A stretch of DNA of 64,000 nucleotides from Capillimicrobium parvum (GCF_021172045.1 NZ_CP087164.1:1736001-1800000), one strand, 5' to 3'. Numbered from the stretch's first letter, positions 1-64,000 are shown. Notes: a model not told the origin generated them from the sequence alone. Made by a program: numbers and translations.

Positions 1-2
1 GC

Positions 3-719
3 AAGCCGGCCACGATCGCGCGCATGGAGGAGGTGGCGCGGGCGGTACGGGGGCTGAACGCGGGGGAGACGGTGACCTACGAGGGCGCCGAGATCACCCA
101 GGACTGGCCGGCCCCGCGCGTGCCGATCGTCTTCGCGTCGACCGGGCCCCGATCGCTGCGCGCCGCGGGACGCACCGCCGACGGCGTGTACCTCAAGCTC
201 GGGGTCGACCCCGACGTCCTGCGCTACGCCGTGTCGAACCTCGCCGCCGGCCGGGCCGAAGGGGGGCGGACCCTCGACGGCTTCCGCGTGGCCGCGATGG
301 TGCCGGTGGCCGTCGACGACGATCCGGCGGTCGCGCGCGACGAGGTCCGCGGGTTCGCCGCGGCGATCGCGCGCGCCGCGGCCCGGGCGATCCCGCCCGA
401 GGACCTGCCGCAGGAGATCGCGGCGACGATCGCCGAGCTCGAGCGCGTCTCCTCGGTGGCGCGCGGGCGCCAGAGCTACGTGCAGTGGCTGCACAGCCCG
501 GAGTACGCGCGGATGATCCCCGACGCGATCGTCGACCGGTTCGCGATCGCCGGGACGGCGGCTCAGGTCGCCGGCCGGATCGCGGGCCTGGGCGCCGCGG
601 GGGTCACCGAGGTGATCGCCCCGCTCGCGATGCCCGATCCCCGGCCGGCGCTGGGGAGGATCGGGGCCGGGGTCATGCCGCTGCTCGCGGCGACGCATCC
701 GGGCGGCCGCCGAGCCTGA
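3..719 (+). CDS. LLM class (luciferase-like) flavin/F420-dependent oxidoreductase, 5'-truncated by window edge
   Basis: The frame is open from base 3, and the codons before the first ATG at 24 (KPATIAR) read as protein, so the gene starts upstream of the window. The visible 238 residues look like the C-terminal two-thirds of a bacterial-luciferase-like TIM barrel. They include a PIVFASTGPRSLRAAGRTAD segment near the start, which resembles the strand-turn region of F420/FMN-dependent oxidoreductases, and a late IAGTAAQVAGRIAGLGAAGV segment typical of the family's last helices. The family carries out F420- or FMN-dependent redox chemistry; the substrate cannot be told. It ends 22 bp before the convergent mftR gene. 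F420 and mycofactocin enzymes often co-occur in actinobacteria, but no functional link is shown here. Confidence 0.85.
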   Translation, partial: KPATIARMEEVARAVRGLNAGETVTYEGAEITQDWPAPRVPIVFASTGPRSLRAAGRTADGVYLKLGVDPDVLRYAVSNLAAGRAEGGRTLDGFRVAAMVPVAVDDDPAVARDEVRGFAAAIARAAARAIPPEDLPQEIAATIAELERVSSVARGRQSYVQWLHSPEYARMIPDAIVDRFAIAGTAAQVAGRIAGLGAAGVTEVIAPLAMPDPRPALGRIGAGVMPLLAATHPGGRRA

Positions 720-740
720 CCTTCGCCGGGCCGGCCGGCG

Positions 741-1343
741 TCATCGCGAGCTCGACGTGCTGAATCCGCCGGCGAGTGCGCGGTAGCCGGCGTCGATCGT
801 GGCGGCGAGGTCGCGTGATGGGTCGTCGACCCAGACGACGAAGGCGGCCATGGAGGTGCCGAGGGCGGCGTGGGCGATCGTCTGGGGGAGGTGGTCGTCG
901 GGGTGCTGGGCGAGGCGGTGGGCGGCGAAGTCGGCGATGACGCGTCGCCATGCTTCGTATCGGAGCATGGAGTGGGCTTGGAGGGCGGAGACGGTCGTGA
1001 TCAGCGTCATACGGATGCGCAGGTCGGGGAGCTGGTCGTCGGGGTAGGTGTTGGATGCGACGACCGCGTGGCGCAGCGTGGTCATGAGCGGCTCGTCGGT
1101 GGGTCGGGCGGCGAGCTCGGCGCGGAGCCGTTCGCAGACGAGCTCGAAGTCGCCCCAGACGGTGTCGTTCTTGGAGGAGAAGTAGCGAAACAGGGTGCGG
1201 CGGCCGACGCCGACGGCGCGGGCGATGTCGTCGATCGTCGTCTCGTCGAAGCCTTGGCGGGCGAAGAGGTCCAGGGCGATGCGGGCGACCTCCTCACGGG
1301 TGGTGCTCGCGGGGCGGCCTCGGGTGGGGTTGATTTGTGGCAC
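741..1343 (-). CDS. mftR: Mycofactocin system TetR-family regulator
   Basis: This 200-residue protein has an N-terminal TetR helix-turn-helix (about residues 15-60: TTREEVARIALDLFARQGFD, then TTIDDIARAVGVGRRTLFRY). The C-terminal domain is all-helical, as expected for ligand binding. It diverges from mftA with 57 bp between the starts, the usual place for MftR, a repressor of the mycofactocin locus that responds to acyl-CoA in mycobacteria. The start is a GTG at 1343; the only in-frame codons upstream lead to a TAA at 1358-1356, so no other start exists. No clear ribosome-binding site precedes it. An inverted-repeat-like element overlaps its start (see 1334-1378). Confidence 0.9.
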   Translation of the reverse strand: MPQINPTRGRPASTTREEVARIALDLFARQGFDETTIDDIARAVGVGRRTLFRYFSSKNDTVWGDFELVCERLRAELAARPTDEPLMTTLRHAVVASNTYPDDQLPDLRIRMTLITTVSALQAHSMLRYEAWRRVIADFAAHRLAQHPDDHLPQTIAHAALGTSMAAFVVWVDDPSRDLAATIDAGYRALAGGFSTSSSR

Positions 1344-1378
1344 GGGGTGCGGTAATTATTCCGGGACTGCCGACACAA
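1334..1378. promoter_or_regulatory. Possible MftR operator / divergent mftR-mftA promoter
   Basis: In the mftR-mftA gap, TTTGTGGCA (1334-1342) faces TGCCGACACAA (1368-1378). They form an imperfect inverted repeat (TTGTG-GGCA type) around an A/T-rich stretch, GGTAATTATT at 1351-1360, that stands out in this GC-rich sequence. The left arm overlaps the mftR start, so binding could control both directions. Assigning it to MftR is inference from position. Confidence 0.45.
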
Positions 1379-1400
1379 GCGACGAGCAGGAGAGGTTCGC

Positions 1401-1541
1401 ATGGATCAGGTTGTGGTGGACGAGCGTCCCGTCGAGCAGATGGAGGAGGCGGCCTCGGTCGAGCAGGCCGAGCCGGTCCTCGTCGAGGACGATCTGTTGA
1501 TCGAGGACGTGTCGATCGACGGCATGTGCGGCGTGTACTGA
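1401..1541 (+). CDS. mftA: Mycofactocin precursor peptide MftA
   Basis: This 46-residue peptide starts MDQVVVDERP and ends with the family signature IDGMCGVY directly before the stop. The core is acidic, as in other MftA peptides. In the known pathway MftC decarboxylates the C-terminal Tyr and cross-links it to the preceding Val. MftE then releases the Val-Tyr-derived unit, which becomes the redox cofactor, and MftF adds sugars. AGGAGAG lies 6 bases before the ATG as a good ribosome-binding site. It is the first gene of the mft operon and ends 2 bp before mftB. Confidence 0.97.
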   Translation: MDQVVVDERPVEQMEEAASVEQAEPVLVEDDLLIEDVSIDGMCGVY

Positions 1542-1543
1542 TC

Positions 1544-1825
1544 ATGGTCGCGTTCGACGCCGAGCGGCCGTGGCGTCTGGGACGGCAGGTGGCGCTGCGG
1601 CCGGAGCCGTTCGGCGCCCTCGCATATCACTTCGGGACGCGGCGGCTGTCGTTCCTCAAGAGCCCGGCGCTGGTCGGGCTGGTGGAGTCGCTCGAGCGCC
1701 ACGACAGCGCTCGGGAGGCCGTGGCCGCGGCCGGGGTATCCGATTGCGAGGTGCCGGTCTACGAGAAGGCGCTGGCCCGGCTGGCGGACACGGGGATGAT
1801 CGAGCGGAGGGGGGCGGCGGCATGA
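1544..1825 (+). CDS. mftB: Mycofactocin RiPP recognition chaperone MftB
   Basis: This 93-residue protein has the PqqD-like RiPP-recognition fold. Key features are WRLGRQVALRPEPFGALAYH near the N-terminus (the strands that grip the leader peptide) and RRLSFLKSPALVGLVESLE after it. It binds the MftA leader and presents it to the radical-SAM enzyme MftC. The start is the ATG at 1544, just after mftA, and the stop overlaps the mftC start (ATGA at 1822-1825), which implies translational coupling. Its length is normal for the family. Confidence 0.95.
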   Translation: MVAFDAERPWRLGRQVALRPEPFGALAYHFGTRRLSFLKSPALVGLVESLERHDSAREAVAAAGVSDCEVPVYEKALARLADTGMIERRGAAA

Positions 1826-3003
1826 GCGCGACGATCGCGCCGAAGCGGCTGGTCGAGCATTTCGAGGCCGGGCTCGATGCGCCGATCTGCCTGACGTGGG
1901 AGCTGACGTACGCGTGCAACCTGGCCTGTGTGCACTGCCTGTCGAGCTCGGGGCGCCGCGATCCGCGCGAGCTGTCGACCGCGGAGTGCAAGCGGGTGAT
2001 CGACGAGCTCGAGCGGATGCAGGTCTTCTACGTGAACATCGGCGGCGGGGAGCCGACGGTGCGCCGGGACTTCTGGGAGCTCGTCGACTACGCCACCGCC
2101 CATCAGGTCGGCGTGAAGTTCTCGACGAACGGCAGCCGGATCACGCCGGAGCGAGCGGCGTGGCTGGCGGCGAGCGACTACGTCGACGTGCAGATCTCGC
2201 TGGACGGCGCGACGGCGGAGGTCAACGACCGGGTGCGTGGCCCGGGGTCGTATGCGATGGCGTTGGGGGCGATGGAGCACCTGGCGACCGCGGGCATGCG
2301 CGACTTCAAGCTGTCGGTCGTCGTCACGCGTGAGAACGCGGGGCAGCTCGACGCGTTCAAGGCGATCGCGGACCGTTACGGCGCGCAGCTGCGGCTGACG
2401 CGGCTGCGGCCGTCGGGGCGCGGCGCGGACGTCTGGGACGAGCTGCACCCGACGGCGCAGCAGCAGCGCACCGTCTACGACTGGCTGCTCGAGCACGGCG
2501 AGCAGGTGCTCACGGGCGACTCGTTCTTCCATCTGTCGGCGTACGGGCAGTCGCTGCCGGGGCTGAACCTGTGCGGCGCGGGCCGGGTCGTGTGTCTGAT
2601 CGATCCGGTCGGCGACGTGTACGCGTGCCCGTTCGCGATCCACGAGGAGTTCCTGGCCGGCAACGTGCGCGAGCCGCGCGGGTTCGCCGGGGTGTGGCGG
2701 GACTCGGAGCTGTTTGCCGAGCTGCGGCGGCCGCAGTCGGCGGGTGCGTGCGGCAGCTGCGGGTTCTACGACGCGTGCCGCGGCGGCTGCATGGCGGCGA
2801 AGTTCTTCACGGGGCTGCCGCTGGCCGGGCCGGATCCGGAGTGCGTGCTCGGCCACGGCGAGCGGGCGCTGGCCGCGCGGGGCGATGCCCCCGCGCCGAA
2901 GCCGTCGGTCGACCACTCCCGTCGCCGGCCGCCGAAGCGCGATTGCGACGAGGATCCGCTCGCGGACTTCTGGCGCACGGTCGAGGCCCCGGTGCCCGTC
3001 TGA
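1822..3003 (+). CDS. mftC: Mycofactocin radical SAM maturase MftC
   Basis: This 393-residue radical-SAM/SPASM protein has the cluster-binding CxxxCxxC at C32, C36 and C39 (TYACNLACVHC), the SAM-binding IGGGEPTVRRDFWELV stretch, and a Cys-rich C-terminal SPASM region (including CGSCGFYDACRGGC) for auxiliary iron-sulfur clusters. It catalyses the oxidative decarboxylation and Val-Tyr cross-link of MftA. It overlaps mftB by 4 bp, and its last base is the A of the mftD ATG. The tail after about residue 350 is rich in Arg/Pro and likely variable. Confidence 0.97.
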   Translation: MSATIAPKRLVEHFEAGLDAPICLTWELTYACNLACVHCLSSSGRRDPRELSTAECKRVIDELERMQVFYVNIGGGEPTVRRDFWELVDYATAHQVGVKFSTNGSRITPERAAWLAASDYVDVQISLDGATAEVNDRVRGPGSYAMALGAMEHLATAGMRDFKLSVVVTRENAGQLDAFKAIADRYGAQLRLTRLRPSGRGADVWDELHPTAQQQRTVYDWLLEHGEQVLTGDSFFHLSAYGQSLPGLNLCGAGRVVCLIDPVGDVYACPFAIHEEFLAGNVREPRGFAGVWRDSELFAELRRPQSAGACGSCGFYDACRGGCMAAKFFTGLPLAGPDPECVLGHGERALAARGDAPAPKPSVDHSRRRPPKRDCDEDPLADFWRTVEAPVPV

Positions 3004-4202
3004 TGGCGAGCACGAAGGAGTGGTTCGAGTCGGTCGCCGAGGCCCAGCGCCGGGCGAAGCGGCGCCTGCCGAAGTCGGTCTACGGGGCCTTGGTGGCGGG
3101 GGCCGAGCGCGGCGGCACGTTGGACGACAACGTGCGGGCGTTCGGCGAGCTGGGGCTGATCCCGCGGATCGCGACGGGGCTCGGCGGCGGCCGGGAGCTG
3201 GCGACGACCGTGCTCGGTCAGGAGGTGTCGCTGCCGGTGGTCGTGTCGCCGGCCGGGGTGCAGGCGGTGCATCCCGAGGGCGAGGTCGCGGTCGCGCGTG
3301 CGGCGGCGGCGTCGGGCACCGCGATGGGGCTGAGCTCGTTCGCGAGCAAGCCGATCGAGGAGGTCGCGGCAGCGAACCCGAAGGTGTTCTTCCAGACGTA
3401 CTGGATGGGCACCCGCGAGCGCATGGTGCACGTGATGGACCGGGCGCGCACGGCGGGGGCGCAGGGGCTGATCGTCACGCTCGACTGGACGTTCGCGCAC
3501 CGCCGCGACTGGGGCAGCCCGGCGATCCCCGAGCGCCTGGACCTCAAGACGATGGCGCGGCTGGCGCCCGAGGTGCTCTTGCGGCCGCGGTGGCTGGCGG
3601 ATTGGGCGCGGGGCGGCGGGGCGCCGGATCTCGCGGTGCCGAACGTCGCCGGACCGGGCGAGCCGCCGCCGTCGTTCTTCGGCGCCTACGGCGAGTGGAT
3701 GATGACCCCGCCCGCGACGTGGCCCGACATCGCCTGGATGCGTGAGGCGTGGGGCGGTCCGTTCCTCGTCAAGGGCATCATGCACCCGGACGACGCGCGA
3801 CGGGCGGTCGAGATCGGCGCCGACGCGATCTCGGTGTCCAACCACGGCGGCAACAACGTCGACTCCACACCGGCGTCGATCCGGGCGCTGCCCGGCATCG
3901 TGGATGCGGTCGGCGATCACGTCGAGGTGCTGCTCGACGGCGGCATCCGGCGCGGCAGCGACGTCGTCAAGGCACTCGCGCTCGGCGCCCGGGCGGTGTT
4001 GATCGGCCGCGCGTACCTCTGGGGGATGGCGGCCAACGGTGAAGCGGGCGTGCACAACGTCCTGGAGATCCTGCGCGCCGGGATCGACGAGACCCTGGTC
4101 GGGCTCGGCCGGGCGTCGATCCACGACCTGACGCCGCGGGACGTCCTGATGGCGCCGGGCTTCGCGATCCACGACGGCGCGGGAGCATCGTCGCCGGCAT
4201 GA
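3003..4202 (+). CDS. mftD: Mycofactocin FMN-dependent dehydrogenase MftD
   Basis: This 399-residue protein belongs to the alpha-hydroxyacid dehydrogenase (lactate/glycolate oxidase) TIM-barrel family. The FMN/active-site signature SNHGGNNVDSTPASIRALP is present, followed by VLLDGGIRRGSDVVKALALG, which binds the FMN phosphate. In the pathway MftD oxidatively deaminates the AHDP intermediate to give the redox-active premycofactocin. The ATG at 3003 shares bases with the mftC stop, and the mftE start overlaps its end. Confidence 0.95.
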   Translation: MASTKEWFESVAEAQRRAKRRLPKSVYGALVAGAERGGTLDDNVRAFGELGLIPRIATGLGGGRELATTVLGQEVSLPVVVSPAGVQAVHPEGEVAVARAAAASGTAMGLSSFASKPIEEVAAANPKVFFQTYWMGTRERMVHVMDRARTAGAQGLIVTLDWTFAHRRDWGSPAIPERLDLKTMARLAPEVLLRPRWLADWARGGGAPDLAVPNVAGPGEPPPSFFGAYGEWMMTPPATWPDIAWMREAWGGPFLVKGIMHPDDARRAVEIGADAISVSNHGGNNVDSTPASIRALPGIVDAVGDHVEVLLDGGIRRGSDVVKALALGARAVLIGRAYLWGMAANGEAGVHNVLEILRAGIDETLVGLGRASIHDLTPRDVLMAPGFAIHDGAGASSPA

Positions 4203-4888
4203 GCGCGGCGCTGGCGGACGCGACCTGGACGCAGCTCGAGGGCGGGGCGCGGCCCCGCGTTCTCGCGGTGCCGGTCGGCTCCACCGAGCAGCACGGACCG
4301 CATCTGCCGCTGTCGACCGACACGGACATCGCGGTGGCGATCGCGGGCGAGGTGGCCCGGATGCGTTCGCAGGTGGTGGTGGCGCCGGCGGTCGCGTACG
4401 GCTCCAGCGGAGAGCACGCCGGCTTCCCCGGCACGCTGTCGATCGGCCGGGCGGCCACCGAGCTGCTGCTCGTCGAGCTCGGCCGCTCCGCGAGCGCGAC
4501 GTTCCCGCGGATCGTGTTCATCTCCGCGCACGGCGGCAACCGCGAACCGGTCGTGCGCGCACAGCGGCGGCTGCTCGCGGAGGACCGCGACGTGCTCGCG
4601 TTCTTTCCCGCCTGGCGCGGCGACGCCCATGCTGGGCGCACGGAGACGTCGCTCATGCTGGCGGTCGCGCCGGAGCGCGTCCGGATGGACCGGGCGCGGG
4701 CCGGGGAGACGGCGCCGATCGGCACCTTGATGGCGAAGCTCGTCGCCGCCGGGGTGCGCCCGGTGAGCGGCAACGGCGTCCTCGGCGATCCCACCGGCGC
4801 GACGGCGCAGGAGGGGCGGGCCCTGCTCGCGGAGGCCGGCGCGGCGCTGGCGCGAATGGTCGACGACCGGCCGGTGGACGCGGCGTGA
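4199..4888 (+). CDS. mftE: Mycofactocin peptidase MftE (creatininase family)
   Basis: This 229-residue creatininase-like metallopeptidase has the metal-binding motifs GSTEQHGPHLPLSTDTDIA (about residues 25-43) and SAHGGNREPV (about 107-116). It cleaves matured MftA to release the C-terminal two-residue-derived core. It overlaps mftD by 4 bp (ATGA) and the following SDR gene by 4 bp, so it sits inside one translationally coupled operon. The length is normal. Confidence 0.95.
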   Translation: MSAALADATWTQLEGGARPRVLAVPVGSTEQHGPHLPLSTDTDIAVAIAGEVARMRSQVVVAPAVAYGSSGEHAGFPGTLSIGRAATELLLVELGRSASATFPRIVFISAHGGNREPVVRAQRRLLAEDRDVLAFFPAWRGDAHAGRTETSLMLAVAPERVRMDRARAGETAPIGTLMAKLVAAGVRPVSGNGVLGDPTGATAQEGRALLAEAGAALARMVDDRPVDAA

Positions 4889-5679
4889 CGGGCGTCGCGA
4901 TCGTCACCGGCGCGGCCCGCGGGATCGGCGCGGCCACGGTGCGGCGCCTGGCGGCGGACGGCTGGCAGGTGATCGCCGTCGACCTGTGCGCGGACGACCC
5001 GCGGCTGCCGTACCCGCTCGGCACGGAGGCGGAGCTGGAGCGGGCGGTGGCCGACGCCGATGCGGCCGGCCCCGGCGCGGCCATCGGCCGCATCGCAGAT
5101 GCCGGAGACGCCGAGGCCATGGCGCGCATCGTCGCCGAGGCGCAGGAGCTCCATGGCGGGCTGGACGCGTTCATCGCCTCGGCCGGGGTGATCGCGGGCG
5201 GCGTGCCGCTGTGGGAGATGGCGCCCGACCAGGAGCGCGCGGTCGTCGAGACCGATCTCCTCGCGGTGATGACCGGCGCGCGGGTCGCGATCCCGGCGCT
5301 GCTGAGCCGTCCGCAGCCGCGGTCGGGCCGGTACCTGGCCGTCGCATCCACGGCCGCGACGCGCGGGCTGCCGCTGCTGGCCGCCTACTGCGCGGCCAAG
5401 GCCGGGGTCACGGGGCTCGTGCGGGCGCTGGCGGCCGAGCTGCGCGGCACCGGCGTGACCGCCAACGCCGTGAGCCCGGGATCGACCGCCACGCCGATCC
5501 TCGACGAGAGCGCGCGCCTCTACCAGCTCGAGTCCGCGGAGGCCTTCGCGGCCCAGCAGCCGCTCGACCGGCTCATCCGGCCCGACGAGGTCGCCGCCGT
5601 GCTCTGCATGCTCGCCGGCCCGGACGGCGCCGCGGTGACCGGCGCGACCGTCCCGGTCGACGGCGGCCTGGCGCTGTGA
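4885..5679 (+). CDS. Mycofactocin-associated short-chain dehydrogenase
   Basis: This 264-residue SDR has the cofactor motif TGAARGIGAAT near the N-terminus, the catalytic pair in YCAAKAG (about residues 172-178) and the NAVSPGSTATPI loop. It starts with a GTG that overlaps the mftE stop and ends on the GTG start of mftF, so it is embedded in the mft operon. SDRs tied to mycofactocin loci are thought to hold nicotinamide tightly and hand electrons to mycofactocin; that applies here by context, not by any residue I can point to. The substrate is unknown, probably an alcohol. Confidence 0.88.
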   Translation: MTGVAIVTGAARGIGAATVRRLAADGWQVIAVDLCADDPRLPYPLGTEAELERAVADADAAGPGAAIGRIADAGDAEAMARIVAEAQELHGGLDAFIASAGVIAGGVPLWEMAPDQERAVVETDLLAVMTGARVAIPALLSRPQPRSGRYLAVASTAATRGLPLLAAYCAAKAGVTGLVRALAAELRGTGVTANAVSPGSTATPILDESARLYQLESAEAFAAQQPLDRLIRPDEVAAVLCMLAGPDGAAVTGATVPVDGGLAL

Positions 5680-7163
5680 CGCCGCTGCCGTCCGGCTTCG
5701 GGCTCGTGCTCGACCGGTCCGTGCGCCGCTACCGCGACGGGCGAGTGCTCGTCGGCGGCCAGCCTCCGCGCCGTATCCGGCTCAGCGACGCGGGCCGGGC
5801 GGCGCTCGCCGATCTCCTCGCCGGCCGCGCCGGCTCCCCGCCGGCCATGCGGCTCGCGCGCCGGCTGGTCGACGCGGGCCTCGCCCATCCGCGCCCGCCG
5901 GCCGCCGCCGCCGGCCCGCTCGACGTCACGGTCGTCATCCCCGCCCGAGACCGGCCGGAGGCACTGCGCCGCTGCCTGGCGAGCCTCGACCCGGCGACGC
6001 CCGTGGTCGTCGTCGACGACGGCTCGGAGGATCCGGCCGCGGTGGCCGCCGTCTGCCGCGACCATGGCGCGCGGCGGCTGCACCACGAGCGAAGCGCGGG
6101 TCCGGCGACCGCGCGCAACACCGGGGTGGCCGCGGCGACGACCGAGCTGATCGCGTTCCTCGACAGCGACTGCATCGCGGACCCCGGCTGGATCGGTCGC
6201 TTGGCCGGCCACTTCGCCGACCCCCTCGTGGGCGCCGTCGCGCCTCGGATCCGGCCCTGGTTCCTGGTCTGCGGCGACGGCTGGGTGAGCCGGTTCGACC
6301 AGGCCCGCTGTGCGCTCGATCTCGGCCCCCGTGAGAGCCTCGTCGGGCCGGGCCGGATCGTCCCCTACGTCCCGTCCGCGGCGCTCATCGCGCGGCGCCG
6401 CGCCCTTCCCGCCTTCGACGAGCGGCTCCTGCACGGCGAGGACGTCGATCTCGTCTGGCGCCTGAACGACGCCGGATGGCGCGTCCGCTACGACCCGGGC
6501 GTCGTCGTCGAGCACGAGGAGCCGCAGACCCTACGGGCGCTGCTGGACCGCCGATGGCGCTACGGCACCTCCGCGGCCCCGCTCGCCCGCCGGCACCCGG
6601 GCCGGTTCGCCGCGGTCGTCACGCGGCCGGTCCCCGCGGCGGCCGCGGCGTTGCTCCTCGCGCGTCGCCCCGTGGCCGCGGCCTGCCTCGTCGCGGCCCA
6701 GGCGGCATGGTGGCAGCGGCGCCTCGGACCGGCGGGGCTGCCCGCGCGGCGGACATTCGCCTGGTCGGCGCAGGCCGTGGGGGAGACGCTTGTCGGCTGC
6801 GGGGCAGCGGCGACGACGTACGCCGCGCCCCTGCTCGCGCTCGGGCTCTCGCGCCGGGCGACCCGCGCCCCCGCCGCACTCCTCCTGGCCGGCGCGCCGG
6901 TCGTCACGTGGGTGCGCCGCCGGCCCGCGCTCGACCCGGTTCGCTGGACGCTGGCCTCAGTGTGCGAGGACGTCGCCTACGGCGCGGGCGTGTGGCGGGC
7001 GTGTGCTTCGCAGCGCACCGTCGATCCGGTGCGGCTCGTGTTCATCCGGCGCCCTTCTCCCCCCACGGGTTGGCCAGGAGGGCCGTCTCGGGTTCGGCGG
7101 GAACGCGCACGTCGGCCGGCGGGAACGCCTCCTGCAGATGCGCGCCCGCGCCGCGGTCGGTGA
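5676..7163 (+). CDS. mftF: Mycofactocin glycosyltransferase MftF
   Basis: This 495-residue protein has an N-terminal region of about 85 residues with a PqqD-like flavour, then a GT2 glycosyltransferase domain. Visible motifs are VTVVIPARDRPEALRRCL, VVVVDDGS, the metal-binding FLDSDCI, and a late HGEDVDLVWR acid motif. The C-terminal part is hydrophobic (AAAAALLLARRPVAAACLVA and nearby) and may be membrane-associated. MftF adds beta-1,4-linked glucose units to mycofactocin. The GTG at 5676 overlaps the preceding stop. The last ~45 residues are very Arg/Pro-rich and may be a lineage-specific extension. Confidence 0.93.
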   Translation: MTPLPSGFGLVLDRSVRRYRDGRVLVGGQPPRRIRLSDAGRAALADLLAGRAGSPPAMRLARRLVDAGLAHPRPPAAAAGPLDVTVVIPARDRPEALRRCLASLDPATPVVVVDDGSEDPAAVAAVCRDHGARRLHHERSAGPATARNTGVAAATTELIAFLDSDCIADPGWIGRLAGHFADPLVGAVAPRIRPWFLVCGDGWVSRFDQARCALDLGPRESLVGPGRIVPYVPSAALIARRRALPAFDERLLHGEDVDLVWRLNDAGWRVRYDPGVVVEHEEPQTLRALLDRRWRYGTSAAPLARRHPGRFAAVVTRPVPAAAAALLLARRPVAAACLVAAQAAWWQRRLGPAGLPARRTFAWSAQAVGETLVGCGAAATTYAAPLLALGLSRRATRAPAALLLAGAPVVTWVRRRPALDPVRWTLASVCEDVAYGAGVWRACASQRTVDPVRLVFIRRPSPPTGWPGGPSRVRRERARRPAGTPPADARPRRGR

Positions 7164-7427
7164 TCTCGATCCGGTCGCCGTGGCGCCAGACGCGCGGCCG
7201 GTTGCGCGTGCGCGACCTGCTCAAGGAGCCCGCACACCGCGGCACGCGACCCCCGCAAAGCGGTCGTCTGCCGTCCGGTCATGGGGCCGCCGGGCGTCGA
7301 CGCGGGCCGGGGAGTCCCGTATGGCTGGACACGGTGTCTGCCAGCATCCGCCGTGCTACGGTCGCGACGAAGAGCGCCGCTTGTCCGCCGGCAAACGGGA
7401 CTCATCGAGAGGAATCGGAGGGAGATG

Positions 7428-9149
7428 ATGCGAGCACTCATCGCAGGCGGGGGCATGGGCGGGCTCATGACTGCCCTGGCCCTGCGGGAATCGGGCGTCT
7501 TCGACAGGATCGACGTCTTCGAGCAGACACCGATGCCCAGCACCGCAGGAGCGGGGCTGAACATCCCACCGAACGGCGCGCGGCTGTGCCGGTGGCTGGG
7601 CGTCGACCTGGACGGCGGCGACCCCAGGGGACCCGACGGAGCGATCGACGGCGGCCGGGCGGCGATCCTCGACGCGACGCGGATGATCTGGGACGACAAC
7701 TCCGTGTCGCGAAGGCCGCTCGACCACAACACGGCGGCCAACGACAACGCCGGCTTCCACCACATGCACCGCCTCGACCTGCTGATGTGCCTGTACAAGC
7801 GGGTCTTCGAGTTCGCGCCGGAGAGCGGCGTCAACTGCCCCATCCAGGTCCACATGGCCAAGCGACTGGCGGACGTCAGTCAGGATGAGAACGCCGTGAC
7901 CGTGACGTTCTCCGACGGCACAACGGAGACCGGCGACCTCCTGGTCGGTGCGGACGGCGTCAACTCGCAGGTGCTGGAGGCGGTCTGGCCGGGCGTGTCG
8001 AACAAGCGCTGGACCGAGGTCACGGTCTACCGCGGTCTTGTCCCGAAGGACAAGGTCGCCACCGCCCGCAAGCTCGACGGCAGCCCGCTCGACCACAACC
8101 CCATCGACTCGTCCTCGATGGACAGCCGCGACCACCCGTACGCGCAGAGCATGACGTACTGGGTGCGTGGCCACGAACTGCTCAACGTGTGGCTGGCCTA
8201 CTACGAGCCCAACTCCGAGGAGTTCGAGGGCGACGAGGGCGACTGGTTCCCCGTCGAGCACGAGGAGATGCTCGGAAACATGAGCAAGGCGTTCGGCGAC
8301 GACCCCCGTCTCGGCGACGTCCTCGCGCTCGCCAGCCTGATCGAGCGGCCGACGAAGTGGGGGCTCTACGACCGCGACGCGCTCGAGAACTGGACCGAGG
8401 GTCGCGTGTGCCTGCTGGGCGACGCCGCTCACCCGATGCTGCCGACCTACGGCCAGGGTGCCGCCCAGGCCTTCGAGGACGCCGCGGCCCTGGGCAAGTG
8501 CTTCGAACTGCACGGCGCCGACATCTACAGCGCGCTGCTGCACTACGAGCGCGTCCGCTACTACCGCGCCACGCGCTTCCAGTTCGCGTCGAAGTTCCTC
8601 TTTAAGCACCTCGAGCCGGAGGACTCACCCCAACGCCGGCAGATCCTCAAGGCGCTCGACGAGCGCGACTACCCCGTGTTCGATCACACGGAGCGCGCGG
8701 GCAGCGACGACTCGTGGATCTACGCGTTCGACGCCCGCAACATCGGCGACAAGCTGCCGATCAAGAAGCTCGGACCGTGGGACTTCCGCTCGCGCGAGAT
8801 CGCGCTCGACGCCCGTAAGCAGGTCGCCCGCAGCCTCTGGAAGCCGGAGAAGCCGCTGACGGGCGACCGGCCCGTCACGCGCGAGGAGCTCGCCCAGCAC
8901 GCGACGTTCGACGATTGCTGGGTGGTCATCCGCGGCAACGTCTACGACTTCACCGAGTGGAAGGACCACCACCCCGGCGGTCCGTTCGTCGCCCGGATGT
9001 ACGGCGGCAAGGACGCCACGGCGGAGTTCGGCGACTTCCACAGCCCGCTCGCCGAGCGGCACATGGAGCACTTCTGCGTGGGGCCGCTGGTCGGAGCCCC
9101 CGCCGAGCGCGCCGGCGACGCCGTCGAGGTCGAGCCGGCCAGGACCTGA
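7428..9149 (+). CDS. FAD-dependent aromatic-type monooxygenase fused to a C-terminal cytochrome b5 domain
   Basis: This protein has about 573 residues. The N-terminal part is a class A flavin monooxygenase: GGGMGG FAD fingerprint (residues 8-13), LLVGADGVNSQ (about 170-180) and the second FAD motif LLGDAAHPMLPTYGQGAAQA (about 329-348). Residues about 483-556 form a cytochrome b5-like haem domain with the axial ligands in HHPGG (H515) and DFHS (H538). The haem could feed electrons to the flavin, replacing or assisting NAD(P)H; that is inference. GGAGGGAG at 7417-7424 gives good spacing for the ATG at 7428; the ATG at 7425 is too close. It follows the mft operon after 264 bp on the same strand. 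Confidence 0.9.
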   Translation: MRALIAGGGMGGLMTALALRESGVFDRIDVFEQTPMPSTAGAGLNIPPNGARLCRWLGVDLDGGDPRGPDGAIDGGRAAILDATRMIWDDNSVSRRPLDHNTAANDNAGFHHMHRLDLLMCLYKRVFEFAPESGVNCPIQVHMAKRLADVSQDENAVTVTFSDGTTETGDLLVGADGVNSQVLEAVWPGVSNKRWTEVTVYRGLVPKDKVATARKLDGSPLDHNPIDSSSMDSRDHPYAQSMTYWVRGHELLNVWLAYYEPNSEEFEGDEGDWFPVEHEEMLGNMSKAFGDDPRLGDVLALASLIERPTKWGLYDRDALENWTEGRVCLLGDAAHPMLPTYGQGAAQAFEDAAALGKCFELHGADIYSALLHYERVRYYRATRFQFASKFLFKHLEPEDSPQRRQILKALDERDYPVFDHTERAGSDDSWIYAFDARNIGDKLPIKKLGPWDFRSREIALDARKQVARSLWKPEKPLTGDRPVTREELAQHATFDDCWVVIRGNVYDFTEWKDHHPGGPFVARMYGGKDATAEFGDFHSPLAERHMEHFCVGPLVGAPAERAGDAVEVEPART

Positions 9150-9165
9150 CCGGGCTACGCAACTG

Positions 9166-9206
9166 TGGTGCGGCGGCCTCTCGCTTCATGAGACGCCGCC
9201 GCACCA
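9166..9206 (+). terminator. Strong hairpin downstream of the monooxygenase gene
   Basis: TGGTGCGGCGGC (9166-9177) and GCCGCCGCACCA (9195-9206) form a perfect 12-bp stem with a 17-nt loop, 17 bp after the stop codon. There is no T-run after it, so it may act as a GC-type terminator or an mRNA-stabilising hairpin. Confidence 0.55.
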
Positions 9207-9486
9207 TGATCTGCCGACAGGTCCTCAACGCTCCGGGCATTCCCCACCCGACGCCGATCCCGACTCGGACGAGCACGAGCTTGCCCCGATCGTCGTCGCC
9301 GATCAGCACTGTCTGCCCATCGGACCGCGTCGCGCGTTGGCGTGACACTTCATCCGGTGTCTCCTTGGTGCTGACGTCTCGCAACGCCCAGCCTCCAGGG
9401 AAGCCGACGGCGCATCTCGGTGTGCAAACTGTCGTCGATCATGCTCGCGGCCTTCCGTCGCTTGATGTGGTCCGTCCTTGACGGCA
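9207..9486. other. Intergenic stretch, no supported gene
   Basis: Short frames cross this stretch on both strands, but none has a start with a ribosome-binding site, a recognisable motif or a coding-like composition. It lies between the monooxygenase hairpin and the recombinase remnant and may be decayed element DNA. Confidence 0.5.
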
Positions 9487-9672
9487 TTAACGGCGGGCCA
9501 CGCGGAGTTGCTGCGACCGCGGCCGGGCCGTCCCCGGTGACAGTCGCGCCCAACCCTCGGTGAAGAGGCCGCCTGCGCGGGCGATCGCTTCCTCGGTTTC
9601 CGCCGCGGCGGATCGCATGCGGATCTCTTCGAGGTGCGCGTAGATGCGCTTGGTCGTGGTGATCTGGGCATC
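9487..9672 (-). pseudogene. C-terminal remnant of a tyrosine recombinase (older integration event)
   Basis: The minus-strand frame gives 61 codons: DAQITTTKRIYAHLEEIRMR and then AAAETEEAIARAGGLF, ending in TAA at 9489-9487. This is the end of a phage-type integrase: the helix after the catalytic HxLGH region, with the nucleophilic Tyr in KRIYAHL. Everything N-terminal, including the Arg/His box, is missing; the upstream side runs into a terminator and the tRNA fragment at 9719. It differs from the integrase at 26787-27883 (TTERFYGHLE there), so it comes from a different element that used the same tRNA. Confidence 0.8.
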
Positions 9673-9690
9673 TTCGGGTCCGGAAACAAG

Positions 9691-9712
9691 AAACCCCGCC
9701 GTAGCGGGGCTT
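9691..9712 (-). terminator. Rho-independent terminator copy after the tRNA-Leu 3' fragment
   Basis: On the minus strand GCCCCGCTACGGCGGGGTTTCTT forms a GC-rich hairpin followed by a T-rich tract, directly downstream of the tRNA 3' fragment. It parallels the terminator after the intact tRNA at 27981-28008, though the sequence differs. Confidence 0.7.
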
Positions 9713-9718
9713 CACCAG

Positions 9719-9771
9719 TGCGCCGGAGAGGACTCGAACCTCCACGAGCTATTCGCTCACAAGGCCCTCAA
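9719..9771 (-). repeat. Left attachment repeat: 3' half of tRNA-Leu
   Basis: These 53 bp are identical to 28014-28066 and correspond to the tRNA-Leu from the anticodon loop through the variable arm, T arm, acceptor 3' strand and discriminator. Beyond 9771 the match stops at once, so there is no 5' half here. This is the displaced att copy left by integration into a tRNA 3' end. Confidence 0.95.
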
Positions 9772-9860
9772 TGAGGCTCCGTAGCTGTCAGACCGCTCTT
9801 TTCCAAGCATACATCGGGCGTCATGTCCGCGGATCTGGACGATTCGGACGCATCTGGTGA

Positions 9861-9889
9861 GAAGTTCGTTCTCAAACCCTTCTCACGTC
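9861..9889 (+). repeat. Left copy of a paired TTCTCA motif, possible integrase arm site
   Basis: GTTCGTTCTCAAA (9864-9876) followed by CCCTTCTCACG closely matches GTTTGTTCTCAAA plus GGCGTTCTCACA at 27906-27930, in the same orientation. The two copies lie about 90-160 bp inside the two att repeats, where recombinase arm-binding sites are expected. Confidence 0.5.
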
Positions 9890-9971
9890 GCGCACGAAGG
9901 TCGCCCAAGGCTAAGGCTCCGTGCGTGAGAGTCGTGCGGTCTAGGACGTTGAACTCGCGCCGACTGTCCCG

Positions 9972-12146
9972 TTACGCGGCGGGGAAGGCGAAGCGCTCGA
10001 CCTCTGTGGCGAATGCGGTGAGCGGTTGAGGGATCCGGTCGAGTGTCCGCATCAGCGCAGCGATTCTCTTGTAGGTGGTGGCGTGGTTCGGCACGTCGTA
10101 CCGGTCCTCGTAGAAGCGCTTGCGATTCCCGTTGTCTCTTCGATTACGCTGCCACTCTTCCGACGCCATGCCGTGGCCCGGGTACTTCGGAAACTGATCC
10201 CTGAGGACCTCCTCGTCGAGTGCGTCGAAGATGTCGTCGACGGGAAGGGCGAACGGCTGAACGGTGCGGTCGTTGACTGCCGCGTTCTGCAGCAGCGACG
10301 CCATTGCGTTGAGTTCGGTGTCTCGCGACCGCAACGACTCCTGCCGGAAGTCTGCGTCGTCGAGAAGTCGCTGAATGACGGCTGGCTCCAGCTTGTCAAA
10401 GACGACCGCCAGCCGTGCGCGCGTGAACTTCACGAGCACCTCGTGCTCGACGATCTGCGCATGCCGCCCGACGCCGGCGATGGGCACGGTGACGATCCCG
10501 GCGCGGTGGAAACGGCTGCCGAACAGTTCGTCGAGGACGACTTGGTCATGGCGGCCCTCCACGAACAGGATGACCTCGATGTTCGTGAGTAACTCGCCAC
10601 GGTCAAGTCCCATGTCCTCGGCAACATCTGAGTACGCGGTCAGCTCGTCTGGCGAGAACGGGATCAGCTCGGACCGGCCACTGAAGGTGCGACGAACATG
10701 CACGAACCGCGTGTCCGACCCAGCACTCAAGAAGGCGTGCGCGTGCGTGGCGATGAGTCCCTGCGATCCGCGCGTCCTCAGCAGATCGATCAGCCAGCGA
10801 GCCGCAGCGCGTTGGAGCCTTGGGTTCAGATGACGCTCGGGCTCGTCGAGCAGATACAGACGAGGCCGAACGGCAGAGACGCGCTGAACGAGCTTCGGTG
10901 CCGGCTCGTTCTCGTCGCGCCATGGGCTATCTACGCCGCTGGCCAGAGCAAACGCGGCGCCTAGCGTCCGCTGGAAGGGCGGGTCCACCGCCTTGCTGGC
11001 GGCTTCGTCCAGCAGTCGCAGGTATCGATCGATCGTCGCTGACCCGGCCGGACGGCGGTTGTAGACGACAGCCTCGATCTCGAACAGGGCGTGGCGCAGT
11101 CCCAGCTCTGCCCGCCTCATCGCGTCAGCCGCCTCCAGGAGAGCGATCTCGGCCCATAGCCGTAGGCCGTCGGCGACCGAGCTGTGGTCGTAGACGGATC
11201 CGTCAGCAGCCGAGACGAGCGACACGACCACGGGGTCGTCCTCTCGCCACCGCAGCAGGTCTTGAGGCTTCACCTCAAGCTGGTAGCGCTCCTTCAAGAA
11301 GTCGGGTGCCAGACTGGTCGCCAGCTCGCTCAGGTGTCGGCAGCCAGCGAGCGCGAGCGGTCGACAGGCGACGGACCCTTCGTCTCGCACGGTCCAGAGG
11401 GTCTCTGGGGCCGGTCGGTCCTCCACGCGGCGGGCGAAGCTCTCCGCGATGTCGATCCAGTCGTCAACGCCTTCGACCTCTTGCCAGGCGTCACGCAGCC
11501 ACTCGAGTGCGGACTTGGTTGACATGGCCCAGAGCACGTGCGCCAGCCACCCTTCCAGCGCGTCGGCGAGCTGCTGGCGCAGCCACCCCGGATCGGTGCT
11601 CGGGACGTGTACCGGCATGGGAAGCGCAGGGAGGTCGATGGTGCCGATCCGTGTCGCCCGTTCGCTGAATCCGCTGAAGGAGTGAGCGCCGGCGAGCGGA
11701 CCTATGTCATGCAACCAGCTGACCAGGAGACCTGGCCGCCCAGTCGGCGGCTTGCCGCACCAGTCGTCGAGCGCCTCCAGGGCGAAGACCGACGAGCGTG
11801 AGAGCGCCGCGCGATGCGATGGATCCGCCATGGCAAGCCAGGCGGAACGGCCGTCCGGGGTGCTGGGCGGCCCGTCATCGTCCTCGTCGAGCTGCCGCGC
11901 ATAGGTGGCGTTCAGGAGCTGCTCGGTGTCCTCAGCCTCGAGCTGGACCGTGAAGCGGTGCTCTCGACGTGCTGGCCGGCCCTCGATGAGGTCGTCAAGC
12001 GAGCGGGCCCCGTTGGCGATGGTGCTCAGCAGCCGGGACTTGCCGACATCGTTGGGACCGAACAGGACTGTGACGTCCCCTAGGGCGATGAAGCCGCTCG
12101 CGACCGGGGCGTCGGCGCCGGCGAACTCGTAGGCGACTAGGCGCAT
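9972..12146 (-). CDS. AAA ATPase with TOPRIM-like domain (OLD-family-like putative nuclease)
   Basis: This 724-residue protein has an ABC/SMC-type ATPase half with Walker A GPNDVGKS (about residues 30-37), Walker B in LYLLDEPERHLNP and a switch His in IATHAHAFL. A C-terminal region starts ILFVEGRHDQVVLDELF, which looks like the TOPRIM Glu motif, and continues to LAVVFDKLEP. OLD nucleases cut DNA in phage defence. The usual TOPRIM DxD is not obvious (VFDKLE), so nuclease activity is uncertain. It lies 88 bp downstream of the endonuclease gene on the same strand, probably in one operon. There is no UvrD-like partner beside it, so it is not a standard Gabija pair. Confidence 0.75.
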   Translation of the reverse strand: MRLVAYEFAGADAPVASGFIALGDVTVLFGPNDVGKSRLLSTIANGARSLDDLIEGRPARREHRFTVQLEAEDTEQLLNATYARQLDEDDDGPPSTPDGRSAWLAMADPSHRAALSRSSVFALEALDDWCGKPPTGRPGLLVSWLHDIGPLAGAHSFSGFSERATRIGTIDLPALPMPVHVPSTDPGWLRQQLADALEGWLAHVLWAMSTKSALEWLRDAWQEVEGVDDWIDIAESFARRVEDRPAPETLWTVRDEGSVACRPLALAGCRHLSELATSLAPDFLKERYQLEVKPQDLLRWREDDPVVVSLVSAADGSVYDHSSVADGLRLWAEIALLEAADAMRRAELGLRHALFEIEAVVYNRRPAGSATIDRYLRLLDEAASKAVDPPFQRTLGAAFALASGVDSPWRDENEPAPKLVQRVSAVRPRLYLLDEPERHLNPRLQRAAARWLIDLLRTRGSQGLIATHAHAFLSAGSDTRFVHVRRTFSGRSELIPFSPDELTAYSDVAEDMGLDRGELLTNIEVILFVEGRHDQVVLDELFGSRFHRAGIVTVPIAGVGRHAQIVEHEVLVKFTRARLAVVFDKLEPAVIQRLLDDADFRQESLRSRDTELNAMASLLQNAAVNDRTVQPFALPVDDIFDALDEEVLRDQFPKYPGHGMASEEWQRNRRDNGNRKRFYEDRYDVPNHATTYKRIAALMRTLDRIPQPLTAFATEVERFAFPAA

Positions 12147-12234
12147 CGGGAGAGTGCATCAGGTCGGGCGCTGCTGTCCAAGCCGACGGGCGATGCGACC
12201 TGCAGCTCCAGGGCGACAGCAGGCCTGGGCCGGG

Positions 12235-13449
12235 TCACGCCGCTGGGGTGGTGGCCGCTTGGTATCCCAGCGGGAACGTCGCTGCAAGCCATTCGTGCAC
12301 CGCCTCGGGTGAGGCCTTTCCGTTCTCCTTCAGAAGCTCGGCGATGTCGCGACCGGCGATGACGATGACGGGCTGGTTGTCCTCGTGGATCTCGCGCGAC
12401 GGGTCGGGCCCGACGTATGACGTGGTGACGAAGACGCCGAAGTGCCGGTTCCTGAGGCGGGAGATTAGCCGTGACGTGGACGCGACTCCGCAGCCCTTGG
12501 AGGGCTCGAAGCACTTCGCCTCAAGGCTGAAGTCGAGTGGGACCTTTGCCTGGGGCGGACCAACGAACATCTTGCCGAACGCGTCCCTCCCCGAGTCTCG
12601 ACTGCGGCGGGTTGCCTCGACGGAGACGTCTTCCTTGGCGGCCATCTTCCAGAGTTCGATCGCAAGCGCCTCGAAGGCGTGCGGATCGGGCTTGAAGTAC
12701 TCGTAGACGGCTTGGACAAGCGCCGCGTCCTGGGTCGTCTGGGGTCGTTGCTCCGCCGTGGTTCGGTACGGCAGCGTGCTTGGGGACTCGAGAGGTCTGT
12801 ACGTGCCTATCTCCACCCACTCGCGGAACGGTCCTGGACAGTGCTCGCCGAGGGGGTCGCCCTCCTTGAGCTCCGTGATCCAGGCGCGCGGGACGGTCGC
12901 GACGTCGAGGATCGTGAAGACCGCCTTGTAGTTCTGGAAGCGCTCGCCGGCCGTCGACCGCCAGACCGCGACGAGATCATCAAGGGGCGCGACGTCCGCG
13001 GCCCCTGGGACGGCGAGGCCAAGGAACTTGACATGTCGCCCCGGGCCTCGCTGTGCCTTCTGAAAGACGAGGAACGGAGGTACCACGCCGCGTTGCGGCG
13101 TGGCTGCGTGGATCGACTCGAAGACAAATCGCAGCAGCTCGTTCCCGCCTCGCTGTGTCGCGTGCAGAGGCGAGCCGGGCTTCTTGTTGTCGCCGTAGTA
13201 GGTGAAGAGCCCGGTGTTAATGTCGAGCCGGTCCGGCCAGTCGGGATCGGCCGCAGATGTGTAGAGAGCGGCCAGGCGATAGGTGTGCGAGTTTCGCTCG
13301 CCCTTGAATCGGAAGCCTCCTTGGTTCCCGACGGGCAGCAGCCTTGCAAGTGGGTCGTCGGACGCGTTGCCCTGCTCGCCGCCCTCGTAGACGGCATTCA
13401 CGACAAGGTCGGCGTTGGCGAGGTCCGTGAAAGCAACGCGTTCGGTCAT
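12235..13449 (-). CDS. Modification-dependent restriction endonuclease, AspBHI-like N-terminus with Mrr-type catalytic domain
   Basis: This protein has about 404 residues. The N-terminal half (LLPVGNQGGFRFKG, DINTGLFTYYGDNKKPG, RGGNELLRFVF, VPPFLVFQKA) resembles the AspBHI/MspJI-type domain that reads 5-methylcytosine. The C-terminal part has a PD-(D/E)xK core, VPLDFSLEAKCF, with Asp, Glu and Lys in place, then a Ser/Arg-rich helix as in Mrr-like nucleases. The ATG at 13449 has a GAGGGA ribosome-binding site; a longer frame to 13677 lacks one and reads like non-coding sequence. It is predicted to cut cytosine-modified foreign DNA. It diverges from the helicase operon across 181 bp. Confidence 0.75.
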   Translation of the reverse strand: MTERVAFTDLANADLVVNAVYEGGEQGNASDDPLARLLPVGNQGGFRFKGERNSHTYRLAALYTSAADPDWPDRLDINTGLFTYYGDNKKPGSPLHATQRGGNELLRFVFESIHAATPQRGVVPPFLVFQKAQRGPGRHVKFLGLAVPGAADVAPLDDLVAVWRSTAGERFQNYKAVFTILDVATVPRAWITELKEGDPLGEHCPGPFREWVEIGTYRPLESPSTLPYRTTAEQRPQTTQDAALVQAVYEYFKPDPHAFEALAIELWKMAAKEDVSVEATRRSRDSGRDAFGKMFVGPPQAKVPLDFSLEAKCFEPSKGCGVASTSRLISRLRNRHFGVFVTTSYVGPDPSREIHEDNQPVIVIAGRDIAELLKENGKASPEAVHEWLAATFPLGYQAATTPAA

Positions 13450-13630
13450 GGGCCCAGTATCCCTCGACGGTGGCCGATGCCGACTCGTCGCAGGCCCCGC
13501 GTTCGAGCGCGGAGGTCCGGCGAGTCGCCGATGCTCAAAGTAACCTTGCGCGATCGAAGGGGCTGCGCGCGTTCGGGGACCGGCGGTTGCCGTGTCAAGA
13601 GTCTTGCGCGGCTGTCGATCCGTCACTGAG

Positions 13631-15706
13631 ATGAGCGAACACGGAGCGAGCGACTGGGGTTCAGCCGAGTGGTGCACGGCACTGGCTGAGCACTTCTTCC
13701 GGCCCGACGTGGCTCAGCTGCCCGTCCTGTTCTTCGTGGACGAGGACCTCCTTGCGGCGCTGCATCCCAGCGGCCGCCGGGATGCGGCCGTGGCGTGCCT
13801 CGGTCGCGCGGTCCGCTCCGGCCTAGCGGGTCCGGAGCCTCGCGGGTACTTCGACGGTTTCGAGCGACGTGGCCGGCAGTGGAAGCTCAGGGGCGCCGAC
13901 GGGGCGCCCCCGTTCCTGCACCTGCTTGCGCTGTGCGTCCTTGCCGCAACCCGGATGGGAACCGGGTCGGTAGCGGCCACGAACTACCGGCATCACCTTT
14001 GTGCGCTGCTGGAGCTGGACGATGCGCACATGCCGGCGGGGTTTCGGGACTCGCTGTACTACCTGTGGGAGACCCTCACATGGTGGTTGGACGTGCACCT
14101 CGGCGGCGCGCTGGGGCTCTCGACGATCGTCGAGGACAAGCACTACACGCACATCGGCTATCCGATCTCGCAGACGCTCTTTCGCAGCGCTGACTCGCTC
14201 AAGCTGGATGACTTCTTCCGCTGGATCGCCCTGCGGCCCGGCGAGGCGTTAGACGAGGATGTCCTTGCTGCGCACTTCCGAGCATGGGCGCCAGGCCGCG
14301 GCCTCAGCGCGGGTGCGCTGCGCATGGTCTCCGAGGAGCAGTTCGGCGCGACGATCGCGCGCATCCTGGGCGGATTCGCGCGCACGTGGGATGGCACCGC
14401 CTCGCGAGCGGGCAACGAGCGGCGTGCGGTGCTGCGCGTGGTGATCAGCGCATACCCTCGTGTGTCGGTCAGCCTCATGGCGGAGCAGCCGGATGGCTTC
14501 CCGACTCGACTGCAAGGCCCCTTCGCTGGGCGCACGGTCACGGCCATGGCGCAGGACGGCGTCTTCACCCTGTCAGGCAGCGTCGAGGGCCGCATGCTCC
14601 TCAGGGGTCTCGTGCTCGGCTCGGGCGATGCTCGTCTGGTCCTGGCGGGCGGCGAGGTTCACGTGCTGCAGCTCGACCCAGAGCTCGGTGGCTGGGCCAC
14701 CACCTCATCCATTGAGCCGGGCGTGCGCCATTGGCTGCTCGTGTCGCCATCGCAGTCAGATGACGTCTTGGCGCAGATCGGACGCTGCGCGCAGGAGCGG
14801 GGAGTCGAGACGGACGCTCCTGGAGCGCTGCGCGGGTGGACCATCGTCCGCAACGTGGTCTTCGACGACGCGGCGGCCCTCAGCGGTGTCTTGTCGAGTC
14901 AACGCCCGACCAACCGCCATCGCCTCACGCTGCGCGGCGGCTTGCCGCTGCGGGCGACAAGCTCCTACCTCGCGGGCGGCGCCCCGGACCTGTGGCTGCC
15001 CGTCGCGCCGAACGATGAGCCGGCGCTGACGCCACTGCTCGATGGGGATCGGCTCGACGTTCGAGGCGAGCAGGTCCGACTTGCGGATGTGATCGACGCG
15101 TCTGACAGCTCGACGCACGTGGTGAGCTGGGCCGGCACGACCCGGAGGTTCACGACGGTGGCATCGGCTGTGCGGTCGCCCCCGCCGACGCAGGTACCGG
15201 CGCACGGCGTGCAGGTCGACACTGACGGCAAGGTCACTGCGCATGAGCCACCGACGATCGATCCGAGCCTTGACGTCCGAATTCAAGGCGCTGTGGTCGA
15301 AGGGCCTGCCGTCCGGCCGCGGCCAGCACCCGTCCTGCTCCATCGCGGTGCCCAGCGGGCCTGGCTCCTAGGGTGCCATCCGGGCCAGGTCGACGAGGTT
15401 CAACCGCCGCGAACCCCAGCATGGCTGACGCGCGCGGGGTTGACGGACCGTCTCTACGAGGCGAGGGCGGCATTCGACGTGGCCTGGCTGGTTCAGCGGT
15501 GGACGCTCGCGCCTGCGCTCCGCATCCGGGCCGTGCTGGACGAAATGCCCAGCGAGGACGTTGGCGAGTCGGCGGAAGCTGTGGCGCTGTGGGCCCGTCT
15601 CCTGCTCAACGCGACGCTCATCGTGCGCGATGACGGCGCGCCGGAGCGTCTGGATCTGTACCGCGTCCTGGCCGACAGGATCTCGGACGACGCAGGCGTG
15701 GCATGA
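13631..15706 (+). CDS. Unrecognised large subunit, first gene of the DUF1998-helicase defence operon
   Basis: This soluble protein of about 691 residues has no transmembrane segment or enzyme motif that I recognise. The first ~250 residues are helical and rich in W, L and H (LLALCVLAATRMGTGSVAAT, FRDSLYYLWETLTWWLDVHL). The middle is beta-rich with many G/V/L repeats, as in a sandwich or barrel (FTLSGSVEGRMLLRGLVLGS). ATG 13631 is preferred; a GTG at 13592 is possible. The end overlaps the next gene by 4 bp (ATGA), so it is co-translated with the helicase partners. It could be a targeting or scaffold subunit, comparable in position to the unassigned Dru proteins; this is inference. Confidence 0.8.
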   Translation: MSEHGASDWGSAEWCTALAEHFFRPDVAQLPVLFFVDEDLLAALHPSGRRDAAVACLGRAVRSGLAGPEPRGYFDGFERRGRQWKLRGADGAPPFLHLLALCVLAATRMGTGSVAATNYRHHLCALLELDDAHMPAGFRDSLYYLWETLTWWLDVHLGGALGLSTIVEDKHYTHIGYPISQTLFRSADSLKLDDFFRWIALRPGEALDEDVLAAHFRAWAPGRGLSAGALRMVSEEQFGATIARILGGFARTWDGTASRAGNERRAVLRVVISAYPRVSVSLMAEQPDGFPTRLQGPFAGRTVTAMAQDGVFTLSGSVEGRMLLRGLVLGSGDARLVLAGGEVHVLQLDPELGGWATTSSIEPGVRHWLLVSPSQSDDVLAQIGRCAQERGVETDAPGALRGWTIVRNVVFDDAAALSGVLSSQRPTNRHRLTLRGGLPLRATSSYLAGGAPDLWLPVAPNDEPALTPLLDGDRLDVRGEQVRLADVIDASDSSTHVVSWAGTTRRFTTVASAVRSPPPTQVPAHGVQVDTDGKVTAHEPPTIDPSLDVRIQGAVVEGPAVRPRPAPVLLHRGAQRAWLLGCHPGQVDEVQPPRTPAWLTRAGLTDRLYEARAAFDVAWLVQRWTLAPALRIRAVLDEMPSEDVGESAEAVALWARLLLNATLIVRDDGAPERLDLYRVLADRISDDAGVA

Positions 15707-16590
15707 GCTACGAGCAGCTCTCCCAGTGGGTCGCTGAGATCGGCCACCACGACTTCGAGCGCTTCGCCGAGGCCCACGCCTGGGCGACGCCTGGCAGCCG
15801 CAAGGAGTCCCCATTCGCCGCGCTTCGAGAGCTGTCAGCGCTCGCTTGCATCGAGGTCGACTGGCGGCGGCGGCGATGGGGCGCGGCGCCACCCTGCCTG
15901 ACGTTGCTGCCCGACGCCGCCGGACACGGGCTGCTGGTCGGAGCGCGCACCGCGCGGCTCACAAGCGAGGTCGACGAGCGCATCCAGGCCCACGACGCCA
16001 TCGCCATCCCGGTCCGCCAGAGCCGGGCACCCGATGCCATCTTCATCGCGGCCGACTCGGAGCGAGCACTCATCAAGGCGGCGGCATCGCTTGACATCCC
16101 CTATGCCCATTCCGTCGTGGAGCGCCTCGCAGCTGTCCTGCCCGATCTGAACGCTCACCTCGCAACCCGACGAACCCCGTCCATCGTCATGCACTACGGG
16201 GTCGACCGCTACGACATCGATCGGCAGTGGCTCCCGGCCGAGCGCGATGACAGCCCCGGGCTCTACCTCTACGAACGCTCGGGGCCAAGAACGATCCACT
16301 TCGTCGATGCCGACGGCGCCCGGTATGAGACCGACCTCGCAGTCGGAGCGTGGGCTGAGGCACGAAGGCTCGGCAGAGACGACCTGCTGTGGTGGCGGCC
16401 CGATGGGGTCAACGGGACGCTGGACGTGCCGATGTTCCTGCCGCTTCCGTCGCTGCACGCGCGGGCCGCGACGCTGTGCAGCGGCCTGTCGAGTGAGTAC
16501 GACAACGGAAGCCAGCTGTACGCCAACGTCCCAGAGTGGCTCGCACGGCGGATCGCCGCCGATCTCGAGCAACGCCTCGTAATCAAGTAG
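15703..16590 (+). CDS. Unrecognised 295-residue subunit of the helicase defence operon
   Basis: The ATG overlaps the previous stop by 4 bp, and the helicase starts 13 bp after this gene. The N-terminal ~75 residues (SPFAALRELSALACIEVDWR, RRWGAAPPCLTLLPDAAGHG) look like a winged-helix fold. The middle (LLVGARTARLT, VPDAIFIAADSE-type strands) alternates strands and helices. The C-terminal region has the aromatic stretches GLYLYERSG and RDDLLWWRPDG. No catalytic motif is evident. In sandwich-like form it resembles small accessory subunits that sit beside large helicases in defence operons. Function unknown. Confidence 0.75.
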   Translation: MSYEQLSQWVAEIGHHDFERFAEAHAWATPGSRKESPFAALRELSALACIEVDWRRRRWGAAPPCLTLLPDAAGHGLLVGARTARLTSEVDERIQAHDAIAIPVRQSRAPDAIFIAADSERALIKAAASLDIPYAHSVVERLAAVLPDLNAHLATRRTPSIVMHYGVDRYDIDRQWLPAERDDSPGLYLYERSGPRTIHFVDADGARYETDLAVGAWAEARRLGRDDLLWWRPDGVNGTLDVPMFLPLPSLHARAATLCSGLSSEYDNGSQLYANVPEWLARRIAADLEQRLVIK

Positions 16591-16603
16591 AAGTAGGCGC
16601 TAG

Positions 16604-19600
16604 ATGCAGCTTGAGCAGACCTTCCAGGCCCTTCGCGAGGGTCTGTTCCGGTACTACGACACCCCGTTCGCGCTGCGCAGCGATGTGCTCGAGCAGGAGC
16701 GCCGCCAGCTGCTGGATCGAGACGGCGTGTCATGGCGCAAGCCGTTCGTTGAGCCGATCCGGGACTGGAGGAACGCGCCGGGGTCCATCGCTGAGGCCAT
16801 CTCAGAGGCTCGCGGCCCGGCGGGCCTCTCAGAGCTTGTCTCGGCGGGCCTGATGGAGGGCGTGCCGTCCCTTCGCCTCCATCAGCAGCAGATGCTTGCC
16901 TCCGCCATGGCGGGACGGCATTCCGTCGTGACGGCTGGCACCGGCTCTGGCAAGACGGAGGCCTTCCTCCTCCCGATCTTGGCTGACCTTGTCCGCGAGT
17001 CGGCGGGCTGGACGGACCCCGCCCCGGTCGGCGAGGACTGGTGGACGTCGAAGGGGCCGTGGCGAGCGCAGCGAGGTGAGGGGGACGGCCGGCCGGCAGC
17101 GATCCGGGCGCTGGTCATGTATCCGATGAACGCGCTGGTCGAGGACCAGCTTGTCCGCCTTCGCCGGGCGGTCGACGGGCCGGCGGCGCGGGCCTGGCTC
17201 AAGCAGCACCGCCCAGGACATCGGTTCTACTTCGGGCGCTACACGGGCCAGACGCCGGTCTCCGGCAGCCGAGAGAGCGATACGGCGGTCGATCTGCTTC
17301 GCAGGAGCCTCAGGCTGCTTGACGGGAGGTCGCGCAAGGCCTCCGCGATGGAGGAGGCTGACCCGGATAGGTATGGCGGGGTGTCCTACTTCGTGCCGCG
17401 CCTGGATGGCGGCGAGATGCGGTCGAGGTGGGACATCCAGGAGGCACCGCCCGATCTCCTGATCACGAACTACTCGATGCTCAACATCCTGCTTCGACGC
17501 AAGCGGGATGAGCGACTGTTCAGGGCCACCCAGGAATGGTTGGAGCGCGACGACAGCGTCTTCACGCTCGTCATCGACGAGCTGCACATGTACCGCGGCA
17601 CGCAGGGAAGCGAGGTCGCCTACCTGCTCAGGAACCTGCTCGATCGCCTGGGACTCATCGACCGGCCCGAGAAGCTGCGGATCCTGGCGACGAGCGCCTC
17701 GCTCGAGCAGGAGCGAGACAGAGGGTTCATCGAAGGGTTCTTCGCGCAGCCCATCGACCGCTTCGACATCTGGGCTGGCGAGGCAGAGCCGCTTGGCGAC
17801 CCTCCGGCTGACCTCTCGCCGCACCTGGCGACCATCATGTCGGCCTCGGAGCGGGACGACGAGGAGGCCCGGACCCTCGCACTGCAGCTGCGTCTACCGG
17901 CCGCGATCACCGATATGTGCAAGAACGACGACGGCGGTGCGGCTGCCCGCAGCGTCACCGACCTCGGCGAGGGCCTGTTCCCGACCATCCAGGACGAACA
18001 CCTTCGGGAGTCTGCGGCCTACGCCGCCCTCAACCTCGCGGGCCACGCGGGGATGCGCGTCCGTGGCCACCTCTTCCTGCGGACGGTGCTCGGGGTCTGG
18101 GCTTGCTCGAACCCTGAATGCAAGCCTGGGCACGCGGATTCGCGACGCAATATCGGGACGCTGTACGACCAGCCTCGCTACCGGTGCGAGGAGTGCGGCG
18201 CCCGGGTCCTCGAGCTCCTCTACTGCGAGACCTGCGGTGACGTCTTCCTCGGGGGCTACACAAGCGAGGAGCAGGACATGCTGGCATGGCACCTGTTCCC
18301 TGACTCTCCAGACCTTGAGGGCATCCCAGAGCGCGCACGGCTGGCGAAGGACCCGACGACGTTCCTGCTCTACTGGCCACAGCGCGAGGACCCGGCGGTC
18401 CCCTACAAGCATGGGGCGCACTGGGAGCGCGGGGCGTACCGGTTCGCGTTCCGACGATCTCGCTATGAGCCCATGTCGGGGCGTGTCCAGAATCAGAAGG
18501 TCGGCGCGACCGGCTGGACCTTTCACGTCACGTTGAAGGACGGAAGCGATCCAGACGCGACCGCCCTGCCGAAGGTCAATCCGCTGCCGATCTTCTGTCC
18601 GAGCTGCGGCGATAACTCTGAGCGGTATGCCTTCGGCCGGGAGGCCCGGGCCGTCGAGGATCGCTCGCGGACGCATTCGTCCATCCGAGCGATGGGCATG
18701 GGCTTCGAGAAGGCCAACCAGGTCCTGGCCGACGAGCTCATGCGACAGATGGGCGACCGCCGCAAGCTCGTGCTGTTCTCCGACAGCCGCATGGACGCCG
18801 CCAAGCTGTCCGCCGGGCTTGAGACGTCTCACTACCGCGACCTGGTGCGGCAGCTGCTGTTCCAGTCGATCGCGGATGAGGCCGCCAAGACCGGCATGGT
18901 CGAGCTCGCGCTGGCTCGGGCGACCGGCGCAGACACGTCCGCTCAGGCGACCGAGGCGCGACGGTGGCTGAGGGCACAGGAGCCGCAGCACGCGCCCCTG
19001 ATCGAGGACTACGCGCGCGACGACATCGACGATGAGGCCGACGCCGCTCTGGCCGAGCGGATACTCACGCGCCTGCGATCGCCGGCTACCCCGCTGGCCA
19101 CCCTCTCGCAGGCCGTGACCGACAAGCTGCTCCTTCTCGGCGTCAATCCCGGCGGACCGGCCTACGACCTGTCTGGCTTCGGGCCCGAGGACAACCGCAA
19201 GCCGTGGCACGAGATCTACGAGTGGGCAGCTACGCCTCCTCGGTCGAAGCACCCGGACGACCTCAGCGAGGATGGGCGTCGCCTCCTCGCGGAGATCAGA
19301 CGCCTGTCTCGAGAGGAGGCCGTCAACAGCATCTACTCGGGCGGTGGTCGTGATATCGAGTCGATCGGCCTTGCCTTCACGACGCTCGATCCGACGACCA
19401 CGCTCTCGGTGCCTACGGGGATAGACGCCGCCATCTTCCGCGACATCCTCAGCGGGGCGATGCGCATCCTCGGCGCGCGTCGGCGCTTCATCGGCATGCG
19501 TGATCCCGACGACGATATGCCCACCAACCTCCGGCGCTGGCTCAAGGAGGTGGCGGCAGCCCAACAGGTTGACGAGGAGGTGCTCGGACTGCGCGTCGCG

Positions 19601-21967
19601 GAGAGCCTGGCTGGGGGGGTCGACCGGTGGCTCATCGAAACGGGTGCGCTCTGGCTCGCCCCGGCTGGTGAGTCCCAGTGGCAGTGCCCGACGTGCCTGC
19701 GTGTCCATCTCCATTCGGCCGGTGGCGTCTGCACGTACTGCCGAGGCCGCCTCGGTGCGCCTGAGGAAGCCACGGCCAGCGACGGCAACTACTACGCCTG
19801 GCTGGCCAGCTCCGGCGGACACGCGTTCCGCCTGCACTGCGAGGAGCTGACGGGACAGACAGGCAGGTCCGAGTCGGGCCGGCGCCAGACGGCGTTCCAG
19901 GGGATCTTCCTCGAGGACGAGCTCGAGCGGGTCGACACGATCGACCTCCTGTCGGTGACCACCACGATGGAGGCAGGCGTCGATATCGGCAGCTTGCGCG
20001 CGGTGATGATGGCCAACATGCCTCCGATGCGCTTCAACTACCAGCAGCGCGTTGGACGGGCGGGACGGCGAGACGATCCGCTCGCGCTAGCCCTGACCAT
20101 CTGTCGCGGCAGGAGTCACGACGACTACTACTTCGATCACCCCGAGAAGATCACCGGGGATCCTCCGCCCGAGCCGTACATCGACCTCTCGCGCCCGGAC
20201 ATCCTCAAGCGCGTGCTGGCGATCGAGGTCCTGCGACAGGCGTTCAGGCAACTCGGGATCGAGGACGATGCCGCTGAGCTGGGATCGAACGTCCATGGTC
20301 AGTTCGGGGTGGCAGGCGACTGGCGGTCGAAGCATGAGACCTACGTTCGAGACTGGATCGCGCATCACGGCGAGGATGTCGATCGCTGCCTCGACGCCCT
20401 GCTGAGTTTGACGCTGCTCAAGGAGCAGCGACCGATGCTGCGAGAGTTCGTGGCAGGCGAGATGCTGGAGCGCATCGGCGAGCTCGCCGACGCGGCGCTG
20501 GCCGCGTGGGACCTGAGCCAGGTGCTCGCCGAAGGGGGCCTCCTGCCGATGTTCGGCTTCCCGACGCGGGTGCGATACCTGTTCCACGGACGTCCCACGG
20601 GCTACCCCTGGCCGCCAGCAGCGACCGTGGATCGCGACCTCGAGATCGCCGTGAGCCAGTTTGCCCCGGGATCGGAGACGCCGAAGGACAAGGCCATCCA
20701 CGTTGCCGTCGGTGTTGCCGCCTGGGACGCAATCGGGGGACGGGCCTTCCAACACCCAGACCCGCTCGGTCCCCGCGAGGATCTCCTCTACTGCCGCGAC
20801 TGCCTCCATCTGGAGCCGGCCGACGGCCGGGACCCGACCGCGTGTCCCGTCTGCGGCAAGAGCGACCCGGTCTTCTCCAGAATCGACCTTGCCCAGCCGC
20901 TGGGATTCCGGACAGACTGGAGCCCCCGCAACTACGACGGTCGGTTCGAATGGCGTCCGGCAGCGTCACCGGGGCGGCTGTCACCAGGCGAGGCGAGGGG
21001 CGGCGCGAGCGTCGAGAACCTCGAGGCGCGGATCGGCTCTGACCGGCTGTACGTCGTCAATGACAACGGGGGGATCGGCTTTGAACTGGCGCCCGCCAGG
21101 AACCCAAGGTTCAACGGGCTCTTCTCGGTCGAGCTGAAGAACGACCCCTCGCACCGCGGGCTTGACATCCCTGCCCTGGCGGAGGAGCAGGCGGTGAACG
21201 TGTCGTTGGGCTCTCGTCAGGTCACCGACACCCTGCTGCTCGCGGCGGGTCAGATCCCAGAGGAGCTGCGGCTCGATCCCAGGACGGTCGCCGGGAAGGC
21301 GGCGCTCTACTCCGCCGGCTTCCTGATCCGCGAGTCCGCCGCTCGGCAGCTCGACGTCCAGGGCCGCGAGCTTCGCGTCGGCCTGTGGTCAGAGCCGCAG
21401 CTCGGCAGCGACCCACGAGGTTGGATCTTTCTGGCTGACGCACTGGAGAACGGAGCCGGCTACTGCACGCATCTCGGAGAGCCGGATCAGCTCAGGAAGT
21501 TGCTCGCGTCTGCTCGTGCCTACGTCGAGGAGCTTGCCGATGACGTCGACCATCCGTGCGACTCGTCCTGCTATGACTGCCTGCGGTCCTACGAGAACCA
21601 GGCCTACCACGCGCTGTTGGACTGGCGCCTGGCTCGCGACTGGCTTGACCTCATCGAAGGGTTGCCGCTGAACGTCGACAGGTGGTCTCAGACGGAGGAG
21701 CAGGTCGCGCGGAGCTTTGCCAGCGCGTTCGACGCGAGGCCGGCTCAGGTCGCCGGGGGCGTGTGGACGTGTGAGGCACAGGACCACCGTCTAATCGTCG
21801 TCTCGCATCCTTTGGAGGACGATCGCGAGGACTGGTGGTCAGAGCGTCTCGCGCGGGCTGTCGCCGATGCGGAGGACCGGGGACTGATCCCGGAAGGAGG
21901 CGCGGCGGAGTGTCGCTCGTCCTTTGACCTCCTACGCAGGCCGGGGGCGGTTTTCGCAGGCCTGTGA
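16604..21967 (+). CDS. Giant DEAD/DEAH helicase with zinc-ribbon inserts and DUF1998-type C-terminus (Druantia DruE-like)
   Basis: This 1787-residue superfamily 2 helicase has Walker A GTGSGKT (about residues 111-118), a DEAH variant DELH (about 324-327), the motif III-like ATSAS (about 361-366), and motifs V-VI VTTTMEAGVDIGS and QQRVGRAGRR (about 1147-1156). Cys pairs suggest several zinc ribbons: CSNPEC...CEEC...CETC (about 500-547), CPSC (about 667), CPTC...CTYC (about 1027-1048) and CRDC...CPVC (about 1397-1425). The C-terminus has the DUF1998/MZB signature CDSSCYDCLRSYENQAYH (about 1652). Size and domain order match DruE, the hallmark of Druantia, better than the split DrmA/DrmB of DISARM. 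It is followed by an overlapping nuclease gene. Confidence 0.88.
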   Translation: MQLEQTFQALREGLFRYYDTPFALRSDVLEQERRQLLDRDGVSWRKPFVEPIRDWRNAPGSIAEAISEARGPAGLSELVSAGLMEGVPSLRLHQQQMLASAMAGRHSVVTAGTGSGKTEAFLLPILADLVRESAGWTDPAPVGEDWWTSKGPWRAQRGEGDGRPAAIRALVMYPMNALVEDQLVRLRRAVDGPAARAWLKQHRPGHRFYFGRYTGQTPVSGSRESDTAVDLLRRSLRLLDGRSRKASAMEEADPDRYGGVSYFVPRLDGGEMRSRWDIQEAPPDLLITNYSMLNILLRRKRDERLFRATQEWLERDDSVFTLVIDELHMYRGTQGSEVAYLLRNLLDRLGLIDRPEKLRILATSASLEQERDRGFIEGFFAQPIDRFDIWAGEAEPLGDPPADLSPHLATIMSASERDDEEARTLALQLRLPAAITDMCKNDDGGAAARSVTDLGEGLFPTIQDEHLRESAAYAALNLAGHAGMRVRGHLFLRTVLGVWACSNPECKPGHADSRRNIGTLYDQPRYRCEECGARVLELLYCETCGDVFLGGYTSEEQDMLAWHLFPDSPDLEGIPERARLAKDPTTFLLYWPQREDPAVPYKHGAHWERGAYRFAFRRSRYEPMSGRVQNQKVGATGWTFHVTLKDGSDPDATALPKVNPLPIFCPSCGDNSERYAFGREARAVEDRSRTHSSIRAMGMGFEKANQVLADELMRQMGDRRKLVLFSDSRMDAAKLSAGLETSHYRDLVRQLLFQSIADEAAKTGMVELALARATGADTSAQATEARRWLRAQEPQHAPLIEDYARDDIDDEADAALAERILTRLRSPATPLATLSQAVTDKLLLLGVNPGGPAYDLSGFGPEDNRKPWHEIYEWAATPPRSKHPDDLSEDGRRLLAEIRRLSREEAVNSIYSGGGRDIESIGLAFTTLDPTTTLSVPTGIDAAIFRDILSGAMRILGARRRFIGMRDPDDDMPTNLRRWLKEVAAAQQVDEEVLGLRVAESLAGGVDRWLIETGALWLAPAGESQWQCPTCLRVHLHSAGGVCTYCRGRLGAPEEATASDGNYYAWLASSGGHAFRLHCEELTGQTGRSESGRRQTAFQGIFLEDELERVDTIDLLSVTTTMEAGVDIGSLRAVMMANMPPMRFNYQQRVGRAGRRDDPLALALTICRGRSHDDYYFDHPEKITGDPPPEPYIDLSRPDILKRVLAIEVLRQAFRQLGIEDDAAELGSNVHGQFGVAGDWRSKHETYVRDWIAHHGEDVDRCLDALLSLTLLKEQRPMLREFVAGEMLERIGELADAALAAWDLSQVLAEGGLLPMFGFPTRVRYLFHGRPTGYPWPPAATVDRDLEIAVSQFAPGSETPKDKAIHVAVGVAAWDAIGGRAFQHPDPLGPREDLLYCRDCLHLEPADGRDPTACPVCGKSDPVFSRIDLAQPLGFRTDWSPRNYDGRFEWRPAASPGRLSPGEARGGASVENLEARIGSDRLYVVNDNGGIGFELAPARNPRFNGLFSVELKNDPSHRGLDIPALAEEQAVNVSLGSRQVTDTLLLAAGQIPEELRLDPRTVAGKAALYSAGFLIRESAARQLDVQGRELRVGLWSEPQLGSDPRGWIFLADALENGAGYCTHLGEPDQLRKLLASARAYVEELADDVDHPCDSSCYDCLRSYENQAYHALLDWRLARDWLDLIEGLPLNVDRWSQTEEQVARSFASAFDARPAQVAGGVWTCEAQDHRLIVVSHPLEDDREDWWSERLARAVADAEDRGLIPEGGAAECRSSFDLLRRPGAVFAGL

Positions 21968-22980
21968 GCGCACCGGTCGTTCAGAACCTTCCGAGCGTCT
22001 CGCCGTCAGGTCTGCGGGGCTTGCGCGAATGCTTCCTGAGGGTCGCCTTCGCTCAGAGTTCCACAGGACCTGCACCGCCCGGCGATGCGCAGCTGATCGG
22101 TCAGGCGGTGCACGCCACGCTAGCTGCCCTGGTCGAGCCGGGCCCGCCGTTCGACGAGCGGTCCGGCTCGCTTACCCGGACCTTCGAGAGCGCCCTCACC
22201 GACCTTGCCGGGCCACGGCCGGTACGTCGGTCCCGCGTCGCTGCCGCGCGCCTGACGAATGTCGCGAGTCGCGCCGTCTCCCTGGTCGTCGAGGCAGGCG
22301 AGCCAGTCGAGCTTCGCTGCGAGCAACTGCTTGAGAGTCACGCCGGGCGTATCAAGGGGATCCTCGATCTCACAATCAGATCAGCGGTACTGCATGCCGT
22401 CGTGGACTACAAGACCGGCACCGTCCTAGACGACGAAGGCGCGCTGGCGACCCACCTGCAAGATCAGCTCGCCCTCTACGGCGTGCTTGAGGAGGCGCGA
22501 ACGGGCCACTGGCCCGATCGCGCAGTGATCCTTCGCTTCGGCGGCGCACCAGTGGAGTGGAAGGTCGACCGGACACGGTGCGAGGAGGTCGTGCAGGAGG
22601 CGCTCGAGCTCCGCGCCCGCTACCTCGACCACCTCGGCAGCCGACCGCCCGCCTCTCCAGCTCCGAGCGTGTACCGACACTGCTCGTTCGCGCCGCGATG
22701 CGAGGCGTTCTGGGACGCGTTCACCGACGAATGGGCCGCCCCGCTCGCTGTGCGAGGACGGGTGGTGTGGTCTGAGCGAAGCGCTGCGGGCGGGCTGACC
22801 GTGAAGCTGGAAGAGGTTGAAGGTGTGTGCGAGGGGCACGCCGCGGTGCAGGGACTCGCCGAGCCTGAAGGTCGGGAGATCAAGCCGGGTGACACGCTCG
22901 CGCTCGTTGGACTCTGGATCGACCGCGACCAGAACCTAAACGGGGGCGCTTCAACGAGGATATGGGTTTCGGCTTCCTGA
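21964..22980 (+). CDS. Cas4/RecB-like PD-(D/E)XK nuclease, last gene of the helicase operon
   Basis: This 338-residue protein has a nuclease core with D135 in KGILDLT and the D148-K150 motif in VVDYKTG, followed by the QDQLALYGVL helix (QxxxY motif). This is the RecB/Cas4-type PD-(D/E)XK arrangement. A Cys near the N-terminus (LRECFLRVAFA) and two Cys in YRHCSFAPRCEAFW recall the Cas4/AddB iron-sulfur cluster, though one ligand seems missing. GTG 21964 overlaps the helicase stop (GTGA). The last ~70 residues form a small beta domain. It probably degrades DNA opened by the helicase. Confidence 0.85.
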   Translation: MSAPVVQNLPSVSPSGLRGLRECFLRVAFAQSSTGPAPPGDAQLIGQAVHATLAALVEPGPPFDERSGSLTRTFESALTDLAGPRPVRRSRVAAARLTNVASRAVSLVVEAGEPVELRCEQLLESHAGRIKGILDLTIRSAVLHAVVDYKTGTVLDDEGALATHLQDQLALYGVLEEARTGHWPDRAVILRFGGAPVEWKVDRTRCEEVVQEALELRARYLDHLGSRPPASPAPSVYRHCSFAPRCEAFWDAFTDEWAAPLAVRGRVVWSERSAAGGLTVKLEEVEGVCEGHAAVQGLAEPEGREIKPGDTLALVGLWIDRDQNLNGGASTRIWVSAS

Positions 22981-23191
22981 GCGTGAGCACCGTTCGTGAC
23001 TTGCGATGCCTGGGGCGTCGACGTTGCGCAACGCGGAGCCTCATTCCGACCGTTTCGCGCGGACGCAACGGGTCGACAACCGGCCGCGGTAACGCCCGTT
23101 ACGCCGTCGGCGGATCAATCGGTAGGAACGTGTGGTGCTTCTCATAGAACCAGTGCGCTATCACCAACGAACCCAGTCGCGGCGCGGCAGC

Positions 23192-23644
23192 CTAGACGGA
23201 ACGCTCAGCGTTTGCCAGCGCTGAGCGCTCGGTGACCAGTCTGGTGATGGCCCGAGCAACGGTCGTGGGATCCTGATGCTCCCAATAGCGAGCCACGATC
23301 CAGCCGGCGTTCGCCAGCGCTCGGTCCACTCGACGATCACGTTCAACGTTGCGTTGCAGTTTGGGTGCCCAATACTCCTGATTCCGCCTTGGGCGCGTGC
23401 CGTGTTCTGGGCACACATGCCAGAAGCAGCCGTCGATGAAGACCGCAGTGCGCGACCGAGGAAAGGAGATATCCGGTCGGACGCTGAGTCCGTCCGCTAG
23501 TCGCAGCGGTCGATCGACGAAGAACCTGAGGCCGGCGCGATGAAGTAGCGACCGAACTGCGACCTCGGGACCCGTATCCCTGCGGCGGTTCGCGCGCATC
23601 CGTATCGAAGTCGCCTCGTCGGCAGGCTGTGGATAGCCAGTCAT
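23192..23644 (-). CDS. vsr: Very short patch repair endonuclease
   Basis: This 150-residue Vsr-family protein has RMRANRRRDTGPEVAVRSLL at the N-terminus, the catalytic Asp in VRPDISFPR, and the AVFIDGCFWHVCPEH segment with the metal and zinc ligands. Vsr nicks T:G mismatches that arise when 5-methylcytosine deaminates. Its start overlaps the end of the C5-methyltransferase gene by 4 bp, so the two are co-expressed. The minus strand puts it downstream of the methyltransferase. Confidence 0.93.
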   Translation of the reverse strand: MTGYPQPADEATSIRMRANRRRDTGPEVAVRSLLHRAGLRFFVDRPLRLADGLSVRPDISFPRSRTAVFIDGCFWHVCPEHGTRPRRNQEYWAPKLQRNVERDRRVDRALANAGWIVARYWEHQDPTTVARAITRLVTERSALANAERSV

Positions 23645-24870
23645 TGCCGAGTGCCGGCCTTGATCTGTACCCCGCGGGGACCCTGTCCCGGGCCCGGATG
23701 GTCGTCATGATCCCCCCGCAAAGCAAGGTATCGAGTGGGCACTGGGGCGGGCACCTCGGCGGGCGGACAGTCGTGTCGCTGCCTAGGGAGACTGGAGGGC
23801 ACTCCGAGGTCCATATGTCCAAGCAGTTGAGTTCTGATTGCTAGACCGAGTACCTCGCCGAGGGCCACCGGAACCGCGTTTCCTATCTGTCGGCGCACGG
23901 ATGTGTAGCCGCCGGAGAACCGGTGGGTGTCGGGGAAGGTCTGTAGTCGGGCCATCTCGCGAGCGCTGAGCCTGCGATTGCGCCAATGAAACGGTCCGGT
24001 CGCCGAGCCCGGTTGCGCCTGGATAGTCCAGGAAGGGCGATCCTTCGCAAGCTTCAAGAGGAATGACCAATACTTACGGCGCCATCCAAAGAGAGGCTCT
24101 CCATCGCCCTTGCGCGTGTGGTGCAGGTAGTTGCGGCCCTCCGGTATCGATGGCAGGAGTCCGGCCCACTGCCCTCCGGCGGCTAAAGCCGGGTCCCAAT
24201 CGTCGCTGTCGAGGTCTGCGAGTGCATCCCAGGCAGTCGTGAACCGAGGCGCGCCGTCCGGCGCGCTCCGTCCGTGTGTCGCTTGCGGTGCAGCAAACTC
24301 GAGACCACTGCGCTCAGCGAGCACGAAGACTCGCTCCCGCCTCTGGGGCACGCCGAGGTCAGCAGCGTCTACGTGGATGATGGACGGTCTATAGGACGTA
24401 CCGTGCCGGCCGTTGACGTCCTCAAGGACACGTGCGAGGAGTTCGACGGCTTGCTCTTCGGTGCTGCCGGCCCGCGGCTTTGCAACGAGGCCCTTCACGT
24501 TCTCGAGCACCATCACTCTCGGCAAGGCTGCATCCAGAACGTCGAAATACGCGTGTAGCGTGCGTGCTCTCGGGTCGCTCATCCGCGCCGGGGTCCCGTT
24601 GCTCCACTGCCCTGACTTAGAGAACGGTTGACACGGCGGACCGCCTGCGACGAGTGTCACCTCGCCAGGCTTGAGTTCGAACTCCTCCAAGAGGCGCTTC
24701 ACGTCTAGTTTCTCGGCATCGCCCTCGCTGGCTACTCGCCAGGATGTGTTATCGGCGATCGTCCGGCGACAGTCCCGGTCCCGCTCGACACACCCTGCGA
24801 CGTGAAACCCGGCTGCCTCGAGGCCGAGGTCTAAGCCCCCGGCGCCAGTGAAGAGCGACAATACGTTCAC
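23641..24870 (-). CDS. DNA (cytosine-5) methyltransferase
   Basis: This 409-residue protein has the C5-methyltransferase motifs in order: LFTGAGGLDLGLEAAGF (I), GGPPCQPFS with the catalytic Cys (IV), VMVLENVKGL with ENV (VI), VPQRRERVFVLA (VIII) and RQIGNAVPVALG (X). The part between VIII and X is the target-recognition domain and gives no clue to the site. It protects or marks DNA and is paired with vsr. The last ~60 residues are low in structure. It may be the modification arm of the helicase system, since Druantia type II loci carry a C5 methylase; or it may be a stand-alone pair. Confidence 0.93.
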   Translation of the reverse strand: MNVLSLFTGAGGLDLGLEAAGFHVAGCVERDRDCRRTIADNTSWRVASEGDAEKLDVKRLLEEFELKPGEVTLVAGGPPCQPFSKSGQWSNGTPARMSDPRARTLHAYFDVLDAALPRVMVLENVKGLVAKPRAGSTEEQAVELLARVLEDVNGRHGTSYRPSIIHVDAADLGVPQRRERVFVLAERSGLEFAAPQATHGRSAPDGAPRFTTAWDALADLDSDDWDPALAAGGQWAGLLPSIPEGRNYLHHTRKGDGEPLFGWRRKYWSFLLKLAKDRPSWTIQAQPGSATGPFHWRNRRLSAREMARLQTFPDTHRFSGGYTSVRRQIGNAVPVALGEVLGLAIRTQLLGHMDLGVPSSLPRQRHDCPPAEVPAPVPTRYLALRGDHDDHPGPGQGPRGVQIKAGTRQ

Positions 24871-25407
24871 GCGCCGGCATCACATCACGAATCCCGGACG
24901 CGTGCTGAGAGCACGGTAGCGAGCTGACATGACGGCTGATGGGCTGGCGCCCCGCCGTCGAGGCGCGGTCATGGATGCAGCCAGTCGCGCGCAGCTTGCT
25001 CGGGCGCACCGATCGCGGCGTACCCGCCAGACCCGAGTGTCCGCGCGTGTCTCGTCCGACGGTGGCGACGCGGACGGCGCAAGCGCCCCTTCCACCTGGG
25101 TGCAACTGTGTGCGCGGCTGCGCGAAGCGCGTTGGGAGGGACGTTGCTGGGAGCGGCGCAGCGGTGAGGCGGCGTGAGGCAGGCGTCCGGCGGGCGGTTG
25201 CGGGTCGCGTGTAGTGGCCGGGAGGTTGGTAGCGAGGGGCGTGGATGGCGCCGGGTCGGGATGCGGGTCGTCGGTCGTGTGGTGAGCGGGGTGGTGTGGA
25301 CGGGTCGCGGCGTCGTGGTTGATGGCGGGGTGCGTGTCGCGGATCGTCTGAGTGCCCGGCGGGCGGGCATCTGAGATTGCCACCGCTGGAATGCGCTGAT
25401 GCCTATA
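24871..25407. other. 537-bp gap in the island, no supported gene
   Basis: Frames of 60-130 codons cross this region on both strands, but they are Arg/Pro-rich, lack ribosome-binding sites and show no motif. The second half (about 25200-25370) is G-rich on the plus strand. It likely holds the methyltransferase promoter and decayed sequence. Confidence 0.5.
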
Positions 25408-25424
25408 TCCTCTCCTTAAGAGGA
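25408..25424. promoter_or_regulatory. Palindrome overlapping the antitoxin ribosome-binding site
   Basis: TCCTCT-CCTTA-AGAGGA is an inverted repeat with 6-bp arms; its right arm is the AGAGGA ribosome-binding site of the gene starting at 25436. This placement fits an autoregulatory operator or an mRNA hairpin that hides the site. Confidence 0.5.
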
Positions 25425-25435
25425 CGAGTTTTTCG

Positions 25436-26056
25436 ATGCCTACGCTCCTCATCACCCGCAATGAAGCCGCCCAGCTCAGTGGCGCCTCGGCCGCGACCGT
25501 CAACAAGGCGATCGAGCAGCGTGTCGTGGCGATCAAGTCGGTCGGCAGCGCCTCACTAGTCGACGCTCGCGATGTCGGCGCGCTCACGCTGTTCGCTGGA
25601 CTGCGCTTTGGGCTGCCGGTCATCGAGAAGCGCCGGTTGGCGCGGTGGCTGCGCAACGCGCCGCTCGGCGACGAGACGGCCCTGGGGACGGGGGTGATCG
25701 TGCGCAAGACACCCGAGCTTGAGGAGGCGATGGAGGACGCGCTGCGTTACGCACGCCTCAAGGAACGGTTCTTTGAGACCAGCCTTGATCGCCAGGGCGG
25801 CGAGCCGGTGATCCGGGGGACCCGCGTGCCAATCAGGGGCCTGGCCAGGCAGATTGAGGCTGGCGAGGGTCTTGCCGTGCTGCGCGAGCAATACGAGGGC
25901 ATGGATGAGGACGCGTTTGAGTTCGCGGTCCAGTGGGCCCGGGCGAACCCCCGGCGGGGACGCCCAACCCGAGAGGCCGCTTCCAACGGCTTCGGTGAGC
26001 CCGCAAGTCGGCAGGCGCACATCGCTCGTCGTCGTCGCGAGCTGGCGCACGGGTGA
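25436..26056 (+). CDS. DUF433-type antitoxin
   Basis: This 206-residue protein starts with a small winged-helix-like segment (ITRNEAAQLSGASAATVNKA) that probably binds DNA. It ends in a DUF433 domain around residues 120-165 (GGEPVIRGTRVPIRGLARQI, then GEGLAVLREQYEGMDEDAFE). DUF433 proteins are often paired with DUF5615 PIN-like toxins, and the next gene is exactly that, overlapping by 4 bp. It is expected to neutralise the toxin and repress its own operon through the palindrome at 25408-25424. Confidence 0.85.
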   Translation: MPTLLITRNEAAQLSGASAATVNKAIEQRVVAIKSVGSASLVDARDVGALTLFAGLRFGLPVIEKRRLARWLRNAPLGDETALGTGVIVRKTPELEEAMEDALRYARLKERFFETSLDRQGGEPVIRGTRVPIRGLARQIEAGEGLAVLREQYEGMDEDAFEFAVQWARANPRRGRPTREAASNGFGEPASRQAHIARRRRELAHG

Positions 26057-26454
26057 AACTGTGGGTTGACGCTTGCTTGACGCCCACTCTTGAAGGCGTC
26101 GCGCATGGGCGCGGCTACGAGGCGACATCGAACCGCCGGCGCGGCTTGCTGGCCGCGCCGGACTCGGAGCTCTTTCCGATCCTCGTCGCCGAGGACTGGG
26201 TCCTCGTGACGAACAACGAGATCGACTTCCGCAGGCTCGCCGTCGCCCACGAGTTGCATCCTGGCCTTGTCATCCTGCCCCAGGGACGGGTCGACCAGCA
26301 GCGCACCTGGCTGCAACGCGTGATCGACTTCATCGAAGCCCGCTCCGGGCAAGACGGTGAGGAGCCGTGGGCCTGGATGACGTGCCGCATCGTGACGTTC
26401 GACGACGAGGCCGAAGAGATCCACGCAGCGTGGCTTCCCGACCCGCTGCCGTGA
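26053..26454 (+). CDS. DUF5615 PIN-like toxin
   Basis: This 133-residue protein starts with a GTG overlapping the antitoxin stop. Acidic residues sit at PIN-like positions: KLWVDACLTP at the N-terminus, then VAEDWVLVTNNEIDFRRLAV in the middle, which matches the family's core Asp/Asn-Asp-Phe pattern. PIN-like toxins are metal-dependent RNases. The size fits the family, and the pairing with DUF433 supports the call. The pair may stabilise the island. Confidence 0.83.
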   Translation: MKLWVDACLTPTLEGVAHGRGYEATSNRRRGLLAAPDSELFPILVAEDWVLVTNNEIDFRRLAVAHELHPGLVILPQGRVDQQRTWLQRVIDFIEARSGQDGEEPWAWMTCRIVTFDDEAEEIHAAWLPDPLP

Positions 26455-26546
26455 AGCGCGGCATCTGGGTCGGCGCGGACACCGGGGTGCTCGAACGATT
26501 GTCGAGACCCGGCGGGGTGGAACCTCCGAGCGCCGTCCCAATCGTC

Positions 26547-26936
26547 ATGGAGGACCTGCTCCGACCCACGGAGGTTGCGCGCCTGCTCGGTGTCTCGCGA
26601 ACCTGGCTGTACGACGCCGCGAAGGTCGGTCGCGTGCCGTCGGTTCGCATCGGCGGCCCAGGCGGTCCGCTCCGGTTCGTACGCGCGGACCTCGAAGCTT
26701 GGCTCGACGAGGCTCGCGCCGCGTGGCGGCCCGGCGACAGCAGCGCCGCCACGTTGCTGCGCGTTGCCGCCGAGCATCAGGACGGCCTACGCACTGCCCC
26801 AGATGACCGACTCGGTCGCCGCGGCCGCACCACGCAGAAGCGTGGTCTCCAGGTGGCCGTAGAACCGCTCCGTCGTCGTGATGGACGCGTGACCAAGCTG
26901 TCGCTGGACGTAGACGAGCGGCTGCCCCGTCGTTAG
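26547..26936 (+). CDS. Excisionase-like helix-turn-helix protein
   Basis: The protein is up to 129 residues, with a MerR/excisionase-type helix-turn-helix at the start: LLRPTEVARLLGVSRTWLYD, then VRIGGPGGPLRFVRADLEAW. Such proteins direct excision by the element's recombinase. Residues after about 80 lie antisense to the integrase end (26787 on) and look non-protein-like, so the original C-terminus may have been lost. A GTG at 26451, overlapping the toxin stop, is an alternative start that would add 32 residues and make it the third gene of that operon. Confidence 0.7.
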   Translation: MEDLLRPTEVARLLGVSRTWLYDAAKVGRVPSVRIGGPGGPLRFVRADLEAWLDEARAAWRPGDSSAATLLRVAAEHQDGLRTAPDDRLGRRGRTTQKRGLQVAVEPLRRRDGRVTKLSLDVDERLPRR

Positions 26937-27883
26937 CCAGGCCGCCGCGGCCGTATGCCGCAGGCTGCGCAGAGGCATGTCGCGCAGGCCCGCATCCTTG
27001 AGGGCGTGCTTGTGCCACTGGCGCGACACCGTGCTGCGGTCGAAGTGCTCGGCCGGCGACGTGCTGGGCCAGCGGCCGGGCCCAACGAAGATCGGATCCC
27101 GCGGCGCGCATCGGGGCGGGCGCAGCTCGCGCAGGACCCCGGCCAGCCGCGGCCCGAAGTCCACCGCCCGGGAGCGGTCGCTCTTCGTCGAGCCAACCCC
27201 GGAGGCCTTGCGCGAGCGCATGACCCGGATCGCGTTGTTGGCGAAGTCGACGTCCTCCCAGACCAGGGCGACGGCCTCGCCGATGCGCATCCCCGTCGCG
27301 ATCAGCAGCTCCGCCAGCGGCCGATACAACTCGCTGCAGCTGTCCAGGTAGATCGGGATCTCCTCCAGGCGCAGGTAGTCGCGCTCCATATGGTCGTCAG
27401 GGAGGCGCTGGACGGCGCGCGCAGGGTTGGCCGGGACCAGGCCGTCGCGGACAGCGTGGTTGAGGCAGACCGTCAGGACCGTGAGCGAGTTGTTGATCGT
27501 CTTGGTCGCGTAGCGCTCTTGCTCGACCAGCGAGGCCAGCCAACTCTTGATCGTGGCCGTGTCGAGCTTGGTGAGGCGGATGTGGTCGAGCGGGACCATG
27601 CGCTTGACGCCGTGCAGCCGGTAGCGTTATGGGTGCCGGCCTCCAGGTACGGCCGGCGCTCACGCAGCCAGCGCACGTAGAACTCGCCAAAGGTCTCGCG
27701 CGATGGCGGCGCGACCTCGCCGCGTGAGACCGCGACGATCATCTGCTCTCGCGCGCGTCTGGCGGCGCGCTGGCTCGTGAACCCGCGCTTGGTCGCGCTG
27801 CGTCCGTTGGCGGATCGGTACTTGAAGTAGAAGCGCGTTCCCTGCGCTGTTTCGTAGGCGTAGATGCCTCGCTCGCTGCCCAT
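26787..27883 (-). pseudogene. Element integrase (tyrosine recombinase), broken by a one-base frameshift
   Basis: Two frames together make a full phage-type integrase. The first (27883 to about 27626) has an AP2-like N-terminal domain (GIYAYETAQGTRFYFKYRSA) and part of the SAM-like domain, ending at THN. The second runs from about 27623 to 26787 and continues as YRLHGVKRMVPLDHIRLTKL. One base is missing at about 27624-27625. The catalytic domain shows the first Arg in TGMRIGEAVAL, LRSLRHT (Arg where the usual first His of HxLRH stands), LGH and the Tyr in TERFYGHLE. If the frameshift is real the element is locked in place unless helped in trans. Confidence 0.88.
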
Positions 27884-27905
27884 CGTTGCTCCTCGTGGGA
27901 TCGCC

Positions 27906-27930
27906 GTTTGTTCTCAAAGGCGTTCTCACA
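27906..27930 (+). repeat. Right copy of the paired TTCTCA motif, possible integrase arm site
   Basis: GTTTGTTCTCAAA then GGCGTTCTCACA lies just upstream of the integrase start and about 85 bp inside the right att repeat. It is the partner of the motif at 9864-9889, in the same orientation. Confidence 0.5.
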
Positions 27931-27980
27931 ACAGACGGAAGCCGAGGAGGGCAACCCCCGAGCAACCCGTGCCGGCAAAC

Positions 27981-28008
27981 AAAAAGCCCCGTCAGAGCGG
28001 GGCTTTTC
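27981..28008 (-). terminator. Rho-independent terminator of tRNA-Leu
   Basis: Read on the minus strand, AAAAGCCCCGCTCTGACGGG followed by GCTTTTT gives a GC-rich stem and a T-run, 6 bp after the tRNA 3' end. Confidence 0.85.
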
Positions 28009-28013
28009 GTCTA

Positions 28014-28098
<85 letters not shown>

Positions 28099-28155
28099 TC
28101 GAGGGCGCAGCGAGCATAGCGATGTTGCTTCCGTCCACACCCCGCGCTACCTTCA

Positions 28156-28169
28156 CGAACACATGTTCC
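28156..28169. promoter_or_regulatory. LexA (SOS) box upstream of lexA
   Basis: CGAACACATGTTCC contains GAAC-N4-GTTC, the actinobacterial/Bacillus-type LexA site, 38 bp before the lexA ATG. TACCTT at 28149-28154 could be the -10 just before it. This implies autorepression. Confidence 0.9.
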
Positions 28170-28206
28170 CCCTTGACCACCACCGGCCGTGAGGAGCGCG
28201 GAAGCC

Positions 28207-28824
28207 ATGGATCTCACGAAGCGCCAGCAGGAGATCTTCGACTTCATCAAGCAGTACTCGAACAAGCACGGCTATCCGCCTACGGTCCGCGACATCGGCA
28301 AGGCGGTCGGGCTGGCGTCGTCGTCGACGGTGCACGCGCATCTGGCGAACCTGGAGCGGATCGGATTGCTGCGGCGCGATCCGTCGAAGCCGCGCGCGAT
28401 CGAGCTGCTCGATCGGGCGGTCGAGGGCGTCAAGAGCCTGGTGACCCCGTCCGAGGGGCTGCCGCTGGTCGGCTCGGTCGCGGCGGGGCAGCCGATCCTC
28501 GCCGAAGAGAACATCGAAGACCACATCCCCGTGCCCAGTGAGGCCGGGGGCAGCGCCGGAGAGTTCATGTTGCGCATCCGCGGCGACTCGATGGTCAACG
28601 CGGGGATCCTCGACGGCGACCTCGTCGTCGTGCAGCGCCAGGACACCGCGTCCGATGGCGAGATCGTGGTCGCGCTCGTGGGGGAGGAGGCGACCGTGAA
28701 GCGCTTCTTCCGGGAGGACGACCACATCCGGCTGCAGCCTGAGAACGACCACATGGAGCCCATCCGCTCGCGCGAGGTGCAGATCGTCGGGAAGGCCGTG
28801 GGACTGTTGAGGCTCATGTCATGA
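28207..28824 (+). CDS. lexA: SOS repressor LexA
   Basis: This 205-residue protein has an N-terminal winged helix (LTKRQQEIFDFIKQYSNKHG, then PPTVRDIGKAVGLASSSTVH). The S24 peptidase domain has the self-cleavage site Ala93-Gly94 (VAAGQP), the catalytic Ser128 in GDSMVNAGI and Lys165 in ATVKRFF. RecA-stimulated self-cleavage relieves repression of SOS genes. GAGGAGCG gives the ribosome-binding site for the ATG at 28207. Target boxes are visible upstream of lexA itself, imuB and dnaE2. It overlaps the next gene by 4 bp. Confidence 0.97.
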   Translation: MDLTKRQQEIFDFIKQYSNKHGYPPTVRDIGKAVGLASSSTVHAHLANLERIGLLRRDPSKPRAIELLDRAVEGVKSLVTPSEGLPLVGSVAAGQPILAEENIEDHIPVPSEAGGSAGEFMLRIRGDSMVNAGILDGDLVVVQRQDTASDGEIVVALVGEEATVKRFFREDDHIRLQPENDHMEPIRSREVQIVGKAVGLLRLMS

Positions 28825-29189
28825 GCACCGCGCTGAGCCTTCTGGACCTGATCGAGCGGCCGTCGATCCTGGACGTCGATCGTGATGGGCGCGCGGGCGT
28901 GCGCGTGTACGAGCGCGATGGCGGCCGCGAATCGTCGCCCGGATGCGAGCACGACCGCGTGCGGCGTCCCGAGATCGGGCGTGAGCGCAGCGATCGTGGC
29001 GATCGGGCCGTGCCCGCGGTCGGAGGGGCGCCGACGCTCGACGATCTGCTCACGGGAATCTGGCAGACGATCGCGTCGGATCAGACCGCGACGTGCCCGC
29101 TGTGCCAGGGCGCGCTGGAGCCGCGATACAGCGCCGGATCGGTGCCCGTCGGCGGGCGCTGCACGAGCTGCGGTACCGAGCTCTCCTAG
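28821..29189 (+). CDS. Small zinc-ribbon protein downstream of lexA
   Basis: This 122-residue protein overlaps the lexA stop (ATGA). The C-terminal ~35 residues hold two CxxC knuckles: ATCPLCQGALEPRY and GRCTSCGTELS. The first ~75 residues are Arg/Asp/Glu-rich and probably disordered. Its coupling to lexA suggests SOS-linked expression. I do not recognise the family and suggest no function beyond zinc binding. Confidence 0.75.
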   Translation: MSTALSLLDLIERPSILDVDRDGRAGVRVYERDGGRESSPGCEHDRVRRPEIGRERSDRGDRAVPAVGGAPTLDDLLTGIWQTIASDQTATCPLCQGALEPRYSAGSVPVGGRCTSCGTELS

Positions 29190-29242
29190 CCGCCGCTCTC
29201 GCGGCCCGGTCGGTGCTGCTCTGCTGCCGGAGAGACGCGCTT

Positions 29243-29358
29243 GCCGCTTGAGACGCCGCCCGCCGCTCGGGACGCCGCCCGCCGTTGGAGACGCGGCCCG
29301 CCGTTGGAGACGCGGCCCGCCGCTCGAGGCGCCGCCCGCCGCTGGAGAACTCGCGCCC
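29243..29358 (+). repeat. 19-bp tandem repeat array upstream of RNase P RNA
   Basis: There are five consecutive 19-bp units of the form GCCGYTNGRGRCGCSGCCC (starts 29243, 29262, 29281, 29300 and 29319) and a degenerate sixth of 21 bp. Units 3 and 4 are identical. The array ends about 20 bp before the RNase P RNA 5' end. Confidence 0.85.
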
Positions 29359-29378
29359 GCAGCGCTAGATTGGACCTC

Positions 29379-29700
29379 GTAGACCAGGCAACCGCGGAGG
29401 GATCACCTTCGAGGAAAGTCCGGACATCACAGGGCAGGGCGGTCGCGGAGGCGACCCGGGGAAACCCGCGGGAAAGTGCCACAGAAATACACCGCCTACG
29501 TTCGGGGCTGCAGCTGCGTCCCGAGCCGGCAAGGGTGAAATGGTGCGGTAAGAGCGCACCGGCGTCGCGGTGACGTGGCGGCCAGGCAAACCCCGCCCGA
29601 TGCAAGGCCAAGCAGGACCGTTCGCAGGCTGCCCGCCAAGGTCCAGGTCGGCCGCACAGATGGATGGTTGCCCACGACAGAATCCGGCTTATCGGTCTAC
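29379..29700 (+). ncRNA. rnpB: RNase P RNA (bacterial class A)
   Basis: The conserved blocks of the RNA appear in order: GAGGAAAGTCCGGACATCAC near the 5' end, CCACAGAAA, AGGGTGAAA with GGTAAGAGCGCACC, GCAAGGCCAAGCAGG, and the 3' block ACAGAATCCGGCTTAT. GTAGACC (29379-29385) pairs with GGTCTAC (29694-29700) to close helix P1, which sets the ends. The length, about 322 nt, is short compared with many actinobacterial RNase P RNAs. It is the ribozyme that trims tRNA 5' leaders. A terminator follows at once. Confidence 0.95.
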
Positions 29701-29705
29701 TACGG

Positions 29706-29733
29706 AAAGGCCCCGCTCCGGCGGGGCCTTTCT
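29706..29733 (+). terminator. Rho-independent terminator of rnpB
   Basis: AAAGGCCCCGC-TCC-GCGGGGCCTTTCT forms a strong stem with a short T-rich tail, 6 bp after the P1 helix of the RNase P RNA. Confidence 0.9.
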
Positions 29734-29788
29734 ATTGCTCGCCGACCCGACCCGACCTCCGCGGCCCGCAGCGCCCGCGCCCCCCCGA

Positions 29789-30078
29789 CGCATCGATCTC
29801 GAGGGCGACATCATGGCGCGCCCGCGCGGTCCACGAGGCGGCGGTCGTCGCGATCCTGGACCCCGCTGGACCGAGTTGCCGCTCGCCCGCCAGGCAGGCG
29901 AGCGGGCCGCTCGCCTGCCTGGCGCTCGCCCCCCCCGGCTGCCTTCGATACTCGAGCAGCTGCGCGAGCACCTCGCCGGGCGCGTCACCGAGTGGTGGCT
30001 GCCCGACGAGGTGGTCTTCGTCGACGAGATCCCAAAGACGAGCGTCGGCAAGTTTCGACAAGAAGGCGCTACGTCCCC
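29789..30078 (+). pseudogene. Decayed C-terminal part of an acyl-CoA synthetase
   Basis: Pieces of an AMP-dependent acyl-CoA synthetase C-terminal domain appear in order but in different frames: IDLEGDIMARP, then VHEAAVVAILDP, then LREHLAGRVTEWWLPDEVVF followed by VDEIPKTSVGKF, and finally FDKKALR after an extra T in AAGTTTCGAC. The PKTSVGK catalytic Lys is kept. At least two frameshifts and a 37-bp palindrome (29888-29924) interrupt it, and the whole N-terminal domain is absent. It is a relic. Confidence 0.85.
29888..29924. repeat. Perfect 18-bp inverted repeat with 1-nt spacer
   Basis: CGCCAGGCAGGCGAGCGG (29888-29905) is followed by one G and its exact reverse complement (29907-29924). It lies inside the acyl-CoA synthetase relic, and no T-tract follows it. 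Confidence 0.9.
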
Positions 30079-30196
30079 GGCTCGCCGAGGGGGACGCTCC
30101 AGCGCGCCCGGCTCGCCGACGGAGACGCTTCGGCGCCTCGGCTCGCCGACCGGACGCTCCAGCGCCCCGGCTCGCCGACCGGACGCTCCAGCGCCC
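30078..30196 (+). repeat. 29-31-bp tandem repeat array
   Basis: There are four units beginning CGGCTCGCCGA and containing GACGCTCCAGCGCC-like sequence (starts about 30078, 30109, 30139 and 30168). The last two are identical over 29 bp. It sits between the acyl-CoA synthetase relic and a SnoaL-like gene. Confidence 0.85.
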
Positions 30197-30226
30197 CCGG
30201 GACGCCCGCCGCCTGAGCGAGCCGGG

Positions 30227-30589
30227 TCAGCCGTCCCAGGCCTGGACGCCGACCTCGCGCACGATGCGCCCGTCGCGCAGCTCGGCGACCGCGGCGCACA
30301 GCACGCGGGTGCCGTCCGGATACGAGCAGCGCACCGTGTAGCCGACCGCGTCCGGGCCGACCGCGACGCTCTCGACGCGGTGGGTCATGTCGCGGGCGTA
30401 GACGTCCTCGAGCGCGGCGCGGATCGCGTCGCGGCCGGCGATCCGGACCGGCGAGCTCGGTGGGTTCTGCGCGTCGACGCGCTCGATCGTCGCGTCCTCG
30501 GCGTAGAGGTCCATCAGGGAGGCGGCGTCGCGCGCCTCGATGCCGCGGCGCAGCGCGGCGGCGTCGAATGTGGAGGTGGTGGTGGTCAT
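30227..30589 (-). CDS. SnoaL-like / nuclear transport factor 2-like small protein
   Basis: This 120-residue protein has the NTF2-like cone fold pattern: an N-terminal helix (FDAAALRRGIEARDAASLMD), LYAEDATIERV, then strands RVESVAVGPDAVGYTVRCSY and a final IVREVGVQAWDG. The family includes isomerases, hydrolases and binding proteins; the substrate is unknown. ATG 30589 begins a run of Thr codons. It diverges from the BTAD regulator gene with 79 bp between starts, so the regulator might control it. No signal peptide. Confidence 0.8.
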   Translation of the reverse strand: MTTTTSTFDAAALRRGIEARDAASLMDLYAEDATIERVDAQNPPSSPVRIAGRDAIRAALEDVYARDMTHRVESVAVGPDAVGYTVRCSYPDGTRVLCAAVAELRDGRIVREVGVQAWDG

Positions 30590-30633
30590 GGGCGCAAGAT
30601 CGCGACCGCCCGTCACCGCTCCATCAACGCCGC

Positions 30634-30662
30634 GTGAAACGCCGCGGGCGCAGGCGTAGACT
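30634..30662 (+). promoter_or_regulatory. Promoter placed for a leaderless mRNA of the BTAD regulator
   Basis: GTGAAA (30634-30639) and TAGACT (30657-30662) are 17 bp apart and fit a housekeeping promoter. The GTG start is 6 nt after the -10, so transcription would begin at or next to the start codon. No ribosome-binding site is seen. Confidence 0.55.
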
Positions 30663-30668
30663 CGCGCA

Positions 30669-33600
30669 GTGCTGCAGGTCCGGCTCTTCGGGAGGCTGGA
30701 GCTCCGGGCGGGGGACACGCCCGTGCCCCTTCCCTTGAGCCGCCGTGCCTGCGAACTGCTCGCCTGGCTCGCGCTGAACCCTGGCGAGCACCCCCGCGGC
30801 ATTCTCGCCGCCACCTTCTGGCCCGACGTGCTCGACACGAGTGCGCGCGCGTCCCTGCGCAGCGCCGCGTGGTCCGCCCGCAAGGCGCTCGGGCCCGCCG
30901 GCGATGCCCTGACCGCCACCCGCGACCGCGTCGGCCTGCGCTGCACCACCGATCTGCAGAGCTTCGACGAGCTCGTCGAACAGGACCGGCTCGACGAAGC
31001 GGTGGCGCTCTGCCGCGGCCCGCTGCTGGCGGACCTCGACGAGGACTGGATCCTGGAGGCGCGCGACCGCCACGCGCAGCGGCTCGGCGCCGTGCTCACC
31101 CGGCTGGCCGACGCGGCGCCGACCCCGCAGGCCGCCGTCGAGCTCGCCCGCCGGCGCCTGGCGCTCGACGCGCTCGACGAGGACGCCGCCCGCGAGCTGA
31201 TGCGGCGCCTCGCCGCCGCCGGCGATCGCTCCGGCGCGCTCGCCGTCTACGACCGCCTCAGCGAGCGCCTGCGCGCCCATCTCGGCCTGGCGCCGTCGCC
31301 GCCGACGCGCGCGCTGTCCGCCGAGCTCCGTGCGCCGCCGCCCGAGGCCGAACCCCGGCCGGCCGCCGCGCCTCCGCCGCCCGCCCCGCCCGCGCCACTG
31401 CCGCCCGCCCCGCCCGCGCCCCCGCTCGTCGGGCGCGACGCCGAGCTCGCCGAGCTCCTGCGAGCCACCACCCCCGGCGCCCGCGCGGTCGCCGTCGTCA
31501 CCGGCGAGGCGGGCATCGGCAAGACCCGGCTCGCGTCCGAGCTCCTCGCCGAGGCCGCCGCCGCCGGCGTCCGGACCGCTTCCTGCACGGCGCTGGAGCT
31601 CGGCGGCCCCGCGCCGTTCCAGCTGTGGGCCGAGCTCCTGCGCGACCTCGCGCGCACCATCCCCGCCCCGCCGCGGGACGCGCGCTGGCCCGAGGAGCTC
31701 GCCGCCCTCGCGCCCTCGCTGCCGATGCGCCTCGGGCGGACCGCCGCGGCCCCCGCCGCCGTCGCCCCGGAGCTCGCGCGCGCCCGGCTGTTCGAAGCGG
31801 TCGTCGACTGCCTCGAGCACGCGTGCGCCGACCGTCCGCTCATCCTGCTCTTCGAAGACGTCCACGCCTCCGACCCGCCGAGCCTCGAGCTGCTGAGCTA
31901 TACGTCGCGCCGGTTCGACCGCCTCCCGATCGCCGCGGTCCTCACGCGCCGCCAGGTCCCAGCCCGAGCCGACCTCGACGCGCTCCTGCACGCCCACCGC
32001 GCCCGCGGCGGAACGGTCACCGAGATCGCGCTGCCACCGCTGCGACGAACCGACGTGGACGCGCTCATCCGTCAGGTCGCGGCGCTAGACGCCCCGGCCC
32101 GCGACCGGGTCGCCGGCGCGGCCGACGGCAACCCACTGCTCGCGGTCGAGAGCGCGCGCGCCGCCGCCACCGGCCTGCGCGGTCCCGCGCCCACGCTTCA
32201 GGGCGTCGTCGCCGCCGCCCTCGGCCCGTTGCCGCCCTCCGCACGTCGCATCGCCGAGCTCGTCGCGGTCGCCGGCCGGCCGCTGAAGCACGCCGAGCTC
32301 GACGCGCTCAGCCCCCAGCCCGCCGACGCGCTCGCCGCTCTCGAGAGCGGCCTGTTCGCCACCGACCGCGCCGGCTTCGGCTTCCGCCACCAGCTCCTGC
32401 TCGACGCCGCGCTCGCCCAGCTTGCCGAGCCCCGCGCCCGCGAGCTGCACGGTGAGCTCGCCGCCGTCATCGCCGGCCCCGCCGCCGAGGTGGCGCGTCA
32501 CCTCAAGGCCGCCGGTCAGGACGACGCCGCCGCCGACCGCCTCGCACACGCGGCGAGCGAGGCCCTCCGGGTGGGTGCCGTGGCGCAGGCCATCGCCTTC
32601 CTGCAGGAGGCGCTCGAGCTCCGGCCCGGCGACCCGGCGCTGCTGTTGGACCTCGCGCAGGCGTACGCGTACAACGGCCTGCGCACCGAGGCCGAGGAGG
32701 CTCTCGATCGCGCGCTGCGCCGGTTCGATCCCGCCGACCACGCTGCCCGCGGAGCGGCGCACCTGCGCGCCGCGCGCTGGTATTCGGGCGTCCTGTGCTG
32801 GCCGCGGCGGACGGTCGAGGAGGCGAACCGGGCGCTGGCCGAGCTCGACCGGGTGCCCGAGACCGCCGTCCGCACGATCGCCGAGGCGCTCGCCCTCGGT
32901 GCCTGGGCCGAGGCGGCCGCCGGCGATCCCGCCCGCGCCGAGACGCTGCTCGCGCGCTTCGCCGCCCTCGACGTCGACGATCCCGACGTCCGCTACGAGA
33001 ACGCCAACGCGCGCGCCTGCCAGGCGATGCGCCAGGGGCGCCTCGAGGAGGCGATGGACCACTTCGCGGAGTGCATCGCCGCGGGCGGCGGGTCGCCCGA
33101 CAGCGTCTACGCTGCGTGGTCGAACCGCGCCGCGCTCGCCGCTGCGCTCGGCCGAACCGAGGAGGCGCTCGACCACGCCGAGCACGGGCTCGACGCGGTC
33201 CACGAGCTCGGCGACCTCCCGCCGCTCGTCGGGCCGCTGCACGCCCTGCGCGCCACGCTGCTCGCGCGGATCGGCCGCTTCGACGAGGCCCGCACGGCGA
33301 TCGCCGCCGAACGTGAGGCGGCCGAGCGCAGCAGCGCGCCCGCGCTGCTTGCGCTCGCCGACCACGACGAGGGCATGCTCTGCGCCGCCGCCCGGCAGGA
33401 CGCGCGCGCCGCCGAGCTCCTCGCGCGGGCCCTCGATCACGACGCCGCGGTCAGCCGGCCGCTCGCCCGGCTCGCCCGTGCGGAGGCCCTCGCCCGGCTC
33501 GGTCGCGCCGACGACGCCGAGCGAGAGCTGCGCGCCGTCACCCTCGAGCCGGTCCGCGCGGTCGACCGGCCGCCGGTCCTCGTCGCCCGGCTCAGCCACG

Positions 33601-33821
33601 TGCAGGGCCTCATCGCCCTCGCCCGCGACGACATCGATCTCGCCGCACGCCGGTTCGAGGAGTCCGCGGCGGCGTGGCGGCGCCTGCCCACCGCGGGCGG
33701 CGGCGAGCTGCTCGCCAACCTCGTCGACCTCGGCCGCCCGACGCTCGGGCCCGTCGAGCCCGCCCGCGAGCTGCAGCGCGTCACCGACGAGCTGAGCCGC
33801 CTCGCCCCACTGCCCACCTGA
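30669..33821 (+). CDS. BTAD-AAA-TPR transcriptional regulator (SARP/AfsR-like)
   Basis: This is a 1050-residue multidomain regulator. The N-terminus has an OmpR-type winged helix (QVRLFGRLELRAGDTPVPLP, RRACELLAWLALNPGEHP), then a bacterial transcriptional activator domain to about residue 215. A Pro/Ala linker leads to an AAA/NTPase domain with Walker A GEAGIGKT (about residue 280) and Walker B LILLFEDVHASD (about 395). The C-terminal third is a series of TPR-like helical pairs. Such proteins sense signals through the NTPase/TPR part and activate nearby promoters. The SRPBCC gene downstream and the SnoaL gene upstream are candidate targets by position. Confidence 0.9.
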   Translation: MLQVRLFGRLELRAGDTPVPLPLSRRACELLAWLALNPGEHPRGILAATFWPDVLDTSARASLRSAAWSARKALGPAGDALTATRDRVGLRCTTDLQSFDELVEQDRLDEAVALCRGPLLADLDEDWILEARDRHAQRLGAVLTRLADAAPTPQAAVELARRRLALDALDEDAARELMRRLAAAGDRSGALAVYDRLSERLRAHLGLAPSPPTRALSAELRAPPPEAEPRPAAAPPPPAPPAPLPPAPPAPPLVGRDAELAELLRATTPGARAVAVVTGEAGIGKTRLASELLAEAAAAGVRTASCTALELGGPAPFQLWAELLRDLARTIPAPPRDARWPEELAALAPSLPMRLGRTAAAPAAVAPELARARLFEAVVDCLEHACADRPLILLFEDVHASDPPSLELLSYTSRRFDRLPIAAVLTRRQVPARADLDALLHAHRARGGTVTEIALPPLRRTDVDALIRQVAALDAPARDRVAGAADGNPLLAVESARAAATGLRGPAPTLQGVVAAALGPLPPSARRIAELVAVAGRPLKHAELDALSPQPADALAALESGLFATDRAGFGFRHQLLLDAALAQLAEPRARELHGELAAVIAGPAAEVARHLKAAGQDDAAADRLAHAASEALRVGAVAQAIAFLQEALELRPGDPALLLDLAQAYAYNGLRTEAEEALDRALRRFDPADHAARGAAHLRAARWYSGVLCWPRRTVEEANRALAELDRVPETAVRTIAEALALGAWAEAAAGDPARAETLLARFAALDVDDPDVRYENANARACQAMRQGRLEEAMDHFAECIAAGGGSPDSVYAAWSNRAALAAALGRTEEALDHAEHGLDAVHELGDLPPLVGPLHALRATLLARIGRFDEARTAIAAEREAAERSSAPALLALADHDEGMLCAAARQDARAAELLARALDHDAAVSRPLARLARAEALARLGRADDAERELRAVTLEPVRAVDRPPVLVARLSHVQGLIALARDDIDLAARRFEESAAAWRRLPTAGGGELLANLVDLGRPTLGPVEPARELQRVTDELSRLAPLPT

Positions 33822-33850
33822 CCAACCTGACCTCCGGAGGCCGACGCACG

Positions 33851-34276
33851 ATGCCCAGCTTCGACGACGAGACGACCACCACCGCCCAGGTCGAGGAGGT
33901 CTGGAAGCTGCTCTACGACCCGAGCCGCTTCCCGGAGTGGTGGCGCGGCGTGGAGACGGTCGAGCCCTCCGCGCCCGGCGGCGACGGGGACTACACGATG
34001 TACCCCGAGGGCTACCCCGACTTCCCGATGCCGCAGGAGCTGCGCGCCGACACGAGCGGCCACCAGGTGACGATCTCGTGCCTCGTCAGCGACCTCGTGT
34101 TCGCCTGGCGGCTGGAGCCGCTGCCCGGGGACGACGGCACGCGCATCGGCGTGCACGTCGAGATCCCCGAGCAGGAGGCTCACCGCCTCGATTCTCAGCG
34201 CGACGCGATCAGCGCCTCGCTGCGCTCGCTCGCGGGGCGCGCCGCCGCTACGGCCGCGCCTCCAGCACGAGGTTGA
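33851..34276 (+). CDS. SRPBCC-family (START/polyketide cyclase-like) protein
   Basis: This 141-residue protein fits the Bet v1/SRPBCC fold: an N-terminal strand and helix with VEEVWKLLYDPSRFPEWWRG (the typical W..L.D..R.P.WW pattern), strands around GDYTMYPEGYPDFPM, VTISCLVSDLVFAWRLEPLP and GTRIGVHVEI, and a long C-terminal helix. These proteins bind hydrophobic ligands. CCGGAGG 9 bases before the ATG at 33851 is a good ribosome-binding site. It follows the BTAD regulator after 29 bp and overlaps the convergent methyltransferase by 29 bp. Confidence 0.85.
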   Translation: MPSFDDETTTTAQVEEVWKLLYDPSRFPEWWRGVETVEPSAPGGDGDYTMYPEGYPDFPMPQELRADTSGHQVTISCLVSDLVFAWRLEPLPGDDGTRIGVHVEIPEQEAHRLDSQRDAISASLRSLAGRAAATAAPPARG

Positions 34277-35327
34277 ACGGGGTCTCCGCCACGCGGCGCA
34301 CCCGCGACAGGCCGCCCTCGTTGAGCACCTCGGTCAGGCGCGCCTGGCCGGCCTGCGCGCCGAGCCCGAGCGCGACGTCCTGGCTGAGCGACGCGGGCGT
34401 GCAGACCATCGTCGACGCCGAGTAGAACACGCGCCCGACCGGGTTGAGGTTGTCCTCGATGCGGTCGCCCGCGAACGGCTCGACGACCAGCCACGTCCCG
34501 TCGTCGGCGAGCTGCGAGCGCACGTTGCGCGCGGCGCCCACCGGATCGCCCATGTCGTGCAGCGCATCGAAGATGCAGACGAGGTCGTACGGGCCCCCGG
34601 CGAAGCTCTGCGCGCCGGCGACCTCGAACGTCACGCGGTCCGCGACGCCCGCGCGTTCGGCGGCGCGGCGTGCGGCCTCGATCGAGGCCTCGTGGTAGTC
34701 GGAGCCGACGAAGACCGAGCGCGGGAACGCCTTCGCCATGATGATCGTCGAGGCGCCGTGGCCGCAGCCGATGTCCGCCACGCGCGCGCCCGCCTCGAGC
34801 TTGGCCTGCACGCCGTCGAGCGCCGGGATCCAGTCGGCCACGATGTGCGCGATGTAGCCCGGGCGGAAGAAGCGCTCGGTGCCCTCGAACAGGTCGTGGT
34901 CGTGCTCGTGCCAGCCGAAGCCCTCGCCGGTGCGGAAGCGCTCGGCGATGTGCGGCTCGTCCTTGATGAGCGCGCCCGCCAGCTGGAACGCCCCGGGGAT
35001 GAACGCCGGGCTGTCGGGATCGGCGAGCGCCATCGCCTGCTCGGGCGGCATCCGGAACGTTCCGGCGCCCGCGTCGTACTCGACGTAGCCGCTCGCGGCC
35101 TGCGCGCACAGCCACTCGCGGATGTAGCGCTCGCGCGTGCCGGTGCGCTCGGCCAGCTGCGCCGGGGTGACCGGCTTCGAGTCGGCCATCGCCCGGTAGA
35201 GGCCGAGCTTGTCGCCGATGAGCACGAGCGGCGCGGCCGCGAGCGCGCCGATGTCGCGGACGAACTCGCCCATGAACGCCTCGAGCTTGGCCTCGTCGAT
35301 CGGCGGAGTGGGGGTGGTGGTCGCCAT
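34248..35327 (-). CDS. Class I SAM-dependent methyltransferase with N-terminal winged-helix domain
   Basis: This 359-residue protein has an N-terminal ~90-residue winged-helix-like region (LVLIGDKLGLYRAMADSKPV, TPAQLAERTGTRERYIREWL), like those of Rv2258c-type and O-methyltransferase-type proteins. A Rossmann methyltransferase domain follows: motif I ARVADIGCGHGASTI, the acidic motif FVGSDYHEASI, and YDLVCIFDALHDMGDP. The substrate is unknown. The ATG at 35327 has a GGGAG ribosome-binding site; a longer frame to 35381 lacks one. It overlaps the SRPBCC gene tail-to-tail by 29 bp. Confidence 0.88.
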   Translation of the reverse strand: MATTTPTPPIDEAKLEAFMGEFVRDIGALAAAPLVLIGDKLGLYRAMADSKPVTPAQLAERTGTRERYIREWLCAQAASGYVEYDAGAGTFRMPPEQAMALADPDSPAFIPGAFQLAGALIKDEPHIAERFRTGEGFGWHEHDHDLFEGTERFFRPGYIAHIVADWIPALDGVQAKLEAGARVADIGCGHGASTIIMAKAFPRSVFVGSDYHEASIEAARRAAERAGVADRVTFEVAGAQSFAGGPYDLVCIFDALHDMGDPVGAARNVRSQLADDGTWLVVEPFAGDRIEDNLNPVGRVFYSASTMVCTPASLSQDVALGLGAQAGQARLTEVLNEGGLSRVRRVAETPFNLVLEARP

Positions 35328-35399
35328 GAGGCATCTCCCGTCGGTGGGTTGACGGCGGTCAGGATCGGCGGCGACCGTCAACCGGCCGTCAACCGCGCG

Positions 35400-35888
35400 T
35401 CAGCTCGTGGCGCGAGCGCCGCGCGACCAGATGTCCGCGCAGGCGTCGCATGTGCTGGCGGGGATGATCCCCGCGCGCATGAGCAGCGCGAAGACGCGGC
35501 AGCCGAGGCAGAGGCCGAACGCGGCCTCCAGGAACGCAGCGGCCGCCAGCAGGCCGGTGACGACCCACGCCGCGGTGGCGGCATCGAAGACGAACGCGAG
35601 CAGCGTGGCGGTGAGCGAGAAGGCGAGGCCCATGCCCTGGGCGAAGCGCTTCGGGGGGCCGGGGACGGGCCGCTCGGCGAACGGCAGGCGCGGCACGATC
35701 ACCCGCGTGGCGAGCTGGCCGAGGGGCGACAGCGTCGGGCCGGTGGCGACCCGTGCCGCGAAGCCGTAGAGCAGGACGAGCAGCAGCCAGCGCCAGCCGG
35801 TCGCGATCGCGGCGACGCTCATGACGAGGACGCCCGCGGCCACCGTGCGCGCGGCGACCTCGTTGACCGGGTTCGGGAAGCGGAACAC
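35400..35888 (-). CDS. DUF4395 integral membrane protein
   Basis: This 162-residue protein has the DUF4395 pattern: FRFPNPVNEVAARTVAAGVL at the start, then hydrophobic helices (VLVMSVAAIATGWRWLLLVL, the stretch around LLAFVFDAATAAWVVTGLLA, AAFLEAAFGLCLGCRVFALL). CLGC and CDAC Cys pairs lie in the C-terminal part, as in many members, which often sit next to thioredoxin-like proteins. The role is probably linked to membrane thiol redox, but no partner is adjacent. The GTG start has only a weak AAGG upstream. It diverges from the alcohol dehydrogenase gene. Confidence 0.85.
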   Translation of the reverse strand: MFRFPNPVNEVAARTVAAGVLVMSVAAIATGWRWLLLVLLYGFAARVATGPTLSPLGQLATRVIVPRLPFAERPVPGPPKRFAQGMGLAFSLTATLLAFVFDAATAAWVVTGLLAAAAFLEAAFGLCLGCRVFALLMRAGIIPASTCDACADIWSRGARATS

Positions 35889-35962
35889 GACCTTGGAGGA
35901 TACCCAAGCGGTTCGCTGGGATTTCGTCGCGCCCGATCGACCCCGGCGGGTAGCGTCGTCTC

Positions 35963-36994
35963 ATGCGCGCGGTCACGTACGAGGGGCCGGGCCGGGTGGA
36001 CGTCGTCGACAAGCCCGAGCCCGAGATCACCGCCCCCGACGAGGCGATCGTCCGCGTCCGCGCCACCGGCGTGTGCGGCAGCGACCTGCACATCTACCGC
36101 GGGCGCATCCCGATCGAGCCGGGCTTCACGCTGGGCCACGAGTACGTCGGCGAGGTCGTCGCGGTGGGCGACGAGGTCGCCTCGCTCGCCGTCGGCGACC
36201 GGGTCAACGGCGGCTTTCACAGTGCGTGCGGAACGTGCTGGCTGTGCCGCCGCGGCGCGATGCACAAGTGCGAGCACGGCCGCACGTTCGGCCACGGCTC
36301 CACGCTCGGCGCCCTGCAGGGCACGCAGGCCGAGTACGCGCTGATCCCGCACGCCGACCGCACGCTGCGCCGGGTGCCGGACGCACTGCCCGACGACGTC
36401 GCGCTGTTCGCCGGCGACGTCATGGCGACCGGCTGGCACGCAGCGCTGCCGGTGGCCGCGGGAGACACGGTCGTGGTGCTGGGCCTCGGACCCGTCGGGC
36501 TGTCGGCGGTGCAGGCCGCGCTGGTCCGGGGCGCCGGCCGGGTCATCGCGATCGACACGGTCGGCGACCGGCTTGCGCTCGCCGAGCGCTTCGGCGCCGT
36601 GCCGGTCCACCTCACCGAGCAGTCGCCACGCGACGAGGTGCGCGCGCTGACCGACGGCCACGGCGCCGCGGTGGCGATCGACGCGGTGGGCGACGTGCGC
36701 GCGCTCGAGCTCGCGATCCGGCTGACGGCGAACACCGGCACCGTCAGCGTCATCGGCGCGTACGCCGAGCGCGCCGAGCTGCATCTCGGGCTTGCCTGGC
36801 TGAAGTCGCTGACGTTCGTCACGGGCCCGGCGAACTGCCTCGGCCACATCGACACGGTGCTCGAGCATCTCGTGGCCGGACGGCTGGACCCGCGCGCGCT
36901 GGTGACCCATCACCTCGCGCTGGACGAGGCGGTCGAGGCCTACGCGATCTACGACCGCCACGAGGCGCTGAAGATCGTGCTGCGCCCCGGGTAG
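35963..36994 (+). CDS. Zinc-dependent medium-chain alcohol dehydrogenase
   Basis: This 343-residue MDR-family protein has catalytic zinc ligands in GVCGSDLH and LGHEYVGEV, a structural zinc loop CGTCWLCRRGAMHKC, and the Rossmann motif VVVLGLGPVGLSAVQAAL followed by an acidic residue in VIAIDTVG, suggesting NAD. It probably oxidises an alcohol or sugar alcohol. TAGCGT ends 6 nt before the ATG and no ribosome-binding site is present, so the mRNA is likely leaderless. The next gene starts 12 bp later. Confidence 0.92.
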   Translation: MRAVTYEGPGRVDVVDKPEPEITAPDEAIVRVRATGVCGSDLHIYRGRIPIEPGFTLGHEYVGEVVAVGDEVASLAVGDRVNGGFHSACGTCWLCRRGAMHKCEHGRTFGHGSTLGALQGTQAEYALIPHADRTLRRVPDALPDDVALFAGDVMATGWHAALPVAAGDTVVVLGLGPVGLSAVQAALVRGAGRVIAIDTVGDRLALAERFGAVPVHLTEQSPRDEVRALTDGHGAAVAIDAVGDVRALELAIRLTANTGTVSVIGAYAERAELHLGLAWLKSLTFVTGPANCLGHIDTVLEHLVAGRLDPRALVTHHLALDEAVEAYAIYDRHEALKIVLRPG

Positions 36995-37006
36995 GATCGC
37001 GCGGCG

Positions 37007-38758
37007 ATGCGCTTCGGCATCTTCTACGAGCACCAGCTGCCGCGCCCCTGGGGACCGGACAGCGAGCGGCAGCTGATCGCGGACGCGCTCGAGCAGATCG
37101 AGGTCGCCGACCGCGTGGGGTTCGACTGCGTGTGGGAGGTCGAGCACCACTTCCTCGAGGAGTACTCGCACTCGAGCGCGTCGGACGTGTTCCTCGCCGC
37201 GGCGTCGCAGCGCGCGCGCAACATCCGGCTCGGCTTCGGGATCCTGCCGCTACCGCCCGGTTTCGAGCACCCGGCGCGCCGGGCGGAGACCGTCGCGACG
37301 CTCGACCTCGTGTCGAACGGGCGAGTCGACTTCGGCACGGGCGAGACGTCATCGGGCGCCGAGCTCGCCGGCTTCGGCGTCGACCGGGCGACGAAGCGCG
37401 AGCAGTGGGAGGAGGCCATCGACGTCGTCACGCGCATGATGGTCGAGGAGCCGTTCGCCGGCTGGGACGGGCGGTTCGGCTCGATGCCGCCGCGCAACGT
37501 CGTGCCCAAGCCGGTGCAGAAGCCGCACCCGCCGCTGTGGGTCGCGTGCTCGCGGCGCGAGACGATCCGCATGGCCGCCACGCGCGGGATCGGCGCGCTG
37601 AGCTTCTCGTTCGTCGAGCCCGAGGAGGCCGGCGCGTGGGTCGACGAGTACTACTCGGTGCTCGCGTCGGAGGAGTGCGTGCCCGCCGGGTTCGCGGTCA
37701 ACCCGAACGTGGCGGTCGTGCTGCCGATGATGCTGGCGCACGACGAGGCCGAGGCGATCGAGCGCGGCATCGACGGCGCGCACTTCTTCGGCTACTCGCT
37801 CGCGCACTACTACGTGTTCGGCGACCACCGTCCGGGGCGGACGAACATCTGGGACGAGTTCCAGGAGCGCCGCGACGAGGTCGGCTTCGCCCGGCACATC
37901 GTGCGGCCCGACCAGGCACCGCTGGGCGTGAGGATCCTGCAGGAGGGGCTCGGCTCGCTGCGCGGGGCGATCGGGACGCCGGAGCAGGTGCGCGAGCTGG
38001 TCTCGCGCTACGAGCAGGCGGGGGTCGACCAGATCATCTTCGTGCTGCAGGCGGGCCGCAACCGCCACGAGCACATCGTGGAGTCGCTCGAGCTGTTCGG
38101 CGCGGAGGTGCTGCCGCAGTTCGCAGGCGAGGCGCGGGAGGCGCGCGAGGCCGAGAAGGCGGCGCGGCTGTCGGATGCGGTGGCGGCTGCCCTGGCGCGG
38201 CGCGAGCCGGCGCGGGCGAGCGACCCCGCGTACGTGATCGCCCCGATCGACTCCGGTCCGCCGGCGGCCACGGCGGGGCGCAACGGCCGTTCGCCGGGGG
38301 CGCGGGCGGCGAGCCTCGCGCAGGATCTCGTCGACCGCGCGGTGACCGGCGGCGAGCAGGCGTTCGCGGCGTTCGTGCACCGATCCGACGACCGGCGCCT
38401 CGAGCGCATCGTCGGCTCGGACGCCGGGCTGCGCGTGCTGTTCTCGGGGATGACCGCGCGCTACCGGCCCGACGCTGTGCCCGGGTTCGCCGGATCGGTG
38501 CTCTACGACCTGCGCCTGGCCGACGGGACCGCGAAGCCGTGGAGCGTCGACGTCGGGCCCGAGCGTGCGGTGGCCTACGCCGGCCGCAGCCCGGACCCGG
38601 CGCTGACGATGCGCGTCGCCGTGGCCGACTTCGTGCGCATCGCGGCGCACGACCTCGACCCCGGCAAGGCGCTCATGACCGGCCGCCTCACGTTCGAGGG
38701 CAACCTCTCGATCGCGATGCGGCTCGGCGAGATGTTCGGCGAGACGTCGGCGCTGTAG
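37007..38758 (+). CDS. Luciferase-like flavin oxidoreductase fused to a C-terminal SCP2-like domain
   Basis: This 583-residue protein falls in two parts. Residues 1-365 are a luciferase-like monooxygenase: MRFGIFYEHQLPRPW, VEHHFLEEYSHSSA, the FGTGETSSGAELAGFG stretch, and KPHPPLWVACSRRETI. After an Ala/Arg linker, residues about 430-583 resemble an SCP2 sterol-carrier domain (SVLYDLRLADGTAKPWSVDV, VADFVRIAAHDLDPGKALMT, GRLTFEGNLSIAMRLGEMF). The lipid-binding part may hold a long-chain or sterol-like substrate for the flavin part; this is inference. TAGGAT lies 9 nt before the ATG. Confidence 0.88.
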   Translation: MRFGIFYEHQLPRPWGPDSERQLIADALEQIEVADRVGFDCVWEVEHHFLEEYSHSSASDVFLAAASQRARNIRLGFGILPLPPGFEHPARRAETVATLDLVSNGRVDFGTGETSSGAELAGFGVDRATKREQWEEAIDVVTRMMVEEPFAGWDGRFGSMPPRNVVPKPVQKPHPPLWVACSRRETIRMAATRGIGALSFSFVEPEEAGAWVDEYYSVLASEECVPAGFAVNPNVAVVLPMMLAHDEAEAIERGIDGAHFFGYSLAHYYVFGDHRPGRTNIWDEFQERRDEVGFARHIVRPDQAPLGVRILQEGLGSLRGAIGTPEQVRELVSRYEQAGVDQIIFVLQAGRNRHEHIVESLELFGAEVLPQFAGEAREAREAEKAARLSDAVAAALARREPARASDPAYVIAPIDSGPPAATAGRNGRSPGARAASLAQDLVDRAVTGGEQAFAAFVHRSDDRRLERIVGSDAGLRVLFSGMTARYRPDAVPGFAGSVLYDLRLADGTAKPWSVDVGPERAVAYAGRSPDPALTMRVAVADFVRIAAHDLDPGKALMTGRLTFEGNLSIAMRLGEMFGETSAL

Positions 38759-38762
38759 CGGC

Positions 38763-39563
38763 TCAGCGGACGGTGATGGCCTGCGCCATGCCGAGCGTCG
38801 CGTGCGGCTTGTTGCGACTGCGGGCGTCGCCGTAGGCGCAGACGAGCAGGTAGCGGCCCTTGGCGAGCTCCGGCGTGACGACGTTCGTCGTGCCGCCCGA
38901 GACGAGGCCGACGGCCTGGCTCGGCTGTCCGGCGAAGCGGATCTTGCCGAACTTGCCCTGCTTGGCGAGCTTGACGGCGGCCGCCGGCTTGCCCTTCACG
39001 CGCGCGAGGACCAGTTCGTGGATCTGGCGGCCCTGGTTGACGACCTTCAGCGTGCCGCCGGCGTCCAGCGTCCTGGGGGTGTCGAAGCGGAAGTCGCGCA
39101 GGCCGATCGTGCTCGTCGACGCCGGCTCCTCGAAGCCGCCGGGGCGGTCGAAGACGCTGAAGCCGCCCACCTGGTACTGCTTCTTGCGCTCGTAGACGAT
39201 CACCGAGTACCACGCCGGATCCATGTCGAGCGCGACGACGTACGGCGCGCCGGGGCGGGTGCTGCCGCCGGCGACCCAGTCGCCCCAGGACTCGGTGCGG
39301 TCGGGCGAGAGCTTGCCGATGGCGTTCGCGAAGCCGCCGGTGTCCTTGCCGGGCTTGAGCGCGACGATGCCGAAGTCGACGGGGCGGTCGGCGTTGATCG
39401 TCACGCGCGTCCAGCCGGAGCCGGCGGCGAACCCGTTGGCGGTCATGTTCTGGTCGTCGATGTCGATCGTCGCCTGGTTGGCCGGCGCGGCGACGGCTGC
39501 GGGGACGCTCATGGCGAGCGCGGCCGCCGCCGCTGTGGCGATGCGGATGAGGGGGAGATGCAT
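38763..39563 (-). CDS. Secreted cupredoxin-like protein
   Basis: This 266-residue protein has a signal peptide (IRIATAAAAALAMSVPAAVA, cut near APA). The C-terminal half carries what look like type 1 copper ligands: a His in GRQIHELVLARV, then Cys in YLLVCAYGD, His in KPHATLG and the following Met, in the order H...C...H...M. The N-terminal half has no motif I recognise. A role as an exported electron carrier or copper protein is plausible. It converges with the luciferase/SCP2 gene, 4 bp apart. Confidence 0.75.
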   Translation of the reverse strand: MHLPLIRIATAAAAALAMSVPAAVAAPANQATIDIDDQNMTANGFAAGSGWTRVTINADRPVDFGIVALKPGKDTGGFANAIGKLSPDRTESWGDWVAGGSTRPGAPYVVALDMDPAWYSVIVYERKKQYQVGGFSVFDRPGGFEEPASTSTIGLRDFRFDTPRTLDAGGTLKVVNQGRQIHELVLARVKGKPAAAVKLAKQGKFGKIRFAGQPSQAVGLVSGGTTNVVTPELAKGRYLLVCAYGDARSRNKPHATLGMAQAITVR

Positions 39564-39643
39564 GGTGGGCGACGCTACGCGCGCCCACCCCCGCTCACAT
39601 CGGGGAGATCCCTCTCCTTGTTGTCACTTCGCGCGCCCGCGTG

Positions 39644-39657
39644 CGAACATGCGTTCG
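39644..39657. promoter_or_regulatory. LexA (SOS) box abutting the imuB start codon
   Basis: CGAACATGCGTTCG is a near-perfect GAAC-N4-GTTC box whose last base touches the ATG at 39658. The box would cover the -10 and start of a leaderless transcript, giving tight LexA repression. Confidence 0.9.
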
Positions 39658-40845
39658 ATGTCGATCGTCTGCGTCCTCCTTCTCCGTTTCGCGCTGACCA
39701 TGGCGGCGGGCGAGCGCGAGGCGCTGCTGCGGGAGCCGGCGGCGCTGGCGCCCGAGCCGGGGCGCGAGCAGATGATCGGCGAGGTCTCCCTCGCCGCCGA
39801 GGCGTTCGGCGTGCGCGCGGGGATGCGGCTGGGGGAGGCGCTCGCGCGCTGCCCGCAGCTGGCCCTCGTGCCGCCGGATCCGATGGGCGTGGCGGATGCG
39901 TGGGAACGGATCATGGCCCGGCTGGAGTCGATCGGCGCAGCCGTCGAGTCCGAGCGGGAGGGGCTCGCCTGCTTCGACGCCGCCGGCCTGCGCCGGCTGC
40001 ACGGCGGCACGCTCGACGCGACGCTGGCCGCGACCCGCCGGGCGCTGGGCCGGCCCGCGCGGCTGGGCGCGGGACCCTCCCGCTTCACCGCGCTGGCGGC
40101 CGCCCATCGCGCCCGGGTGCGGCGACCGGAGGTCATCGCCGGCGACGCCGCCGCGGCGCTGGCCGGCGAGCCGGTCTCGCTGCTGCGGCTGCGGTCCGTC
40201 ACCAGCGCGCTGCCCGAGCCGCTCGAGCGCCTGGGGATCACCACTCTCGGGGCGGTCGCGGCGCTCGGCCGCGCGCATCTGGCCGACCGCTTCGGGCCGG
40301 CGGGGCTGGCCGCGCACGACCTGGTCCGCGGGCGCGACGAGTCGCCGCTGCGCCCGCGGTCTGCCGGCGAGACGCTGGCGGAGGCGCTCGAGCTGCCGGA
40401 GGCCGGCTCGGGTGAGCAGCTCGAGCGCGCGCTCGGCCTGCTCGTCGACCGCCTGCTCGCCCGCCGCGAGCTGCGCGGCCGGACGCTGCGGGCGGTGGCG
40501 ATCGCGGCGCGGCTCGTCGAGGGCGGGACCTGGCGCGAGCGCGTCGTGTTCCGCGAGGCGCTCGCCGATCCGGTGCGCATGCGTCTCGCGCTCGGCCGCC
40601 GCATCGGCTTGTTGCCGGCGCCGGCCGAGGTCCTGCGCCTGAGCGTCGAGCGCTTCGGCCCGGCGAGCGGCGACCAGCGCCCGCTGCTGGAGGACTCGGC
40701 GGCCCATCGCGCGGCGCGGCTGCGCGAGGCGATCCGCCAGGCGCGCGCCGCGGCGGGACCCGAGGCGGCGCTGCGCGTGCTCGAGGTCGACCCCGGCTCG
40801 CGGGTCCCCGAGCGCCGGATGGTCCTGACGCCGTTCGAGCCATGA
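39658..40845 (+). CDS. imuB: Mutasome protein ImuB (inactive Y-family polymerase)
   Basis: This 395-residue protein has a Y-family polymerase layout with little-finger region, but it lacks the catalytic acids. The first strand reads SIVCVLLLRFALTMA with no Asp, and the place of the SIDE motif reads GLACFDAAGLRRLHGG. This loss is the hallmark of ImuB, which bridges DnaE2 and the sliding clamp in damage-induced mutagenesis. An SOS box touches the start codon. It overlaps the DUF6504 gene by 4 bp. imuA is not adjacent. Confidence 0.9.
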   Translation: MSIVCVLLLRFALTMAAGEREALLREPAALAPEPGREQMIGEVSLAAEAFGVRAGMRLGEALARCPQLALVPPDPMGVADAWERIMARLESIGAAVESEREGLACFDAAGLRRLHGGTLDATLAATRRALGRPARLGAGPSRFTALAAAHRARVRRPEVIAGDAAAALAGEPVSLLRLRSVTSALPEPLERLGITTLGAVAALGRAHLADRFGPAGLAAHDLVRGRDESPLRPRSAGETLAEALELPEAGSGEQLERALGLLVDRLLARRELRGRTLRAVAIAARLVEGGTWRERVVFREALADPVRMRLALGRRIGLLPAPAEVLRLSVERFGPASGDQRPLLEDSAAHRAARLREAIRQARAAAGPEAALRVLEVDPGSRVPERRMVLTPFEP

Positions 40846-41087
40846 GCGGCCCGCGCAGGCTCGGCGAGCCGCGGCGCGCGCGGGTGCGCGCGGACGCGCG
40901 CGGCCGCCCGCTGTCCATCGACGGTCGCGCGGTCGAGGCGGTCCGCGAGTCGTGGCTCGTCGAGGACCGGTGGTGGACGCAGCAGCCGCTGCGCCGGCGC
41001 TACTGGGAGGTCGTGACCGCCGACGGCCGCGACGTCGTCGTCTTCCGTGAGCTGATCTCCGGCGGCTGGTTCAGCCAGCGTGGATGA
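40842..41087 (+). CDS. DUF6504 family protein
   Basis: This 81-residue protein overlaps imuB by 4 bp. The sequence ESWLVEDRWWTQQPLRRRYW followed by EVVTADGRDVVVFRELISGG matches the DUF6504 pattern, a small domain found in imuB/dnaE2 operons of actinobacteria. It should be induced with imuB under SOS. No enzymatic motif; possibly an accessory of the mutasome. Confidence 0.85.
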   Translation: MSGPRRLGEPRRARVRADARGRPLSIDGRAVEAVRESWLVEDRWWTQQPLRRRYWEVVTADGRDVVVFRELISGGWFSQRG

Positions 41088-41106
41088 GCTGCGAGGATCG
41101 GCCGCG

Positions 41107-42018
41107 GTGACGCAGTTCGAGATCCAGCCGCGGGGGCCGTTCTCGCTGGCGGCGGCCGAGCGCTTCTTCGGCCGGTGGGAGGCGACGAGCGGTGCGGCCG
41201 GCGGCGCCTGGGCCCCGGCTCCGGCCCCGGCCCCGGCCGGCGGCGAGACCGTCCTGCGCGTCGCGTTCCTCACCGACGACTGGAGCGGAGCGGCGGGGCT
41301 GCTCGTCCGCCAGGCGTCCGGCGATCTGAGCGCGCCGGTCAACGGCGAGATCGTGGCCGGCTCGTTCGCCGACGACGAGGTCGTGCAGCGCCAGGTCGCC
41401 CGCCTTCTGTCGCTCGACCACGAGGGGGCCGGGTTCGTCGCGGTCGGCGAGCGAGACCCGGTCGTCGCGGTCTGCCAACGGGCTGGCGACTTCCTACGCC
41501 CGGTGCTGTTCCACTCGCCCTACGAGGCGGCGTGCTGGGCGGTCATCTCGTCGCGCATGCATCATCGCCAGGCGCGGCGCGTGCGGTCCGAGATGGGCGG
41601 CACCCTGACGGTCGACGCCGTGGCGCTCGACGTCTTCCCGGGGCCGGAGGATCTGCTTGCCCGGGACGCGATCCCCGGTCTCAATGCCGAGAAGGTCGCG
41701 CGGCTGCACGGCATCGCCCGCGCGGCGCTCGAAGGCCGCCTCGACCGCGAGCGCCTCCTGGCCCTCGAGGCCGGCGAGGCGATGGCCGACGTCCAGGAGC
41801 TTCGCGGCATCGGGCCGTTCGGCGCGGCGCTGATCGTCCTGCGGGGCGTCGGGCCGACCGACGCGTTCGCGCCGGGCGAGCCGCGGCTGCGCGCCGCGGC
41901 CGCCCGGGTCTACGACCGCCCCGAGCTGGGGTCCGACGAGGCGGCGTTCGCCGAGCTCGCCGAGCGTTGGCGGCCGTTTCGCACCTGGGTCAGCGTCCTG
42001 CTGCGCGCGACCGGCTGA
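41107..42018 (+). CDS. DNA-3-methyladenine glycosylase-like protein (AlkA/HhH-GPD family)
   Basis: This protein of about 303 residues has an AlkA-like N-terminal domain (FEIQPRGPFSLAAAERFFGR). The HhH-GPD part has the helix-hairpin-helix LQELRGIGPFGAALIVLRGV-like segment (here VQELRGIGPFGAALIVL), then a catalytic Asp candidate in GPTDAFAPGEP. It would excise alkylated bases. GTG 41107 has a GAGGA site 9 bases upstream; a GTG at 41080 that overlaps the previous gene is also possible. It is likely co-transcribed with imuB, which would put base-excision repair under SOS control. Confidence 0.85.
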   Translation: MTQFEIQPRGPFSLAAAERFFGRWEATSGAAGGAWAPAPAPAPAGGETVLRVAFLTDDWSGAAGLLVRQASGDLSAPVNGEIVAGSFADDEVVQRQVARLLSLDHEGAGFVAVGERDPVVAVCQRAGDFLRPVLFHSPYEAACWAVISSRMHHRQARRVRSEMGGTLTVDAVALDVFPGPEDLLARDAIPGLNAEKVARLHGIARAALEGRLDRERLLALEAGEAMADVQELRGIGPFGAALIVLRGVGPTDAFAPGEPRLRAAAARVYDRPELGSDEAAFAELAERWRPFRTWVSVLLRATG

Positions 42019-42028
42019 CCGCCCCGCG

Positions 42029-43636
42029 TCAGCCCGCCTGCTTCCCGCGCGCCTCCCGGTAGCGCCGGATCAGCGCGTTCGTCGAGCTGTCGTGCGCCAG
42101 CTCCGGCTCCTCCTCGGCCTGCAGCTCGGGGATGATCTTGCGCGCCAGCTCCTTGCCGAGCTCGACACCCCACTGATCGAAGGAGTCGATGCCCCAGACC
42201 GTGCCCTGGGTGAACACCTTGTGTTCGTAGAGCGCGACGAGGGCGCCCAGCGTCCGGGGGTCGAGCCGCCGGCACAGGATCGTGTTCGTCGGCTGGTTGC
42301 CCTTCGTCACCCGGTAGGGCTCCGGCGCATCGCGCCCGAACGCGAGCGCCTCGGTCTGGGCGAACATGTTCGCCATCAGCAGGTCGTGGTGGTCGCCGAG
42401 CGGGTTGAGCGTCTCGAGGAACCCGATGAAGTCGCAGGGGATGAGCTTCGTGCCCTGGTGGATCAGCTGGTAGAAGGCGTGCTGGCCGTTCGTGCCGGGC
42501 TGGCCCCAGACGATGGGGCCGGTCTGCACGCCGACCGGCTTGCCGTCGAGATCGACGTGCTTGCCGTCGGACTCCATGTCGAGCTGCTGCAGGTATGCGC
42601 TGAAGCGCTCGAGGTACTGGTCGTACGGCAGGACGGCGACCGTCTCGGCGCCGAAGAAGTCGTCGTACCAGATGCCGATGAGGCCGAGGAGCACCGGCAG
42701 GTTGCGGTCGAACGGCGTCGTGCGGAAGTGCTCGTCCATGGCGTGGAAGCCTTCGAGCATCTCGCGGAACCGGTCGGGCCCGATGGCCACCATCAGCGAC
42801 AGCCCGATCGCCGACGGGTACGAGTAGCGGCCGCCGACCCAGTCCCAGAACTCGAACATGTTGTCGGTGTCGATGCCGAACTCCGAGACCTTCTCCGCGT
42901 TCGTCGAGACCGCGACGAAGTGCTTGGCGACCGCCGCCTCGTCGCCGAGCGCCCCGACGAGCCAGTCGCGGGCGGTGTGGGCGTTCGTCAGCGTCTCGAG
43001 CGTCGTGAACGTCTTCGAGGAGATGACGAACAGCGTCTCGGCCGGGTCCAGCCCGCGGACCGCCTCCGCGAAGTCGGTGGCGTCCACGTTCGACACGAAC
43101 TGGAACGTCATGGATCGCTCGCTGTAGTCGCGCAGCGCCGTGTAGGCCATCGAGGGGCCCAGGTCCGATCCGCCGATGCCGATGTTGATCACGTTGCGGA
43201 TCCGCCGGCCCGTGTGCCCCGTCCAGTCACCCGAGCGCACCTGGTCGGCGAACACCGCCATGCGGTCGAGCACGCCGTGCACCTCGGCGACGACGTCCTC
43301 GCCGTCGACCTTCAGCTCGGCATCGGCCGGCAGGCGCAGCGCGGTGTGCAGCACGGCGCGGTCCTCGGTGACGTTGATGTGGTCGCCGCGGAACATCGCG
43401 TCGATGCGCTCGCGCAGCCCCCGCTCCTCGGCCAGCGTGAGCAGGAGATCGAGCGTCTCCTCGGTCACGCGGTTCTTCGAGTAGTCGAGGATGACTCCGG
43501 CTCCCTCGACGGTGAAGCGCTCGGCGCGGTCCGGCGACCGGGCGAACAGGTCGCGCAGGTGGACGTCGCGCATCTCGCGGAAGTGCGCATCGAGCGCCTG
43601 CCACTGCGGGGTGTCCTGAACGGGTGTGATGGTCAC
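42029..43636 (-). CDS. pgi: Glucose-6-phosphate isomerase
   Basis: This protein of about 535 residues has the family motifs [47 protein letters not shown] and [20 protein letters not shown]. It interconverts glucose-6-phosphate and fructose-6-phosphate. The GTG at 43636 overlaps the zwf stop (GTGA), so the two are translationally coupled; a longer frame to 43669 would run into zwf. Length is normal. Confidence 0.96.
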
Positions 43637-44997
43637 GCGGGGTGCTCCGAAGGGTCGGGGTCCAGCCATTTCGCACCGGCGGGCAGCAGCCGGTCGGCCT
43701 CGGATGGCCCCCAGGTGCCGGTCGCGTACGGATGGATCGGCGTCACGTCCCCCAGGATGCCGTCGACGATGCGCCAGGCGGCCTCGACCGTGTCCTGGCG
43801 CGCGAAGAGCGACTGGTCGCCGTGCAGCGCGTCGCCGAGGAGGCGCTCGTACGGCTCCATCTCGTCGGCGGCCTTCTCGTCGAGATCGAGCGCCACCATC
43901 TCACCGATCATCTGCTCGCCCGGCTTCTTGATCATCACGTCGAACGAGATGACCACGTTCGGGCTGATCTCGAAGCGAATGCGGTTCGGTATGCCGCGGT
44001 CGAACACGCGCGCGGGCGGCTGGCGGAGCACCACGACGACCTGCGTCCCGGTCGTCGCGAGCTCCTTGCCCGCGCGGATGAGGAACGGCACGCCCGCCCA
44101 GCGCCATGAGTCCGCATGCAGCTTGACCGCCACGAAGGTCTCGACCTTCGAGTCCTTGGCGACGCCGTCCTCGTCGCGGTAGCCGTCGAACTGCCCGCGG
44201 ACGACGTCGGAGGGGATGAGCGGCCGCACCGACCGCATGAAGCGCACCTTCTCGTCGCGGATCGCCTCCGACGAGTGGTCGACCGGGGGGTCCATGCCGA
44301 GCATGGCCAGCACCTGGAGCAGGTGGTTCTGGACGACGTCGCGGATCGTGCCGGCCTCCTCGTAGAAGCGCCCGCGGCCCTGCACGCCGAACGACTCGGC
44401 CATCGTGATCTGCACGTGCTCGACGTGCTCGGCGCGCAGGAGCGGCTCGAGGAACCGGTTCGCGAAGCGGACGTACGTGAGGTTCTCGACGGGCTCCTTG
44501 CCGAGGTAGTGGTCGATGCGGAAGACCGACGTCTCCGGGAACACCTCGTGCAGCACGCGGTTGAGCTCCTGGGCGGACTTGAGGTCGTGCCCGAAGGGCT
44601 TCTCGACGACCACGCGCGCGTCGTCGGCGCTGCCGCTGCTCTTCAGGGCCTTCACGACGGTGCCGAACAGACTGGGCGGGATCGCCAGGTAGTGCATCGG
44701 CCGCTCTGCGTCGCCCAACTGCTTGCGCAGCTCCCCGAACGTGGCCGGGTCCGAGTAGTCGCCGTCCACGTAGCGCAGCAGCTCGAGCAGGCGGTCGAGC
44801 GCGTCGTCATGCTCGTCGATGCTCTCCTTCGCGCGGTTCTTGAGGTCGTCGAGCGTCCAGCCGGCCTTGGCGACGCCGATGACCGGCACGTCCAGGGTGC
44901 CGCGGCGAACGAGGGCATGGAGGGCGGGGAAGATCTTCTTGTGCGCGAGGTCGCCGGTCGCGCCGAAGAAGACGAGTGCGTCGCTGTCGTGGGTCAT
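43633..44997 (-). CDS. zwf: Glucose-6-phosphate dehydrogenase
   Basis: This 454-residue protein has NADP-binding [20 protein letters not shown] at the start and the active-site [23 protein letters not shown] matches the substrate-binding Lys region. It oxidises glucose-6-phosphate to feed the pentose phosphate pathway and NADPH supply. ATG 44997 is preferred over an upstream TTG at 45051. It is the first gene of zwf-pgi. Confidence 0.96.
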
Positions 44998-45035
44998 CGC
45001 AGCGGGGAGACTGGCAGAGGGGATGGCGCGATGGC

Positions 45036-45053
45036 AATCGACGCGCGTCAATT
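45036..45053. promoter_or_regulatory. Palindrome in the zwf / pilin-like gene divergent gap
   Basis: AATCGACGCGCGTCAATT is an 18-bp palindrome with one mismatched pair, centred in the 106-bp gap between the divergent starts at 44997 and 45104. It is a candidate operator for either gene; no cognate regulator is nearby. Confidence 0.45.
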
Positions 45054-45103
45054 GTCACGGTCTCGTGCTGATTTGTTGCATTTCGGTCGTCACGCTGGCG
45101 GCC

Positions 45104-46315
45104 ATGGGACAGCGCGGACAGGCTTCGGTCGAATGGGTGGGCCTCGTGGCGTTCATGGCGGTGGTCATGGCGTCGGTCGCCGCGTTCGCGCTGCCGACCC
45201 AGATCGGCCCGGCCGTCGTGCGCCAGATCCATCGCGCCCTGTGCATCGTCAGCGGCGGGGTCTGCGACCTCGACCAGCGGCCGTGCGTCACGGCGGCGAA
45301 CGCGACCGAGGACGAGGCGCACCTCAACGTCGGCATCTTCCGGCTCGGCCGCCACGAGCTGATCCTGCGCGAGCACCAGTCCGACGGCAGCGTCCTCGTC
45401 ACGTACCTGCACGACACCGGCGCGGGCTGGGAGGTCGGCGCCGGCGCCGAGGTGTCGATCGGCAAGCGGCTGGGCGGCATGTCGGGGACGGCACGCGCGG
45501 CGATGCTCGCGTCGCTCGGCGGCGGGGAGACGTGGGTCTTCCCGGATGCGCGCGCGGCCGACCGGGGCATGGCGTATCTGAGCGAGGGCAAGGCGCCGCC
45601 AGGGGCCAAGCGCGCGCAGCGCATCACGCAGCGCGGCCTGCAGGCGTCCGTCGACGCGTCGCTCTCGCGCGAGACCGTCAACGGCGAGTTGCACCTCGAC
45701 GCGCGGATCGTCGAGGGCACGGTCGTCGACGAGCGCGACGGACGCCGCACTCACGTCATCACGCATCGCGGCGAGGCCGGCGCGATCGTCAAGGTCTCCG
45801 ACGAATCGGGCGCGTCCGGTCGGGCGGTCGGCGAGGAGCGCATCGCGGTGACGACGGACGCGCGGGGACGCCCGCTCGAGCTGGTGGTCGTGCGCAGTGG
45901 CGAGCTCGAAGGGGCGCTCAGTCTCCCCGACGACGTGCAGCCGATCGCGGGGGCGCTCCTGGGGTCGACGCAGGGCCATCGCCGCTGGGTGGTCGAGCAG
46001 CGCCTGGACCTCACCGATCAGGACAATCGCGCGGCGGTGCAGGGCATGCTCGACGCGCTCGACGGACCGCTCGCCGTGCTGACCCGGGCCGACGACGCGC
46101 TGCGCCGCCAGCTGAAGGCGCGGGGCGTCACCGAGGCCCGGACGTACGACGTCGCGACCGAGGATGGCGGCGCCTGGGGCGTGCATGCCGCCGAAGGTCT
46201 GATGATCGGCGGCGAGGTCTCCGATTCGGTCGAGCGGGCGACGCTGATCGACGCGCACGTCCTTGGCCCCGACGGTGAATGGCGGCGCAAGACGGAGTGC
46301 TTGGCTCGTGCGTGA
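45104..46315 (+). CDS. Exported protein with TadE/pilin-like N-terminal membrane segment
   Basis: This 403-residue protein begins MGQRGQASVEWVGLVAFMAV and continues with a hydrophobic helix, the pattern of Tad-type pseudopilins (G-x3-xxE start). The rest is hydrophilic with one Cys pair (LCIVSGGVCDLDQRPC) and beta-rich Val/Glu/Thr sequence. It probably sits on the outer face of the membrane. It diverges from zwf and overlaps no gene; dnaE2 starts 34 bp later. Family not recognised beyond the N-terminus. Confidence 0.75.
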   Translation: MGQRGQASVEWVGLVAFMAVVMASVAAFALPTQIGPAVVRQIHRALCIVSGGVCDLDQRPCVTAANATEDEAHLNVGIFRLGRHELILREHQSDGSVLVTYLHDTGAGWEVGAGAEVSIGKRLGGMSGTARAAMLASLGGGETWVFPDARAADRGMAYLSEGKAPPGAKRAQRITQRGLQASVDASLSRETVNGELHLDARIVEGTVVDERDGRRTHVITHRGEAGAIVKVSDESGASGRAVGEERIAVTTDARGRPLELVVVRSGELEGALSLPDDVQPIAGALLGSTQGHRRWVVEQRLDLTDQDNRAAVQGMLDALDGPLAVLTRADDALRRQLKARGVTEARTYDVATEDGGAWGVHAAEGLMIGGEVSDSVERATLIDAHVLGPDGEWRRKTECLARA

Positions 46316-46333
46316 CACCGTCCTGGAGACATG

Positions 46334-46347
46334 CGAACATCTGTTCG
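46334..46347. promoter_or_regulatory. LexA (SOS) box just before dnaE2
   Basis: CGAACATCTGTTCG is a GAAC-N4-GTTC box ending 2 bp before the TTG at 46350. It matches the imuB box in both sequence and spacing and decides the dnaE2 start, since any start further upstream would place the operator inside the gene. Confidence 0.9.
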
Positions 46348-46349
46348 CC

Positions 46350-49300
46350 TTGTCCTACGTCGAGCTCCACCTGCACTCCGCCTACTCCTTCCTCGACGGT
46401 GCATCGATGCCCGACGAGATCGTGCCCGCCGCGCTCGAGCTCGGCCATCGCGCGCTGGCGCTGACCGACCACAACTCGCTGTCGGGGGCGATGGAGTTCG
46501 CGCAGTCCGCACAGGCCCTGGGTCTGCGGGCGCTGCACGGGGCCGAGATCGACGTGCGCGACGGGGCGGGCGCGCGGGCCGCGGACGGCGACGAGCTGAC
46601 GCGCCACCTGACGCTCCTGGTGCGCGACGCGACCGGCTGGCGCAACCTCTGCCGGCTGCTGACCGCGGCCCATGCGGACACGCGGGTGCCGGGGCGGCCC
46701 GGCTGGATCGGTGAGCCGAGCGTCACCCTGGACGAGGTGGCCGCGCACGCCGAGGGGCTCGTCTGCCTGAGCGGCTGCGCCTCGCGAGGGGTGCGCGACG
46801 AGCCGACGATGCGCCGGCTGCTGGAGGTCTTCGGGCCCGATCGCTTCCGGGTCGAGCTGCAGCGGCCGTTCGCCCGTCACGACCGTGCCCTCAACCGCGG
46901 GCTCGAGTCGCTGGCCCGGCGCCTCGGCGTCCCGTGCGTGGCCACCGGGAACGTCCACGCGCACACGCGCGCGCGCGCTCGCCTCCAGGACGCGTTCGTG
47001 GCGATCCGCGAGCACTCGACCCTCGACGCCTCCGAGCCCCTGCGCCGCGGCAACCACGCGCACGTCCTGGCGTCGCCGGAGGCGATGGCCGCCCGCTTCG
47101 CCGACCACCCGGACGCGGTGGCGGAGACGGCGCGCCTGGCCGAGACGCTCGGGTTCGACCTCACCCAGGATCTCGGCTACCGCTATCCCGGGTCCGAGGA
47201 CGAGACGGCGAGCCGGCGCCTGGCCGAGCTGTGCTCCGCGCGCCTGCAGGAGCGCTATCCACCGGGGCACCGCCTGCGCTCGGAGGCCGTGGCGCGGCTC
47301 GAGGAGGAGCTGCGGGTCATCGACCTGCTCGGGCTGCCGGGGTTCTTCCTCCTGCATCACGAGCTGCTCGAGCTGGCGCGCGAGGTCGCCGCCGAGGTGC
47401 GCGACGGCGCCGCCGCCCGCTCGCTGCTGCCGCCCGGGCGCGGGCGCGGGTCCAGCGTGTCGTCGATCGTCTGCTATCTCACCGGGCTCTCGCACGTCGA
47501 CCCGCTGGAGAACGCGCTGGCGCTGGGGCGCTTCCTCAACGAGGAGCTCACCTCGCTGCCCGACATCGACCTCGACTTCCCGCGCGACGTGCGCGAGGTG
47601 CTGATCCCGCGCGTGCACGACCGCTACGGCCGCGACCGCTCCGCGCTCGTCGCCGCCTTCCCGACCTTCAAGGCGCGCGGGGCGATCCGCGAGCTCGGCA
47701 AGGCGCTCGGGCTGCCGCCGGGGGAGATCGAGCGGGTCGCACGGGCCTCGGAGGGCTGGGGTGCGACGGGCGTCGGCAAGGATATCGCCGTGGCGCTGGG
47801 GGAGGGGCGCGTGGACTCGGACCCGCCCAACCGCTGGCGCTGGCTGGCGGACCTCTCGGCCGAGGCGTCCGGGCTGCCGCGCCACCTCTCGCAGCACTCG
47901 GGCGGGATGATCGTGGCGACGCGCCCGCTGATCGACTGCTGCCCCGTGCTGCCGGCGGCGATGGAGGGCAGGCAGATGGTGCAGTGGGACAAGGACTCCT
48001 GCTCGGACGCCGGCTTTCTGAAGATCGACCTGCTCGGGCTCGGGATGCTGTCGGCGGTCGAGCGCTGCGTCGAGCTGATAGCGCGGCGGCGGGGGGAGAC
48101 GATCGACCTCTCGCGCATCCCCTTCGACGACGCCGAGACGTACGGGGCGATCCAGCGGGCCGAGACCACCGGGGTCTTCCAGATCGAGAGCCGGGCGCAG
48201 ATGGGGTCGCTGCGCCGCACCCGGCCGGAGAATCTCGACGACCTCACCATCCAGGTGGCGATCGTGCGGCCGGGGCCGATCGTCGGCGGGGCGGTCAACC
48301 CCTACATCGAGCGCAAGCAGCGCCTCCGCGTGGACCCGGACTTCGAGGTGCCCTACGACCATCCGTCGCTCGAGCCCGTGCTGCGCGACACGCTCGGCAC
48401 GATCATCTTCCAGGACCAGGTGCTCGAGGTGGCGCAGGCGTTCGCCGGGTTCTCGGTCGGGGAGGCCGAGGGGCTGCGCCGGGCGATGAGCCGCAAGCGC
48501 TCGGCGGCGGCGATCGAGAGCCATCACCGGCGCTTCGTCGAGGGCGCGATGGCGCGTCATGCCGGCGTCGACGAGGCGCTGGCCGAGCGTGTCTGGCACA
48601 TGGTCGTCGGCTTCTCGGGCTTCGGCTTCCCCAAGGCGCACGGGGCGGCGTTCGGGCTGCTGGCCTACCAGTCGACCTGGCTGCGCGTCCACTACGGCCC
48701 GGAGTTCCTCTGCGCGCTGCTCGACGAGCAGCCGATGGGCTTCTATCCGCCCGATGCGCTGGTGCACGAGGCCCAGCGGCGAGGCATCGAGATCCTGCCG
48801 CCGGACGTCAACCGCAGTGCGGCCGGCTGCACGGTGACGGCCGAGGGGGCGGTCCGCGTCGGCCTGGGCTACGTGCTCGGTGTGCGCAAGGACGAAATCG
48901 AGGCGCTCGTGGCGGAGCGCGAGCGCGGCGGCCCCTTCCGTTCCATCGAGGACCTCGCCTCACGTGCGGGCGCGGGGCGCCCGGCGCTCGAGCAGCTCGC
49001 CTGGTCGGGGGCGTGCGACGGGCTGGTGCCCGGCGCGGTCGCGCGGCGGACCGCGCTGTGGCAGCTCGGCGTGGCGGCCCCCGCGGTGCCCGTCGGCGAG
49101 CACGGGATGCAGCTGTCGCTGGCGCTTGACCTTCCGCAGCCTCCGGCGCTCGGCGCGCTCGACGACTGGGACGCGCTGGTGGCCGACTACGCGACGACCG
49201 GCATGGCGGTCGCCCACCATCCCTTCGAGCTCCTGCGTCCGCACCTCAAGCGCGACCGGGTCGTCTCCAGCCGGGACCTGGCGTCGCTGCGCCATGGTGC

Positions 49301-49730
49301 CGAGGTCCGGATCGGCGGCCTGGTCATGGCCCGCCAGCGCCCGGCGACCGCCAACGGCGTGTGCTTCCTGCTGCTGGAGGACGAGTTCGGCACGGTCAAC
49401 CTCGTCGTGCCGCCGCCGGTGTACGAGCGCGACCGGCTCACGGTGCGGTCGGAGCCGCTCGTCGTCGCCGAGGGCCGGCTCGAGCGCTACGCCTCGGCGG
49501 GCGGGGCGATCAACTTCGTCGTCCGCCGGCTGCGGGCGCTGGAGGTCCCGGTCGGCCGGCTGGCCGAGGTGCGCGACCTACCCACGCGCCGGGGCCGTCA
49601 CCTCGAGCCCGTGCCCGACGATGCGGCGGGGGAACCGGTGGCCGAGCCGGCGGTCGCCGCCGGGGCCGCGGGGTCGTTTCGCGCGGTCGCGCCGCCGGTG
49701 CAGAGCTTCGCGGGTGGGCGCAGCAGATGA
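46350..49730 (+). CDS. dnaE2: Error-prone DNA polymerase III alpha subunit DnaE2
   Basis: This protein of about 1126 residues has an N-terminal PHP domain (ELHLHSAYSFLDGASMPDEI, LTDHNSLSGAMEFAQ) and a C-family polymerase core with the catalytic acids in PDIDLDFPRDVRE. GVFQIESRAQM, FPKAHGAAFGLLAYQSTWLR and an OB-fold near the C-terminus (VRIGGLVMARQRPATANGVC) complete it. It carries out SOS translesion synthesis with ImuB. The TTG start at 46350 follows the SOS box and fits a leaderless mRNA; the length matches the family. Confidence 0.95.
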   Translation: MSYVELHLHSAYSFLDGASMPDEIVPAALELGHRALALTDHNSLSGAMEFAQSAQALGLRALHGAEIDVRDGAGARAADGDELTRHLTLLVRDATGWRNLCRLLTAAHADTRVPGRPGWIGEPSVTLDEVAAHAEGLVCLSGCASRGVRDEPTMRRLLEVFGPDRFRVELQRPFARHDRALNRGLESLARRLGVPCVATGNVHAHTRARARLQDAFVAIREHSTLDASEPLRRGNHAHVLASPEAMAARFADHPDAVAETARLAETLGFDLTQDLGYRYPGSEDETASRRLAELCSARLQERYPPGHRLRSEAVARLEEELRVIDLLGLPGFFLLHHELLELAREVAAEVRDGAAARSLLPPGRGRGSSVSSIVCYLTGLSHVDPLENALALGRFLNEELTSLPDIDLDFPRDVREVLIPRVHDRYGRDRSALVAAFPTFKARGAIRELGKALGLPPGEIERVARASEGWGATGVGKDIAVALGEGRVDSDPPNRWRWLADLSAEASGLPRHLSQHSGGMIVATRPLIDCCPVLPAAMEGRQMVQWDKDSCSDAGFLKIDLLGLGMLSAVERCVELIARRRGETIDLSRIPFDDAETYGAIQRAETTGVFQIESRAQMGSLRRTRPENLDDLTIQVAIVRPGPIVGGAVNPYIERKQRLRVDPDFEVPYDHPSLEPVLRDTLGTIIFQDQVLEVAQAFAGFSVGEAEGLRRAMSRKRSAAAIESHHRRFVEGAMARHAGVDEALAERVWHMVVGFSGFGFPKAHGAAFGLLAYQSTWLRVHYGPEFLCALLDEQPMGFYPPDALVHEAQRRGIEILPPDVNRSAAGCTVTAEGAVRVGLGYVLGVRKDEIEALVAERERGGPFRSIEDLASRAGAGRPALEQLAWSGACDGLVPGAVARRTALWQLGVAAPAVPVGEHGMQLSLALDLPQPPALGALDDWDALVADYATTGMAVAHHPFELLRPHLKRDRVVSSRDLASLRHGAEVRIGGLVMARQRPATANGVCFLLLEDEFGTVNLVVPPPVYERDRLTVRSEPLVVAEGRLERYASAGGAINFVVRRLRALEVPVGRLAEVRDLPTRRGRHLEPVPDDAAGEPVAEPAVAAGAAGSFRAVAPPVQSFAGGRSR

Positions 49731-49820
49731 GGTCGTCCACGGCGCCGTGGGGGCCGTCTGCGCACGCCTCGACACGGACGTCTTCGCAAGGCGCCGCCGT
49801 CCCGTATAGATTTCGCCGCC

Positions 49821-50312
49821 ATGGCGATCGCCGTTCTCGTCGTCTTCTGGGTCATCGCGGGTCTCGCGGTCTTTCTGATCGCCATGCGCGCCACGCGGAA
49901 ACCGCCGCGCCCTGGCGAGAGCCGGCGCGAGCCGAAGAGTGTCCGGCGGGCGTTCGCGCTCGCGATGCTCGTCGTGTTCGTCGGCTTCGGGCTGGCGCTT
50001 CCGGCGTTCGCGGTGATCGCCGACTCGAAAGCCGACGACGAGGTGCGCGGTGGGGTGGACCTCACCAACGCCCAGGCCCACGGCCGCGAGCTCTTCACCC
50101 ACAACTGCGCGACCTGTCACACGCTGGCAGCGTCCAACGCGGTCGGCTTGGTCGGGCCCAACCTCGACAACCTGCGGCCCAACGAGGCCCTCGTGCTCAA
50201 CGCGATCCACCAGGGTCGGGCGCGCGGCCAAGGCCAGATGCCGGCCAACCTGGTGACCGCCCAGGACGCCAAGGACGTCGCCGCGTACGTGTCGGCCGTC
50301 GCCGGCAGGTAG
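49821..50312 (+). CDS. Membrane-anchored cytochrome c
   Basis: This 163-residue protein has an N-terminal helix (VLVVFWVIAGLAVFLIAM) and a second hydrophobic segment (FALAMLVVFVGFGLALPAFA). The class I cytochrome c domain has the haem motif CATCH and a later Met candidate in GQGQMPANL. It would carry electrons at the outer face of the membrane. TATAGATT lies 8 nt before the ATG with no ribosome-binding site, pointing to a leaderless mRNA. It ends 9 bp before the DksA-like gene. Confidence 0.92.
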   Translation: MAIAVLVVFWVIAGLAVFLIAMRATRKPPRPGESRREPKSVRRAFALAMLVVFVGFGLALPAFAVIADSKADDEVRGGVDLTNAQAHGRELFTHNCATCHTLAASNAVGLVGPNLDNLRPNEALVLNAIHQGRARGQGQMPANLVTAQDAKDVAAYVSAVAGR

Positions 50313-50321
50313 GAGGACACG

Positions 50322-50675
50322 ATGGAAGAAGCAAGAGCGCGCGAGCTCTTGCGGGTCGAGCGCGAGCGCATCGAGCGCTCGATCGCCGCGATCGAGCGCC
50401 CAGACGCCGACGACGGCGACGACGGCGACCCGCACATCGAGCAGCACATCGCCGACCAGGGCTCCGATCTGTACGACAAGGAGTTCGCCGTGGGTCAGCT
50501 CGGAGACCTGCGCGACCAGCTCGCCGCGGTCGAGCGCGCCGAGAAGCGGCTCGCAGAGGGCAGCTTCGGCCTGTCGGTCGAGAGCGGCCAGCCGATTCCC
50601 GACGCCCGCCTCGAAGCGGTCCCCACCGCGGAGCGCACGGTCGCAGAGCAGGCCGCGTGGGAGCGCGGCGGCTGA
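50322..50675 (+). CDS. DksA/TraR-like protein without zinc-finger cysteines
   Basis: This 117-residue protein begins with a long coiled-coil-like helix (ARELLRVERERIERSIAAIE) and acidic tip (DADDGDDGDPH), then FGLSVESGQPIPDARLEAVP, which is the DksA zinc-finger region with Cys replaced (SVESGQ in place of CxxCG). DksA/TraR proteins bind RNA polymerase through the secondary channel. AGGAGGACACG is a strong ribosome-binding site. It is likely co-transcribed with the cytochrome c gene. Confidence 0.85.
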   Translation: MEEARARELLRVERERIERSIAAIERPDADDGDDGDPHIEQHIADQGSDLYDKEFAVGQLGDLRDQLAAVERAEKRLAEGSFGLSVESGQPIPDARLEAVPTAERTVAEQAAWERGG

Positions 50676-50768
50676 ACCGGCGTTCGGCGACGGACACCGC
50701 GCCACCGGAAAGCGACGAACAACCCGCATTTTGCAAGGTTTCTTGCAGTGTGCAGGGATTTCGCCCAT

Positions 50769-50777
50769 TGCTACGAT
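50769..50777 (+). promoter_or_regulatory. Extended -10 promoter element before the riboswitch
   Basis: TGCTACGAT is an extended -10 (TGN plus TACGAT) about 7-12 bp before the start of the riboswitch fold. No convincing -35 lies 16-18 bp upstream, which fits an extended -10 promoter. Confidence 0.5.
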
Positions 50778-50783
50778 GACGTC

Positions 50784-50916
50784 GTTCCGCTGAGTCGTCA
50801 CCGGTAGCCGACCGGCTCGACGAGCGGGGGACCCGAAGCCGTCCGGGGCGAGTCGCATCATCTGCGTAGCGCATCTCTCGTGCGCGAGCCCGTCAGCTAA
50901 CCCCGTAAGCCGTCAG
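50784..50916 (+). promoter_or_regulatory. Cyclic di-AMP riboswitch (ydaO-yuaA class)
   Basis: The leader contains the class's conserved blocks in order: CGCTGAGTC, GACGAGCGGGGGACCC (50819-50834), GGGGCGAGTC (50845-50854), a central variable hairpin, and GAGCCCGTCAGCTAACCCC with GTAAGCC (50886-50911). This matches actinobacterial ydaO elements that bind c-di-AMP and turn off cell-wall-related genes. The gene starts 10 bp after the last block (ATG at 50926, after GAGAGAAG), so control may be by hiding the ribosome-binding site. Confidence 0.85.
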
Positions 50917-50925
50917 AGAGAAGCG

Positions 50926-51561
50926 ATGTCCCAACCCGCCAGGGCCCATGAGCCATGGGCTGACGATCTCGATACGTCCTACCCGTCGCGCCGCGGCCGT
51001 CGCGAGGCGGTGTCGTGGGCCTCGGCCGAGGACCTCGAGATCCTCGGCGGCCTCGGTCGTGACCCGTCGTCGAACTGGACGGTCCTGACGCTCGACCGCG
51101 ACGACGATCCCGCCCCGGATGCCGCGTGGGTCGACGAGACGGGAACTGGCCCGGCGTCCGCCGGGTTCGACGAGACGGGAACTGGCCCGGCGTCCGCCCG
51201 GTTCGACGAGCCCGCGCCGGCGACCCGACCGCTGCGCGGCCGCTTCCGCCGCGCCGAGCCGATCCGCCCGCGCGCCGCGGCGGATCGCGAGTCGCCCGTG
51301 CGGCTGATCGACCACGAGACGACGCCGATCGACTACATCTCCGAGCCGCCCCCGCCGCTGCTGCCGGGGCAGCGCCGCACCGTCGTCATCCGGGGCATCG
51401 TCCCCGCACCGGTCGCCGTCACGCCCCCCGACCGCCGGCGCCCGCCGTCGCGCACCCGCGATCGCGTCGGCCGCCGTCCCGACCGCGTCGCCCTCTGGGC
51501 GTTCGTGCTCGGCCTCCTCCTCATCGTGATCGCCGTGCTCAGCACCGGCGGCTCCGCGTAG
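50926..51561 (+). CDS. Unrecognised tail-anchored membrane protein under a c-di-AMP riboswitch
   Basis: This 211-residue protein is hydrophilic and Pro/Arg/Asp-rich with one C-terminal membrane helix (VALWAFVLGLLLIVIAVLS), so it is probably anchored at its tail with the bulk in the cytoplasm. Residues about 69-92 hold a perfect duplication of DETGTGPASA, from a 32-bp DNA repeat at 51131-51162 and 51167-51198. No enzymatic or cell-wall hydrolase domain is visible, unlike the usual NlpC/P60 or Rpf targets of these riboswitches. GAGAGAAG is the ribosome-binding site. Confidence 0.85.
   Translation: MSQPARAHEPWADDLDTSYPSRRGRREAVSWASAEDLEILGGLGRDPSSNWTVLTLDRDDDPAPDAAWVDETGTGPASAGFDETGTGPASARFDEPAPATRPLRGRFRRAEPIRPRAAADRESPVRLIDHETTPIDYISEPPPPLLPGQRRTVVIRGIVPAPVAVTPPDRRRPPSRTRDRVGRRPDRVALWAFVLGLLLIVIAVLSTGGSA
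51131..51198 (+). repeat. In-frame 36-bp-period duplication inside the riboswitch-controlled gene
   Basis: A 32-bp sequence at 51131-51162 is repeated exactly at 51167-51198, with the start of a third copy at 51203. The period of 36 bp keeps the frame and adds 12 residues per unit. Confidence 0.9.
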
Positions 51562-51622
51562 ACCCGCCCCCGTCCCGCCCGCTCCCCGCTGAGGCCCCGC
51601 CATGCTGGGCCGTGGTGACCGT

Positions 51623-51677
51623 CGGCGGCCTCGATCCGGTACGGCGCCTCAATCCGGCGCGGCGCCTCGATCCGGAA
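51623..51677 (+). repeat. Three 18-19-bp tandem repeats
   Basis: CGGCGCCTCGATCCGG-type units occur at 51623, 51642 and 51660, in the gap between the riboswitch-controlled gene and the AhpD-like gene. No function is evident. Confidence 0.8.
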
Positions 51678-51734
51678 CGGCGGGCCCGCGCCGAACCTGC
51701 GTGGGCGGCCTTGCGCGCGCGCCCACCCGTAGGT

Positions 51735-51753
51735 ACCTTACAAATCGTAAGGT
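51735..51753. promoter_or_regulatory. Operator with perfect 7-bp arms, likely HxlR site
   Basis: ACCTTAC-AAATC-GTAAGGT is a perfect inverted repeat, A/T-rich for this genome, 57 bp before the AhpD-like gene. HxlR-type regulators bind such GTA-C/TAC repeats, and an HxlR gene is the second gene of the same unit, so autoregulation is likely. Confidence 0.75.
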
Positions 51754-51810
51754 GATGTCCTCTCTGAAGCACCATCTCTTCCGTCCACTCCTCGTGCAAG
51801 GGCTGCGCCG

Positions 51811-52371
51811 ATGAAGACCGCGATGAGCAGGTTCCCCGTCCACGACGAGCTGACGGCGCCGGATGGCTCCGTCCCGGTCCTGCGCGGTGCGCTCGCCACC
51901 GCCGGTCAGCTGCCCAACTTCCTCGGCGTCCTCGCGGGGTCGCCGGCCGCGCTGCGCGGGTACGCCCGCTTCCGTGGCGAGCTGCGGCACGGCTCGCTGA
52001 CGCGCCCGACGCTCGAGCGCATCTCGCTCGCGGTGGCCCAGCACCACCGCTCGCAGCCGGGCCTCGCGCTGCACGCACGCACGGCTCGCGCCGTCGGCAT
52101 CGGCATCGACGAGGTCGCGCTCGCCCGCGAGTTCGACTCCGGCGATCCGGAGCAGGCGGCGCTGCTGCACTACCTGCGCCCGCTCGTCGAGGGTGACGGC
52201 CCGCCGATGCACCTCCACGAGGAGGCGCGCGAGGCGGGGTGGAGCGACGAGCAGCTGCTCGAGGCGATCGCGTTCGTCGCGCTCGAGTCCTTCACCGCCA
52301 TGGTCAACGTCGCCGGGGACGTTCCGGTGGACGGCTCGATGGAGGAGACTCGCCAACTCCGGGCGGCGTAG
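51811..52371 (+). CDS. Carboxymuconolactone decarboxylase / AhpD-like protein lacking the CxxC
   Basis: This 186-residue protein has the helical AhpD-like fold: PVLRGALATAGQLPNFLGVL, then RPTLERISLAVAQHHRSQPG, LALHARTARAVGIGIDEVAL. At the position of the redox-active CxxC (normally CxxCxxxH) it reads SQPGLALH; the His remains but both Cys are gone. It therefore cannot work as a thiol peroxidase of the usual type. It ends 10 bp before the HxlR gene, and its promoter carries a strong inverted repeat. Its true reaction is unknown. Confidence 0.82.
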   Translation: MKTAMSRFPVHDELTAPDGSVPVLRGALATAGQLPNFLGVLAGSPAALRGYARFRGELRHGSLTRPTLERISLAVAQHHRSQPGLALHARTARAVGIGIDEVALAREFDSGDPEQAALLHYLRPLVEGDGPPMHLHEEAREAGWSDEQLLEAIAFVALESFTAMVNVAGDVPVDGSMEETRQLRAA

Positions 52372-52381
52372 CCTCACGGCC

Positions 52382-52762
52382 ATGGAGCTCCGCGAGGGGG
52401 AGCAGGAGCAGCAGCGGGTGGCGGCGGACTGCGGCTGCTGTCCCCACCTGCACGAGGCTGTCGAGCTGATCGGCCGGCGCTGGACCGGCGCGATCCTCGA
52501 GGTGCTCCGGCAGGACGGGCCGCTGCGCTTCTCGGAGGTCGTCGGCGCGATCCCGGGCCTCTCCGACCGCCTCTGCTCCGAGCGGGTCAAGGAGCTCGAG
52601 GCCCGCGGCATCATCGAGCGCACCGTCCATCCCGGCCCGCCGATCCGCGTCGAGTACGCGCTGACCGACATGGGGCAGGCCCTCGAGCCGGTGCTCGGCT
52701 CGCTGGCGACGTGGGCGCGCGAGTGGCTGGCGACGACACCTGACGCTGGACGACCGGGCTGA
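52382..52762 (+). CDS. HxlR-family transcriptional regulator
   Basis: This 126-residue protein has the HxlR winged helix: CPHLHEAVELIGRRWTGAIL, EVLRQDGPLRFSEVVGAIPG, LSDRLCSERVKELEARGIIE. The N-terminus has the Cys cluster CGCC, which could sense oxidants or electrophiles. It is expected to bind the repeat at 51735-51753 and control the AhpD-like gene and itself. TAGCCT lies 7 nt before the ATG, so a second, leaderless transcript is possible. Confidence 0.92.
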   Translation: MELREGEQEQQRVAADCGCCPHLHEAVELIGRRWTGAILEVLRQDGPLRFSEVVGAIPGLSDRLCSERVKELEARGIIERTVHPGPPIRVEYALTDMGQALEPVLGSLATWAREWLATTPDAGRPG

Positions 52763-52806
52763 GGACCTTGGACCGCCGGTCGGGCCGCGCGTCGCAGTGC
52801 GTCGTC

Positions 52807-52812
52807 TAGGCT
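52807..52812 (+). promoter_or_regulatory. -10 hexamer placed for a leaderless glnA mRNA
   Basis: TAGGCT ends 7 nt before the glnA ATG and no ribosome-binding site lies between, so transcription probably begins at the start codon. Confidence 0.45.
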
Positions 52813-52819
52813 CCGCCGG

Positions 52820-54157
52820 ATGCCAGACCAGCCGCAGAATGCCGCCGACGTCAGGGCGCTCGTCGACGAGCATGACATCCGCTTCCTGCGCCTCTGGTTC
52901 ACCGACATCCTCGGCCAGCTGAAGTCGTTCTCGATCAACGCCGCGGAGCTCGACGACGCGTTCGAGAACGGCATGGGCTTCGACGGCTCGTCGATCACCG
53001 GCTTCAACGCGATCGAGGAGTCCGACATGGTCGCGGTGCCCGATCCCCGGACCTTCGCCGTCCTGCCCTGGCGCCCGACCGACCAGGGCGTCGCCCGCAT
53101 CTTCTGCGACATCCACACCCCCGAGCGCACCCCCTACGAGGGCGACCCGCGACAGGTGCTGCGCCGCGCGCTCGACCGCGCCGAGCAGATGGGCTTCGAC
53201 ACCTTCAACGTCGGTCCCGAGCTCGAGTACTTCCTGTTCAAGGACAACAAGTCCACCGAGGTGCTCGACGAGGGCGGCTACTTCGACCTGACGACGCTCG
53301 ACGCGGGCTCCGACGTGCGCCGCGAGACCGTCCTGGCGCTCGAGCAGCTCGGCATCCACGTGGAGTACTCCCATCACGAGGTCGGCCCGTCGCAGCACGA
53401 GGTCGACATGCGCTACGGGCCGGCGCTGAAGATGGCCGACGACTGCATGACGTACCGCATCACGGTCAAGGAGATCGCGATGAAGTACGGCTGGCACGCG
53501 ACGTTCATGCCCAAGCCGCTGTTCGGCGAGAACGGGTCGGGCATGCACACCCACCAGTCGCTGTTCAAGGACGGCAGCAACGCCTTCTACGACCCCGACG
53601 ACCAGTACTTCCTCTCCGACGCGGGCAAGGCGTTCATCGCCGGCCAGCTCAAGCATGCGCGCGAGATCTCGGCGATCTTCGCCCAGTGGGTGAACTCCTA
53701 CAAGCGGCTCGTGCCCGGCTACGAGGCGCCGGTCTACGTGGCATGGTCGCGGCGCAACCGCTCGGCTCTCGTGCGCGTGCCGCTGTACCGGCCCGGCCAC
53801 GAGCAGTCGACGCGCATGGAGCTGCGCTGCCCCGACCCCGCCTGCAACCCGTACCTCACGTTCGCGGTGCTGCTGCAGGCCGGGCTCGAGGGGATCGAGA
53901 AGGGCTACGAGCTCCCCGAGCCGATGGAGAAGAACCTCTACCACCTTGCGCCCGACGACCGTAAGCGGCTCGGCATCGAGCAGCTGCCCGAGACGCTCGG
54001 CGAGGCGATCGAGATCACCGCCGAGTCGGAGCTCGTCCTGCGCACGCTCGGCGAGCACATGTTCAACCGCTTCGTCGAGATCAAGCGCCAGGAGTGGGAC
54101 GACTACCGCGTGCAGGTCACGCCGTGGGAGCTCGACCGCTACCTGCCGGTGCTGTGA
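52820..54157 (+). CDS. glnA: Glutamine synthetase, type I
   Basis: This 445-residue protein has the GS motifs GMGFDGSSITGFNAIEESDM, NVGPELEYFLF, YSHHEVGPSQHEVDMR, MPKPLFGENGSGMHTHQSLF and the R-loop YRPGHEQSTRMELR. Its length and the segment NLYHLAPDDRKRLGIEQLP resemble the GSI-alpha branch more than the longer adenylylated GSI-beta enzymes. The Arg used for feedback control in Bacillus GlnA (GSSIEGFVR) is Asn here. It makes glutamine from glutamate and ammonia. It lies alone between an HxlR gene and a convergent secreted protein gene. Confidence 0.95.
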   Translation: MPDQPQNAADVRALVDEHDIRFLRLWFTDILGQLKSFSINAAELDDAFENGMGFDGSSITGFNAIEESDMVAVPDPRTFAVLPWRPTDQGVARIFCDIHTPERTPYEGDPRQVLRRALDRAEQMGFDTFNVGPELEYFLFKDNKSTEVLDEGGYFDLTTLDAGSDVRRETVLALEQLGIHVEYSHHEVGPSQHEVDMRYGPALKMADDCMTYRITVKEIAMKYGWHATFMPKPLFGENGSGMHTHQSLFKDGSNAFYDPDDQYFLSDAGKAFIAGQLKHAREISAIFAQWVNSYKRLVPGYEAPVYVAWSRRNRSALVRVPLYRPGHEQSTRMELRCPDPACNPYLTFAVLLQAGLEGIEKGYELPEPMEKNLYHLAPDDRKRLGIEQLPETLGEAIEITAESELVLRTLGEHMFNRFVEIKRQEWDDYRVQVTPWELDRYLPVL

Positions 54158-54161
54158 CGGG

Positions 54162-54821
54162 TCATCCGACGATCCGCCTCCCGACCGTTCCGAACTCGAC
54201 GAGGCTGCGCCGCGTCCGCGGGCTGTAGCGCGCCCGCGTGTCGATCTGGATCCGCCATCTGCCGGCCGCCGGGTGGTCCACGGGCAGCATCGCGATCCGC
54301 TTGCGCAACACGCTGCATCGCTCCGGCATCCGGCCGAACGACACCCGCCGCTGCTCGCGGCCCGCGTGCACGTAGTGGGCGTACACGCGCGCGCCCGGCC
54401 GCAGCCCGGAGATCCGCCAGCGCACCCTGCTCTGCGGCTGTGACGGCGAGCGCGGCGAGTGCAGCGCGGCGAGGTTCGCGACCCGGATGCGGACCGTCGC
54501 GCTCGTGGTGCCGTCGGTCGCCGTGAGCGCTAGCGACCGCGCGCTCGGCGTCGAGAACGGCAGGGCCGGCGCCGCGGCCGAGGCCTGGAAGCTGCCGGCG
54601 GCGTCGGCCGTCGGCGTGGCGAGGACGCCGCCCGACGCGACCTGCACCGGAGCGCTCGGGGCGAACCCCTGGCCCGCGACGATCATCTGCTGGCCGGGCA
54701 GGTAGCACGGCTCGTCGGTGGCCAGCACGGCCGCGCCGGCGGACGCGGCGGTAACGGCGCCGGCGAACGCGGCGAGCAAAGCGGCGGCCATGCACCGCCC
54801 CACCGATGGACGCCCCGACAT
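54162..54821 (-). CDS. Secreted protein of unknown function
   Basis: This 219-residue protein has a signal peptide (MAAALLAAFAGAVTAASAGA) and an Ig-like or carboxypeptidase-regulatory-like beta region (CYLPGQQMIVAGQGFAPSAP, LTATDGTTSATVRIRV). A more basic C-terminal domain follows (GARVYAHYVHAGREQRRVSF, AGRWRIQIDTRARYS). No catalytic motif. The two-part pattern of extracellular adhesion or matrix proteins is only suggestive. It converges with glnA, 4 bp apart. Confidence 0.78.
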   Translation of the reverse strand: MSGRPSVGRCMAAALLAAFAGAVTAASAGAAVLATDEPCYLPGQQMIVAGQGFAPSAPVQVASGGVLATPTADAAGSFQASAAAPALPFSTPSARSLALTATDGTTSATVRIRVANLAALHSPRSPSQPQSRVRWRISGLRPGARVYAHYVHAGREQRRVSFGRMPERCSVLRKRIAMLPVDHPAAGRWRIQIDTRARYSPRTRRSLVEFGTVGRRIVG

Positions 54822-54866
54822 CAGCCCAGCATGACTGATCGAGGGACGGAGGGGGCGCGCGAGCGG

Positions 54867-56842
<1,976 letters not shown>

Positions 56843-56843
<1 letters not shown>

Positions 56844-58747
56844 CACGGCACCCGCAGCGGCGAGGCGGCCAGGCCCCGGACCGCGTCGCGCTCGAACGAC
56901 GCCGCGGCCGCCGAGGTGCGCGACGTGCTGACCGAGATGCGCCGACCGCCGATCCGGCCCGTGACGCGCCCGCCGCCCGCACGGATGCGGCCGGAGGCGC
57001 CGTGGGCCTGGATGCGAAGCTCGATCGGGCGCATGGTGTCGTCGGGGATGATGCCGGTCACGGCGACGCGGGGCACGTACACGTAGCCGTGCAGCCGCAG
57101 CCCGTCCGGCTCGATGCTCGCCGTCCCGCCGCGCAGGCCGCCGAATCGGCGGACGCCCGTGCCCTGCACGCGCTCCGACAGGCGCCGCCGTGCGGCGTCG
57201 GCGACCGTGCGGCTCGCCGTCGTGACGATGCGCCCCGCCCGGCCGTGCAGCCCCGGATACGGCGGCACCGACCCGACGGACCGCGGCGCCGGGCGCGCGG
57301 GGTCCAGCAGGCGCTCGACCGTCTCGCAGGAGCCCGGCGGCGTCCCGGACAGGAACGCGACGACGGCGGCGTTCGCGCAGCCCGAGACATCGGAGCCGAG
57401 CACCGAGTGGCCGGCGTGCGGCAGCACGACGACCTGCGCCGCCGGGCCGAGCCGGGCGGCCACCGCCTGCGCGTCCTCGAGCGGCGTGCGCAGATCCTCG
57501 CCGCCGGCGAGCAGCAGCGCGCGCAGCCCGGCCGGCAGCGTGACGGGAGCCGGTGCCGGCGAGGCCACCGGCCACTGCACGCACAGCGGCAGGATGCCGG
57601 CGGCGATGACCGTGCTCCAGTCGAAGGGCGCGTAGCGCTTGCGCGGCATCGCGCGGATGCGCGCCCCGGCCTGCGCGGCCCGGGTCGCGGGCGGCGCGGT
57701 GCGGTCCCATGGAAACAGCGTCTCCTCGCACGTCGTCGCCACGAAGCGAGCGCGGTTGATCCCGCCGGCCGCGGCGGCGCGCGAGTCCCGCCCGCCGAGC
57801 TGAGCGCGCAGGCGGACGAACGCGGCGGGGTCGCCGTGCAGTGCCGCGTGGACCGCGGCGGGCACCGCCGAGCGCAGGACCGGATCGACGTCGCCGGCGG
57901 AGAGGATCGTCAGCAGGTCCGCGGGGGAGAGCGTCGCCCGCCGTCGCCTCCCGTCGGCATCGACGAACCGTCCGCGCAGCGGCCGCCGGCCCAGCCGGCG
58001 CGCCAGCCGGCGAACGTCGCCCGCCGGATCGGCCGTCACGCCGCGGCACGCGCCGCCGGAGCACACGCTGCGCACGACCCGCGGCAGCGCGGCGAACGTC
58101 GACAGCTGCAGCGGATCGGGCCCCTCCGGCGTCACGGTCGAGTCGAGGATGAGCGCCTCGACGCGCTCGGGGCGCGCCGCCGCGTACTCGAGCGCGACCT
58201 TCGTCCCGTACGACGCCCCGTAGAGCACGACCTGCTCGTAGCCGCCGGCGACGCGGATCGCCTCGAGGTCCTCGACGTCGGCCGCCGTCGTGAACTCGCC
58301 GCGCAGCGCGCCCAGCCGCGTGGCGCAGCCGAGCGCGCCCGAGCCGGACGGACGCAGGAGCCCCGGGCAGCGCAGGGCGCCCGACCCGCCGACGCCGCGC
58401 TCGTCGAACAGCACGAGGTCGCGGTCCCCGCGCACGCCGCCCAGGTCGGCGGCCAGCGCCGGGGCGCTCGCGCTCGCCACCTGTCCCGGCCCGCCGAGCA
58501 GGACGACGAAGGCGGTCCGCGTCGGCGCCGCGCCGGCCGGGAGCCGCCGCACGTCGAGCGCCACGGACCCGGGCAGGGCGCCGGTCCGGTCCAGCGGGAC
58601 CGTCACATGGCTGCATTGCAGGTCGTCCTCGCCACAGGGCGCCTCCTCGAACGCGGCGGACGTGCCGGTGGGCCCGGCCGCCGCCAGAGCCAGGCTCGCC
58701 GCCACGCCGCCCAGCCCCGTCCACACCGTGCGCCTCGCGCTTCGCAC
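56843..58747 (-). CDS. Secreted alpha/beta-hydrolase (tripeptidyl aminopeptidase-like)
   Basis: This protein has about 634 residues. GTG 58747 begins a signal peptide ([20 protein letters not shown]). The hydrolase has the oxyanion region [21 protein letters not shown], the nucleophile elbow YGASYGTK and a late His in [14 protein letters not shown]-terminal Cys-containing cap and an extra beta domain ([17 protein letters not shown] on) follow. A start at 58786 would face the RidA ATG head-to-head with no space and is unlikely. It is coupled to the DUF255 gene. Confidence 0.85.
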
Positions 58748-58784
58748 ACCCGCAGTCTTCCCGGCGGGTACGGTGTCCATCCAC

Positions 58785-59180
58785 ATGTCTCATCACCGTC
58801 ACGCCGTCACCGCAATCGAGGCGCCCGCGGCGATCGGGCCCTACTCGCACGCCGTCCGCACGGGCGGCCTGCTGTTCTGCTCCGGCCAGATCCCGCTCGA
58901 CCCGTCCAGCGGGGAGCTCGTCGGAGCGTCGCCGGGCGAGCAGGCGCGCCAGTGCCTGGAGAACCTCGCCGCAGTATGCGCCGCCGGGGGCGCCGGCCTG
59001 GCCGATGCCGTCCAGGTGACCGTCTACCTGACCGACATGGGCGCCTTCGCCGAGGTCAACGAGGTCTACGCCGGCTTCTTCGAGGGCGACCCGCCGGCGC
59101 GCGTGGCGATCGGAGTCGCCGCGCTGCCGAAGGGGGCGCAGGTCGAGGTGGCCGCCGTGGTCGCGCTGCCGGACGAGTGA
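58785..59180 (+). CDS. RidA family enamine/imine deaminase
   Basis: This 131-residue protein has the RidA signatures [40 protein letters not shown] and [19 protein letters not shown], then [20 protein letters not shown] with the substrate Arg. RidA proteins hydrolyse 2-aminoacrylate and similar enamines that threonine/serine deaminases release. The next gene is threonine ammonia-lyase, overlapping by 4 bp, so the pair acts in one step: deaminate and clean up. Confidence 0.95.
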
Positions 59181-60391
59181 CCGTCACCGTCGCCGAGGTT
59201 CGCCATGCCCGCCGCGCGGGCGCGGACGTCGTGCGCCGCACGCCCGTGCTGGCCTCACAGACGCTGAGCGAGCGGTCGGGCGGCACGGTCGTGCTGAAGG
59301 CCGAGTCGCTGCAGCGGACGGGCTCGTTCAAGATCCGCGGCGCGCTGAACAAGCTCGACGCCCTGGGCGACGAGTGCCGGACGGGGGTGGTGTGCGGCAG
59401 CGCCGGCAACCACGCCCAGGCGCTGGCGGCGGCAGCCCGCGCCCGCGGGGTGCCGTGCGAGGTGGTCATGCCCGCCGACGCGCCCATCGCCAAGGCGGAG
59501 GGCGCAGCGGCGCTGGGCGCGAAGGTCATCCTCGAGGGCGAGAGCGTCACCGAGTGCCTCGCGGCGGCGCACGAGCGGGCCCAGCAGGGCGGCATGACGT
59601 TCGTGCACCCGTTCGACGACGAGCACATCATCGCGGGGCAGGGCACGCTCGGGCTGGAGCTGCTCGAGGACGTCGAGGACCTCGCCCGCATCCTCATCCC
59701 GGTGGGCGGCGGCGGGCTGGCGGCCGGCGTCGCGGTGGCGGTCAAGGATGCGCGGCCGGACGTCGACGTCATCGGCATCCAGGTCGAGACGTTCCCGGCG
59801 CTGGCCGCCTCGCTCGAGGCCGGGCACCCGGTCGACGTCGCTCCGCCGCTGACGACCATCGCCGACGGCATCGCGGTCAAGCGGCCCGGGGAGATCACGC
59901 TGCCGCTGCTGGCCTCCTACCTCGACGGGGTCGCGATGGTCTCCGAGGACGAGGTCGCCGACGCCATGGTCGTCCTGCTCGAGAAGGCCAAGCTCGTCGT
60001 CGAGGGGGCGGGCGCCGTGGGCGCGGCGGCGCTCCTCGGCGGGCATGTCGAACCGGCGCCGCACGGCACGACGGTCGTCGTGCTGTCGGGCGGCAACGTC
60101 GACGCCGGGCTGCTGGCCACCGTCGCGCGCCGCCACGAGACCGAGTCGGGCCGGCGCATCGCGCTGATCACGCGAGTGCCCGACCGGCCGGGTCACCTCG
60201 CACGGCTGCTGGTGTGCGTGGCCGAGGCGGGGGCGAACCTCGTCGAGGTCGAGCACGTTCGCGAGGGCATCGACCTGCACGTCCGCGAGACCGCCGTGCA
60301 GCTCGTGCTCGAGACCCGGGGGCGCGACCACGCGCAGGACGTGCTGCGCGCGATCGCCGGCGCGGGCTACGACGCGCGCGTCCTGCGGTAG
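59177..60391 (+). CDS. ilvA: Threonine ammonia-lyase with C-terminal ACT domain
   Basis: This 404-residue protein is PLP-dependent: the Lys lies in [17 protein letters not shown], the Gly-rich phosphate loop in [15 protein letters not shown], and the [10 protein letters not shown] loop is present. The C-terminal ~75 residues ([35 protein letters not shown]) form an ACT domain. It turns threonine into 2-oxobutanoate and ammonia. One ACT domain and this length match the shorter biosynthetic or catabolic forms. The GTG overlaps the ridA stop. Confidence 0.93.
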
Positions 60392-60403
60392 GGCGCTCCG
60401 GCG

Positions 60404-61153
60404 TCACACGGGCGTCACGTACGCGCCGCTGATGCCGCCGTCGATGAGGAACGTCGACGCGGTGACGAAGCTCGAGTCGTCGGAGGCGAGGAACAGCGCG
60501 CCCTTGGCGATCTCCGCCGCCTCCGCGAAGCGGCCCATCGGCACGTGGACCAGGCGCCGCTCGGCGCGCTCGGGGTCCTTGGCGAACAGCTCGCGCAGGA
60601 GCGGCGTGTCCACCGGACCCGGACACAGCGCGTTGACCCGCACGCCCCGGCGCGCGTACTCCACGCCAAGCTCGCGCGACAGCGCGAGCACGCCGCCCTT
60701 GGACGCCGTGTAGGAGATCTGCGACGTCGCCGCGCCCATGACCGCGACGAACGACGCCGTGTTGATGATCGACCCGCGGTTGGGCGGGTCGTTCTCCAGG
60801 AGATGGGGGATGCCGTACTTGCAGCCGAGGAACACCGACCTGAGGTTGGCGTCCTGCACCCGCTGCCACGCCTCCAGCGACGTGTCCAGCACCGAGCCGT
60901 CGTCGTTGGGCGAGATCCCCGCGTTGTTGAAGATCACGTCGACGCGCCCGTAGGTCTCGATCGTCCGGGCGAACATGTCGACGACCTGTCCCTCGTGCGT
61001 CACGTCGACCTGCAGCGAGAGGTCGCCCGGGGCGTCCTCGCTCAGGTCCACGCCGACCACCGTGGCGCCCTCCTGCTTGAACACCTCGACGGTCGCCGCG
61101 CCGATTCCGCCCGCGGCGCCCGTCACGACGCACACCTTGTCCTTGAGTCTCAT
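60404..61153 (-). CDS. Short-chain dehydrogenase/reductase
   Basis: This 249-residue SDR has TGAAGGIGAAT for the dinucleotide, NNAG in VIFNNAGISPND, Ser in INTASFV and the Tyr/Lys pair in YTASKGG, then NALCPGPVDTP. It begins right at the end of the aldehyde dehydrogenase gene on the same strand (adjacent, no gap), so the two are one operon. The substrate is unknown; in related clusters this enzyme acts in amine or polyol catabolism. Confidence 0.9.
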   Translation of the reverse strand: MRLKDKVCVVTGAAGGIGAATVEVFKQEGATVVGVDLSEDAPGDLSLQVDVTHEGQVVDMFARTIETYGRVDVIFNNAGISPNDDGSVLDTSLEAWQRVQDANLRSVFLGCKYGIPHLLENDPPNRGSIINTASFVAVMGAATSQISYTASKGGVLALSRELGVEYARRGVRVNALCPGPVDTPLLRELFAKDPERAERRLVHVPMGRFAEAAEIAKGALFLASDDSSFVTASTFLIDGGISGAYVTPV

Positions 61154-62515
61154 TCAGCCTGTCGCGTAGAAGATGGACTTGACCTCGGTGTAGGCGTCCA
61201 GCGCGTGCGGGCCGAGCTCGCGTCCATAGCCCGACTGCTTGAAGCCGCCGAACGGCGTGGACACCCGCACCGAGGTATTGGAGTTGATCGACAGCACGCC
61301 GGCCTCGATGCCGCGGGCCACGCGCAGCGCCTTCGCGCCGTCCCGCGTCCACACCGACCCCGACAGGCCGTAGATCGTGTCGTTGGCGAGCGCCACCGCC
61401 TCGGCCTCGCCGCGGAACGGGACGACCGCCGCCACCGGCCCGAAGATCTCCTCGCGCACTGCGCGGTCGTCGGGAGCGACCGGGCACAGGACGGTCGGCG
61501 CGAACCAGTAGCCGGGGCCGTCGGGCGCGCTGCCGCGAATCGCCACCGGCGCGCCCGCGGGCACGTACGAGGCCACCGCGTCGCGCCGGGCCGCGGAGAT
61601 GAGCGGCCCCATCTGCGTGCTCTCGTCGAGCGGGTCGCCGACGCGCAGCGCCTCGACCGCCTCCTCCAGCGCCTCCATGAAGCGGTCCAGCGCGGAGTGC
61701 TCGACGAGGATGCGCGAGCGCGCGCAGCAGTCCTGGCCCGCGTTGCCGAACACGGCCAGCGGCGCCGCCTGCGCGGCCGCCTCGAGGTCCGCGTCGGCGA
61801 AGACGACGTTCGCCGACTTGCCGCCCAGCTCCAGCGTCACGCGCTTGATCGTCCGCGCGGCGCCGGCCGCGATCGACCGGCCCACCTCGGTCGAGCCCGT
61901 GAACGCGATCTTCGCCACGTCGGGGTGCTCGACGAGGCGCGCCCCGCACACGCTGCCCGGGCCGGCGACGACGTTGACGACGCCTTCGGGCAGCCCGGCC
62001 TCGAGCGCGATGTCCGCGAAGCGCAGCGCCGTGAGCGGCGTGAGCTCGGCCGGCTTGAGGACCACGGTGTTGCCGGCGGCGAGCGCGGGCCCGAGCTTCC
62101 ACGCCGCGATCGTCAGCGGGAAGTTCCACGGCGTGATGAGCCCGACGACGCCGAGCGGCTCGCGCACGGTGAACGCCTGCCCGCCGGCGACCGGGATGGT
62201 GTCGCCCAGCAGACGCTCCGGCGCGCCCGCGTAGTAGCGGAAGACGTCCACCACCATCGCCATCTCGCCGCGCGCGTCGCCGATCGGCTTGCCGGCGTTG
62301 CGCGCCTCGAGCAGCGCGAGCTCCTCGAGGCGCGCTTCGAGCGCAGCCGCCAATCGCATCAGCGCCTGCGCCCGATCGGAGGGGGAGAGGTCCCTCCAGG
62401 CCGGCAAGGCGGACCTGGCCGCCGCGACGGCGGCGTCGATCTCCTCGACGCCGCCGCGCGGGACCTTCTCGAGCACCCGCTCGGTGGCGGGCTCGATGAC
62501 CTCCAGGGTGGCCAT
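61154..62515 (-). CDS. Aldehyde dehydrogenase (amine/aminoaldehyde-type)
   Basis: This 453-residue protein has the ALDH motifs VGLITPWNFPLTIAAWKLGP, TGSTEVGRSIA, the general-base Glu in VTLELGGKSANVVF and the nucleophile Cys in NAGQDCCARSRI. The best guess is the gamma-aminobutyraldehyde/betaine aldehyde group, as suggested by the neighbouring amino-acid permease, FadR and glutamine-synthetase-like relics, which form a known actinobacterial amine-utilisation set. It uses NAD or NADP. Confidence 0.92.
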   Translation of the reverse strand: MATLEVIEPATERVLEKVPRGGVEEIDAAVAAARSALPAWRDLSPSDRAQALMRLAAALEARLEELALLEARNAGKPIGDARGEMAMVVDVFRYYAGAPERLLGDTIPVAGGQAFTVREPLGVVGLITPWNFPLTIAAWKLGPALAAGNTVVLKPAELTPLTALRFADIALEAGLPEGVVNVVAGPGSVCGARLVEHPDVAKIAFTGSTEVGRSIAAGAARTIKRVTLELGGKSANVVFADADLEAAAQAAPLAVFGNAGQDCCARSRILVEHSALDRFMEALEEAVEALRVGDPLDESTQMGPLISAARRDAVASYVPAGAPVAIRGSAPDGPGYWFAPTVLCPVAPDDRAVREEIFGPVAAVVPFRGEAEAVALANDTIYGLSGSVWTRDGAKALRVARGIEAGVLSINSNTSVRVSTPFGGFKQSGYGRELGPHALDAYTEVKSIFYATG

Positions 62516-62518
62516 CGG

Positions 62519-62689
62519 TCAGACGCCCCGCACGGGCGCGTCCTCGTCGAGCACGGCGAACAGCGAGATGATCGTGAACGAGATGGCGAAGTTTGAGAAG
62601 CTGGTCCAGCCGTGGTGCAGGCTCTGCTCGTACCCGAGCTCGGCGAGCCGACGCTCGTCGTGGATCTCCGGCCGCGAAGCGACACCCAT
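62519..62689 (-). pseudogene. Amino-acid permease remnant (internal deletion)
   Basis: The 56-residue frame starts with the N-terminus of an APC-family permease: RLAELGYEQSLHHGWTSFSN then FAISFTIISLFA. It jumps to VLDEDAPVRGV and stops, which reads like a permease C-terminal tail. About 400 residues and all later membrane helices are missing. The ribosome-binding site GGGAGGGA and the ATG at 62689 remain, so a short peptide may still be made. Confidence 0.8.
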
Positions 62690-62835
62690 GCGCTGGTCCC
62701 TCCCCCGGGAAAAGGTGTGAAGGTCCGTCCTTCGACCGCGACGGTACAAACGCAGGCGGTCGGATGTCAACCGGGGGTGTCCGTCACCCGCTCACGATCC
62801 GACCGGGCGCGCCGCGGGGCGGGCGGTGGCGCTGC

Positions 62836-63561
62836 TCAACGCGGATCCGGCAGCAGGCCCGCGAGCACGTGCTCGGTGCCGTGCAGGTGCTCGGCGATGT
62901 GGCGGGCGGCCGCGTCGGCGTCCCCGCGCGAGACCGCGAGCAGCAGCTGGCGGTGCTGCTGGTTGGACCACGCGAGGACCTCCGGCGGGTGCGCGATGTA
63001 GTGGATCAGGTCGGTCATCGCGCCCTGCGCCTCGGTCGCCGCCGTCACGAGCCGCGCGCTGCCGGTCGTCTCGGCGAGCCCGATGTGGAAGCGCACGTCG
63101 AGCTGGCGGTAGGCGGGGAAGTCCTCGAGCAGGTCGTCGAGCTCGGCCAGCGTCTCCTCCAGCGGCTCGAGTGCGGCGGCCGACGCGCGCTCGGCGGCGA
63201 TCACCGCGACGCCGAGCTCGACCGCCAGCCGCCAGTCGCACACGTCGCGCCACTCGGCCACCAGCTCGGGCGACGGCGGGTCGACGGGCGGGAGCCGGTC
63301 GGCGACGAAGGTCCCGCCGCCGCGGCCGCGCACGGCGTGCAGGTGGCCGCTCTGCGCCAGCGCGGTCAGCGCCTGGCGCAGCGTGGAGCGCGCGATGCCG
63401 AGCATGGAGCACAGCTCGCGCTCGGCCGGCAGCCGCGAGCCCGGCGGCAGCAGGCCGAGCTTGATCGCGGTGCCGAGCCGGTCCACGGTCTCCTCGAACG
63501 CCGTCTGCGAGCGGACGGGCGCGAAGACGGCCTCGGCGGAGTCGATGCTCGCGCCGCTCAC
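62836..63561 (-). CDS. FadR/GntR-family regulator
   Basis: This 241-residue protein has a GntR winged helix (LPPGSRLPAERELCSMLGIA, RSTLRQALTALAQSGHLHAV, GRGGGTFVADR). The FCD effector domain has the metal-binding pattern of Asp/His residues (LDVRFHIGLAE, HRQLLLAVSRGD). It probably represses the ALDH/SDR genes and responds to an amine-derived metabolite. The GTG at 63561 overlaps the stop of the glutamine synthetase relic upstream. Confidence 0.92.
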   Translation of the reverse strand: MSGASIDSAEAVFAPVRSQTAFEETVDRLGTAIKLGLLPPGSRLPAERELCSMLGIARSTLRQALTALAQSGHLHAVRGRGGGTFVADRLPPVDPPSPELVAEWRDVCDWRLAVELGVAVIAAERASAAALEPLEETLAELDDLLEDFPAYRQLDVRFHIGLAETTGSARLVTAATEAQGAMTDLIHYIAHPPEVLAWSNQQHRQLLLAVSRGDADAAARHIAEHLHGTEHVLAGLLPDPR

Positions 63562-63800
63562 AACCGCTCGAACCCCCGGTAGCGCTCCCAGTCGGTCACC
63601 ACGGCGTCGTAGGCCTCGATCTCGATCCGCGCGTTGTTGGCGTAGTGCTCGACCATCTCGTCGCCGAACGCGGCGCGCGCGACGGCGCTCGCGACGAACA
63701 GGTCGCGCTCCGCGCGCAGCGTGGCCGGCACGCGCGGCTTGTCGCCGGCCTGCGCGGTCCACCCGCGCTCGGCCGCCCGCCGGAGCTCGTCGAGGGTCAC
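63558..63800 (-). pseudogene. C-terminal fragment of a glutamine-synthetase-like (gamma-glutamylamine synthetase) gene
   Basis: The reading frame ends with VARAAFGDEMVEHYANNARI followed by EIEAYDAVVTDWERYRGFERL, the conserved C-terminus of type I glutamine synthetase relatives (FGD...V.HY....E...Y...VTDWE..R). Nothing N-terminal to about LRAERDLF is present, so some 400 residues have been lost. In the family such genes make gamma-glutamyl-amines next to FadR, permease and ALDH genes. Confidence 0.82.
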
Positions 63801-63853
63801 GGCCGGTGATGGTATGGAGATCGTGCCTTAGTGTTCAACCATGCGCACGGCGG

Positions 63854-64000
63854 GTGGTCGACGCGGGCGGCGTGCGGGTGCTTCCGGCGCTGAGCGGGCT
63901 CGGTGCGTCGTGGTGGAACGCGAGCGCCCGCGGGCTCGTGGCGGGGCTGACCGGTGCCAGGCGTCCCGCGCACATCGCGCGGGCGGCGCTCGACGCGATC
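63854..64000 (+). pseudogene. Glycerol kinase-like (FGGY) fragment, 5'-truncated and cut by the window end
   Basis: The frame reads GGVRVLPALSGLGASWWNAS, ARGLVAGLTGARRPAHIARA and ALDAI, which matches the region around residue 300 of FGGY kinases (PAFsGLGaPyW, GLT...HIaRA). No N-terminal half precedes it, and the frame 5' of 63841 does not read as kinase. It may continue beyond 64000. Together with the glutamine synthetase relic it marks a deletion or rearrangement junction near 63800-63850. Confidence 0.7.

What the first reader, a model, noticed from the sequence alone, without database searches (positions are those of the whole stretch)
13631..22980. Four-gene helicase-nuclease operon: candidate undescribed defence system related to Druantia
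The sequence shows four tightly coupled genes: a 691-residue protein and a 295-residue protein that I cannot assign, a 1787-residue DEAH helicase with several zinc ribbons and a DUF1998-type end, and a Cas4/RecB-like PD-(D/E)XK nuclease. The overlaps are 4 bp at 15703 and 21964, with a 13-bp gap at 16591-16603. DruE-sized DUF1998 helicases define Druantia, but the known types as I recall them (A-B-C-D-E; M-F-G-E; H-E) do not include a Cas4-like nuclease. A C5 methyltransferase/Vsr pair sits just downstream on the other strand. The inference is a new type in which the nuclease acts on the DNA the helicase opens.
Basis: partly seen in the sequence, partly recalled or inferred. Interest (0 to 1): 0.85.

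Follow-up and report, generated by a model that had tools for sequence, protein, structure and literature searches.

The report
Druantia type IV defence operon
This is a bacterial anti-phage gene cluster of an already catalogued type (Druantia type IV: helicase, nuclease and two helper proteins), carried here on a small mobile element together with a DNA-marking enzyme that turns out to accompany this system in most of the genomes examined.

Summary
The four genes are real and as described, but they are not an undescribed system. Each matches the Druantia type IV profile set of PADLOC: DruF4 (1e-84), DruL4 (5e-53), DruE4 (1,960 bits over 1,781 residues) and DruK, the PD-(D/E)XK nuclease (8e-33). 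The order F-L-E-K recurs in distant phyla. Three things go beyond the catalogue entry. (1) The neighbouring C5 methyltransferase and Vsr pair is probably part of the system: a C5 methyltransferase lies within 4 kb in 18 of 21 well-flanked relatives, often as methyltransferase-F-L-E-K-Vsr in one operon, and the window's copy is the only one found in its 5.95-Mb genome. Where Vsr is missing, an HhH-GPD glycosylase often replaces it. (2) DruF is modular: in pairs whose DruE is 97-98% identical, its N-terminal half can fall to about 20-30% identity. (3) The operon sits in an 18.3-kb integrative element flanked by a perfect 53-bp repeat of tRNA-Leu. Best explanation: DruF/DruL sense infection and direct DruE to load on DNA, DruK cuts, and host 5mC may mark self. 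No function was tested.

The parts
9719..9771 (.). left attachment-site repeat of the integrative element (53 bp)
   Evidence: perfect 53-bp direct repeat of 28014-28066
9972..12146 (-). AAA/OLD-like ATPase gene, cargo of the element
   Evidence: AAA_21 1.4e-9; weak hits to AriA and GajA profiles
12235..13449 (-). AspBHI-like 5mC-dependent restriction endonuclease, cargo (open frame reaches 13677; start at 13449 fits the family match, which begins at residue 79)
   Evidence: RE_AspBHI_N 1e-61 and Mrr_cat; PADLOC mREase_II 495 bits
13631..15706 (+). druF (type IV)
   Evidence: PADLOC DruF4 1.1e-84 over residues 6-657
15703..16590 (+). druL
   Evidence: PADLOC DruL4 5.2e-53 over residues 3-293
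16604..21967 (+). druE, YprA-family SF2 helicase with MZB/DUF1998 domain
   Evidence: PADLOC DruE4 1,960 bits over residues 4-1784; invariant helicase motifs in an alignment of 35 sequences
21964..22980 (+). druK, RecB/Cas4-like PD-(D/E)XK nuclease
   Evidence: PADLOC DruK 8.1e-33; PDDEXK_1 1.3e-14; catalytic residues invariant or nearly so in an alignment of 19 sequences
23192..23644 (-). Vsr mismatch endonuclease
   Evidence: NCBIfam vsr 133.6 bits, over cut-off
23641..24870 (-). C5 cytosine methyltransferase, probable modification arm
   Evidence: PF00145 1.4e-45; only PF00145 match in the genome; recurrent association
25436..26454 (+). DUF433 plus DUF5615/PIN-like pair, toxin-antitoxin-like cargo
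26367..26936 (+). HTH_17 (excisionase-like) gene
   Evidence: PF12728 9.4e-11
26787..27883 (-). tyrosine integrase, split over two frames
   Evidence: Phage_integrase 2.1e-21; one frame in a homologue in L056
28014..28066 (.). right attachment-site repeat, 3' end of tRNA-Leu(GAG) 28014-28098 (-)

Best explanation
A Druantia type IV anti-phage system with its DruK nuclease. Likely mechanism (inferred): DruF, perhaps with DruL as partner, is the sensor and scaffold; its changing N-terminal half faces the phage. On infection DruE, a slowly evolving YprA-family helicase, loads on DNA with exposed single-stranded regions and opens it. DruE shows no recognisable nuclease motif of its own here, so DruK supplies the cut in trans. 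The adjacent C5 methyltransferase probably marks host DNA as self, and Vsr (or an HhH-GPD glycosylase elsewhere) repairs the T:G mismatches that 5mC deamination creates. Shown here: gene identity, order, conserved catalytic motifs, recurrent methyltransferase association, modular DruF. Inferred: sensing, loading, cutting and methylation gating. The confidence given is for membership in Druantia type IV and the helicase-plus-nuclease reading; the methylation step alone is rated about 0.4-0.45 (first rival entry).
For: Profile matches of all four genes. F, L and E in this order in 35 of the 40 DruE-seeded loci, the other five being truncated or degraded, and DruK in 21 of 35 loci with at least 1.2 kb after DruE. 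DruK keeps E, D, DYK and QxxxY motifs. The DruE C-terminus shows no conserved D/E/K triad and no Vsr match. Helicase motifs invariant. Solved DruE homologues exist (9wae, 9tu7), and type III DruE loads on 3'-tailed DNA (PMC13192584). C5 methyltransferase within 4 kb in 18 of 21 well-flanked loci against 1 hit in 194 kb further out; in 3 of 4 DruL-seeded loci; in a Nostoc plasmid as dcm-F-L-E; sole PF00145 match of the window's genome. HhH-GPD in place of Vsr. DruF-DruL fusion in G062 and DruL matching the C-terminus of long DruF2 profiles.
Against: No phage assay or biochemistry for type IV was found in the library. Some loci lack DruK or a methyltransferase (L022, L031, L040). In L014 and L017 the methyltransferase sits with NgoMIV- or NotI-like restriction enzymes, so there it may be plain restriction-modification. 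The window's DruK has Tyr in place of one of four otherwise conserved cysteines. No fold or domain assignment for DruF or DruL supports a sensor role directly.
Confidence: 0.85

Rival explanations
1. Type IV Druantia is methylation-gated, a restriction-modification-like machine: F-L-E-K attack DNA that lacks the partner C5 methylation, and the methyltransferase can be exchanged without changing the effector core.
For: Methyltransferase in 18 of 21 well-flanked loci; adjacent and co-directional (within about 50 bp) in L015, L024, L026, L027, L028, L037, L045 and L053; present in deep branches of the DruE tree. L033 and L053 have DruE 97% and DruL 93-95% identical but unrelated methyltransferases. 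T:G repair partner in most. Druantia II and DISARM also carry methyltransferases.
Against: Some complete loci have none; in a few it comes with its own restriction enzyme; a swap of specificity with an unchanged effector needs an effector that reads methylation loosely, which is unproven.
Confidence: 0.45
2. The methyltransferase/Vsr pair is an unrelated passenger (orphan methyltransferase or remnant of a restriction-modification system) that piled up in the same defence island, and F-L-E-K respond to a phage trigger or DNA structure only.
For: Defence islands collect systems; L014 and L017 have REase partners; this element also carries AspBHI-like and AAA genes. Type III Druantia senses phage proteins without methylation (PMC13316683, PMC13192584).
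Against: The enrichment, operon-like packing and recurrence across phyla are far above the background of 1 per 194 kb in outer flanks; only one PF00145 match in 5.95 Mb.
Confidence: 0.4
3. Not defence but DNA repair or element maintenance: a helicase-nuclease set like YprA/MrfA with a RecB-like nuclease.
For: DruE belongs to the YprA family, which includes repair helicases (6znp; PMC12458937).
Against: Much closer to defence DruE (1,960 bits; 9wae 1,099 bits); lies in a defence-loaded mobile element; patchy distribution, 5 of 396 genomes of the phylum.
Confidence: 0.07

Closest known systems
Druantia type IV (Payne et al. 2021, PADLOC; DruE + DruF + DruL, with DruK profiles in PADLOC-DB)
   Same: All four proteins match the type IV profiles or DruK; the order F-L-E-K recurs in relatives
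   Different: Published definition stresses absence of DruM; here and in most relatives a C5 methyltransferase is next to the core
Druantia type II (DruM-F-G-E)
   Same: C5 methyltransferase, DruF and DruE present; DruE2 profile 1,695 bits
   Different: No DruG match; DruL in its place; DruK nuclease; DruE4 profile scores higher (1,960 bits)
Druantia type III (DruH-DruE)
   Same: DruE-family helicase as core
   Different: No DruH; type III DruE carries PLD nuclease domains fused to it, here the nuclease is a separate gene
DISARM (DrmA, DrmB, DrmC, methyltransferase)
   Same: YprA-family helicase, MZB/DUF1998 module, nuclease and methyltransferase
   Different: Helicase not split, nuclease is PD-(D/E)XK not PLD, DrmA profile only weakly matched (1e-11)
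Dcm/Vsr pair
   Same: C5 methyltransferase with Vsr, no REase recognised directly beside it in the window
   Different: Sits in a mobile element beside a Druantia operon, convergent with druK

Membership tests
Druantia type IV | DruE | tested here: met
   DruE4 profile 1,960 bits, residues 4-1784
Druantia type IV | DruF | tested here: met
   DruF4 1.1e-84, residues 6-657
Druantia type IV | DruL | tested here: met
   DruL4 5.2e-53, residues 3-293
Druantia type IV | no DruG | tested here: met
   No DruG profile among the hits of DruF, DruL, DruK, Vsr or the flanking REase; the lists for DruE, the AAA protein and the methyltransferase were cut at 25
Druantia type IV | no DruM | tested here: inconclusive
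   An adjacent C5 methyltransferase matches DruM2 (220 bits) slightly less well than type II methyltransferase profiles (233 bits)
Druantia type IV | anti-phage activity | not testable with these tools
   needs plating assays
Druantia type II | DruG present | tested here: not met
   no match
Druantia type III | DruH, and DruE with fused PLD nuclease | tested here: not met
   no DruH or PLD match; DruE3 profiles score at most 361 bits
DISARM | DrmA and DrmB as separate genes, DrmC PLD nuclease | tested here: not met
   single 1787-aa helicase, PDDEXK nuclease
[quoted passage not shown]
   absent at this locus; a candidate ARMADA operon lies elsewhere in the genome (L086)
Type II restriction-modification | REase gene beside the methyltransferase | tested here: inconclusive
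   no Pfam REase next to the window methyltransferase; unassigned REases cannot be excluded

The most novel reading that the evidence does not exclude
Type IV Druantia is an epigenetically gated helicase-nuclease: an exchangeable C5 methyltransferase (with a T:G repair enzyme) marks self, a hypervariable N-terminal half of DruF supplies recognition, and a near-frozen DruE with DruK in trans is the effector.
Probability: 0.4. Interest if true: 0.65.

Novelty: new member of a known kind. Interest (0 to 1): 0.42.

Why it matters
The operon itself is a catalogued type, so the claim of an undescribed system falls. Type IV was defined by computation only, and no experimental work on it turned up in the searched library. 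The methyltransferase/T:G-repair association and the modular DruF give concrete, testable ideas on how a Druantia lineage may tell self from phage, and they blur the border between types II and IV. The 18.3-kb element shows how such a set may move as one package.

Tried and rejected
A new Druantia type: rejected, since all four genes match type IV or DruK profiles. Search for a degenerate Vsr nuclease in the DruE C-terminus by profile comparison with the Vsr proteins of these loci: no match. Folds: DruL model is good (pLDDT 87) but no PDB chain matched at E<=0.001; residues 61-135 only resemble a common ferredoxin-like arrangement at Z about 5. DruF model is weak (pLDDT 70, pTM 0.41); residues 427-512 resemble Ig-like sandwiches at Z up to 8, within the range of unrelated matches. 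Pfam on 34 DruF proteins: nothing. Idea that DruF-N is matched to methyltransferase specificity like a type I S subunit: partial correlation about 0.31 given DruE, without a significance test and driven largely by few pairs; left open. A clean empty integration site in relatives: the tRNA side is conserved but the left flank is not syntenic, so not shown. DruK profile against PDB sequences: no match at E<=0.01.

Full report
Observation. The four genes, their lengths, the two 4-bp overlaps and the 13-bp gap are as stated. Gene 3 carries DEAD, Helicase_C and MZB domains with intact motifs and eight CxxC motifs. Gene 4 is a PDDEXK_1 protein.

Identity. Against PADLOC-DB the four proteins match DruF4 (1.1e-84), DruL4 (5.2e-53), DruE4 (1,960 bits, residues 4-1784) and DruK (8.1e-33). 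Druantia type IV was defined by Payne et al. 2021 (PMC8565338) as DruE and DruF with DruL in place of the type II proteins DruM and DruG, 168 instances, in 11 phyla. The paper's main text does not name DruK; the name comes from PADLOC-DB.

Relatives. A scan of 84,980 species genomes with DruE gave 40 loci at 32-40% identity (best segment) in Acidobacteriota, Alphaproteobacteria, Planctomycetota, Gemmatimonadota, Verrucomicrobia, Bacillota, Nitrospira and others. DruF, DruL and DruE occur in this order in 35 of them; the remaining five are truncated or degraded. DruK follows in 21 of 35 with at least 1.2 kb of sequence after DruE. On the DruE tree DruK is present in several deep branches, with at least six changes of state (quick tree, the window row is a long branch). 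DruK keeps E120, D135, D148-Y149-K150, Q168 and Y172; three further cysteines (206, 240, 246) are invariant and a fourth (column 237) is Tyr in the window, which resembles the Fe-S pattern of RecB/Cas4/AddB nucleases (family knowledge). In loci without DruK other nucleases may follow, for example an HNH protein in L029. The DruE C-terminus has no conserved nuclease triad; Bell et al. report inactivated Vsr domains there for types I and II (PMC12458937).

Methyltransferase association. Counting only DruE-seeded loci with at least 2.5 kb upstream and 4 kb downstream, 18 of 21 have a homologous C5 methyltransferase within 4 kb and 13 have Vsr; in the outer flanks (194 kb) one methyltransferase was found. 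Loci found through DruL instead of DruE give 3 of 4, and a Nostoc plasmid has dcm-F-L-E. In several alphaproteobacteria the layout is methyltransferase-F-L-E-K-Vsr with short junctions. In L042, L047, L049 and L083 an HhH-GPD glycosylase sits between methyltransferase and DruF, and in L053 a glycosylase-like domain, recognised by eye only, appears fused to the methyltransferase. Vsr and such glycosylases share one plausible job, repair of T:G mismatches from deaminated 5mC (established for Vsr; inferred for these glycosylases). The window's methyltransferase is the only PF00145 match in its genome. The methyltransferases belong to several subfamilies and are exchanged: L033 and L053 share 97% DruE and 93-95% DruL but unrelated methyltransferases. 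Counter-evidence: in L014 and L017 NgoMIV- and NotI-like enzymes lie beside the methyltransferase, and L022, L031 and L040 have none.

DruF is modular. Pairwise windows show DruE 98%, DruF C-terminal part mostly 52-72% but N-terminal part 18-28% for L015 and L037; 97%, 60-88% and 16-50% for L033 and L053; 90%, 57-86% and 24-40% for L024 and L028; the near-identical pair L015 and L026 keeps 74-98% throughout. Start codons are uncertain, but low identity extends over some 300-400 columns. This fits a fast-changing recognition module, as proposed for the Ig-like region of DruH in type III (PMC13192584); that is inference. DruL and DruF are fused in G062 (L085), and DruL matches the end of long DruF2 profiles, which suggests the two act together.

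Element. A perfect 53-bp repeat, 9719-9771 and 28014-28066, the latter the 3' end of tRNA-Leu(GAG), frames 18.3 kb with an integrase next to the tRNA. G+C inside is 0.66-0.70 against mostly 0.70-0.78 outside. Cargo: AAA/OLD-like ATPase, AspBHI-like 5mC-dependent endonuclease, Druantia IV, Vsr and methyltransferase, a DUF433/DUF5615 pair and an HTH_17 gene. The integrase lies in two frames where a homologue has one, so it is frameshifted or misassembled.

Mechanism. Type III DruE loads on 3'-tailed DNA and carries its own PLD nuclease domains (PMC13192584). By analogy DruE here opens DNA and DruK cuts in trans. Methylation gating is plausible but untested.

Verdict. Known type, new member, with an association worth testing.

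Noticed in passing
9719-9771 and 28014-28066: Perfect 53-bp repeat at tRNA-Leu(GAG) marks an 18.3-kb integrative element that carries the whole defence cargo; a related integrase lies at the same tRNA in another genome of the family (L056).
   Followed up: partly
26787-27883: The element's integrase is split over two reading frames, so the element may be immobile, or the assembly has an error here.
   Followed up: partly
12235-13449 and 23641-24870: A 5mC-dependent AspBHI-like endonuclease and a C5 methyltransferase sit in one element; their sequence specificities must not clash, or the pair forms a two-sided check on DNA methylation.
   Followed up: no
L086 5609-17000 (same genome, about 5.079-5.090 Mb): A second YprA-family helicase (1867 aa, C-terminal DUF559) followed by a SNF2-type helicase and an Eco57I/N6 methyltransferase: looks like an ARMADA type I operon.
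   Followed up: partly
L082 5946-18840: DruF-DruL-DruE followed by two unassigned proteins (669 and 300 aa) and an Hsp70 homologue, without DruK or C5 methyltransferase.
   Followed up: no
L014 11608-12444 and L041 17263-18111: A homologous protein of about 280 aa follows Vsr in both loci; the L041 copy matches NOV_C.
   Followed up: no
L043 9453-11039: A protein after DruE ends in a stretch matching SspA/DndA (cysteine desulfurase) profiles.
   Followed up: no
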